A stretch of DNA of 34,048 nucleotides from a virus: positions 1-34,048 of IMG/VR virus record IMGVR_UViG_3300021961_000325, one strand, 5' to 3'. This document shows positions 1 to 34,048 of this stretch, piece after piece; positions within the stretch are counted from its first letter, which is position 1; each line of letters starts with the position of its first letter. The translations under genes and the position numbers were made by a program. The notes under the pieces are model-generated. The model worked only from the letters and a program-made list of their open reading frames with translations. It did not search any database and was not told the origin of the DNA.

Positions 1-65
1 CCAGTTTCATCACTTACATAAAATAATTGAGATATTCCAGAAAAAGATTCGTATATTGCAGTCAT
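1..65 (-). CDS. 5' end of a truncated gene (21 codons visible)
   Basis: An ATG at 63-65 opens a minus-strand frame that stays open for 21 codons to the left edge of the window (begins MTAIYESFSGISQLFY). A late-promoter-like octamer lies about 20 nt upstream at 87-94, and the gene follows the structural gene that ends at 106. It is therefore probably another late virion gene, but too little is visible to assign a family. Confidence 0.6.
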   Translation of the reverse strand, partial: MTAIYESFSGISQLFYVSDET

Positions 66-86
66 TTTTTTGTATCTTTATTTTTT

Positions 87-94
87 TATTTATT
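87..94 (-). promoter_or_regulatory. Candidate T4-like late promoter
   Basis: The minus strand reads AATAAATA, fitting the NATAAATA form of the T4/cyanophage late -10 element. It lies in the short gap between the stop at 106 and the ATG at 65, with about 20 nt to the start codon. The region is very AT-rich, so chance matches are possible. Confidence 0.4.
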
Positions 95-105
95 GTATTT
101 TAAGG

Positions 106-1251
106 TCATCTTCTTCTTTGGGCAGATTGACTAGAAGATGGTTGATTAACTGGTCTAGAACGACTTGGAGAATCGTCTCTAAACTGTGTTGCTCTATTGA
201 TTCTATCATCAATTCTTTCCTTTTCTTTTATTATCTGATTTTTTTTAAGTTTTCCTTCCGTTGTTGATTCTGATTGATTATCTATTTCACTTCTTAATCT
301 ATTTGATCTTGTTTGTAAATCACTAATTTGCTGTGGAGTTGCTCCTGCACCATTCGAATCTGTTACGGTTGTAGTAACAGTAACTTTATTTCCAACGGTA
401 GTTACCAAATATGGGAAAGTTACATTTACATTTCTTGTTGTTAAAATATTTTTTTCCGTCACATTATTTACTGCAGATGACGTATAATTAGCTTCAGAAA
501 AACTTTCAGATTGTGCAACTAAATTTAGGCTGTTTACATCGAGTAAACTAAAAACATTTACACCGTTTACAAACTTCAAATTTCCATATTGTGAGGCATT
601 TGGTATGAAAAATGATCCTATCAATCTACCGTTCCTATCTGAAATTAGACGTATGTTGGACACTCTAGCAACAGCTCCCGAAGATTTTCCAATTAATGTC
701 ATCCCAACTGCCACAGATCCATAAAAATCGGTTTCTGATGGTAATCCTAAAGCTTTAGTATCAACATTTAGAATGGTTGATGATGCAGTATAAGTATCTC
801 CAAGTGGTTGTTGATTATATGGATTTATTGGAAAAATAGTTTCTGGAGAATTATAAATTCCTGTTTTATGATTTAATTGGCACAATCTAAAAACTATTTT
901 ATTGGTTATGAATGTTGGATCACTTTCAATTATTTCTCCTTTTTGAAAAACTCCAGAAATCATTTCTATTTCTAAAAGTTTAGGAGTAACATGGGCAGAA
1001 ATATTGATTTCTCCAAAAAATGGATAAAATCTAGTAACTGGTTTTAAAGAACTTGAATCAAATTCAACATTTCTACTTCTGATATATAAAATTGGTTGGT
1101 CATAATTTGAAATAGAAGTATCTGTAGTATTTGTAGTTGTAACATTTCCAGGTACTAAAGTACTACTTGAAAATTGACTTGAATCCTGTGTCGTATTTGG
1201 ACCAGAATTTTGTTGAAGTATATTTTGAAGTTGTGTTTGTAAGTAATCCAT
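106..1251 (-). CDS. Virion structural protein, probable tail/baseplate component
   Basis: 381 aa, starting 6 nt after the stop of the DUF4815-like gene. The N-terminal 45 residues are Gln/Ser/Thr-rich. A conserved-looking core follows (YIRSRNVEF, KPVTRFYPFF, PKLLEIEMISG, NHKTGIYNSP), which I recall as a module of large cyanophage tail proteins, often located in the C-terminal part of the long DUF4815-type protein. The last 80 residues are charged (RSNRLRSEIDNQ onward, likely helical) and end in a Ser/Arg-rich tail. Here the module is a separate gene, perhaps split from its large neighbour. Virion role is inferred from context; no enzymatic motif is visible. Confidence 0.65.
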   Translation of the reverse strand: MDYLQTQLQNILQQNSGPNTTQDSSQFSSSTLVPGNVTTTNTTDTSISNYDQPILYIRSRNVEFDSSSLKPVTRFYPFFGEINISAHVTPKLLEIEMISGVFQKGEIIESDPTFITNKIVFRLCQLNHKTGIYNSPETIFPINPYNQQPLGDTYTASSTILNVDTKALGLPSETDFYGSVAVGMTLIGKSSGAVARVSNIRLISDRNGRLIGSFFIPNASQYGNLKFVNGVNVFSLLDVNSLNLVAQSESFSEANYTSSAVNNVTEKNILTTRNVNVTFPYLVTTVGNKVTVTTTVTDSNGAGATPQQISDLQTRSNRLRSEIDNQSESTTEGKLKKNQIIKEKERIDDRINRATQFRDDSPSRSRPVNQPSSSQSAQRRR

Positions 1252-1257
1252 TTTAAA

Positions 1258-4200
1258 TTAATAGAAGGGGTTATTATTGAAACTTGTTTGTGCCTTCTTC
1301 GTTGGAGGTAAAACAGCCGACACTTGAGAACTACTAATTCCATAAGTATTAATTACACCTTGTCCTGCTACAATTTTTTTACCAGTCGCTTTAGCGGCCG
1401 CCAATGCTGCATCTGCATTACCTCCAAATTTAGTTTTAATATAATCTCCCGTTAAGTAAACTGGAGGTGGAGTAGAACTTGAAGAAGATTTACCTCTTAC
1501 CGGTTTACCTCTTGCGGGTACAGGAGTTGGTGGATTATATGTTGGTGGTGGAACGTGAACAGTTACATATTCTACTATTGGATCTGCAACTATTACTTTA
1601 TTTTCAAGTGTAGTTGAAGATACCACAGTATCAAACAATTTATTTTCTATAACTGTAGTATCATACCAAGTATCTTCAGATGGCGATAATGCCAACGTTC
1701 CTCTCCAAAAATTACTAGCACCTATATCATCAGATTTTGTTGCCTGATCTTGTTCGGAATATAATAATTCAATATAATCTAAAGTTACTAAATCCCCAGT
1801 TTTCTTTACACCAGGAGATCCTAAATCTGTTACATAAGATTGATCCGCAGTAGAATTGTATATTGAAGTAAAACCTTGTAGGGCTTCCGATCCCAGTTGA
1901 AGTGGGATAAAAGTGCTACTCTTTATTGGACTACAAATTCCCTCTGATATTTCACATCTAAATTGTAGATCTTGAGAATCTGAAATTACATAATCTATGA
2001 AGTTATCTACAAAAAATCCTGATTTAAATCTATCAAGTCCAGTTTCTGAATCTTTAATAGTCAGTGATTCAGTTTTTAATTCCGCTAAAGATAAAGTTGT
2101 ATATTCCTCAAGTCGCCCAATTCTATCCTCAAGTAAAGAAATATCAGACATTCTATATCTTCTGTGTCTGACCATTTCAATGGTAACATCTGAAGTATTA
2201 AAAACGTATGGGTTAGAATAAACTCTTGCTAATGTTATGGAATTTTGTTTGTCCTTTGGGGGTAAAGGAGATTGATTTGGAATTCCCTGAACGACTTCAA
2301 AAGTTCCGTCGCTATTTAAAATAACATTATCAACCCTTCCCAGATAATAATTATACGAAAGAACGATATTTTTATCGGGAACTACATTATAATTAGAATT
2401 AACTCCTTCAGTGCTTAAGTTTTTTCCATCTAATTCAAAAGGAGATTTATTTGTTGATCCATCGTAAGGTCTAACTCTTGGTCGGATATCAATTAAATCT
2501 GAACAAGACACGCCTTGTAAAAATGGAATATCATTTCTATAGTTATTGCCAGAATAACTGTTTACAGTTACAAATTCTCCTTGATCATTAGAATCGATAA
2601 CATAATTTTGGAAAACTATTTTTAGTTTCTTTTTCGGAGCACTAATACCGGACTTTCTTACTATTTTTGAATAATCATATATTTGTGTTGTTTGCCCATT
2701 ATCTAAGAAGTAATTTTTTAATAGATTTTTATCAGAAACAAATAGCTGATTAACAATAGAATTTGTTTGTGTATCTGAACCAACTATAATTTCTCCTTCC
2801 TTAAATTGAAATCCATTTAAGTAACAAAATTCTAATTTGTCAGAATCTACTCTTGAAACTATAATTCCAACTGATCCACTATCTTTTCCTGTAATAATTT
2901 CTCCAATATCATAATCTAAATTGGAATTTGTTGTTCCAGTAAAGGAGGTTAGTTGAATTTTTGGAATTTGCGGATCACCAATTCCAGATGATTCATATAT
3001 TCCAAGAACTCTAATTGCATCTGGAACATTTAAAGAAATTTCATCATCTTGGACTCTTAATCCATATATTTGACTATAAGTTAATCCATCTTCTAGAGTT
3101 GTGGTTCCTATGCCAGATGAAACATTTGATGATTTATCTACTAAAAGAGTAGAAACTTTGCTTAATTTTTTTACCTTATGATTTGGTTTTAAATTCTCTA
3201 CAGTAGTAATGACCTCACAAGTACCACTTGTTTGTCCAAGACCAACAAAAGTAATTGTTTTTCCTGTAGTACTAAGATCAAATTTATCAAATCGGATTGT
3301 TTCAATTGTCCCATCCGAATATGATATTAAATATCTATCTTCATCAAAAGTAGTAAAGTATATATCTTCTTCTGTTAAAGATATACTTAATGTGTTATTA
3401 GAAAAAGAAACGTTTTTAAATTTTCTTCTTTGTAAAATAGAAGTCGAATTTAAATTAACACTTTCTATATTAGAAGAAGGAAGAACTGTTATCAATCCTG
3501 TACTATTATTTGTATTAAATACCTCAGGAGTTCTTTTAACAACATTATTTACTGAGAATGAAGTTGTAGATATTGTTCCAACACAAATATTAGGAACGCT
3601 TTCTATCTGTTTAATAGTAAAGAATGTTCCGCCGGCACTAACAGAATTTACTTCATTGAAAACAGGAGTAAGTCCTCCTGATGGGTTAGCATATGAAATA
3701 ATATCGCCTTGCTTTAAAACCTTAACAAAATTATTATTTAATCCACAACTTACTGTTGATATACCACCAGAAAGTCCGGTAATATTAAATGTTGTTCCTG
3801 GAGGTACAATTGAAAAATTATTTTCTAAAGAGAGGTCTGCACTAAAAGTAGATAATCCAACTTTACAATAAACAGACTTTATATCATTTATAGAATAATC
3901 CTTTACTGATGAAATTAATCTATTATTAGTAATTCCATTAATAATAATTCTTTCATTATCTAAAAACTGTCCAGATACAGAATAAAGAATTAAACTATTT
4001 GAGTTAGATACGTCTTGTTTTAAAAATCCAGTAGCTTTGCTAGTTCTTCCTTTTATATGCGCTGGAGTAGACAGAGTAATTGATGTTGATAAACCAATAA
4101 CAGTATATGTATTAATATCAAATAAACGCAAGTGCATTCTACTTGTGTCATCTTGATATGAAGATTCGGGAACATAATCATAAACTCTTGCTTGTCCTAT

Positions 4201-5508
4201 GGTGGTGCCAGAAGAAACTGATGGATTTGAACCCAGTCTCGAACTCATCAAATCAATTACTACAGTTGTCCCAACCCCTATAGGAGCAGAACCATATGAA
4301 TTATTAACTACAAATAATGTCCCTGCACCAAAGTTTACCGATAGATTGCTGACAGTTCCTGTTGTTCTGGGTTTAGGAACATCTATTAAAGTTGATGATA
4401 TTGATTCTACATCGTAACCTTTTACATAGGCTTTTCCTGGACCAATTTGATAGGTCATCAAATCTTCAGATGGCACATTTCCATTTGAAGTTGTTTGTTC
4501 TGGATAATATAATCCATCAATTGAATATCTATCGTTTAATGTTTCTCTTGCAAATACACTAAAGGGACTTACGATGTAATCTCCAGATTCATCAAAAGTT
4601 CTTCTTGCCAATTCATCTCGTATTAGGCTATATTGAGCATTTTCTGAAGATGTATATGTTGGAATACCAAAACTGACTCTAAATATCTCTACAAAATTTT
4701 CAGTATCAACATCATCTAAAAGTTTTTTTGTTAAAATTAAATTTAACTGAAATCTATCAGCTCCAGGAGCTGCATAGTTTGAAAATCCTTGTGCATTATC
4801 ATTCAAGGATCCATCTTCAAACGAATTTACAATTTTTTCTTCTATTTCAAATCCAACTTTGTATGATGGTTCTACACCATATTGATCTAAAAGTAAACTT
4901 TGTGCTTGTACCTTTGCAAATATCCCACGAACAAAGTAAATACCCGGAGATAGGGATACATAAGATGCTAATGATACTGAATTAGAAGATATTGTATTAC
5001 AAAAACCTTGCCCAGATTGTATAGTAGAATTTCCAAATGATATCGATTCTTCTAATAGTAAAGTTTCTGAATCAAAAAATGTTCTGATATCAAAATTTTC
5101 TCCACCACTTTCTAAAAATTTTACATATAAAGTATAATTTCCTCTTTCAGACTCTGTATTTTTTAGTATATAAAATACTTCTCCTAAAACATTACTAGAT
5201 TGACCTCTTATCTTTTTTCCATTAAGTTCATCAAAATATAAAGAAACAGGTATTCCACCAAAAGTAGATTCTATTTCTACTGCATAAACTGGATTTTCGT
5301 ATTTTAAGTTTCCTGGAACAACAACAGACCCATCTTTAAAGATGTGATTCCCAAATTGTTCAATTTGATTTTGTAGTATTGATTGTTGAGTTGTTAACTC
5401 TCTTGCCTGAATAGGGTATCCAGGTTTAAACAAAACTTTATAGTAATTTTTATCGCTATCAAAATCATCGAAATATGGAGATACGTTGAGGTTGGTCTTT
5501 TGTGCCAT
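1258..5508 (-). CDS. Large DUF4815-type virion structural protein
   Basis: 1416 aa. The N-terminus (YFDDFDSDKNYYKVLFKPGY, then QARELTTQQSILQNQIEQFG and HIFKDGSVVVPG, residues about 12-67) is the signature I associate with DUF4815 proteins, which occur in T4-like cyanophages as big tail or baseplate components. The long middle is beta-rich with many Ser/Thr/Gly/Asn repeats. Near the C-terminus there is a conserved-looking segment (RHRRYRMSDISLLEDRIGRLEEYTTLSLAE, only partly quoted elsewhere) that looks like a coiled helix, then a Pro-rich hinge (PPPTYNPPTPVPARGKP) and a Gly/Ala tail. It starts 5 nt after the gp8-like stop, so is probably co-transcribed with gp8. It occupies the position of T4 gp9/gp10 genes, but I cannot show homology to them. 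Confidence 0.75.
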   Translation of the reverse strand: MAQKTNLNVSPYFDDFDSDKNYYKVLFKPGYPIQARELTTQQSILQNQIEQFGNHIFKDGSVVVPGNLKYENPVYAVEIESTFGGIPVSLYFDELNGKKIRGQSSNVLGEVFYILKNTESERGNYTLYVKFLESGGENFDIRTFFDSETLLLEESISFGNSTIQSGQGFCNTISSNSVSLASYVSLSPGIYFVRGIFAKVQAQSLLLDQYGVEPSYKVGFEIEEKIVNSFEDGSLNDNAQGFSNYAAPGADRFQLNLILTKKLLDDVDTENFVEIFRVSFGIPTYTSSENAQYSLIRDELARRTFDESGDYIVSPFSVFARETLNDRYSIDGLYYPEQTTSNGNVPSEDLMTYQIGPGKAYVKGYDVESISSTLIDVPKPRTTGTVSNLSVNFGAGTLFVVNNSYGSAPIGVGTTVVIDLMSSRLGSNPSVSSGTTIGQARVYDYVPESSYQDDTSRMHLRLFDINTYTVIGLSTSITLSTPAHIKGRTSKATGFLKQDVSNSNSLILYSVSGQFLDNERIIINGITNNRLISSVKDYSINDIKSVYCKVGLSTFSADLSLENNFSIVPPGTTFNITGLSGGISTVSCGLNNNFVKVLKQGDIISYANPSGGLTPVFNEVNSVSAGGTFFTIKQIESVPNICVGTISTTSFSVNNVVKRTPEVFNTNNSTGLITVLPSSNIESVNLNSTSILQRRKFKNVSFSNNTLSISLTEEDIYFTTFDEDRYLISYSDGTIETIRFDKFDLSTTGKTITFVGLGQTSGTCEVITTVENLKPNHKVKKLSKVSTLLVDKSSNVSSGIGTTTLEDGLTYSQIYGLRVQDDEISLNVPDAIRVLGIYESSGIGDPQIPKIQLTSFTGTTNSNLDYDIGEIITGKDSGSVGIIVSRVDSDKLEFCYLNGFQFKEGEIIVGSDTQTNSIVNQLFVSDKNLLKNYFLDNGQTTQIYDYSKIVRKSGISAPKKKLKIVFQNYVIDSNDQGEFVTVNSYSGNNYRNDIPFLQGVSCSDLIDIRPRVRPYDGSTNKSPFELDGKNLSTEGVNSNYNVVPDKNIVLSYNYYLGRVDNVILNSDGTFEVVQGIPNQSPLPPKDKQNSITLARVYSNPYVFNTSDVTIEMVRHRRYRMSDISLLEDRIGRLEEYTTLSLAELKTESLTIKDSETGLDRFKSGFFVDNFIDYVISDSQDLQFRCEISEGICSPIKSSTFIPLQLGSEALQGFTSIYNSTADQSYVTDLGSPGVKKTGDLVTLDYIELLYSEQDQATKSDDIGASNFWRGTLALSPSEDTWYDTTVIENKLFDTVVSSTTLENKVIVADPIVEYVTVHVPPPTYNPPTPVPARGKPVRGKSSSSSTPPPVYLTGDYIKTKFGGNADAALAAAKATGKKIVAGQGVINTYGISSSQVSAVLPPTKKAQTSFNNNPFY

Positions 5509-5513
5509 AATTC

Positions 5514-7064
5514 TTAGAATTGCAAAATAACTTTGATATCTTCTTTTTGATTTGAGGATCTTGTAATCGAAGGTCTGTTATCAATGTAGATGATATTTCC
5601 TGAGTATTTTTTAACCTCTGGATTTGCTACACCATTAATAAAAGACTGTCCAAGATTATATCTTCTATTATTTAGTGTAGTTGAAACACCTGTAAATGTT
5701 GTATCGATGTACAAATTCGTATCAGTTATGAATATTGTTCCCCCTGCACCAACAGAATCGGTAAATCTATTTAAATTAATTCCGTAAGTTGGAGAATTAT
5801 TTTGAGATCCATCTGTGTTAAATCCAGCAAGGCTTTTATCTTGCCAGTACTTTAAAACACCTGTAGTTTGATCATAGGAAACAACTCTACCTACTGCAGT
5901 GGTTCCTGTGCTTATTGTTTGAGTAAATCTAGAATTTGCAGTAAAAGTGGCACTACTATAACCAATTCCAGCAAGTCTTAATGCATATACTGCGCTCGCT
6001 TTTTCAATATCTAAAAGTGAGGTTGAACTATAAGCCAGAGGATTTTCTACAATTCCAACCCTAGCAATTTTATTACCAGTTACAAAGTCTGGATTTTCTA
6101 TGTCATTTTCTATTCTTGAATAAATTAAAACATTATATGCACCAAGTTCTCTATAAACATCTGCTCCATGTCCTCCTTTTGGGGGAATTATGACATCAAA
6201 AGTTGGCGTTACTGTCCCAGTCGGAACATTTCCTCCAACCAAATCAATGGTTCCAAAAGTATATCCATCTCCACCAGAAGAAACTGTAATAGATTCTACT
6301 TTAGAATCGTTATTAATTACAATGGTTGCTTTTCCTCCGCTTCCATCACCTTTAATTGGGACATTTGTATAAGTTCTATTTGCTGTACCTAAACCAACAC
6401 CACGATTTGTAATTGTGATTATTTTAAGTTGATTGTTTGTAGCAGCAGCATTATTTCTGATTGCTGCATTTTCTGTACCTGTTTCCCAATTTTTGGGTAC
6501 AGGTATAAAGTTTACAGTATCAAATTTTACAATCTCACTTGGTTTGACAGTATAAAGATATTTCCAGATATATCCATCACCACTATCACCTGCTGCTTTG
6601 GGTTCTAAATCGGTAAAAGTTGGTTCATCTAGAGAGGGTCTTCCTGTAGGATTTTCTGGATCTGTTCCGTTCTGAAGACAAATATAAACTCTATAATCGC
6701 TGTTTATTACATAATAATTTGCTGAGTAGAGACTGGTAGCACCTGATGGTTTTGAGGTGTTTGTTCTACTAATATCATGGCGATACATATCGTAGGTTGT
6801 TCCTGATGACCAAGTTATTTTTCTAACAACTTGATTTACGTCAGATGCTTTAATTTTTTTCAAAGCAACCATTGTATCCCAATAATCATTTTCTTGCTCA
6901 AAACTGTCTTTAGGTGATGGTGGGTTAGTTTCCCACCCAGAAGAATAATCAGTTGCATTAGTTAAACCAACAAAAGCATAATAAGAGTTTATCGAAGAAG
7001 TTGCTGCCGAAACAAAATTCTTCGCATTCAAAATTCTTAATTGGTCAGTTATAATTGCAGACAT
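5514..7064 (-). CDS. 8: Baseplate wedge subunit gp8-like
   Basis: 516 aa, longer than T4 gp8 (334 aa). The start (MSAIITDQLRILNAKNFV, then YYAFVGLTNATDYSS and a W-x-T-N-PP-x-P segment) and the end (YIDNRPSITRSSNQKEDIKV followed by ILQF) match what I recall of cyanophage gp8 proteins. In T4, gp8 dimers are part of the wedge that surrounds the baseplate hub. A Gly-rich segment near residues 235-275 (SSGGDGYTFG) resembles the GGxGY modules of the giant protein encoded upstream, suggesting shared beta-structure. Gene order gp25-gp6-giant-gp8 supports the call. A CATAAATA late promoter lies 16 nt before the ATG. Confidence 0.8.
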   Translation of the reverse strand: MSAIITDQLRILNAKNFVSAATSSINSYYAFVGLTNATDYSSGWETNPPSPKDSFEQENDYWDTMVALKKIKASDVNQVVRKITWSSGTTYDMYRHDISRTNTSKPSGATSLYSANYYVINSDYRVYICLQNGTDPENPTGRPSLDEPTFTDLEPKAAGDSGDGYIWKYLYTVKPSEIVKFDTVNFIPVPKNWETGTENAAIRNNAAATNNQLKIITITNRGVGLGTANRTYTNVPIKGDGSGGKATIVINNDSKVESITVSSGGDGYTFGTIDLVGGNVPTGTVTPTFDVIIPPKGGHGADVYRELGAYNVLIYSRIENDIENPDFVTGNKIARVGIVENPLAYSSTSLLDIEKASAVYALRLAGIGYSSATFTANSRFTQTISTGTTAVGRVVSYDQTTGVLKYWQDKSLAGFNTDGSQNNSPTYGINLNRFTDSVGAGGTIFITDTNLYIDTTFTGVSTTLNNRRYNLGQSFINGVANPEVKKYSGNIIYIDNRPSITRSSNQKEDIKVILQF

Positions 7065-7080
7065 TTTACAGTTTTTTATC

Positions 7081-7088
7081 TATTTATG
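7081..7088 (-). promoter_or_regulatory. Candidate late promoter for gp8, overlapping the giant gene's stop
   Basis: The minus strand reads CATAAATA, matching NATAAATA. It overlaps the TAA stop of the giant gene at 7084-7086 and lies 16 nt upstream of the gp8-like ATG, a sensible distance for a gp55-type late sigma start. This would let gp8 and the genes to its left be expressed apart from the 12-kb giant. Confidence 0.5.
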
Positions 7089-10000
7089 AGGTTGAATACC
7101 CAATATATTTTAATTTATTATACCTTTGGACTATAGGTGAAGTTGAAATTCCAGCAATATTTGCATAAGTTGTGAATTGTTGGGGATCAATTCTAGTTGG
7201 TGTTAAAATCCTTCCCCAACTATATTCGCCATAAAAACCACTAAATCCAAGTCCGGTCAATCCATTGTAATTGGATACACTCACTGTAACTTTAGCAACA
7301 TTAGTAATACCAACACCAGGTACTGCAGTTTGTGCAACAGAAACTGCAGCCACTTGATAAATGTTATCTATAAATGTCGTTCCTACTCCAACAATTCCAT
7401 TTGAAGAATTAAGTGAAGTAAGTCCCTTACCTACATTAGATTTAGAAACTACAAAATAATAACCAGTCTGAATACCACTAATGCCAGTTGTTGCAATACC
7501 AACACTAACAATTTTGGAATCTCTCAGGATTGAATTATTTGGAATAAAGAAATCAAACACTATTCCGGTTGATGCAACACCAACAGATGTAGTATTGATA
7601 CCAGTAATTAATCCAAAATCTCCCTCATAAGAAACTTTGTCAATTACCTCATATTTTAATGAGGGTGGTTCAATTAAAACCGCAGGAGGTTGGTTAGAAG
7701 AATATCCAATTCCAGGAACAGTTATTGCAATTCCTGTTACAACCCCACCAGATATAGATGCAGATGATCTTGCAGTATTTTGTGCTGCGGTTGTTCCAAA
7801 ACCAATTGGACTTGCAATTGTTACTATGGGTGCGGTTGAATATCCAACACCACCATCAGAAATAACGATTGAAGAAACAGTTCCTGAAGAAGATACTGTG
7901 GCAGTAGCAGCAGCAGATGTTATATTGTCTTGAGAGATAATAATAATCTTATTTTGTGGTTTTTCATTAGTTCCATCATGAGTATATTCTTTTTCACTGT
8001 CAAAGAATGCTTTAACACTTTCGACAAAAATTGCAGTAGATCCGATACCAACATTTTGAATGATGTTCGTAGTGGGTTGAATATATGGTTCATAGATAGA
8101 CCTATCTTTTCCTACATAAAAACCATTTACTACGCGATCTTCGGTTTGCCTACACCAAGTTAATGGTCTAATTAAGTCTTCATTTGAAGATACTCCAGGT
8201 CCTGGGTACAAATTAGTATTAAGTGTGTCCGATGAAATAATATCCGTCACTACTCTATCTTCTTGTGATAGATTAATATTATCATCTGTTAACAATACAT
8301 CATCTCCAATTTTAATTGTTTCAAGAATATCAATAATTTGTGTGTCTACATCACCAGTTCCCCTGTAGAATAATATCCTCGAAGTATCACCCTCTTTTGG
8401 AGCTTCTGTAAACCTTATAATACTTCCACCAGTAAACACATAACCTTTACCTGGAACTTGTAATACATCATTAATAAAAACTAATAAAGTTGCTTGGACA
8501 TCAATGTTTGATCCTTTTTTAGACCTAATTGTAGTTTGATTGCCATTGATACGAATTGGGAATGATTTTCTGTTTCCATCAAATAAGACATCAAATGGAT
8601 CTATTACTTGAATTCTACCTACAGACCAAGCAGAAAACTTATCAGATTGAATTTTATCTACTGAAATTTGGAATTCTGAGAAACTCAATGAGGTATTTGT
8701 TGGGATTCCAGAAATTCCGCCCGTAGAAATTGTTAAAATATCGTTTTGTTTGTATCCATATCCTAGATTTTTCAATTCAAAAGATATAATACTAGAACCT
8801 TGTCCGACAACAACATCTACAATAGCACCTGTCCCAACTCCAGGTTGTGATTGGGAACTATAAATTAATGGGAGATTTGAGTATGATAATGGAGAATCAA
8901 AAACAACAATTGGTGGATTGGTTGTAGTATATCCAGTTCCTGGATTGGTAATAGCAACACTAACTATATGCCCATTACTAACTGTGGCAGTTCCTATAAA
9001 TTTAATATTCGGAATTCCAGTGCTTTCCGTCTTGACACCAACATTAACGATAGTTTGAATTCCAACTCTATATCCAGATCCACTATTTCCAATACTAATA
9101 GATTGTATTGTTCCTGCAGAAGAAACAATAGCAGTTCCACCTGCTGCTACAAGTGGTTGATAAGCAAATCCTTGAGTAGAACCAACCGATAAAATAATTC
9201 CACCTCTAGGAATACTAGCAGTGTTTATATCATAATTTGTCGAACTAGCAGTCCCCACAAAAGTAATAGTCGTAATTCCTGCATTTTCTTCCAAATCATA
9301 ATTGTCAATTACGCCGGTTGCATTTGGACCTTGGAATATATCATTGATCAAAACAATAGCATTATCAGTAGATACTCCGGTAACATTTGCCCCGTTTGAT
9401 TTTAAGGTAAAGGTTTTATCTATTCCATTGAAATTGTTTGATATATTATCAAAGATATAATTTTTAGTATAAGGTTCAATAGAAGTATCCTCTTCTCCGG
9501 ACCTTAAAAATATTCTTCCACTAAATGTCGATCCCGTTTCAAGTCCAATATAATCAACTTCATCTGCTCTATTTGTTGGATTTAAAATGGGAACTTTTCC
9601 ATAAGGAGGTTCGTCAAAATAAATTGTATTATCAACAATGTTGTAGTTTCCTAAAACTTTTGCAACTAGAGAGGAAGATGTATGAGTTGATAAACCAGTT
9701 CCCAACCAAGGTCTCAAAACAGATATTGCATTTGTACTTCCAACACCAACAGATGTAACTCGCATAATTTCATTATCAATCTTAATCAAATCTCCACCAA
9801 ATATTGAACTTATTCCTGAAACAGATATTTCTGAATCGAATAGATTTACATTTTTCGATAAAACAGTGGTAACTGCAGTAGATGTAATTGGGGATTGAAT
9901 TACGTTATCAATACTAATAATAGATTTTTTATTTTGATTTTTGGAAGTAAATATGTGAGAAGTTCCTGCTCCTACTGCATTTATATCCAAAACAGTAGGA

Positions 10001-13000
10001 ACAGACCTTAAAGCATTGGATGCTGAAGATGCCACTCTTATGTTCAAATCATTAACTTTAACAACATATAATGTTGAAGGAAGTTTATCAGTTGTCCCTA
10101 TTCCTGCTATAGAGGTTGTTGCTATGCCTATAGGTCCAGATCCAGTGCCAGAATATGAGTAATTTATTTCTTCTCCAGTAACAAAGAAATGATTTGGAAT
10201 TGTGATAGTATCTGCACTTGTGTTTACTATTAATGAATTACTGCCATCAAAATATCTTTGGAAAATTGGTAAATTTTGATGTTTTAAATCAAATTTCTTT
10301 TTAATGTCATTTTCAGTTCCAGTATAAGTTCCATAGTCATAGTGTAAACCACCATTTGTCAAGGATATTTCGCTAGTATCATCTGATAAGTACAGTGAAA
10401 CTTGGAAAACCTTAACATCAACATCAATATTTTCTATTGGTGTAAAATAAGTATTTGTATCTGACCCAGAAATTCCCGCAGTTGTTATTCCTAAAGAGGA
10501 AGATGTATTTAAGTTTCCAAATTCTAAAATATAGCACTCATTACTAGATGTATCAGTTATAGTTAAAAACTCAGAGATCTGATATTGCAAATTAGTTTTG
10601 TCTTCGATACTAATAATTGAATACGAACAATTATTGAGAGTATTTGAATATTTTGATATTATGTTTGATACTGGAGAAGAACTAGATGCAATCGACACTG
10701 AGGAGGAATCTAAAGTAGCCCCTCCAATGGTTTGTGTTCCAACACCGGTCAAACTTGTATTGGCAAGTGAAACATTAAAAGTATTAACTGTATAATCGAT
10801 AGATGTAGTGTTATCTGGTATTATATCAATTACTACATTATTTCCAGAAAGATATGCATTATATGTTCCTATTCCAGATGTAGATTTTGAAGAAAGACTA
10901 TTAGTTGTTACTTGCCCATAATCTAAGAATAAAACTTCAGAACCATTATGAATATATGTAATTTCATCATATTCATAATAAGAAGAATCTGTTGCTCCAA
11001 TTTGAACTAAAACTTTTGATGATCTATATGTTGATGCAATACCAACTATTGTCGTTGCTGTGCTAGTTCCTATTGATATTGTTGATGTATTTGTATGAAC
11101 AAGAACGGATGTTCCCAGACTTGTAGTTCCAACTCCGCTTACAACATCATTTAGAGAGAATGACAAATTAGAAGTATAATAATCATTAAACTTAAATTTG
11201 TTGGGATAGAATAAGAGATTACCTTCATTTCCAGAAATGTTAAAATCAAAAAATCCCAAATCTCCAATCGAATTCATTCCATATTGGTTTATGAAACCAT
11301 TACTGTCATCATGAACCAATGATACCAAAGAAACTTGAACTTCATTAGATAATTTTCTATCTTTTACTAAAACAATATACTTTTGAGACCTAAAATCATT
11401 AAGAATAAATGAATCAACAACACCAAAAGTGGTTACTCTTGGATTGCTATTAAATTCGTCAGAAATATCGTCAATCATTAAGACTTTATTACCAATTGAT
11501 TCGATATAATCTTGCAATATTCTTGAATTAAATATTATTTCATCTGATAAAATATTTCCATCAATAGTTAAATTATTTTCTCTTGCAAGATCAAAATCAA
11601 ATACGCAGTTTAGATCAATAAATCGTGATAGATCTGCGACTCCAGAAAAATCACCCTGATTTTGATCTGTAGAAATTCCTAAACTATTTGAGTTTGATTC
11701 AATTATTAAATTGCCAAATTTTTTAAATCCTGCAGTATGGTTTAAACTACTTACTGCATTATCCCAAGTGTTTAGATCTTTCTGTGATTTTATATCATAT
11801 GAAAAATATTGATAATAATCACTATCATGAACTCTCTGAAAATTATTGTTTAAAAATCCAGTTTCAGTATTCCATCCCTTTTTAACTATAGAATAGGAGT
11901 CTACATTATAATTTGAATCTAAACTTATTATTTTCTTTATTGAAGCAGTAGAACCTGAGGTTTTCCCTCTCAAAAGTTCATTTTCTTTAAAATCTTGGGT
12001 AGTAGATACTTTTAGATATTGGTTAATTGAATCCCAAGACTGTACACTTCCTGATGCATCTGATGAATAAACAATTTCACCTTCATAAAAATTATTTTGT
12101 TTAAGAACGGGATTAAAAATGGGAAAATGCGATTGTGGTATTATTCTTCCAGAAGAATAAAAACTATTGAAAGTTCCTGGATCTTCTCCATCAAGAAGAT
12201 AATTTGATAAACTATAAGAAACTGTAGCACCAATTCCACCAATATTTGCATCTAATGATGTAATAGTAAACAATGCATAATCATAATTTGCTGAATTAAA
12301 TCCTTTTCCTGTTGTTGTTATTCCAACATTAGTTCCTTCTATTAAAACTTTTTCTCCAACAAAAAATGGAAAGTCCTCCGGATCACTAAAACTAGATCCT
12401 AAGGTAATGGTAACGTCTTTTGTATTAGTATTAAATACTATATTTTGAATCTTAATACCATTTGAATTGTTTGTTGGTATTATTTTTGGAGTTACTTTAC
12501 TTATTTCTGTACTATTTTTTAGAATAGTAACTTTAGAATCTCCAAATTTATAAGTTAAGTCTACATCTTTAATAATTTTATTAGTTAGTCCATCAATAAC
12601 TATCAAACTTGGAATAGAATTGTAATTTCTACCAAAAGAAGAAATGCCAATATAATCAAAAGTAGATAAAGAATCTAAAATTAATATTTCTGGAAGTTTT
12701 GTTGTTGGTCTTATGCTATAATCCGATGGATATTCAAATCCAATATCTTCAATTTCTGTTGATGTAATTTTTCCAATAGAAGTACTATCTGGATTTAAAA
12801 TTGCACCAGTACCAGTTTTTGAAATAACAGAAGTAATTCCAGGTAAAACACTATAACCACTTCCGCCACTTTGTATGGAGATTTTTTGAATTTCCCCAAG
12901 CACTGAACTCGAATCAGTATAGTATTCTATTCCTGTTGAGTAAGAATAAGATTCTGGAATTTCTAAAATATTGTACTTAAATGAAGTAGAAGAAATGCCT

Positions 13001-16000
13001 ACTACACTATAATTTCCATTATATCCACTTTCAATCAAATTAATTTGATTATTTGCACGTATTTCAGTGTCAACTATGATCTCTTTCTTAGTTTGAGAGT
13101 TTAAATTAATATTAATAGGAGTTAGATTATAATATAAGTTAACTGGAACGTTATCATTAAGAGTTAATGTGACCTTTGCAGTTGAATCTATTCCAATGTT
13201 TCCAGTTTTTGATACTTCAAAAATTGATGAAGATTTTGTAGTCTCAAATTCTGTTTTAAATTGATTATCTTCGTAAATTTTAAAATCAAACGCAGAATAA
13301 GTAATGCCTGCCCCAACAAAAGAAAGAGATGGGTCAGAAAGATCAAAAATTACCGTTTTATTTTTTACAAGAGATAATGGTGGATTTATTGGAGAAATAG
13401 TTCCTGGTTGAGAGGATGAAATGGTAATCACTTCAGGAACAGATTTTGTTGCCTGATAATAGCTGTTGGATAATTTAATTTTATTTGAATCAATAACTAC
13501 AACGTAGTAAATTCCTTCATTTACCAATCCAGATGCTGGAGTCGTACTAGTATAAATTACTTTTTCTCCAGAATAATAATTGTGGTTATTGATTGTGATG
13601 ATGCTATTTGTTGTATCAATAGAAGAAAAAGTTCTTGGATTTATTACTAATCTTCTATTATAGTCATTATATTTAACTATAAAGGTAGTAGAAACTCCAG
13701 GTCTTACATTAATTGTTATATTATCATATAAAGATAATCCATGTGTCTCTGCGGTAGAAACAGTAACCACATTTTTGGTAATTTGTCCAGATAAAGTATT
13801 TGAATAATTTGTTTTAAAACTATGAGTATTTCCCGTTCCTACAGATGTAAAGTATAAAATACCATCTGCAATTGACGATCCTACAGCAACAAAAGTACCA
13901 GTTGATCCAAGTCCAACTTTAACAGTTGAAATACCAATTAAATCATTGGATATTTTTGCAACGTAAACAATTGATTTTTCTCCTAATACAAAAGAAGAAG
14001 ATCCATTAGTAGAAACGGATATTCTAGTTCCACCATTTGAAGAATAAATTAAGGAATCTCCTGTGTTTAAATTATGATCTTTAATATAAATTGATTGAGT
14101 TGGAATTGTTAGTTGTGTAATTCCAACACCTGGATTTGAAAAATAAAGTGTGCTTACTATTCCCACACCGGAGGTTGTCCCCAGTCCAACCGTTTCTTTA
14201 GGATCAAAATAAAATTCTTTATCAATGTCAAAATTGTATGAAGTGGAAATTCCAAAATTAAGTTTAAACTTTCTTGATTTTTCTGTTAAAGCAATTCCCG
14301 CAGAATAAGATGACACTCCAATAGTGCCATTTTGATTACGTTCAACTCTAACTCTGGATGACTGGAGATCGATATTTAATATTTTAATTTCTTCATTTGC
14401 AATTCGGTAAATATCATTTTCTTTAATATTTGGATAATTTAAATTTCCAGATATATTAAAATAAGTAACTATTCCCGTATATTGGGCTGACCCAACTCCA
14501 GCAGTTAGTGTTAAAATGTTTGTATTAACTGTTATACTACCTGATTTTTTATAATCATATTTGCCAGTAAAGGTAACTAAGTCTCTATTTAAATAGTTAT
14601 GTGGTACTGAAGTAAATCCAACAAACTCTTGACCATATGGATAGAATTTAACATCATCAAAAGATGAAGTAGCAACACTAATTTGATTTACTAATTTACC
14701 TTTTAGTGAAGAAACTTTTGCTTTTGCTCTTTGTACAGAAGTCCCACTAAAGGCAACTATATCTCCAATTTTATAATTTTGCCCTCCAGTTTCAATTCCT
14801 ATCGAATCGACAGATCCTGTAGATACCGATTTAACTGCAGCATTTTGAGATTTAATAGTATTTGGATTTAAAACATAATCATACAAAGAAATATTGTATG
14901 GACTTATATTTCTTCTCCATCCGGTTTTGTTTATATCAATATTATCTTGATTTGATGCGCTTTCGAAGTTAAAATCAATTGGTTTTGATTTATAACTAGG
15001 ACCTATAATGTAAGGAAAAACGGGTTTTTTGTAATTTGCAAATAAACCAGAAGATTCAACTAATCCATCATTAATGGTAGTAAAATATGCATATATTCCA
15101 TTTGGATATTCTGGGGTAACTGCAAATCGACCGTTGTTTTCATCTAGATCACCATTTCCGTCATACACATAGTCTTCTATAAAGAATCCTTCTGGATAAA
15201 TTGAAGTTTTTGGTCTGGTTAAATCATTACTTATATTTGTTTTCTTTTTGTATCCGGAGACTAAACACTTTACTGCTCCCCCTGTTTTTGATGAATATCC
15301 ATATGGTCCATAAATTGGATTTCCATCATAAGCCCAACCAAGTATAGGAGAATGTGCTGATGAAACAATTTCTTTGCTATCTAATATTTGCAAATCTTGA
15401 ACATATACCCTTTTTCCATCCCTAAATCTTGATGCTTGGGTAGAAGATCTCAAATACCTAGGAGCATACGCATGAGTATATTCCAATCCATAGTTTGTAT
15501 TTAATCCGGCATTTAATATACCATCATCATCGGTTATTTGAGAATTTTGTGTTAATCTTTCGACTAGATTGATTTTCCAAGATTTTATTTGAGATTCTAG
15601 TTTTGCACCAGATCCTGCGGGTATAACATCAATAGATGTGCTTGATGAACTATATCCACCACCACCATTTATAACTTTAACCTCAGACAAAGACCCATTA
15701 GAAAGGATGGGAGTTAATAAAGCACCAAAACCAGTGCCATTAATTTGAAGAGTTGGTGGTGAATTATATCCTCCACCTGGACTATTAATTATAACATTTA
15801 CAATTTGTCCATTTGATATTACAGGAGTTAGTTGAATTCCCGATCCTGAATTAAATTCAAATAATGGCTGACGATTATAATTAATAATTTCCTCAGACCC
15901 ATAACCTTGTCCTCCAGAATGGACAAATACTGACTGCACCTCACCTCGAAAAATTGGTTGAACAATTGCACTAAAATCTTGATCAGTAAGAGTGGAAACT

Positions 16001-19000
16001 CCGATTTTTCCTTTTATTCTTACTTTAATTTCTGGGTAGTTGAATTTATGAACTCCACTTCCAGCAGATGTTAAATCAATGTATTGTTTGGTATCATAAT
16101 AAAAAGATGTAGCAATTCCTAAAGTACTAATTCCAATTTGTGATAGTTTAAATTGATTATCATCTACTTTAGTAACATAATATGATGTTGCAGAAGATAA
16201 TCCCCCGATAGGAGTTTCTAAAGCGTTATATACAATTATTTCTCCGCTATTGTATCCATGATCATTTATCTTGATAACATTTGAAGAGGTATTGATCCCA
16301 CTTGTACTTGTGGTTACTAGTTTATTTTGATATCCTACACCACTACTATCTACGGTAATTGATCCTATTTTTTTCTTTTTGTTTCTTGACTTGAATGAAT
16401 GATTTCCAATGCCATAGGAAGTTAATTGTATTGTATTAATTCCCGATACTGCATCTAGAAAAGAATTATGTAATTTTACGTTATATGCATCTTGAACTGA
16501 AACATAATAGGATGAATTTGTAGATAAACCTCCAATTGAACCTTGCCCATCAGTTATATAAACAACCTCTTCAGCATCTCTAAATTTATGATGACTGGAA
16601 AATCCAATTTTATTTGTTGGATTTAATTTAACTAAATCAGCAGATCCCTGGGAATTAAAAGAAACAAAGTGGTCAAAGCTGACTAAATTTGCAGTTGCGG
16701 AAGCACCATTTCCATTTCCACCTACAATGTCAATTTTTGGTTCCTCTAAGTAATCAAATCCATAATCGATAATATCAATTCTTTCCAATCCACCAATAAC
16801 AGAACAATATGCAGTAGCACCAAATCCAATTGGATCGGAAATTGTTAATATAGGAGGATTGATAATATCATAATCAGATCCAGATGCTATTGGTATAATT
16901 TTTTCAATAGGACCATAATAAACATTATCTTTCGACTTATAGTTAAGAACTTCAACTCCATTTATAAAAATACCAGTTAGACCTGGATCTGTTTCATAAG
17001 AATTTTCATCATTTTCTGGAGATGAAATTTTTCTAATTAATTTTTGAGATTCTAAGAGTTGAGTTGTTAAATCTCTATAAGTAAATTCAGTAAGTTCAAA
17101 TTTAGCATCAATAGCAGTTCCTCCTACAGAAACAAAATTTTCTGTGAAAATATTTGCTTTACTTTTTGCTAACTTTATCTGCGTTTCATTTACTTTTTTA
17201 ATAAAGTAAACACCAGTTGCTATTCCCAAATTAGAATTTTCATTTGGTTTATAAACAATCGAATCTCCAGTATAAAGTCCATGTTGACCAATATCTAAAA
17301 CTGTACCACTAAAAGATCCACTAAAAGTTACTGAGCGATCATTTATTTTTAAAGTCTGATTTAGATATGAAGGCAGTGATGGTGAGGAAACGTATAATGT
17401 GTCCTGATTTTCATAATAAACATTTTGTACGTTTGATGTATATTGGTCTACTAGAGGATAATTTTCAGATGATACTTTGGATAAATTCTTTTTAACAATA
17501 TATGTAATATTGGTATTTAATAAAGAACTTTCTGAACCCAATTGAACACTAAAAGATTTTTCATTAATAAAAGATACAACAAAACCTGTGTATTCTACAC
17601 CACTTGAAGATAAAAGTGTTACTGAATTTCCTATTCTAAAGAAATGCTCGTCATTAAGATTAACTCTATATGTTTTATCGGAACTATCTAACAATTCTAT
17701 TGATTTTACATCATATTTTACTGGAATATTAAAAAACCAGTTGTTTGATTTGTAGTCCTTGAGATCTATACCTAGGGTCTTTATTTTTATTGAGTCTTTA
17801 TTTGAATAAAAACGAGTATTATCTGGTAAATTTAATCCAGACAATACGCCCATTATTCTAATTTTTATTTTTTCATCATTCGAAGATGCAAATTCATTTG
17901 TTTTTATTTCTGTAGATTCTGGAATATCTTGAGTTATCCCATCACATTCCAAGAACTGGTTTAGTGTTTTTTTCTTATAAGTAATATTTAATGAGGTTCC
18001 ATTTTCAAGATCTACAACAATATTTCCATTTGTCGTTGGAAATCCTACGGTAGAATCAACCTCTAATGTATTTGATCCTAAAGCAATATTTAAAACTGTT
18101 TTTGTTTTAGACTGAACTGTGAAATTGCCATATACAGTTCCTTCTGCACCAATATCCCTACTATAACCAGAATCTAAACTTATAACATAATAATCTTTCG
18201 ATCCCCTTTTAATTTTTTCTACTTTAGTTACTGTTCCTTGTGCAATTATCTCATTATTGGAATCTCTTTGATAAAGAGTTTCATTTATTAAATCTTCTGG
18301 GTTTCCTTCGATTTCTTCAACGACTAAATCGGAATTAATTCTATATTGTGCATCTGATGGTTCAATTAGATAATCTCTTGGTTTAATAACCTCAACATTT
18401 TGTCCATATAAAGCACCGAACAAAATTTTAAATGAATTATCAGTTCCTTTTGAGGAATAAAAATCTATTGATTGCTTAATGAAAAGATTTTCATTTAATT
18501 CGGAATAAAGTTCTCTATCTTCAAAACCAGGAGTTACTTGTTTTTTAACCTTAATTAAAAATTCTTTTAGGAAAAGAATACTTAAATTAGATACAGTTGT
18601 AAACGCACTATGTTCTTGTGCTTCTGTTTCTGTGAATATTAGTTGATCCTTTGTTTTGTAAGAAGTTACACCATTAAATCCACGTACACATCCCTCAAAA
18701 CTTGTGGAAGTTTTTGAAGTATACGTAATGATTTCAGAATCAATTAATAGAAGGCCGTAAGAATTTGGAAATCCAGCAGTGGAAGTTACATTTATTGTTG
18801 AATCGAAAAAAGTTACATCTGATGTTAAAGTTGTAGAATCTGTTAAATTTGTAAGTTGATCTACCTTAACATATTGATCAACATTCTGAAGTATATCGCT
18901 TACATTTCCTTGACTTTCTAAGGAAGTGTAATATTGCGATAAAAATTCGGAAACAAGAGGAAATTCTTCTAAAACAAACTGAGGTAGTTGATTTTCAACT

Positions 19001-19032
19001 ATTGAACTGATTTTGATTCTGGTTTCTGTCAT
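7084..19032 (-). CDS. Giant virion protein at the gp7 position (baseplate wedge)
   Basis: 3982 aa in one open frame, almost four times T4 gp7 (1032 aa). It starts 4 nt after the gp6 stop and precedes gp8, the place of T4 gene 7. The N-terminus (MTETRIKISSIVENQLPQFV, FLSQYY, GCVRGFNGVTSY, residues 1-120) looks like the conserved head of cyanophage gp7-type proteins. Residues about 1226-1320 hold a YHYH-type domain (GWAYDGNPIYGPYGY, then DENNGRFAVTPEYPNGIYAY). Much of the rest consists of two recurring modules: H-x3-(S/T)GE-x-V-x-Y ... YYV-x(8-9)-KL (near residues 580, 815, 925, 1650, 1815, 2950) and (S/N)GGxGY with Pro-x-hydrophobic strands (near 1040, 1080, 1100, 2057, 3322, 3369, 3424, 3721, 3777). 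Such repeats suggest stacked beta domains. Wedge role is inferred; a fusion of gp7 with fibre-like domains is equally possible. Confidence 0.75.
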   Translation of the reverse strand: MTETRIKISSIVENQLPQFVLEEFPLVSEFLSQYYTSLESQGNVSDILQNVDQYVKVDQLTNLTDSTTLTSDVTFFDSTINVTSTAGFPNSYGLLLIDSEIITYTSKTSTSFEGCVRGFNGVTSYKTKDQLIFTETEAQEHSAFTTVSNLSILFLKEFLIKVKKQVTPGFEDRELYSELNENLFIKQSIDFYSSKGTDNSFKILFGALYGQNVEVIKPRDYLIEPSDAQYRINSDLVVEEIEGNPEDLINETLYQRDSNNEIIAQGTVTKVEKIKRGSKDYYVISLDSGYSRDIGAEGTVYGNFTVQSKTKTVLNIALGSNTLEVDSTVGFPTTNGNIVVDLENGTSLNITYKKKTLNQFLECDGITQDIPESTEIKTNEFASSNDEKIKIRIMGVLSGLNLPDNTRFYSNKDSIKIKTLGIDLKDYKSNNWFFNIPVKYDVKSIELLDSSDKTYRVNLNDEHFFRIGNSVTLLSSSGVEYTGFVVSFINEKSFSVQLGSESSLLNTNITYIVKKNLSKVSSENYPLVDQYTSNVQNVYYENQDTLYVSSPSLPSYLNQTLKINDRSVTFSGSFSGTVLDIGQHGLYTGDSIVYKPNENSNLGIATGVYFIKKVNETQIKLAKSKANIFTENFVSVGGTAIDAKFELTEFTYRDLTTQLLESQKLIRKISSPENDENSYETDPGLTGIFINGVEVLNYKSKDNVYYGPIEKIIPIASGSDYDIINPPILTISDPIGFGATAYCSVIGGLERIDIIDYGFDYLEEPKIDIVGGNGNGASATANLVSFDHFVSFNSQGSADLVKLNPTNKIGFSSHHKFRDAEEVVYITDGQGSIGGLSTNSSYYVSVQDAYNVKLHNSFLDAVSGINTIQLTSYGIGNHSFKSRNKKKKIGSITVDSSGVGYQNKLVTTSTSGINTSSNVIKINDHGYNSGEIIVYNALETPIGGLSSATSYYVTKVDDNQFKLSQIGISTLGIATSFYYDTKQYIDLTSAGSGVHKFNYPEIKVRIKGKIGVSTLTDQDFSAIVQPIFRGEVQSVFVHSGGQGYGSEEIINYNRQPLFEFNSGSGIQLTPVISNGQIVNVIINSPGGGYNSPPTLQINGTGFGALLTPILSNGSLSEVKVINGGGGYSSSSTSIDVIPAGSGAKLESQIKSWKINLVERLTQNSQITDDDGILNAGLNTNYGLEYTHAYAPRYLRSSTQASRFRDGKRVYVQDLQILDSKEIVSSAHSPILGWAYDGNPIYGPYGYSSKTGGAVKCLVSGYKKKTNISNDLTRPKTSIYPEGFFIEDYVYDGNGDLDENNGRFAVTPEYPNGIYAYFTTINDGLVESSGLFANYKKPVFPYIIGPSYKSKPIDFNFESASNQDNIDINKTGWRRNISPYNISLYDYVLNPNTIKSQNAAVKSVSTGSVDSIGIETGGQNYKIGDIVAFSGTSVQRAKAKVSSLKGKLVNQISVATSSFDDVKFYPYGQEFVGFTSVPHNYLNRDLVTFTGKYDYKKSGSITVNTNILTLTAGVGSAQYTGIVTYFNISGNLNYPNIKENDIYRIANEEIKILNIDLQSSRVRVERNQNGTIGVSSYSAGIALTEKSRKFKLNFGISTSYNFDIDKEFYFDPKETVGLGTTSGVGIVSTLYFSNPGVGITQLTIPTQSIYIKDHNLNTGDSLIYSSNGGTRISVSTNGSSSFVLGEKSIVYVAKISNDLIGISTVKVGLGSTGTFVAVGSSIADGILYFTSVGTGNTHSFKTNYSNTLSGQITKNVVTVSTAETHGLSLYDNITINVRPGVSTTFIVKYNDYNRRLVINPRTFSSIDTTNSIITINNHNYYSGEKVIYTSTTPASGLVNEGIYYVVVIDSNKIKLSNSYYQATKSVPEVITISSSQPGTISPINPPLSLVKNKTVIFDLSDPSLSFVGAGITYSAFDFKIYEDNQFKTEFETTKSSSIFEVSKTGNIGIDSTAKVTLTLNDNVPVNLYYNLTPININLNSQTKKEIIVDTEIRANNQINLIESGYNGNYSVVGISSTSFKYNILEIPESYSYSTGIEYYTDSSSVLGEIQKISIQSGGSGYSVLPGITSVISKTGTGAILNPDSTSIGKITSTEIEDIGFEYPSDYSIRPTTKLPEILILDSLSTFDYIGISSFGRNYNSIPSLIVIDGLTNKIIKDVDLTYKFGDSKVTILKNSTEISKVTPKIIPTNNSNGIKIQNIVFNTNTKDVTITLGSSFSDPEDFPFFVGEKVLIEGTNVGITTTGKGFNSANYDYALFTITSLDANIGGIGATVSYSLSNYLLDGEDPGTFNSFYSSGRIIPQSHFPIFNPVLKQNNFYEGEIVYSSDASGSVQSWDSINQYLKVSTTQDFKENELLRGKTSGSTASIKKIISLDSNYNVDSYSIVKKGWNTETGFLNNNFQRVHDSDYYQYFSYDIKSQKDLNTWDNAVSSLNHTAGFKKFGNLIIESNSNSLGISTDQNQGDFSGVADLSRFIDLNCVFDFDLARENNLTIDGNILSDEIIFNSRILQDYIESIGNKVLMIDDISDEFNSNPRVTTFGVVDSFILNDFRSQKYIVLVKDRKLSNEVQVSLVSLVHDDSNGFINQYGMNSIGDLGFFDFNISGNEGNLLFYPNKFKFNDYYTSNLSFSLNDVVSGVGTTSLGTSVLVHTNTSTISIGTSTATTIVGIASTYRSSKVLVQIGATDSSYYEYDEITYIHNGSEVLFLDYGQVTTNSLSSKSTSGIGTYNAYLSGNNVVIDIIPDNTTSIDYTVNTFNVSLANTSLTGVGTQTIGGATLDSSSVSIASSSSPVSNIISKYSNTLNNCSYSIISIEDKTNLQYQISEFLTITDTSSNECYILEFGNLNTSSSLGITTAGISGSDTNTYFTPIENIDVDVKVFQVSLYLSDDTSEISLTNGGLHYDYGTYTGTENDIKKKFDLKHQNLPIFQRYFDGSNSLIVNTSADTITIPNHFFVTGEEINYSYSGTGSGPIGIATTSIAGIGTTDKLPSTLYVVKVNDLNIRVASSASNALRSVPTVLDINAVGAGTSHIFTSKNQNKKSIISIDNVIQSPITSTAVTTVLSKNVNLFDSEISVSGISSIFGGDLIKIDNEIMRVTSVGVGSTNAISVLRPWLGTGLSTHTSSSLVAKVLGNYNIVDNTIYFDEPPYGKVPILNPTNRADEVDYIGLETGSTFSGRIFLRSGEEDTSIEPYTKNYIFDNISNNFNGIDKTFTLKSNGANVTGVSTDNAIVLINDIFQGPNATGVIDNYDLEENAGITTITFVGTASSTNYDINTASIPRGGIILSVGSTQGFAYQPLVAAGGTAIVSSAGTIQSISIGNSGSGYRVGIQTIVNVGVKTESTGIPNIKFIGTATVSNGHIVSVAITNPGTGYTTTNPPIVVFDSPLSYSNLPLIYSSQSQPGVGTGAIVDVVVGQGSSIISFELKNLGYGYKQNDILTISTGGISGIPTNTSLSFSEFQISVDKIQSDKFSAWSVGRIQVIDPFDVLFDGNRKSFPIRINGNQTTIRSKKGSNIDVQATLLVFINDVLQVPGKGYVFTGGSIIRFTEAPKEGDTSRILFYRGTGDVDTQIIDILETIKIGDDVLLTDDNINLSQEDRVVTDIISSDTLNTNLYPGPGVSSNEDLIRPLTWCRQTEDRVVNGFYVGKDRSIYEPYIQPTTNIIQNVGIGSTAIFVESVKAFFDSEKEYTHDGTNEKPQNKIIIISQDNITSAAATATVSSSGTVSSIVISDGGVGYSTAPIVTIASPIGFGTTAAQNTARSSASISGGVVTGIAITVPGIGYSSNQPPAVLIEPPSLKYEVIDKVSYEGDFGLITGINTTSVGVASTGIVFDFFIPNNSILRDSKIVSVGIATTGISGIQTGYYFVVSKSNVGKGLTSLNSSNGIVGVGTTFIDNIYQVAAVSVAQTAVPGVGITNVAKVTVSVSNYNGLTGLGFSGFYGEYSWGRILTPTRIDPQQFTTYANIAGISTSPIVQRYNKLKYIGYSTS

Positions 19033-19036
19033 TTTA

Positions 19037-20947
19037 TTATATTCTTACGAGGTCTCCGTTAGTGTAGCTTGATGTAACTTTGTATGTTGATCCAGATATA
19101 TCTGAACCAGAAGAAATTTCATCAGATAACATATTTAATGTTGTATTATTAATATCTAGTTGCAAATACAAATCCTGTAATCCAATCACATCATTGGATT
19201 TTGGAACCACTGAAATTTGAATGATTGGTTGCGAGAATGATATTTTTGAAGTTGCAGATATATTCACTGGATATAGTTTTATTTCACCCTTTACATAATC
19301 AATTATACCGACATTTTTCCTTACAACTATTGGTTGAGTTGAGGAATCCAATTTAAAAAAGAATATACTTCCAGTTAGACCGTTGGAATCTGGAAGATCT
19401 GCCATATAAAGGGTTTCATTTATTCCGGAGATGCGGAATCCTGAAGATTTAATATTATACCCATTAATATTTTTAATATGAAACTGATTTCCGTAACAGA
19501 TCTCATAGTCGGCAAATTTATTAACCTCAACTTTCAAATCACGTCTCATTACGACTTTAGTAATATTGGATGTAACAGCAGAATTTGAATCGTCGATTAT
19601 TTTAAGATATTTACTATACTTAAATCTTGCCCCATATTTGTTCATTTCTTTCGAATTTGCATAATTTTTAATATTATTGAAAATAATATCTTTCAAATAA
19701 TTTGGATCATTTGTTGCATTTGAGTTATAATAAGCAGTAATGTCAGTTTCCAGATAAAGATATTTAAGATCAATAATTTCTGGAACTATTCCAGCAACTG
19801 CATATCTTCTTAGTTCTCTTTCAATATTGTCTTTAACTTGACTTGAAACAAATGGACCATTGATTGGTTTTATACTAATAAAAACCCTTCCATATTGTGG
19901 AGGTGTTAAATCTTCTCCACCAAAAACTGATATGGATTCTGCTTCAGAATAAATTGTGGGAATAATAGTTTCATAATCAGTTGCAGTAACCGCACGATTT
20001 TGTGAAGAATATTTTCTTGGTGCGTACTTTTTAATTGATTCAACAGATTCAATTTCTCTTCCATTTTGTGATGGAGAATTAGTTGTAATTAAAGAAATAC
20101 CCGTTGTAACTACTCTATTGTTATTATCTACAATACGCCCATTAAAATTAAAAGAAGAAACTCCATTTCCACTTTCGCCATTTGTAATGTTATAAGAGAC
20201 TTCAATATAATTCAAGTTTGATAATTTTTTACCAAATACCCCATCACCAAAAATTAATTCATATCTTTGATCTTCAATTTCTTGAATAAAGAAAACTCTT
20301 GATTCTGAAGTAACTTCAAAAAAGTTTTTTGATAGTTTATATGTGCTTCTAACTGTGCTTGCTTGAGTATCTCGTACAAAAACACTAATTGAATCCATAT
20401 CAATATTTGCATTATCTAAAATAAATTTTTGATTTGGATTGTTAGCATCAACTGTGAAACTGTTAATAACGTATGTCCCTTCATAGACATTAACATTTTC
20501 AAATAAAGCAATTCCATTAACTACTGGAACTGTAATGTCTTGGGGTATAATAAAAGAAAAACTTTGATTACCAAAAGAAGTATTTGATGTACAGACTACG
20601 CCACTCTTTAATGTTAAAGTGAGTGGATTTGTTGTGAATCCTGTTGTATCCACAAAAAAGGAAATATTTGCCTTTGCTGCTGAACGAGAGTGTGGAACAT
20701 ATCCAATATTCCTTGCAAGAGAAACTACATTTTCTCTGAGTGTTGCACTATCAATAAAAACCTCATTGCTAATCATATTAGCATTATATGAGGAAATATA
20801 TGTATTATACGCTAAAACATCAACTAATGTTGAAAGGTTTGATCCTTCAAAATCATAATCAGTAAAATTCGAATTCGCTCTTAGATACTCGCGAATTGAA
20901 CTTTTTATTTGATCGAAGTCTAAGTTAGTAAAATTAACTAATGCCAT
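19037..20947 (-). CDS. 6: Baseplate wedge protein gp6
   Basis: 636 aa, close to T4 gp6 (660 aa). The N-terminal region (NFTNLDFDQIKSSIREYLRA, FEGSNLSTLVDVLAYNTYI, then NEVFIDSATLRENVVSLARN, residues 5-95) carries the pattern typical of gp6/baseplate J-like proteins. In T4, gp6 dimers link the six wedges into the inner ring of the baseplate around the hub. The ATG directly follows the gp25 stop (TAAATG), so the two genes are translationally close and surely in one operon. The end is 4 nt before the giant gene. Confidence 0.9.
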   Translation of the reverse strand: MALVNFTNLDFDQIKSSIREYLRANSNFTDYDFEGSNLSTLVDVLAYNTYISSYNANMISNEVFIDSATLRENVVSLARNIGYVPHSRSAAKANISFFVDTTGFTTNPLTLTLKSGVVCTSNTSFGNQSFSFIIPQDITVPVVNGIALFENVNVYEGTYVINSFTVDANNPNQKFILDNANIDMDSISVFVRDTQASTVRSTYKLSKNFFEVTSESRVFFIQEIEDQRYELIFGDGVFGKKLSNLNYIEVSYNITNGESGNGVSSFNFNGRIVDNNNRVVTTGISLITTNSPSQNGREIESVESIKKYAPRKYSSQNRAVTATDYETIIPTIYSEAESISVFGGEDLTPPQYGRVFISIKPINGPFVSSQVKDNIERELRRYAVAGIVPEIIDLKYLYLETDITAYYNSNATNDPNYLKDIIFNNIKNYANSKEMNKYGARFKYSKYLKIIDDSNSAVTSNITKVVMRRDLKVEVNKFADYEICYGNQFHIKNINGYNIKSSGFRISGINETLYMADLPDSNGLTGSIFFFKLDSSTQPIVVRKNVGIIDYVKGEIKLYPVNISATSKISFSQPIIQISVVPKSNDVIGLQDLYLQLDINNTTLNMLSDEISSGSDISGSTYKVTSSYTNGDLVRI

Positions 20948-21349
20948 TTATCGTGTTGGCTGAAGAGCAAATGATAATTGTTGAGGTAAAACATCAATGC
21001 CTACAATTTTATAATTTATAGTTACATTGAATTCATTATTGTCATAGTTTGGATCAACATTAATTGATATTAAATTCACCCTTGGTTCATAATTTCTAAT
21101 AGTATTTTCAATTTCATCCTTGATTACTGATGCAGAGATCTCATCAATATTTTCAAAAAGAGAACGACTTACTTTTGAACCTAAATTTTCGTTAAAAAAG
21201 CGTTCTCCTGGATACGTTAATACTAAATTTCGAACAGAGCGAGAAATAGCAGTCTCATTTTTCAGAGCAATTAAGTCATAATTAACTGGATTGACCTGAA
21301 AGGTCATACTCAGGTCCTTAAATCCTTTGCTGACCCGCTCTAGAGGCAT
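20948..21349 (-). CDS. 25: Baseplate wedge subunit gp25 (GPW/gp25 family)
   Basis: 133 aa, nearly identical in length to T4 gp25 (132 aa). The family's features are present: an N-terminal segment ending in a basic stretch, LTYPGERFFNENLGSKV around residues 44-60, and the conserved EPR motif (residues 88-90) of gp25, P2 gpW-like and TssE proteins. gp25 joins the inner baseplate and is thought to nucleate sheath assembly. The start at 21349 has no Shine-Dalgarno sequence but lies about 20 nt downstream of a NATAAATA late promoter. gp6 follows immediately. Confidence 0.92.
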   Translation of the reverse strand: MPLERVSKGFKDLSMTFQVNPVNYDLIALKNETAISRSVRNLVLTYPGERFFNENLGSKVSRSLFENIDEISASVIKDEIENTIRNYEPRVNLISINVDPNYDNNEFNVTINYKIVGIDVLPQQLSFALQPTR

Positions 21350-21369
21350 AAAAAGTATAAAATCTGTAT

Positions 21370-21377
21370 TATTTATT
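21370..21377 (-). promoter_or_regulatory. Candidate late promoter of the baseplate operon
   Basis: The minus strand reads AATAAATA (fits NATAAATA). It overlaps the TAA stop of the 85-aa gene at 21373-21375 and precedes the gp25 ATG by 20 nt. It would drive gp25, gp6 and the giant gene as a late transcript. Confidence 0.5.
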
Positions 21378-21630
21378 CGGGTTTTTTGTATTCATAAAGG
21401 GGTTCGGTTCCATAATCCCAGTCATCATAGTCCTCATCATTGCGAATTTTTGAGTGAATTTCGTTTTGATGGTAAAAATCGTGTTTTTTGGGAGTTAATT
21501 CATCATTTGCAATCTCACGAAGCATTTTTTGCTTCTGAATTTGACTTTCCCAACCGTATTCACTAGCCAAATATTGAGTTCCCCACTCATTTTTCATGAA
21601 ATTTTGATCTTTATCGACTTTTTTGGTCAT
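21373..21630 (-). CDS. Small conserved-type phage protein, unknown function
   Basis: 85 aa, hydrophilic and rich in Lys, Glu, Asp and Tyr (KNEWGTQYLASEYGW near the N-terminus; acidic DEDYDDWDYG near the C-terminus). No signal peptide, membrane segment or enzyme motif. The ATG has a good Shine-Dalgarno site (AGGAG, 6 nt spacing) that lies within the end of the upstream gene, and the two genes overlap by 20 nt, so they are translated from one mRNA. It directly precedes gp25. I do not recognise the family; a baseplate or tail assembly role is only suggested by position. Confidence 0.75.
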   Translation of the reverse strand: MTKKVDKDQNFMKNEWGTQYLASEYGWESQIQKQKMLREIANDELTPKKHDFYHQNEIHSKIRNDEDYDDWDYGTEPLYEYKKPE

Positions 21631-22132
21631 TGTTTGCTCCTGATTCGTTAAAATCAGAACTTTTTACGGGGTTGCTATCCCGTTTTTCAATTATATCATA
21701 GTCATCTTCTAGAATTTCCTTCAAGTAAGAGTCATCCCACATATTATAATAGTCAGTTTTTGCTAAAGTCTCTCTAAATTTACGAAGTTTTTGTTTTGGT
21801 TGACCTAGTATTAGATTATACTTACCATTATTAGTTTGAATACCATTAATGAAGGTATCATAGGTTCCACAATCCTCAAAAAATTTCCAATCTTGATATT
21901 TTGAGTTGCATATTTCAACCCACTCTTGAACCTCCTCAAGATTAAAATGGTCTTCAATGACATATATGATCACATCAAGTCCTACAACCACCTCTATGGC
22001 GCTTGCAGGGCACTCTACGACCTTATATTTGGATCTTGCTGCAAACGGACAAATTGCAAATCCATTCAATTCTTTTCTAACTTTGGATACTTCATGTATC
22101 CACTTAAAAATGTACTGTTCTTTTTCAGACAT
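21611..22132 (-). CDS. Unknown protein with an NGFxxCPFA motif
   Basis: 173 aa from the ATG at 22132. A longer frame back to 22168 exists but runs through a strong terminator, so the ATG that directly follows the terminator's U-tract is chosen. The N-terminal half has HEVSKVRKELNGFAICPFAA (residues about 10-29) and a hydrophobic strand IEVVVGLDVIIYVIEDHF. The GxxxCPFA pattern is reminiscent of DUF1415-like bacterial proteins, a weak resemblance only. The C-terminus is acidic and Ser/Asn-rich. The gene lies just upstream of the 85-aa gene and gp25, in a position kept for small late genes in related phages as far as I recall. Confidence 0.75.
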   Translation of the reverse strand: MSEKEQYIFKWIHEVSKVRKELNGFAICPFAARSKYKVVECPASAIEVVVGLDVIIYVIEDHFNLEEVQEWVEICNSKYQDWKFFEDCGTYDTFINGIQTNNGKYNLILGQPKQKLRKFRETLAKTDYYNMWDDSYLKEILEDDYDIIEKRDSNPVKSSDFNESGANNDQKSR

Positions 22133-22165
22133 AAAAAAAGAGTGCTTAATTCTATTTAAGCACTC
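22133..22165 (-). terminator. Strong rho-independent terminator
   Basis: On the minus strand a perfect 10-bp stem (arms 22140-22149 and 22156-22165, arm sequence GAGTGCTTAA and its complement) with a 6-nt loop is followed by seven U residues (22133-22139). It closes the glycosyltransferase operon. The U-tract runs straight into the ATG of the next gene at 22132. Confidence 0.9.
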
Positions 22166-22171
22166 CAAATA

Positions 22172-22312
22172 TTATTTGCCTTGACCGCGATATCTTTTTT
22201 TACGTCCATTACGAGATGTCGCACTGAGTAGTGTACGAGCAGAACGTCCTTGACGTGTCTTCTTTGGTGCTCCTGGTTCAAAAATAGTCTTATTCGATCC
22301 ACCTTTAGCCAT
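22172..22312 (-). CDS. Small, highly basic protein
   Basis: 46 aa with 14 Lys/Arg residues and only one acidic residue (MAKGGSNKTIFEPGAPKKTR, then QGRSARTLLSATSRNGRKKR). I recall near-identical peptides in many cyanomyoviruses, always without a known function. The charge suggests nucleic-acid or virion contact. The ATG overlaps the upstream gene by 8 nt and has a GGAGG Shine-Dalgarno site 9 nt before it, embedded in that gene. It is the last gene before the terminator at 22133-22165. Too short for usual gene-size cut-offs. Confidence 0.85.
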   Translation of the reverse strand: MAKGGSNKTIFEPGAPKKTRQGRSARTLLSATSRNGRKKRYRGQGK

Positions 22313-22466
22313 TTGTAATTTCCTCCATTTCTAATTCATTAGGATCAATATCTTCTCCCGAGTAAAAACGCTCTGAGAAGTCTTGTAAAATCTCACTACA
22401 GTCTTCCATAGTGAGATTAGTATAAATTTTACGCCCTTTGTATAAAAGATTGTAAAGTGTACTCAT
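22305..22466 (-). CDS. Small acidic protein, unknown
   Basis: 53 aa (starts MSTLYNLLYKGRKIYTNLTM, then acidic EDCSEILQDF and SGEDIDPNELEMEE). Its ATG overlaps the stop of the glycosyltransferase gene as TAATG, and its 3' end carries the ribosome binding site of the basic 46-aa gene, so the three form a tightly coupled set. The paired layout of an acidic and a basic peptide is notable. No family recognised. Confidence 0.8.
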   Translation of the reverse strand: MSTLYNLLYKGRKIYTNLTMEDCSEILQDFSERFYSGEDIDPNELEMEEITNG

Positions 22467-23233
22467 TAGATTACGCGAGTTTTTTCATGTCCAACTCTAA
22501 TACGAGGATCGCACCAGATTTCAAAACCAGCATCTTTTGCATCAAGACAGAATGAAACATCCTCACCACACATATCCTGAACAGCTCCGGATTCAAAGAC
22601 TTGCATCTTAGGAGCAAACCAAGGATATTCAAGATTCTCAAAGACACCCTTCTTAATCAGAACCCAACCAAATCCAGTATAATCAACTGTGAAAGGCTTT
22701 CTGCGCTTTGAGATTGAATCAACGGTTTCGTGATTCATTACACCACCGTTCTTACGGAAGTCATCTTCTTCTAACCAGTGTGCTACTGAGGTTGTGTGAC
22801 CATCTTCTGTGGCATACCAACCAGCAACGACTTCTTTCTCTTCACCTTCTTCATTCAGTGCAACATCACAGAGTTGCCAGAATTTTTCTGTGTTAAAGAC
22901 AATATCCGAGTCAATCCAAAGTTGATAATCATATTCTAGTTTACCATCCCAAGGAATTTGCTTCGGACCACGAAGTACATTTGCTCCAAGAACTTTACAA
23001 CGTGCAAAGTTTACCATTGATGAGTAATCTTGAGAGATTTGAATACTCATTCCATTTTGTACAAGATCAAAACAAAGTTGTACAAATGCTTTTAGAAAGA
23101 TAAATGAACATCCTCTACCAGGAAGACAGAAGACAATCGACTTACCTTTCATTCGTTCTTTAATTGCATCATAATCCCATTCTTGTGCTTTGGGACTAGG
23201 TGCTGTTGCTTTTACTGTAAATCCTTTTGCCAT
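22466..23233 (-). CDS. GT-A fold glycosyltransferase-like protein
   Basis: 255 aa. Features of a GT2-type nucleotide-sugar transferase are visible: KSIVFCLPGRGCS (residues 31-43), a WIDSD segment with the metal-binding DxD equivalent at 108-110, a Phe/Gly-rich acceptor loop (VDYTGFGWVLIKKGVFE, 183-199), and CGEDVSFCLDAKDAGFEIWC (222-241) ending in RVGHEKT with a conserved His. The family is frequent in T4-like cyanophages; the acceptor (virion protein, DNA or host glycan) is unknown. A sigma70-type promoter (TTGACA-17-TAAAAT) lies just upstream, and the operon ends at the terminator at 22133-22165. Confidence 0.8.
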   Translation of the reverse strand: MAKGFTVKATAPSPKAQEWDYDAIKERMKGKSIVFCLPGRGCSFIFLKAFVQLCFDLVQNGMSIQISQDYSSMVNFARCKVLGANVLRGPKQIPWDGKLEYDYQLWIDSDIVFNTEKFWQLCDVALNEEGEEKEVVAGWYATEDGHTTSVAHWLEEDDFRKNGGVMNHETVDSISKRRKPFTVDYTGFGWVLIKKGVFENLEYPWFAPKMQVFESGAVQDMCGEDVSFCLDAKDAGFEIWCDPRIRVGHEKTRVI

Positions 23234-23256
23234 AAGTTAAATGAACCTTCAGATCA

Positions 23257-23285
23257 ATTTTATCGTCCTATTTAGTATTTGTCAA
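23257..23285 (-). promoter_or_regulatory. Sigma70-type promoter of the glycosyltransferase operon
   Basis: Minus strand: -35 TTGACA (23280-23285), 17-bp spacer, -10 TAAAAT (23257-23262). The predicted start is about 15 nt upstream of the ATG at 23233. Five of six -10 bases and all six -35 bases match the consensus. Confidence 0.8.
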
Positions 23286-23291
23286 ATCACC

Positions 23292-23486
23292 TCAATGGGA
23301 AGAATTCAGTAATACTTCCTTACTCACATAAAGCTCCTCATAAGTTAAATCTTCTTTTGTAAGATCTAAATCAAGAAGATCAATCATTCTGTGAATCATC
23401 TCCCAGGTCTCAGAGAATTTACTCTCTGATAAGTTGTGATAGATGCACCGATCCTTTGCATAAATGTGATAAACCTTTTCAGTCAT
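23292..23486 (-). CDS. Small conserved-type cyanophage protein
   Basis: 64 aa beginning MTEKVYHIYAKDRCIYHNLS, followed by an acidic helical region (ETWEMIHRMIDLLDLDLTKE) and ending YEELYVSKEVLLNSSH. I recall proteins with this YHIYAKDxCxYHxLSE opening in several cyanomyoviruses, without assigned function. Its start lies 31 nt after the 53-aa membrane protein gene. No Shine-Dalgarno site is obvious. It is followed by the promoter of the glycosyltransferase operon. Confidence 0.8.
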   Translation of the reverse strand: MTEKVYHIYAKDRCIYHNLSESKFSETWEMIHRMIDLLDLDLTKEDLTYEELYVSKEVLLNSSH

Positions 23487-23517
23487 AAAAATATTTCCGG
23501 AATTTTTTCAGTACTTT

Positions 23518-23679
23518 TTATTTTGTTACCGCATTATATATCAGAACAATCAAAAATCCAAGGGGCACTCCGATAATCGTAAAGCACTGCCGTGGATATC
23601 TTATTAACCATCCCGCAAAGACTACCTTCCAGAAATTCCAATAGGGGGATCTTCTGCGGGGGTTTCGAAGACTTATCAT
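23518..23679 (-). CDS. Small basic protein with one membrane segment
   Basis: 53 aa, read from ATG at 23679 to TAA at 23518. The N-terminus is strongly basic (MISLRNPRRRSPYWNFWKVV) and the C-terminal half is a single hydrophobic segment (CFTIIGVPLGFLIVLIYNAV, residues 32-51). That is the layout of a small inner-membrane protein with its Arg-rich tail in the cytoplasm. A longer GTG-started frame at 23534-23728 overlaps it but has poorer amino-acid character. The gene follows the 35-aa peptide gene. A role in host membrane or lysis control is possible but unproven. Confidence 0.7.
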   Translation of the reverse strand: MISLRNPRRRSPYWNFWKVVFAGWLIRYPRQCFTIIGVPLGFLIVLIYNAVTK

Positions 23680-23737
23680 ACTTCCGGAAAATTTTTATGA
23701 GATTGATATTTAGAGGTCGATTTGTCACCTCTGTAGG

Positions 23738-23845
23738 TTAGGGTAGTTTGCTTTTTTTATAACGGGGGGGCATCGGGACAACGCCGCCGCCACGCCTATA
23801 AGAACCGCGCATAAACACTGCCGGATCACTGATATCACCAAGCAT
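23738..23845 (-). CDS. 35-aa Arg/Gly/Pro peptide
   Basis: A short frame (MLGDISDPAVFMRGSYRRGG, then GVVPMPPRYKKSKLP) whose G+C-rich run stands out in an AT-rich genome and makes protein sense in this frame only. It has an N-terminal SDPAVFMRG segment, a triple-Gly turn, PMPPRY and a Lys-rich tail. An internal ATG at 23812 is an alternative start. The gene starts just after a GC-rich hairpin (23853-23880) and is followed by the 53-aa membrane protein. I do not know the function; it may belong to a conserved but unannotated cyanophage micropeptide family. Confidence 0.5.
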   Translation of the reverse strand: MLGDISDPAVFMRGSYRRGGGVVPMPPRYKKSKLP

Positions 23846-23852
23846 AACATAA

Positions 23853-23880
23853 GCGCCCCCCAGTGTCAACCAGGGAGCGC
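23853..23880 (-). terminator. GC-rich stem-loop after the 56-aa gene
   Basis: An 8-bp stem (arms 23853-23860 and 23873-23880, GCGCTCCC with GGGGGCGC including one G-U pair) and a 12-nt loop on the minus strand. It lies between the stop at 23895 and the ATG at 23845. No U-tract follows, so it may be a processing or stability hairpin rather than a terminator. Confidence 0.5.
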
Positions 23881-23894
23881 ACAGTTAGACTACA

Positions 23895-24065
23895 TCAGAA
23901 CGCAATCTCTTCCAGAGTAGGAATACCAAGGGCACTCTCAATCTGTTGCCCTTCGATATAATCGAAACCAGCAACATTATCAGTGGCGATTGCATCCAGG
24001 ATGGACATAATCTCACTGCCAGTGTTACCTTGTGCCAGCAGAGAAAGCATCACGGTCTTAGACAT
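23895..24065 (-). CDS. Small conserved-type cyanophage protein
   Basis: 56 aa (MSKTVMLSLLAQGNTGSEIM, then SILDAIATDNVAG and a final LGIPTLEEIAF). Composition and the Ala/Leu/Ile helices look like a folded small protein; I recall the LLAQGNTGxExLxILD pattern in several cyanophages, function unknown. The ATG at 24065 lacks a Shine-Dalgarno site. Six nt upstream lies a variant (11 of 13 bases) of a 13-bp sequence that also precedes the genes starting at 24472 and 24758. The gene is followed by the GC-rich stem-loop at 23853-23880. Confidence 0.8.
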   Translation of the reverse strand: MSKTVMLSLLAQGNTGSEIMSILDAIATDNVAGFDYIEGQQIESALGIPTLEEIAF

Positions 24066-24159
24066 TTTGTGTTCTTGAGTGTTAGTTAGTGTGTGTTGAG
24101 TGAGAGTGTCCCTAGTCCTCTCATTGTAGCAGTTGTGCTACTTCCTGGAACGTGCCTAG

Positions 24160-24193
24160 TTTATACTCATGCGACAGGAGTGAGTGTTACTTA
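24160..24193 (-). promoter_or_regulatory. Candidate promoter with the CTCAC-14-TATA layout
   Basis: Minus strand: a CTCAC box (24180-24184) followed after exactly 14 nt by TATAAA (24160-24165). The same spacing separates CTCAC and TATAGT in all ten copies of the 28-bp repeat. The upstream part belongs to a 16-bp sequence (24178-24193) repeated exactly at 25669-25684. It would drive the 56-aa gene from about 90 nt upstream. A second, weaker -10 (TACAAT, 24123-24128) overlaps a small hairpin at 24126-24141. Confidence 0.45.
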
Positions 24194-24472
24194 GGCGAGA
24201 GTGGAAGTGTTCATCAGGTCTTGATAATCACGCCACTTCTCTACTGCTTGCTCTAGAGTTTCAACATCAGCAAACAGGTGAAAGTTCTCAGGTAGATCTA
24301 ACTGACCTGTCATACCCAAGTAGTTAATGAACCCCAGGATTTGCATACTTTGGTCATAACCTTCAACGTTGAAGATGCGGTCCAATTCTTCACGACGAAA
24401 ATCAGAACATGCGATCAGGTCGAACACATAGTAGAACGGACGACGAACAGCGTAGGGGATGAAGTTCAGCAT
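24191..24472 (-). CDS. Small phage protein, unknown function
   Basis: 93 aa (MLNFIPYAVRRPFYYVFDLI, then SDFRREELDRIFNVEGYDQS and LEQAVEKWRDYQDLMN). The first 20 residues are hydrophobic and aromatic with two Arg, perhaps amphipathic; the rest looks helical and soluble. No motif recognised. An exact 13-bp sequence (24496-24508) that also precedes the next gene upstream lies 24 nt before its ATG. G+C content is visibly higher than in the structural genes. Confidence 0.75.
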   Translation of the reverse strand: MLNFIPYAVRRPFYYVFDLIACSDFRREELDRIFNVEGYDQSMQILGFINYLGMTGQLDLPENFHLFADVETLEQAVEKWRDYQDLMNTSTLA

Positions 24473-24495
24473 GAAAAGTGTAGTGAAGTGTATCG

Positions 24496-24508
24496 GTCTT
24501 AAGTGTTA
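24496..24508 (-). repeat. 13-bp intergenic repeat, copy A
   Basis: Minus-strand TAACACTTAAGAC, identical at 24766-24778 and nearly so (11 of 13) at 24072-24084. All three lie 6 to 24 nt upstream of start codons (24472, 24758, 24065), so the sequence may be a leader or translation element. Confidence 0.55.
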
Positions 24509-24509
24509 A

Positions 24510-24758
24510 TCAGAAGTCGAACACATCGCTATTGATCTGGATCACATTTACAGCGGGGTCATCGAACCTTACACCATCAAGAGTTTGTGTCATAAACTCA
24601 CTGATAGATTGGACGAAAGACTGATAATCACCTGCCTCACGGGCGATGTTATATAGACCCTCATCATTCTGGATCCAGAGTGCAACATTCCAGGTCTCAT
24701 AATTGCTCCACCCATTATAGGTGGTGTCCTGAATGTTGGTCTGATAAGTGACTGCCAT
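24510..24758 (-). CDS. Small conserved phage protein with NGWSNYETWN signature
   Basis: 82 aa. Residues 14-35 (YNGWSNYETWNVALWIQNDE then GLY) form the signature of a short protein family common in phages and some bacteria (DUF7249 as I recall), whose function is unknown. The acidic C-terminus (FDDPAVNVIQINSDVFDF) is typical for early phage proteins. The gene is preceded by a 13-bp repeat, a 6-bp GC hairpin and the first copy of the 28-bp repeat, so its mRNA may begin with that hairpin. Confidence 0.85.
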   Translation of the reverse strand: MAVTYQTNIQDTTYNGWSNYETWNVALWIQNDEGLYNIAREAGDYQSFVQSISEFMTQTLDGVRFDDPAVNVIQINSDVFDF

Positions 24759-24765
24759 TGTGTGA

Positions 24766-24778
24766 GTCTTAAGTGTTA
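24766..24778 (-). repeat. 13-bp intergenic repeat, copy B
   Basis: Exact second copy of the sequence at 24496-24508, here 7 nt upstream of the ATG at 24758 and just downstream of the GC hairpin. Confidence 0.55.
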
Positions 24779-24780
24779 GC

Positions 24781-24802
24781 GGGGGGTCGTTTGTTGCCCC
24801 CC
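24781..24802 (-). promoter_or_regulatory. GC hairpin in the leader after repeat copy 1
   Basis: Six G residues pair with six C residues (24781-24786 and 24797-24802, 10-nt loop). It begins 3 nt after the TATAGT end of repeat copy 1. If TATAGT is a -10 element the hairpin would sit at the very 5' end of the mRNA and could protect it. It has no U-tract in the minus direction. Confidence 0.55.
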
Positions 24803-24805
24803 TAC

Positions 24806-24833
24806 ACTATAGGTCCACTTTGGAGGTGAGTAA
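24806..24833 (-). repeat. 28-bp early-region repeat, copy 1
   Basis: Perfect 28-bp core, but the flanking base after it differs from the other copies. It lies between the 57-aa gene (24851) and the 82-aa gene (24758), with a GC hairpin between the repeat and the start codon. Coding-strand parts: CTCACCTCC on the 5' side and CTATAGT at the 3' end. Confidence 0.95.
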
Positions 24834-24850
24834 TTTTGGAGCCCTGATAA

Positions 24851-25024
24851 TCACCAACGGTCGGGTGTACTTAAGTCCTCAACGTAAGCATCACACTTTT
24901 CTGCAGGTTCCAACTTGAATAACTTCTCCCAGTCAATTTGATGTGGGTCAAAGTCAGGAAACGCAGAGATGTCTAGAGTGATACGATAACGAACCTTCTG
25001 TGCTTGACTGTATGCTACTGACAT
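24851..25024 (-). CDS. Small phage protein, unknown function
   Basis: 57 aa (MSVAYSQAQKVRYRITLDIS, then PHQIDWEKLFKLEPAEKCDA). The start at 25024 is preferred over a longer frame reaching 25162: it has an AAGGAG Shine-Dalgarno site at 25032-25037 with 7-nt spacing and lies about 20 nt downstream of a near-perfect promoter, while the extension would place the promoter inside the gene. No family recognised; the protein is slightly acidic and soluble. It is the first gene after the gene-free region. Confidence 0.85.
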   Translation of the reverse strand: MSVAYSQAQKVRYRITLDISAFPDFDPHQIDWEKLFKLEPAEKCDAYVEDLSTPDRW

Positions 25025-25051
25025 AAGTACGCTCCTTGTGTTACTGAAAGT

Positions 25052-25080
25052 ATTGTAAGATGCTGAGGCGTTTCTGTCAA
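25052..25080 (-). promoter_or_regulatory. Near-consensus sigma70 promoter
   Basis: Minus strand: TTGACA (25075-25080), 17-bp spacer, TACAAT (25052-25057). The predicted start near 25045 gives a leader of about 20 nt containing AAGGAG. This is one of the best host-type promoters in the window and would serve as an immediate early promoter for the genes to its left. Confidence 0.88.
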
Positions 25081-25155
25081 GGTCTGTGGGGATATTTATG
25101 AGGGTCTGGGAGATTTTATGAGTGCGATTGTGGGGATTTTGTGACGCGGGGGTGC

Positions 25156-25184
25156 TTGACATTTTGCGCAGAGTGTGATAGAAC
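25156..25184 (+). promoter_or_regulatory. Candidate plus-strand promoter
   Basis: Plus strand: TTGACA (25156-25161), 17-bp spacer, TAGAAC (25179-25184; four of six consensus bases). It points against all genes. No open frame of note follows, so any product would be a non-coding or antisense RNA across the AT-rich region. Confidence 0.35.
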
Positions 25185-25210
25185 GACGTTAAAGATCACA
25201 AGACCTGAGC

Positions 25211-25350
25211 ACATTTAAATGACTATAAATGCCACACACAGAGACATTTAAATGCCTTTAATCACCTTATTGAGAATGATTATCAATAACGATTTAAAAC
25301 GCTTATATACATTTAAAAATACATTTTTTATTGATTTCAACACATTTAAA
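25211..25350. repeat. Cluster of ACATTTAAA boxes
   Basis: ACATTTAAA occurs at 25211, 25244, 25309 and 25342; the first two extend to the palindrome CATTTAAATG. A fifth ATTTAAA is at 25292. The spacings of the four full boxes are 33, 65 and 33 bp, about multiples of three helical turns. Such iterons suggest a protein-binding array (replication or regulation). Confidence 0.55.
25272..25290. promoter_or_regulatory. Fur-box-like palindrome
   Basis: GAGAATGATTATCAATAAC matches the classical 19-bp bacterial Fur box GATAATGATAATCATTATC at 15 of 19 positions (my count) and is nearly palindromic. It lies amid the ACATTTAAA boxes. Binding by a cyanobacterial Fur protein is an inference; the AT-rich context raises the chance of coincidence. 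Confidence 0.4.
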
Positions 25351-25374
25351 GCATAAAATAACGTTTTTAGACAT

Positions 25375-25402
25375 AAAAAAAGAGAGGAAACATATCCTCT
25401 CT
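25375..25402 (-). terminator. Rho-independent terminator
   Basis: Perfect 8-bp stem AGAGAGGA/TCCTCTCT (25381-25388 with 25395-25402), 6-nt loop, then a U-tract of six (25375-25380) on the minus strand. It starts directly at the stop of the 41-aa membrane protein gene and closes that operon. Confidence 0.9.
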
Positions 25403-25528
25403 TCATTGATTATCAGTAGCAAAAGATTCGATCCCGTTGATAGCTCTATTACCTAGATTTGCTATCCCATTGAACCCTACTGTTGAAAGTATGATACCAA
25501 TGACTACACCTATCAGGAACTTTGACAT
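25403..25528 (-). CDS. 41-aa membrane peptide
   Basis: Starts MSKFLIGVVIGIILSTVGFN, one hydrophobic segment at residues 4-18 with a Lys before it, then a soluble tail GIANLGNRAINGIESFATDN. This is the pattern of a single-pass small membrane protein, or a weak signal anchor. Its ATG overlaps the stop of the upstream gene (TAATG) and a strong terminator directly follows. Families of this kind are often seen in cyanophages, without known function. Confidence 0.75.
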   Translation of the reverse strand: MSKFLIGVVIGIILSTVGFNGIANLGNRAINGIESFATDNQ

Positions 25529-25656
25529 TACACCAATTCAGCAGGACTTCCACATGAGAGATAGAATTGAACCATCCTCTTTGCTTCATCTAATGTAGAG
25601 AATGACTGTGTTCTCCACTGTTGCTGATAGGGAGTAAAGTAACGGATCTTGAACAT
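25528..25656 (-). CDS. 42-aa protein, unknown
   Basis: MFKIRYFTPYQQQWRTQSFS, then TLDEAKRMVQFYLSCGSPAE. The sequence looks like a small beta-hairpin plus an amphipathic helix, typical of tiny phage proteins that modify host enzymes, but no family is recognised. It sits between the 105-aa gene and the 41-aa membrane peptide. A 16-bp sequence (25669-25684) repeated at 24178-24193 lies 13 nt upstream of the start codon. Confidence 0.7.
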   Translation of the reverse strand: MFKIRYFTPYQQQWRTQSFSTLDEAKRMVQFYLSCGSPAELV

Positions 25657-25668
25657 TTTAAGAATGAA

Positions 25669-25684
25669 GAGTGAGTGTTACTTA
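25669..25684 (-). repeat. 16-bp intergenic repeat, second copy
   Basis: Minus-strand TAAGTAACACTCACTC, identical to 24178-24193. It resembles the 5' part of the 28-bp element (AAGTTACTCACCTCC), so the two families may be related. No TATA box is seen at the expected distance here. Confidence 0.5.
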
Positions 25685-25695
25685 AGAAGAAAAGT

Positions 25696-26013
25696 TCAGT
25701 TCAGACGCATACCAGAGAAGAAAGGAATTGTGCTACCATCAGACATTTGAAACTTCCAAACATAGTTCTTTTGGAATACACATTCGTTACCAATTCCATG
25801 AGCGTGAAGAAGTGCATTAAGACGCGACTTTGTGGTGTTTGATTGCCAACCACCATCGAACAGTTGCATCCAAGTATCACCAATCTTAGCAATCAGATTG
25901 TCATGCAAATAGACTTCAGATACACCTTCGTTGTTAATCACTTTGGTGTTCTTTAGTTTCCAATCAATCTCTTGAATGATTGCCTCATTCATTTGCTTTT
26001 CGATCTTACGCAT
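25696..26013 (-). CDS. Small conserved marine-phage protein
   Basis: 105 aa. The N-terminal MRKIEKQMNEAI and the central YLHDNLIAKIGDTWMQLFDG with GGWQSNTTKSRLNAL are hallmarks of a small protein family widely seen in marine phages, as I recall, without assigned function. The pattern of alternating strands suggests a compact beta fold. The start lies 22 nt downstream of repeat copy 2, and the gene is followed by two tiny genes and a terminator, forming one short cassette. Confidence 0.85.
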   Translation of the reverse strand: MRKIEKQMNEAIIQEIDWKLKNTKVINNEGVSEVYLHDNLIAKIGDTWMQLFDGGWQSNTTKSRLNALLHAHGIGNECVFQKNYVWKFQMSDGSTIPFFSGMRLN

Positions 26014-26035
26014 TTGTGGTTTGAAGTGTGCTTAT

Positions 26036-26063
26036 ACTATAGGTCCACTTTGGAGGTGAGTAA
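26036..26063 (-). repeat. 28-bp early-region repeat, copy 2
   Basis: Perfect copy. It follows the TAA stop of the 46-aa gene (26067) by 3 nt and precedes the ATG of the 105-aa gene by 22 nt. Confidence 0.97.
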
Positions 26064-26066
26064 CTT

Positions 26067-26207
26067 TTATTCGATGGTGATTAGGGGGCCTTGAACATCA
26101 CAAAACTCAGACAAATAATAATCGATTGTGATACCTAACTCATCAGCATACTGTAGATTTTCTTGGTATTGTTCTTGTGTCAGAATATAGAAATTAGTCT
26201 CAATCAT
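26067..26207 (-). CDS. 46-aa acidic protein, unknown
   Basis: MIETNFYILTQEQYQENLQY, then ADELGITIDYYLSEF. It has a strong Shine-Dalgarno site (AAGGAGG) about 10 nt upstream, inside the previous gene, which it overlaps by 8 nt. The repeat copy 2 starts 3 nt after its stop. No family recognised; the acidic, aromatic composition is like other early phage peptides here. Confidence 0.75.
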   Translation of the reverse strand: MIETNFYILTQEQYQENLQYADELGITIDYYLSEFCDVQGPLITIE

Positions 26208-26349
26208 TGTCGATTTGTCCTCCTTTAAGTTCAACATTATCAAGAATAGTTACAACTTGATTTGTTGGAGTAAGGTAGTCAATCTGTAAAACATTCGGTG
26301 CAATTTCAGTAGAACCGATGATCACAGATGCAAGAAGAAGTTCAATCAT
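26200..26349 (-). CDS. 49-aa protein, unknown
   Basis: MIELLLASVIIGSTEIAPNV, then LQIDYLTPTNQVVTILDNVE. The first 12 residues are hydrophobic, perhaps a signal-like or buried segment, and the rest looks like a beta-rich domain. Its ATG overlaps the stop of the 64-aa gene as ATGA, and the codons for KGG near its end double as the Shine-Dalgarno site of the next gene. Part of the four-gene cassette driven from repeat copy 3. Confidence 0.7.
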   Translation of the reverse strand: MIELLLASVIIGSTEIAPNVLQIDYLTPTNQVVTILDNVELKGGQIDND

Positions 26350-26540
26350 TGAATGGTATTGTAAGAAAGAGACTTAATGCACCAACCCATATTGTCGGTG
26401 ATTGTGTTGACTAAATCCTCTTCAGTTGGTGATGTCCAGAGACAAGATGTGGCATCTTCGATGATCTCTTTTTGTTCATCATCTGTGAGATCTTCATCAT
26501 CAAAATCAAACTCAATTTCAGTGACTTTGTAATAAACCAT
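26346..26540 (-). CDS. 64-aa highly acidic protein
   Basis: MVYYKVTEIEFDFDDEDLTD then DEQKEIIEDATSCLWTS. About one third of the residues are Asp or Glu, as in DNA-mimic or enzyme-inhibitor phage proteins, though nothing proves such a role. The ATG at 26540 is chosen; a longer frame begins at 26588 inside the upstream gene. Four nt separate it from the upstream stop, and ATGA links it to the next gene. Confidence 0.75.
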   Translation of the reverse strand: MVYYKVTEIEFDFDDEDLTDDEQKEIIEDATSCLWTSPTEEDLVNTITDNMGWCIKSLSYNTIQ

Positions 26541-26544
26541 TGTA

Positions 26545-26727
26545 TCAGTTACCAAAGAAAGTATCGAACTCTTCTGCAACATAATCAATCAATTCATCAG
26601 TTGCATCAAGATCGAAAAGACAGCAAACAAAGTCTACACAATCATTCAGATCTGTGTGATTGTTGCACATAAACTCCAGAAGTGCAGGAGTAATGTCGGT
26701 TTGAAAGTCGATTGAAGTGTTGCTCAT
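26545..26727 (-). CDS. 60-aa acidic protein, unknown
   Basis: MSNTSIDFQTDITPALLEFM, then CNNHTDLNDCVDFVCCLFDL and a Tyr/Asp/Glu-rich end. It contains four Cys in residues 21-36, two of them adjacent, and is very acidic. The ATG directly abuts the TATAGT end of repeat copy 3, with no room for a leader. It opens a cassette of four overlapping genes that ends at 26067. Confidence 0.75.
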   Translation of the reverse strand: MSNTSIDFQTDITPALLEFMCNNHTDLNDCVDFVCCLFDLDATDELIDYVAEEFDTFFGN

Positions 26728-26755
26728 ACTATAGGTCCACTTTGGAGGTGAGTAA
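26728..26755 (-). repeat. 28-bp early-region repeat, copy 3
   Basis: Perfect copy. It lies 3 nt after the TAA stop of the 54-aa gene (26759) and directly abuts the ATG at 26727. Confidence 0.97.
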
Positions 26756-26758
26756 CTT

Positions 26759-26923
26759 TTATTCCCAGTTAATCAGTGTTGCAATGTTACCTAACTGATT
26801 TTGTTCGTCTACAATCTCCATTGCATGATTGTATGTCTTGACTGAAATATAACGTGCTTTTCCTCTTGTCTCAGGAAACAATCCCAGTTTGTCAATGATA
26901 CGAACTGTGTTTGAATGTTTCAT
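26759..26923 (-). CDS. 54-aa protein, unknown
   Basis: MKHSNTVRIIDKLGLFPETR, then GKARYISVKTYNHAMEIVDE. Basic N-terminal half and an amphipathic C-terminal helix; the YISVKTYNHAMEIV segment could be a short beta-alpha nucleic-acid-binding unit, but this is a guess. ATGA overlap with the upstream 56-aa gene. The stop codon is within 3 nt of repeat copy 3. Confidence 0.75.
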   Translation of the reverse strand: MKHSNTVRIIDKLGLFPETRGKARYISVKTYNHAMEIVDEQNQLGNIATLINWE

Positions 26924-27090
26924 ACTTCGTCTTGCATTTCGGAAAGTTTGTTATAGAGTGCATCGACATCTGTGCCGACTAACTCATTTAATTCATCAGC
27001 ATCTTCATCACTTACGAAGTTATCAGTATGAAACTCAATGAACTTGAGAAGTGCATCAATCTCTTCAAAAGTAAGAGTGGTTTTTGTCAT
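26920..27090 (-). CDS. 56-aa acidic protein, unknown
   Basis: MTKTTLTFEEIDALLKFIEF, then HTDNFVSDEDADELNELVGT and a final helix. Very acidic and probably all-helical. The ATG overlaps the stop of the upstream 89-aa gene (TGATG) and its own stop overlaps the next ATG (ATGA), so it is translationally coupled on both sides. No family recognised. Confidence 0.75.
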   Translation of the reverse strand: MTKTTLTFEEIDALLKFIEFHTDNFVSDEDADELNELVGTDVDALYNKLSEMQDEV

Positions 27091-27359
27091 CAAACTGCAC
27101 CTGCCATGAAGTTGTATTCTTGCACCAGACCAATGTTATCACCAGTGATCACATATTCAAGTGCCAGGCGATCATTGATCTCGCGTTGTGCATCTTTTTT
27201 GGTCAGACACTTTTGAGAGATCGTATCAATACCCTTCCAAGAGAGAACCTTGAGAGTATAGTTGGAACAATCCTCAATGGGATAGAAACCGACGATCATT
27301 GTGCCATCTTTAGACTGGAGAGTAGGAAACTCGATCATCGCGGTTTGAGTGTTGGTCAT
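27090..27359 (-). CDS. 89-aa protein, unknown
   Basis: MTNTQTAMIEFPTLQSKDGT, followed by a likely beta-rich middle (VGFYPIEDCSNYTLKVLSWK) and KKDAQREINDRLALEYV. The ATG directly abuts repeat copy 4. The gene opens a cassette of three coupled genes (to 26759). No motif recognised. Met8 could be an alternative start, but the first codons resemble those of other genes that abut the repeat. Confidence 0.75.
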   Translation of the reverse strand: MTNTQTAMIEFPTLQSKDGTMIVGFYPIEDCSNYTLKVLSWKGIDTISQKCLTKKDAQREINDRLALEYVITGDNIGLVQEYNFMAGAV

Positions 27360-27387
27360 ACTATAGGTCCACTTTGGAGGTGAGTAA
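27360..27387 (-). repeat. 28-bp early-region repeat, copy 4
   Basis: Perfect copy, 19 nt after the stop of the 111-aa gene (27407) and directly next to the ATG at 27359. Confidence 0.97.
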
Positions 27388-27406
27388 CTTTAATTGACGG
27401 AGAGTT

Positions 27407-27742
27407 TCAGTTACGCATCAGAGAAAGTGCTTCATCCTCGCTGATGCTATCTTCAGACAGTTGCACATTACGAGCACAAGAGATTGCATCAGCAAAGTTA
27501 TTAAAACTGCCAAAGGATTTCTGACTACCAGACCAGCAACCTTTGTACTCATAAATCATTGCTTCGACAGAGAATACATCATCTTTCGTATCACGATCTA
27601 CACTGTGCTTGATGTAAACTTTTCCGTCATTTCGCGTGTACTTATCGAAAGTATTGCTCTTGAAAGTACGCTTGAAATCAGTTACAAACTTAGCAGTGAG
27701 ATCAGTATTCTGAGCGAAGAGATTTGCGAAGTGAGCAGTCAT
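27407..27742 (-). CDS. 111-aa protein, unknown
   Basis: MTAHFANLFAQNTDLTAKFV, then FKRTFKSNTFDKYTRNDGKV, a strand-rich centre (YIKHSVDR, SVEAMIYEYKGCW) and an Asp/Glu/Ser-rich C-terminus. The basic N-terminal half and acidic end are clear, but no family is recognised. Start codon 26 nt downstream of repeat copy 5. It forms a one-gene cassette between copies 4 and 5. Confidence 0.8.
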   Translation of the reverse strand: MTAHFANLFAQNTDLTAKFVTDFKRTFKSNTFDKYTRNDGKVYIKHSVDRDTKDDVFSVEAMIYEYKGCWSGSQKSFGSFNNFADAISCARNVQLSEDSISEDEALSLMRN

Positions 27743-27768
27743 TTAGTCGTTTTTCGTTTGTGTCCTAT

Positions 27769-27796
27769 ACTATAGGTCCACTTTGGAGGTGAGTAA
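27769..27796 (-). repeat. 28-bp early-region repeat, copy 5
   Basis: Perfect copy, 7 nt after the stop of the NUMOD-like gene (27804) and 26 nt before the ATG at 27742. Confidence 0.97.
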
Positions 27797-27803
27797 CTTT
27801 TAT

Positions 27804-28259
27804 TCAATCAATTCTTACCCTCTGCGATATATCAATTCCTCTTACTCTTTGATAACTTGTCAATGCTCCTGCGTTAGAAATCTTTCCTGTGATTAAACAT
27901 TTCCATCGTTGATTGCCAACAACTTTACCGCCATTTGTTTGTGCTTTTTTCTTATCTTCCTCACTCATACCAAACAAACCAGTTTTGTTTTGATAATGTC
28001 TTTCTCCCATTATTTTTCCACCTTTAGCATTATCAATGCTCAACTGTTCTTTACTTCTTGCATACATTCCAATCTTATTTTCTATCTGTGTTCTTGCACC
28101 TTTTGGGCCGCCAATCTTTCCTCCTATTCTCCCCGCTCTGCTCTGCAATTCAAAAGTACAATCATCATACATTTTCTCCCATCCATCTGGCATCTCAATG
28201 TAATCTATGCCAGATACGTTGAAACATTCGTTCAACGATTGAACGCTTACTTTATTCAT
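27804..28259 (-). CDS. NUMOD-like putative homing-endonuclease-type protein
   Basis: 151 aa, strongly basic. It contains an internal duplication: NKIGMYARSKEQLSIDNAKG (61-80) continuing to GKIMG, and NKTGLFGMSEEDKKKAQTNG (91-110) continuing to GKVVG. A third related GGKIGG element is at 46-51. This spacing resembles nuclease-associated modular DNA-binding (NUMOD3-type) repeats. The C-terminus (RWKCLITGKISNAGALTSYQ then RVRGID) is one I recall from phage-encoded putative homing nucleases. No GIY-YIG or complete HNH catalytic core is visible, so it may be a degenerate or accessory form. It has its own TATAAATA promoter and lies beside a long inverted repeat, as expected for an inserted element. 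Confidence 0.6.
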   Translation of the reverse strand: MNKVSVQSLNECFNVSGIDYIEMPDGWEKMYDDCTFELQSRAGRIGGKIGGPKGARTQIENKIGMYARSKEQLSIDNAKGGKIMGERHYQNKTGLFGMSEEDKKKAQTNGGKVVGNQRWKCLITGKISNAGALTSYQRVRGIDISQRVRID

Positions 28260-28283
28260 AACTGCTTTATGTTTGGTCTTTAT

Positions 28284-28291
28284 TATTTATA
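28284..28291 (-). promoter_or_regulatory. Consensus T4 late promoter octamer
   Basis: Minus strand TATAAATA, an exact match to the T4 late consensus, 24 nt before the ATG of the NUMOD-like gene. A GATAAATA variant also occurs at 28351-28358 over the stop of the 47-aa gene. Confidence 0.7.
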
Positions 28292-28293
28292 TC

Positions 28294-28318
28294 AAAAGAG
28301 GGACATTTCTGCCCCTCT
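28294..28318 (-). terminator. Weak terminator-like hairpin
   Basis: Six-bp stem AGAGGG/CCCTCT (28297-28302, 28313-28318) with a 10-nt loop, followed by only three or four U residues on the minus strand, then the late promoter. It could end the early cassette that comes from copy 6. Confidence 0.5.
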
Positions 28319-28356
28319 AATGTGCTTGTGCGACCAAACATAAGCACCATTATTTA

Positions 28357-28500
28357 TCATTTGAACGATACATTCACTCCAACAATTTTAGCAGTCGGGT
28401 TTCTGATTTGTGCTGTCTCACGGGCATCTTTTGGAGAGTTAGCATATACTTCCTCTTTGAAGACTTTGCCACCGACGTAGAGTTGAACTTCGTATTTCAT
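28357..28500 (-). CDS. 47-aa protein, unknown
   Basis: MKYEVQLYVGGKVFKEEVYA, then NSPKDARETAQIRNPTAKIV. Looks like a compact beta-beta-alpha-beta unit, similar in layout to small phage proteins with a YxVxLxVGGxxFxEEVYAxSPxDA pattern that I recall from cyanophages. ATGA overlap with the upstream 63-aa gene. It is the last gene of the cassette that begins at repeat copy 6. Confidence 0.75.
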   Translation of the reverse strand: MKYEVQLYVGGKVFKEEVYANSPKDARETAQIRNPTAKIVGVNVSFK

Positions 28501-28688
28501 AGTGTTTGAAACTCCTGTGCTTCTTTGATGTTAGAATTGAAAAACTTTTGCAGAATGGAAGTGATTACAGGTTGCCATTCTTTATCTTTAATTAGGTCAC
28601 GATTTTGTGCTTCAACAAGAAACTTAAGGATGCAAGTCTCTTCGTTTGGAGTGAAGTCAACGCGAGTGAAAGTGTAACCGTCAGTCAT
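28497..28688 (-). CDS. 63-aa protein, unknown
   Basis: MTDGYTFTRVDFTPNEETCI, then LKFLVEAQNRDLIKDKEWQP and a C-terminal helix. The ATG at 28688 is preferred; a TTG two codons upstream (28694) overlapping the preceding stop is possible. Coupled to the next gene by ATGA. No family recognised; predicted mostly helical and soluble. Confidence 0.7.
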   Translation of the reverse strand: MTDGYTFTRVDFTPNEETCILKFLVEAQNRDLIKDKEWQPVITSILQKFFNSNIKEAQEFQTL

Positions 28689-28690
28689 AA

Positions 28691-28858
28691 TCAAACAGGA
28701 AAAACTTCAACAGAACGGATAAGATTTGTGCGATCTTGTGCTAGGTAATCATCAGCGATTTTACCACAAGATGAACGCGATTGAATCAACTTTTCCTCAT
28801 AAAGGTTCTCATCTTCATCAGGAACCCAATACTCAATCAAGAGACGATAGTTGTTCAT
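28691..28858 (-). CDS. 55-aa protein, unknown
   Basis: MNNYRLLIEYWVPDEDENLY, then EEKLIQSRSSCGKIADDYLA and a final strand VEVFPV. Alternating strand and helix give the look of a small ferredoxin-like unit. It starts 2 nt after the stop of the 80-aa gene and ends 2 nt before the next ATG, so it is part of the copy 6 cassette. No known family. Confidence 0.75.
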   Translation of the reverse strand: MNNYRLLIEYWVPDEDENLYEEKLIQSRSSCGKIADDYLAQDRTNLIRSVEVFPV

Positions 28859-28860
28859 AA

Positions 28861-29103
28861 TCAGTACAGAAGAGAGAAAGAACCGCAGAACTTACGAACC
28901 CACTGCAAAGTGTCATAATGACTGCGAGGATTAGACATTACCATGCTCTTGTTAGTTACAGGATTGAGAGCAATAGCAACGTATTTGTGGTCACATTCTT
29001 GATACTCGGGAGTGATTTGTTGAATGAACATTTGCATCACTTTACCTTCTTTCCAGTTTGTGACATAGTGAAAGACTTGATCCATTTCAGTGGTTGTGCT
29101 CAT
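28861..29103 (-). CDS. 80-aa protein, unknown
   Basis: MSTTTEMDQVFHYVTNWKEG, then KVMQMFIQQITPEYQECDHK and VAIALNPVTNKSMVMSNP. The open frame extends upstream to 29151 but that extension only translates the repeat copy 6; the ATG directly next to the repeat is chosen because four other genes start in the same way. A mixed alpha/beta small protein, function unknown. First of four genes in its cassette. Confidence 0.75.
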   Translation of the reverse strand: MSTTTEMDQVFHYVTNWKEGKVMQMFIQQITPEYQECDHKYVAIALNPVTNKSMVMSNPRSHYDTLQWVRKFCGSFSLLY

Positions 29104-29131
29104 ACTATAGGTCCACTTTGGAGGTGAGTAA
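29104..29131 (-). repeat. 28-bp early-region repeat, copy 6
   Basis: Perfect copy, 13 nt after the stop of the 84-aa gene (29145) and directly next to the ATG at 29103. Confidence 0.97.
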
Positions 29132-29144
29132 CTTTTATTCCCTG

Positions 29145-29399
29145 TTACCAAGTGCCTCTCTGGACGTGGATTTTACGGATCTCTTGATAAAGAAACTGAC
29201 GAAGTTTAGGTTCGGTAGTGTTATCAAAAGCATAATATAATCGGTTTAGGTATTCATCTTGTGTTGCACCAATGTTACCATTTCCACCGATCTCATTGAG
29301 TGATGAACCTGCAACAACTTTCGATTTACCAAAGTTACCAGACACACGCCCAGTTGTTCTCAGTTTGGGCTTTATCTTTGAGAGGTTAGAGTAAGTCAT
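29145..29399 (-). CDS. 84-aa basic protein, unknown
   Basis: MTYSNLSKIKPKLRTTGRVS then GNFGKSKVVAGSSLNEIGGN, a Gly-rich basic N-terminal half, followed by an acidic-to-basic helical part (DEYLNRLYYAFDNT, KLRQFLYQEIRKIHVQRGTW). Could bind nucleic acid, but no family is recognised. ATGA overlap with the upstream gene (stop 29396). Last gene of the cassette from copy 7. Confidence 0.75.
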   Translation of the reverse strand: MTYSNLSKIKPKLRTTGRVSGNFGKSKVVAGSSLNEIGGNGNIGATQDEYLNRLYYAFDNTTEPKLRQFLYQEIRKIHVQRGTW

Positions 29400-29653
29400 C
29401 GTGCTACAATGTCCAGAGTTTCCAACAACATCATCGAAAGTTCCATCTGGTTCTCATCATCAACCACAGGAATGTTTGCCTCTACAAACTCACTAATCAG
29501 TTGAGCAAAGAGTTCAGTTGTGCGCTCATCTGCGAATAAAGCAGTGGCAAGTTCATTCTTGAACCCATCACGCAGAAGTTTGAGAGACTTTGTGACAGTC
29601 ATTTCTTTAATTTGTTCATCGTAAGTCATTTCAGTGTCAGGTTTTGTGCTCAC
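29396..29653 (-). CDS. 85-aa helical acidic protein, GTG start
   Basis: MSTKPDTEMTYDEQIKEMTV, then a helical stretch (KSLKLLRDGFKNELATALFA) and MELSMMLLETLDIVAR. The start is GTG overlapping the upstream stop (GTGA); the opening GTG-AGC-ACA resembles the MST openings of other genes here. An in-frame ATG at 29629 is an alternative. Probably an all-alpha protein, function unknown. Confidence 0.7.
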   Translation of the reverse strand: MSTKPDTEMTYDEQIKEMTVTKSLKLLRDGFKNELATALFADERTTELFAQLISEFVEANIPVVDDENQMELSMMLLETLDIVAR

Positions 29654-29826
29654 TCTTCATCCTCTTCATAAGGGAACATTTCGTCGTATTCTTCATCAGT
29701 CAGAGTAAGATACTGAACATCAGCATTTCTATGCTCTTCAGCATACATTAACTGATAATGTGCGAAGTTTGAGGGACTGGTGCTAGCATATTCTAGCAAA
29801 CCATCAACAAAACAAAGATAGTTCAT
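29650..29826 (-). CDS. 58-aa acidic protein, unknown
   Basis: MNYLCFVDGLLEYASTSPSN, then FAHYQLMYAEEHRNADVQYL and a strongly acidic tail (DEEYDEMFPYEEDEE). The ATG at 29826 overlaps the upstream stop as ATGA, so the longer TTG-started frame is set aside. The highly acidic C-terminus is of the type seen in phage inhibitors, with no proof of role. Confidence 0.75.
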   Translation of the reverse strand: MNYLCFVDGLLEYASTSPSNFAHYQLMYAEEHRNADVQYLTLTDEEYDEMFPYEEDEE

Positions 29827-30257
29827 TTGGCGTACAAATACCCCCCGCTCCAATCTGCATTTTCCAGCAGATACTCACGATCTTTGATCAATCGCAGATC
29901 ATAGCGAACACCTTTCGCAGGAGATCTCCAAGTGGCAGACTTATACACTTCGCCAGTTTGCTTATCAATGAAGCAATGAACACTACGCGATCCACCACCA
30001 TTCACGAGAATGACTTTGTGATACTTTTTACCAGTTTCTACCTGATAATCAATGTCACACTTGCCAGACTTGAGTTCTTCAATCTTCTGCTGATGATAAC
30101 CAGGAATTGCATCAAACCTTTCAGCAGAACGTTGGTGTCCACGAATAGAATACTGACGATAATTGTCTTTCAATGCTTCAATCAGCAGCAGAGTGTTCTT
30201 ATACACATTCTCTGCAATGGTTTGTTGTGCTTGTGCTTGCATTGTAAGAGTGCTCAT
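29823..30257 (-). CDS. 144-aa protein, unknown
   Basis: An N-terminal helix (residues 1-60, including KNTLLLIEALKDNYRQYSIR and RSAERFDAI) is followed by a beta-rich domain (KYHKVILVNGGGSRSVHCFI, DKQTGEVYKSATWRSP, then KGVRYDLR). The pattern of VHCFIDKxTGEVYKxAxWxxPAKGVRYDL is one I recall from cyanophage proteins without function. Its ATG directly abuts repeat copy 7 and it leads a four-gene cassette. The strand-rich half resembles a small nucleic-acid-binding fold, but this is unproven. Confidence 0.8.
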   Translation of the reverse strand: MSTLTMQAQAQQTIAENVYKNTLLLIEALKDNYRQYSIRGHQRSAERFDAIPGYHQQKIEELKSGKCDIDYQVETGKKYHKVILVNGGGSRSVHCFIDKQTGEVYKSATWRSPAKGVRYDLRLIKDREYLLENADWSGGYLYAK

Positions 30258-30285
30258 ACTATAGGTCCACTTTGGAGGTGAGTAA
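30258..30285 (-). repeat. 28-bp early-region repeat, copy 7
   Basis: Perfect copy, 6 nt after the stop of the KxDG protein gene (30292) and directly next to the ATG at 30257. Confidence 0.97.
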
Positions 30286-30291
30286 CTTTAA

Positions 30292-31188
30292 TCAAGCCCA
30301 ATTCTTTGCCATATTGAAGTTTGCGCGACTGAATTGGTAGCGATCAACAATCTTCATTGTGCCATAATCGTTTGACATAACATAACCTTCGTGATCACTC
30401 TCATCATCACCAATCTTGCACGAAATGCTATCATCAGTGTGAATGAAGAAGAACAAATCTACCTTGATTGAATACATTAACTTCCACAAACGCAGCAGGT
30501 TGATGTCAACATCATAATTTTCTGCAATTTCATGTTCATCCACCTCCTTACCCTCACGGATGTAGGAATTGATGATTTTTTTGAGTTCTGTTGCTTGTTT
30601 GTTGCTTACAAACTCACAAAGAGTGCTCATTTGCTTAGCAAACTTGCAGATGTCTTCGATGTCCTCACGATGAGGGCAAATAGATGCCTTAGGAGACACA
30701 AACTTGACATAATGAGTATCCGTGATGATAAAGTTCATCGGATACGCAACAGCATCCCTCAGATCATTCTCTGCAATGTAGAATGTATGAGGAGCAATAA
30801 TGATCTCTTGATCTACTACCTCAGGGAACTTGTAAGTGATCGTATTGGGGCGAAAAGTATCAGAACCGCCAAAACCAATAAAATCCCCTTGAAAGATATA
30901 ATCTGTGCGAGGAAGATAATCAAGGCAAGCATGAAGAATAGACGCAACTTTACCTTCATGGTTCGCATCAATTTCATCGTGTGAATGATTGATCTTGATC
31001 TTTACTTTGTTGAAGACAGATTTAGTGCCAACGAAGAACTTACCATTGGCAGGATTGCGACCCCAAACAATAGCAGGAGCACCATCAATCTTGACACTGA
31101 TAGTAGAATCAGCACTGAACCAATCAAGTACAGAAAGATCACCCGTGAGGATCTGATCTTCAGGGTGTTCTAGGTGAGTGTTCTTCAT
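30292..31188 (-). CDS. KxDG nucleotidyltransferase (ligase-like) protein
   Basis: 298 aa. The motifs of the covalent nucleotidyltransferase superfamily (DNA/RNA ligases, capping enzymes) are visible in order: motif I KIDG at residues 33-36 (Lys33 the candidate adenylated residue), a FFVGTKS segment at 51-57, FQGDFIGFG at 99-107, EGYVM at 267-271 as motif IV, and MKIVD at 278-282 as motif V. The long insert at 110-250 is unlike standard ligases. The family is common in T4-like cyanophages (DUF6267 as I recall) without a tested function. A nick- or RNA-repair role is plausible. The ATG directly abuts repeat copy 8, and the conserved opening NTHLEHPED supports this start. Confidence 0.75.
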   Translation of the reverse strand: MKNTHLEHPEDQILTGDLSVLDWFSADSTISVKIDGAPAIVWGRNPANGKFFVGTKSVFNKVKIKINHSHDEIDANHEGKVASILHACLDYLPRTDYIFQGDFIGFGGSDTFRPNTITYKFPEVVDQEIIIAPHTFYIAENDLRDAVAYPMNFIITDTHYVKFVSPKASICPHREDIEDICKFAKQMSTLCEFVSNKQATELKKIINSYIREGKEVDEHEIAENYDVDINLLRLWKLMYSIKVDLFFFIHTDDSISCKIGDDESDHEGYVMSNDYGTMKIVDRYQFSRANFNMAKNWA

Positions 31189-31216
31189 ACTATAGGTCCA
31201 CTTTGAAGGTGAGTAA
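31189..31216 (-). repeat. 28-bp early-region repeat, copy 8 (one mismatch)
   Basis: Single change: plus-strand TTTGAAGG instead of TTTGGAGG. It lies 11 nt after the stop of the 67-aa gene and directly next to the ATG at 31188. Confidence 0.95.
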
Positions 31217-31227
31217 CTTTTATTGCC

Positions 31228-31431
31228 TCAAACTTCCATCAGTTTCTGTAGACGATTGCGAATATCAAAGAGTTCCATATCATCCATATCTACAGCATCA
31301 AAATCTACAGGAGCAAACTCTTCAAGATTTACACTACCATCGGAATAGATGGGAGCATAGTATAGCTCATCTCCATCTTCTTGCGACAGAGTATAAACAC
31401 AACCGTGGTTGGCAGAAGTAACGAAGATCAT
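31228..31431 (-). CDS. 67-aa acidic protein, unknown
   Basis: MIFVTSANHGCVYTLSQEDG, then DELYYAPIYSDGSVNLEEFA and a strongly acidic run (DFDAVDMDDMELFD). A beta-hairpin-like N-terminus and a helical end. An upstream in-frame ATG at 31473 has an AGGAG site but lies within a terminator-like stem-loop; I prefer the internal start because the likely homologous pattern begins FVTSxNxGxxYxLS. The downstream repeat copy 8 follows its stop. Confidence 0.65.
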   Translation of the reverse strand: MIFVTSANHGCVYTLSQEDGDELYYAPIYSDGSVNLEEFAPVDFDAVDMDDMELFDIRNRLQKLMEV

Positions 31432-31457
31432 TGGAGTTTCAGGAACAAAGGTACAAT

Positions 31458-31489
31458 AAAGGAGCACAAGCATAAAAGCAAGTGCTCCT
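31458..31489 (-). terminator. Terminator-like stem-loop
   Basis: Perfect 8-bp stem AGGAGCAC/GTGCTCCT (31460-31467 with 31482-31489), with a further GC pair pair inside the loop, then a weak U-rich tail on the minus strand. It follows the stop of the 88-aa gene by 11 nt. Confidence 0.6.
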
Positions 31490-31500
31490 GTGGCAGTTTA

Positions 31501-31767
31501 TCAAGCGGAACGACGCTTGCTGGTTTTGGTAACTTTCACTGCTTGAGTATCAACAGGAGGCAACACATTTGCATTGACAACCTCATAAACAAATGCAGTG
31601 AAACGATTCATAACAAACAGAGTTTGATTTACAAACTTGCGAACTTTGTTTGCACCATCGTTCTCATTGAATGAACGAATGAAGAACTGAACTACGCCAA
31701 CAAAGATGGCAGAGATGGTAGCAACGTTCTTGACAAGAGTATCAACGAAAGTCCAGTAAAAAGTCAT
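31501..31767 (-). CDS. 88-aa membrane-associated basic protein
   Basis: Opens MTFYWTFVDTLVKNVATISA then IFVGVVQFFIRSF, a hydrophobic stretch at residues 15-30. A helical, basic segment (KVRKFVNQTLFVMNRFTAFV) and a Lys/Arg-rich tail (KVTKTSKRRSA) follow. Probably one membrane helix with a basic cytoplasmic tail. Preceded by a GC hairpin and repeat copy 9, and closed by a stem-loop, so it is a one-gene unit. Function unknown; a role at the host membrane is a guess. Confidence 0.75.
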   Translation of the reverse strand: MTFYWTFVDTLVKNVATISAIFVGVVQFFIRSFNENDGANKVRKFVNQTLFVMNRFTAFVYEVVNANVLPPVDTQAVKVTKTSKRRSA

Positions 31768-31787
31768 AGTTTGGGTTAGAAACTGCG

Positions 31788-31805
31788 GTGGGGAGCGATC
31801 CCCAC
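31788..31805 (-). promoter_or_regulatory. GC hairpin in the leader after repeat copy 9
   Basis: Perfect 7-bp stem GTGGGGA/TCCCCAC with a 4-nt loop, directly next to the TATAGT end of repeat copy 9 and 20 nt before the ATG at 31767. Same arrangement as at copy 1 although the sequences differ. Confidence 0.6.
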
Positions 31806-31833
31806 ACTATAGGTCCACTTTGGAGGTGAGTAA
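31806..31833 (-). repeat. 28-bp early-region repeat, copy 9
   Basis: Perfect copy, 2 nt after the stop of the methyltransferase gene (31836) and 38 nt before the ATG at 31767; a hairpin fills part of the gap. Confidence 0.97.
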
Positions 31834-31835
31834 CT

Positions 31836-32660
31836 TTAATTTGTTTCGTAGTTTGTGATATAAAGGTGCTTTACTTTAGCTCCAGAGTGATCCTTTCCCT
31901 TACCAAATCGTTGAGCATAAGCAAAGTCCTTCTCGATAATATTGAAGTCTTTGTAACTCTCTCGATAGAACTCATGGTCAGAGTGAACAATCATCCATTT
32001 ACCCTTTGTTGCTTTCAGACAACCTAAAAGGTCTTCATGTAGTCTTGAACCACCATCACCCTCAGTGTATCCTAGTCGCTCAAGATAGGGAGGATCAATG
32101 AACACAAAGTCATCTGCATTGATTTCACCAAACAGATCCACAAATGACCCATATCGGAATACACATTGCTTCTTCAGGAAATTGTGATGATCTGGGGTCA
32201 AATTGCACGAAAATCGTTTATAGTGACCGAAGGGTACATTAAACTCACCTTTGGCATTGTATCTTTCCATTCCAGAGAAACACAACTGTCGTACAATAAT
32301 GTATGACAATGCTCTCTGGAGTTGATCTACACAATCCCATGATTGATTGATTGCTTCTCGCGCAGCATAAAACTCTTTCTGAAGATCATCATGCTCCAGT
32401 CCTTTGATACAATCAACCTTTACTTGTAGTTGAGGATAAAGATCCTCATTTGCGACCACGGAGTATAAGTTAATGACATCGCGATTGATGTCACTCATCA
32501 GAGCAGGATAACCCAACCCAAATGATACTGCAGCACCACCACAGAAGGGTTCTACAACCCTTGAAAACTGTGATGGTAGCATTTGTTTGATGAGTGGCAA
32601 TTCTTTACTCTTGCCACCCATATATTTTACAACAGGTTTTAGACAGATGATTGGTTTCAT
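31836..32660 (-). CDS. dam: D12-class DNA adenine N6-methyltransferase (Dam-like)
   Basis: 274 aa, the size of Dam and T4 Dam (259-278 aa). The AdoMet motif PFCGG is at 38-42 (with KYMGGKSK at 12-19), SDINRDVINLY at 56-66, MERYNAKGEFNVPFG at 131-145 and the catalytic DPPY at 189-192. It transfers a methyl group to N6 of adenine, most likely in a short palindrome such as GATC, although the target cannot be read from sequence. It could shield phage DNA from host nucleases. A TTGAAG-17-TATAAT promoter lies just upstream, without a copy of the 28-bp repeat. The gene immediately upstream encodes a PD-(D/E)XK nuclease candidate. Confidence 0.92.
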   Translation of the reverse strand: MKPIICLKPVVKYMGGKSKELPLIKQMLPSQFSRVVEPFCGGAAVSFGLGYPALMSDINRDVINLYSVVANEDLYPQLQVKVDCIKGLEHDDLQKEFYAAREAINQSWDCVDQLQRALSYIIVRQLCFSGMERYNAKGEFNVPFGHYKRFSCNLTPDHHNFLKKQCVFRYGSFVDLFGEINADDFVFIDPPYLERLGYTEGDGGSRLHEDLLGCLKATKGKWMIVHSDHEFYRESYKDFNIIEKDFAYAQRFGKGKDHSGAKVKHLYITNYETN

Positions 32661-32681
32661 AGGTACTCAATCTTTCTCTTA

Positions 32682-32710
32682 ATTATACCATCAAAGACCC
32701 ATTTCTTCAA
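32682..32710 (-). promoter_or_regulatory. Sigma70-type promoter of the methyltransferase gene
   Basis: Minus strand: TTGAAG (32705-32710), 17-bp spacer, perfect TATAAT (32682-32687). It starts inside the end of the nuclease gene; the predicted start is about 15 nt before the dam ATG. This separates dam expression from the repeat-driven genes. Confidence 0.7.
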
Positions 32711-33251
32711 GGATCGGAGCAACAACCTCGCGGAGGAAGGTGAAGTATTCTTCAGCGGTGAAAGGTGCTTGAATGGTCTCAATCATCCAATTCACACCAT
32801 AAACTTCCACGCCTTTGTTGTTATACTTGGTTTTCTCTTTCTTGCTAACTTCTGCAACAACAGGGACAAAATATCCAGACTTGACATTTACACCAAGAAC
32901 GCTGGTAATGTCATTGATCTTGTCATTAGATGCACGAACTTTCTCACTATCAAAGTTGAGATTGCACTTGCTTTCGAGATACCAAGTCTCATCAATTCTG
33001 AACAAATGATCAATCTGACGTGTGCGACCATTCACATCAATCAGATTGCTTTCTTCGATGAGATTTTGTGCCGCCAGACTGTCACTGATAACAGTGTTCC
33101 AGAACTGCTCAATTCTCTCACCGAAAGCAATCAAAATCGACTGAGGAGAAACACGATCATCAAGACCAAGTGCCTGAAGAATGTAAGATTCGGTCTGCTT
33201 TGGTTTGATAGACAGAACCAGCGGCAGTAGGTTTTCTTCTAGGTAGGTCAT
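32691..33251 (-). CDS. Putative PD-(D/E)XK endonuclease
   Basis: 186 aa. A restriction-like catalytic pattern is visible: NGRTRQIDHLFRIDETWYLE then SK, that is Asp81 followed by Glu93-x-Lys95, with an upstream Glu (residue 45) in a helix. The order helix, strand with D, strand with ExK, helix with charged residues (FDSEKVRASNDKIND) is that of type II restriction or related nucleases. Its stop is 30 nt before the dam ATG, so the two form an adjacent pair as in type II restriction-modification systems. It may instead be a repair or host-DNA-degrading nuclease. Starts 16 nt downstream of repeat copy 10. Confidence 0.65.
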   Translation of the reverse strand: MTYLEENLLPLVLSIKPKQTESYILQALGLDDRVSPQSILIAFGERIEQFWNTVISDSLAAQNLIEESNLIDVNGRTRQIDHLFRIDETWYLESKCNLNFDSEKVRASNDKINDITSVLGVNVKSGYFVPVVAEVSKKEKTKYNNKGVEVYGVNWMIETIQAPFTAEEYFTFLREVVAPILEEMGL

Positions 33252-33267
33252 TTTGATTGGTTGCTGT

Positions 33268-33295
33268 ACTATAGGTCCACTTTAGAGGTGAGTAA
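33268..33295 (-). repeat. 28-bp early-region repeat, copy 10 (one mismatch)
   Basis: Single change: plus-strand TTTAGAGG instead of TTTGGAGG. It lies 2 nt after the stop of the 58-aa gene (33298) and 16 nt before the ATG at 33251. Confidence 0.95.
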
Positions 33296-33297
33296 CT

Positions 33298-33474
33298 TTA
33301 ATTGATAGGAAGTTTGCCCAGTGATTTACCCTTTTTGTGGGCATCAATGAACTTTCTAGCTGATGCTTCAGTCCTACACACTTTGAGTTGCTCTCCGTTG
33401 TGAATGACCATCAGTTGCTTACCATAAGGAATGGCAGCATAGTTACCCTTACCGACAATAAATCCTTCCATCAT
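33298..33474 (-). CDS. 58-aa basic protein, unknown
   Basis: Opens MMEGFIVGKGNYAAIPYGKQ, then LMVIHNGEQLKVCRTEASAR and a basic end (KFIDAHKKGKSLGKLPIN). Beta-rich front and helical, Lys-rich end. The double ATG overlaps the upstream stop (ATGATG over TGA); either Met may be used. The YGKQLMVIHNGEQLKVCRTEASARKFI pattern is of a type I recall from small cyanophage proteins without function. Confidence 0.75.
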   Translation of the reverse strand: MMEGFIVGKGNYAAIPYGKQLMVIHNGEQLKVCRTEASARKFIDAHKKGKSLGKLPIN

Positions 33475-34048
33475 ACCAACTGGGTTGCTTCAGTTTCACC
33501 TTCAATTTGAGGCATCGACCAGATCTCAAGAGGAAGATCAGAGATCGAAACTTTTGGTAGTGTAATCATTCCACCAAAAACAGAACTGATTTTTTGACTG
33601 AAGAAGTTGATAGGACCAACAAAGATTTCTTCCATCACTTTTACAATCTCAGAGCGTTCAGATTCGATTTGACTTTCGTGCTCTGCGTTGCTATAAACTA
33701 GGACACGAACTTTCTCACTCTTAGCCCACGCTTGAAATGCCCATTTCAGAATGTCACCAGCGTAACGATAGGTGAACTGTCCATCAAGAACTTTGCTCCT
33801 GACAGCAACTCCATCTACAGACGAGTAGTTGTTGTTACCAAAGAAAGGATTTGAAGTAATCCAATCTTTTTGTTCCTCTTTTGTTGTGTTAAAAACTTTA
33901 GTGGATTTTGTTTTCTTATCCAGAATAGCATTCACAATGGATGTGATTGTTGGGCGATAAGAATAACGCTCATCAACTCCAGTTACGGACAAAAGTTCAT
34001 CAACAACTTCTTTTGTTTGAGGAAGGTTGTTCTCTTCGATTACAAGTT
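33471..34048 (-). CDS. C-terminal part of a gene cut by the window edge
   Basis: The frame is open to the right edge, so the true start is outside; 191 residues are visible, ending EIWSMPQIEGETEATQLV. A possible TTG start at 33992 is not needed. The visible part has a helical front (ENNLPQTKEVVDELLSVTGV), a YRYAGDILKWAFQAWAKSEK segment, a strand VRVLVYS and acidic helices. No motif is recognised. It is coupled to the 58-aa gene by ATGA. Confidence 0.8.
   Translation of the reverse strand, partial: LVIEENNLPQTKEVVDELLSVTGVDERYSYRPTITSIVNAILDKKTKSTKVFNTTKEEQKDWITSNPFFGNNNYSSVDGVAVRSKVLDGQFTYRYAGDILKWAFQAWAKSEKVRVLVYSNAEHESQIESERSEIVKVMEEIFVGPINFFSQKISSVFGGMITLPKVSISDLPLEIWSMPQIEGETEATQLV

Follow-up and report, generated by a model that had tools for sequence, protein, structure and literature searches.

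Promoter-early stem-loops (PeSLs) have reportedly been described in T4-type phages by Arbiol et al. 2010 and Comeau et al. 2014, and a novel element is said by Doron et al. 2016 to control early genes of Syn9 and other T4-like cyanophages. As set out in PMC1524935, the early promoters of T4-type phages possess GTTTAC at -36 to -31, A-rich DNA at -44 to -40, and a conserved A at -11 and T at -7. According to PMC4503421, the density of PeSLs in cyanophage S-PM2 is too low to account for that phage's gene gain. Repeated intergenic elements are also known from the halovirus HF2, where elements of 58 and 29 bp were tested as promoters (PMC8707807). The locus described here, which lies in a window of 34,048 nucleotides (the whole stretch of DNA analysed, from IMG/VR record IMGVR_UViG_3300021961_000325), carries a repeated element that can be set beside each of these systems.

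The element and its distribution

When up to three mismatches were allowed, a 28-mer matched the window at ten sites, eight of them exactly and two (31189 and 33268) with a single mismatch, where 100 dinucleotide shuffles of the window gave an expectation of 0; left of 24806, no match was found at the same threshold (Table 1). These are exactly the ten sites listed in the earlier note, whose account of eight perfect and two once-changed copies, all on one strand and all intergenic, was borne out: every match is on the plus strand, 2-19 nt from the upstream gene's stop codon and 0-47 nt from a start codon. The 28-bp unit claimed there proved too short, the copies being real and the conserved unit being about 44 bp long. 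Because the genes adjoining the copies lie on the minus strand, the functional sense of the element is the reverse complement of the 28-mer, and a plus-strand sense (GGAGGTGA, CACTATAGG) was ruled out, since genes and spacing are on the other strand. In the sense direction the element reads AATTAAAG-TTACTCACCTCCAAAGTGGACCTATAGT-RTRAGCAC, to which a weak AANTT is added at -19 to -15. Conservation in the aligned copies spans -8 to about 34, with the search pattern itself favouring the core columns; a purine occupies position 28 without exception (422 of 422 copies), position 33 is C in 291 and position 34 is A in 319.

The array extends past the window: two stretches of contig IMGVR_UViG_3300021962_000279, of 6517 bp (locus L015) and 1515 bp (L033), match the window at 100% identity, and three further copies lie in L015, more upstream than those of the window. 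The exact 28-mer is present in 33 IMG/VR stretches, and a looser pattern recovers 425 copies at 99 loci. Arrays occur in three of 13 isolate phage records, namely SynMITS9220M01 (10 of 10 copies at 36.3-50.0 kb of 190 kb), S-B05 (12 of 14 copies at 31.7-40.4 kb, the other two near 156-157 kb) and RB11-B (11 of 11 copies inside 12 kb), and in all three the copies are confined to small-gene regions rather than placed at random sites, the placement that the earlier note would have taken as refutation. It is absent from nine of the 13 records, S-PM2 among them. In Syn9, a shorter pattern gave a single chance-like match inside a coding gene, and a longer pattern gave 0 matches in the whole record at up to three mismatches; the same motif was unconvincing in the whole record and in its first 100 kb, weak likenesses such as AAGTGTCCACTATCGG being judged chance. 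No published account of the element was found in the literature searched, where element strings matched only unrelated zebrafish work. The name early region, given to the array of the window, is a guess from gene content.

Table 1. Coordinates of the element copies and associated features in the window
Feature	Position	Strand	Remark
Element copy, core 33268-33295 (one mismatch)	33260..33303	-	start codon 16 nt past core
Element copy, core 31806-31833	31798..31841	-	leader hairpin directly after core
Leader hairpin GTGGGG-ATCGCT-CCCCAC	31788..31805	-	starts at first base past TATAGT
Element copy, core 31189-31216 (one mismatch)	31181..31224	-	ATG fused to core
DUF6267 gene	30292..31188	-	profile match from residue 3; same sequence in L015
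Element copy, core 30258-30285	30250..30293	-	ATG fused; second in-frame ATG 15 nt on
Element copy, core 29104-29131	29096..29139	-	ATG fused; site of gene swap vs L028
Element copy, core 27769-27796	27761..27804	-	start codon 26 nt past core
Element copy, core 27360-27387	27352..27395	-	ATG fused
Element copy, core 26728-26755	26720..26763	-	ATG fused; no second ATG nearby
Element copy, core 26036-26063	26028..26071	-	ATA triplet; start codon 22 nt past core
Element copy, core 24806-24833; last in transcription direction	24798..24841	-	start codon 47 nt past core
Leader hairpin GGGGGG...CCCCCC behind copy 24806	24781..24802	-	L016

Start codons and leaders

Across 421 copies the start codon lies exactly at the end of the element in 142 and 14-22 nt beyond it in 215, with offsets of 1-13 nt nearly empty (8 copies). 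In 142 of the 144 copies with ATG at positions 28-30, the frame that it opens runs for at least 38 codons, as compared with 98 of 277 copies with other triplets. An ATG joined in frame to the TATAGT box in this way is a peculiar feature of the element. No other in-frame ATG exists within 10 codons in 71 of the 421 copies, and 15 of the 58 cassettes that rely on the fused ATG as the sole nearby in-frame ATG contain only the gene that starts there. The DUF6267 gene of the window is such a single-gene cassette, its sole near start codon being the ATG fused to copy 31189 and the next element following directly behind it. The most upstream copies of the arrays in SynMITS9220M01, S-B05 and L015 have no fused ATG, as would be expected if fused-ATG genes need read-through from upstream; contrary to this gradient, the array of L082 opens with two fused-ATG copies.

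The leaders possess no Shine-Dalgarno sequences. Leader stems of 6 bp or more, with G-U pairs permitted and the stem starting within the first seven leader bases, were found in 18 of 437 copies, some of them G-U rich, and the same scan revealed no U-run terminators among the clean stems. The triplet at the element end is GTG in four copies, all four of which lie within a stem starting at that base (two of the four belong to the same gene), and the triplets GTA, ATA and ATG lie in such a stem in 25 of 405 copies.

Variation among copies and recombination at the element

Copies within one genome are closer to each other (a mean of 2.9 differences over 28 positions) than are copies before orthologous genes elsewhere (4.4 differences), and the orthologous copies were the more different in 1221 and the less different in 509 of 1752 diverged pairs, which are not independent of one another. 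The element is nonetheless retained before orthologous genes in diverged phages. Positions 10 and 30 vary within genomes, whereas positions 18, 19 and -2 do not, and position 18 is constant within a lineage while differing between lineages. That bases of the element are fixed inside phage lineages yet differ between them is a second peculiarity. The analysis of these bases was done per clade, the clades being set by a rule of our own on positions 16-17; the apparent lineage code at positions 16-18 is in part a one-base register shift between two clades, and the per-clade effect is smaller. In the box, positions 22, 23 and 26 vary, and 24, 25 and 27 are invariant.

The element is also a recombination seam, in that near-identical genomes differ by whole gene blocks joined there. 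Loci L014 and L022 match at 99.95% identity along the 2 kb leading to an element and differ by a 3,856-bp block whose junction falls inside the element; similarly, the window and L028 are 99.94% identical over 4,960 bp and then possess different genes right after copy 29104. Breakpoints fall at 49 of 447 element-bearing gene starts as compared to 46 of 930 other starts, a modest enrichment that is uncorrected for relatedness and was obtained with a strict filter (248 of 1034 alignment ends retained). Some junctions fall where one partner has no element, as for L007 and L032. The recombination seam that the earlier note offered as an alternative thus gains support from the junction inside the element, the gene swap and the breakpoint enrichment. 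Being nearly identical and closely spaced, the copies could recombine with one another, so that whole cassettes are removed, added or swapped while each retains its promoter, a modularity that may be useful to the phage.

How the element may be read

Taken from sequence, the element is probably a promoter specific to the phage that brings its own short leader, has a sigma-70-like geometry and stands before small-gene cassettes swapped by recombination. The earlier suggestion of a regulon signal gains from the fixed orientation, the sharply fixed start-codon distance (421 copies) and the confined placement. Situated on the minus strand before the cassettes, the element would switch them on together, probably early, and its reader would probably be the host RNA polymerase. 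AANTT and AATTAAAG would provide A/T-rich UP DNA, with TTAC in the -35 region; TATAGT, 16 bp after TTACTC, would be the -10 box, and transcription would begin roughly 7 nt beyond it, at the C-A step. With a start near position 34, the fused ATG would be missing from the promoter's own RNA, which speaks against such a start, given the 71 copies with no other in-frame ATG close by and the 15 single-gene cassettes among them. Transcription from upstream copies probably also runs on through the tandem cassettes, giving RNA that contains the fused ATG. Against a sigma-70-like reading, TTACTC is a poor sigma-70 -35 box, position 23 (the -11 equivalent) is not always A (321 of 378 copies), and the box is mostly TAGTAGT in L023 and L111. 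Among the layouts considered, one that takes TAAAGT as the -10 box and lets RNA begin inside TTACTCACC was rejected because a conserved -35 is missing at the right distance, as was an N4-type hairpin promoter, the hairpin not being kept, by inspection, in SynMITS9220M01 or S-B05.

It is possible, if unlikely, that RNA instead starts at positions 26-28, directly at TATA(G)T, in the style of T7-like or mitochondrial single-subunit polymerases, which would give RNAs that either have no leader, their 5' end lying at the AUG or 2 nt from it, or carry leaders of 14-22 nt, with a lineage-varying phage factor reading the bases ahead of the box. Such a start would suit the unfailing purine at position 28, the open fused ATGs with few offsets of 1-13, the GTG triplets confined to stems from that base, the dependence of the DUF6267 gene on its fused ATG, and the lineage-fixed position 18. 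The CTATAG of the element presumably matches the T7 promoter core (-5 to +1), and CTATAGT is present, but positions 22, 23 and 26 are variable; moreover, most of the conserved bases lie upstream of the range read by a single-subunit polymerase, the start-like C-A at 33-34 is left unexplained, and read-through RNA accounts for the same start-codon data. A search with PF00940 found no single-subunit polymerase in eight of eight T4-like records, SynMITS9220M01 and S-B05 included, with P-SSP7 as positive control, nor was one found by tblastn of the P-SSP7 polymerase against all DNA gathered here (30 kb of S-B05 covered, RB11-B left out), although a very divergent enzyme may exist in these phages. 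ORFs of 782 and 578 aa beside the SynMITS9220M01 array, considered as polymerases, match tail or structural families. A distinctly unlikely reading combines all of this: leaderless early mRNAs from a promoter whose TATAG(T) box abuts the RNA start, a lineage-specific base code ahead of the box that a phage factor evolving alongside it would recognise (a polymerase that has escaped recognition, or an initiation factor carried in the virion), and hence start codon, promoter and seam in one 44-bp module.

An element that works at the RNA level, marking a processing site or signalling translation initiation before each start codon of a block transcribed from upstream, would fit the tight start-codon spacing with in-frame ATG, the hairpins right behind the core in some leaders, and the lack of Shine-Dalgarno sequences. 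This seems quite improbable, as the A/T blocks at -19 to -15 and -8 to -2, roughly one helical turn apart, appear to be DNA-level UP elements, and no fold is conserved: the window's UCCA-AAG-UGGA hairpin is lost, by inspection, in SynMITS9220M01 and S-B05. Greater similarity of copies within genomes and junctions at the element are also what a selfish or merely recombinogenic repeat, spread across the gene region without regulatory role, would leave behind. That such a repeat explains the locus is very improbable, given the single orientation and fixed start-codon distance, a homogenisation that spares columns 10 and 30, and the retention before orthologous genes.

The arrays offer a base-level snapshot of T4-like cyanophages rearranging their many small unknown genes, in which joining at an identical promoter-like element would leave a cassette under the same control signal after it is gained or moved. 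A single pattern is enough for finding such modules in metagenomes, and, given the fused start codon and the lineage-fixed bases, which polymerase or factor reads these genes can be tested directly in an isolate, SynMITS9220M01 on Synechococcus MIT S9220.

Comparison with known systems

The early element of Doron et al. 2016 is alike by description, in its claimed phage group and early genes, and Syn9, one of the phages named for it, has no convincing match to the present sequence. With the HF2 repeats only the arrangement is shared, HF2 being an archaeal virus (PMC8707807). The T4-type early promoters (PMC1524935) resemble the element in part, with a (G)TT(T)AC sequence in the -35 region, a TAT-rich -10 box at matching spacing (the TTAC of the element ends 18 nt before TATAGT) and placement ahead of small unknown genes; the A-tract at -8 to -2 would fall at about -42 to -36 if RNA starts at 34, in keeping with their A-rich UP DNA. 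As compared to these promoters, GTTTAC is shortened to (G)TTAC, the A at -11 is less constant, and the element is far more strongly conserved (about 44 bp), with fused start codons and lineage-fixed bases. PeSLs likewise lie between small genes as recurring promoter cassettes of early type and shuffle genes by recombination, and the L014/L022 and window/L028 junctions, together with the breakpoint enrichment, show shuffling between copies of the element too. Most copies differ from PeSLs, however, in having no stem-loop or terminator, and the box often runs straight into the start codon. The element is a variant resembling the T4 PeSL promoter cassettes.

Distribution of the element

An earlier note described ten copies of a 28-bp sequence in the window, and all ten were recovered at its positions, eight of them exact and two with one mismatch, whereas 100 shuffles of the window yielded none. 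Its further claims, that no copy lies left of position 24806 and that each copy is preceded by a stop codon 2-19 nt away and followed by a start codon 0-47 nt away, are borne out as well. Because the genes around the copies are on the minus strand, the element is read as the reverse complement; in this sense it is AATTAAAG TTACTCACCTCCAAAGTGGACCTATAGT RTRAGCAC, with the core numbered 0-27, TTACTC at 0-5 and TATAGT at 22-27. Parts of contig IMGVR_UViG_3300021962_000279 are 100% identical to the window, and three more copies lie upstream on that contig.

The exact 28-mer is present in 33 IMG/VR stretches; a search of the bacterial and archaeal genome contigs with 22 of its bases gave no exact match. 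A degenerate pattern of the element matches in 97 stretches, and a loose definition (AAA at 12-14, at most four mismatches at the other scored positions) gives 425 unique copies in 99 loci, including the window, SynMITS9220M01 and S-B05. Among 13 isolate phage records, each scanned whole, arrays are found in three (see table), Syn9 has a single match, with three mismatches and within a coding gene, and S-CAM8, S-WAM2, DSL-LC02, S-PM2, P-SSM2, S-CRM01, P-SSP7, P-HM2 and S-SKS1 have no copy; the reversed pattern, as a control, gave 0-2 matches per record. The random scatter that the note had named as the refuting outcome was not seen among these records. With confined arrays in three isolates and no copies in nine, the element is neither randomly scattered nor universal in T4-like cyanophages.

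Arrays, repeats and genes in the window and in isolate phages
Feature	Record	Position (strand)	Remarks
Element array	SynMITS9220M01	36.3-50.0 kb	10 copies, all within this range
Element array	S-B05	31.7-40.4 kb; near 156-157 kb	14 copies: 12 and 2, respectively
Element array	RB11-B	159.6-171.3 kb	11 copies, all within this range
DUF6267 gene	window	30292-31188	
151-aa ORF	window	27804-28259 (-)	between two elements; unmatched in Pfam and PHROGs at E 0.01
3982-aa ORF	window	7084-19032 (-)	by position, corresponds to SynMITS9220M01 gene annotated baseplate wedge initiator
21-base sequence TTTT-AGACATAAAAAAAGAG	window	22122-22142; 25364-25384	95% identity; second copy followed by inverted repeat GAGAGGA...TCCTCTC; AT-rich stretch, few plausible genes
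37-base repeat	window	24472-24508; 24742-24778	70% identity, common TCTTAAGTGTTA; before two neighbouring small genes, left end of array; perhaps a different leader motif
Repeat TCGTGTATTCTATAAGAGTCAAAG	Syn9	46337; 48606; 51048; 53044	three exact copies and a fourth with three changes, in front of small genes

Pfam searches of ten window proteins named four (a Dam-type methylase, PF02086; DUF6267; DUF7717; Kyano_Gp96), and of ten searched in PHROGs six match, mostly unknown families; such family names do not prove early expression.

Elements as recombination seams

The suggestion that the element acts as a recombination seam is supported by two pairs of related sequences. Up to an element, loci L014 and L022 share 2000 bp at 99.95% identity. 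Beyond it, L014 is unrelated (31%) to the L022 DNA directly following and instead matches, at 100% over 500 bp, L022 DNA 3,856 bp further on. On its left flank the L014 element agrees with the first L022 copy and in its distinctive bases with the second, which places the junction within the element. Similarly, the window and locus L028 share 4960 bp at 99.94% identity, up to 15 nt past the copy at 29104, from where each carries a different gene until similarity returns 230 nt later, at 93% over the 69 bp that lead to the end of L028. Across all loci, the element zone takes in 123 of 522 alignment ends on the right side and 110 of 512 on the left, as compared to 5.5% of random positions. Under a strict non-homology filter, which kept 248 of 1034 ends, ends occur at 49 of 447 element-bearing gene starts versus 46 of 930 without an element (Fisher p 9e-5, odds ratio 2.4, uncorrected for relatedness). 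An exception is the pair L007 and L032, which differ by a block with one edge lacking an element in L032.

Conserved and lineage-fixed bases

In 422 copies with full flanks, columns -4, 0, 3-9, 24, 25 and 27 are near-invariant; so are 12-14, a requirement of the filter, which also favours the remaining core columns. Position 28, outside the search pattern, is a purine in all 422 copies, and 29 is T in 401. Upstream are a weaker AA.TT at -19 to -15 and an A-tract at -8 to -2, spaced by about one helical turn; downstream, C at 33 (291 copies) and A at 34 (319) are followed by fading conservation and a G-poor leader.

Copies within one genome differ by a mean of 2.9 of the 28 positions, as compared to 4.4 for copies before orthologous genes elsewhere; in a set of 1752 diverged pairs, not mutually independent, the orthologous copies differ more in 1221 cases and less in 509. 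Within clade I (39 groups, 257 copies; clades assigned by the bases at 16-17), columns 18, -2 and 19 reach differentiation values of 0.86, 0.77 and 0.64, as against 0.01 and 0.10 for 10 and 30; clade II (9 groups, 121 copies) has a single column that stands out, 17 (0.60). All ten window copies have GTGGAC at 15-20. Gene conversion in general should even out all columns, yet the columns differ, and it is thus possible that a reader of the lineage-fixed bases co-evolves with them; plain descent under constraint is an alternative.

Probable promoter geometry and start codons

Among 421 copies, the start codon directly follows TATAGT (a fused ATG) in 142, lies 14-22 nt on in 215, 1-13 nt on in 8 and further in 45, and was not found in 11. 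Where an ATG triplet follows the box, the frame is open for at least 38 codons in 142 of 144 copies; of the 277 copies with another triplet, 98 have that frame open. A GTG triplet, a possible start, follows the box in four copies, two fronting the same gene, and in all four a stem begins at that base, versus 25 of 405 GTA, ATA and ATG copies (437 copies scanned in total, G-U pairs allowed). In 71 copies no further in-frame ATG occurs within 10 codons of the fused one; among these is the copy before the DUF6267 gene, whose family model match begins at residue 3, and RNA containing the fused-ATG bases is thus translated. The following element could be placed for 58 of these 71 copies, and in 15 of them the gene with the fused ATG makes up the whole cassette.

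In a sigma-70-like arrangement, TATAGT would be the -10 box, with TTACTC 16 bp upstream, and RNA would start 7 nt past the box on a C-A step. Against this, A occupies the -11 equivalent in 321 of 378 copies, the box of loci L023 and L111 is mostly TAGTAGT, and with a start at 34 the fused ATG would fall outside the RNA that the promoter itself makes. RNA with the fused ATG could come from read-through of cassettes further upstream, consistent with the lack of a fused ATG in the most upstream copies of the SynMITS9220M01, S-B05 and L015 (IMGVR_UViG_3300021962_000279) arrays, but contrary to the L082 array, which begins with two fused-ATG copies. Alternatively, RNA might start at 26-28, adjoining TATAG, as with single-subunit polymerases, a position that agrees better with the start codons and hairpins than 34 does; however, no such polymerase was found in any of eight T4-like records, with P-SSP7 positive as a control, and tblastn with the P-SSP7 enzyme was likewise without a match in the DNA collected for the analysis.

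Comparison with known systems

In the literature collection searched, strings of the element turned up only an unrelated paper. For Syn9 and other T4-like cyanophages, Doron et al. in 2016 reportedly described a novel element of early genes. The present sequence has no convincing match in Syn9. The repeat of Syn9's own, while unlike the present element, is perhaps its counterpart.

Described features of T4-type early promoters are GTTTAC at -36 to -31, A-rich DNA at -44 to -40, and conserved A-11 and T-7 (PMC1524935); relative to these, the element's spacing appears alike and its -35 shortened. The element resembles T4 early promoters and is a candidate for one. The promoter-early stem-loop (PeSL) cassettes of T4-type phages are repeated promoters that also serve as recombination sites (PMC4503421). 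Most element copies lack a stem-loop, and the element is therefore not classed as a PeSL, but the two would seem alike in working.
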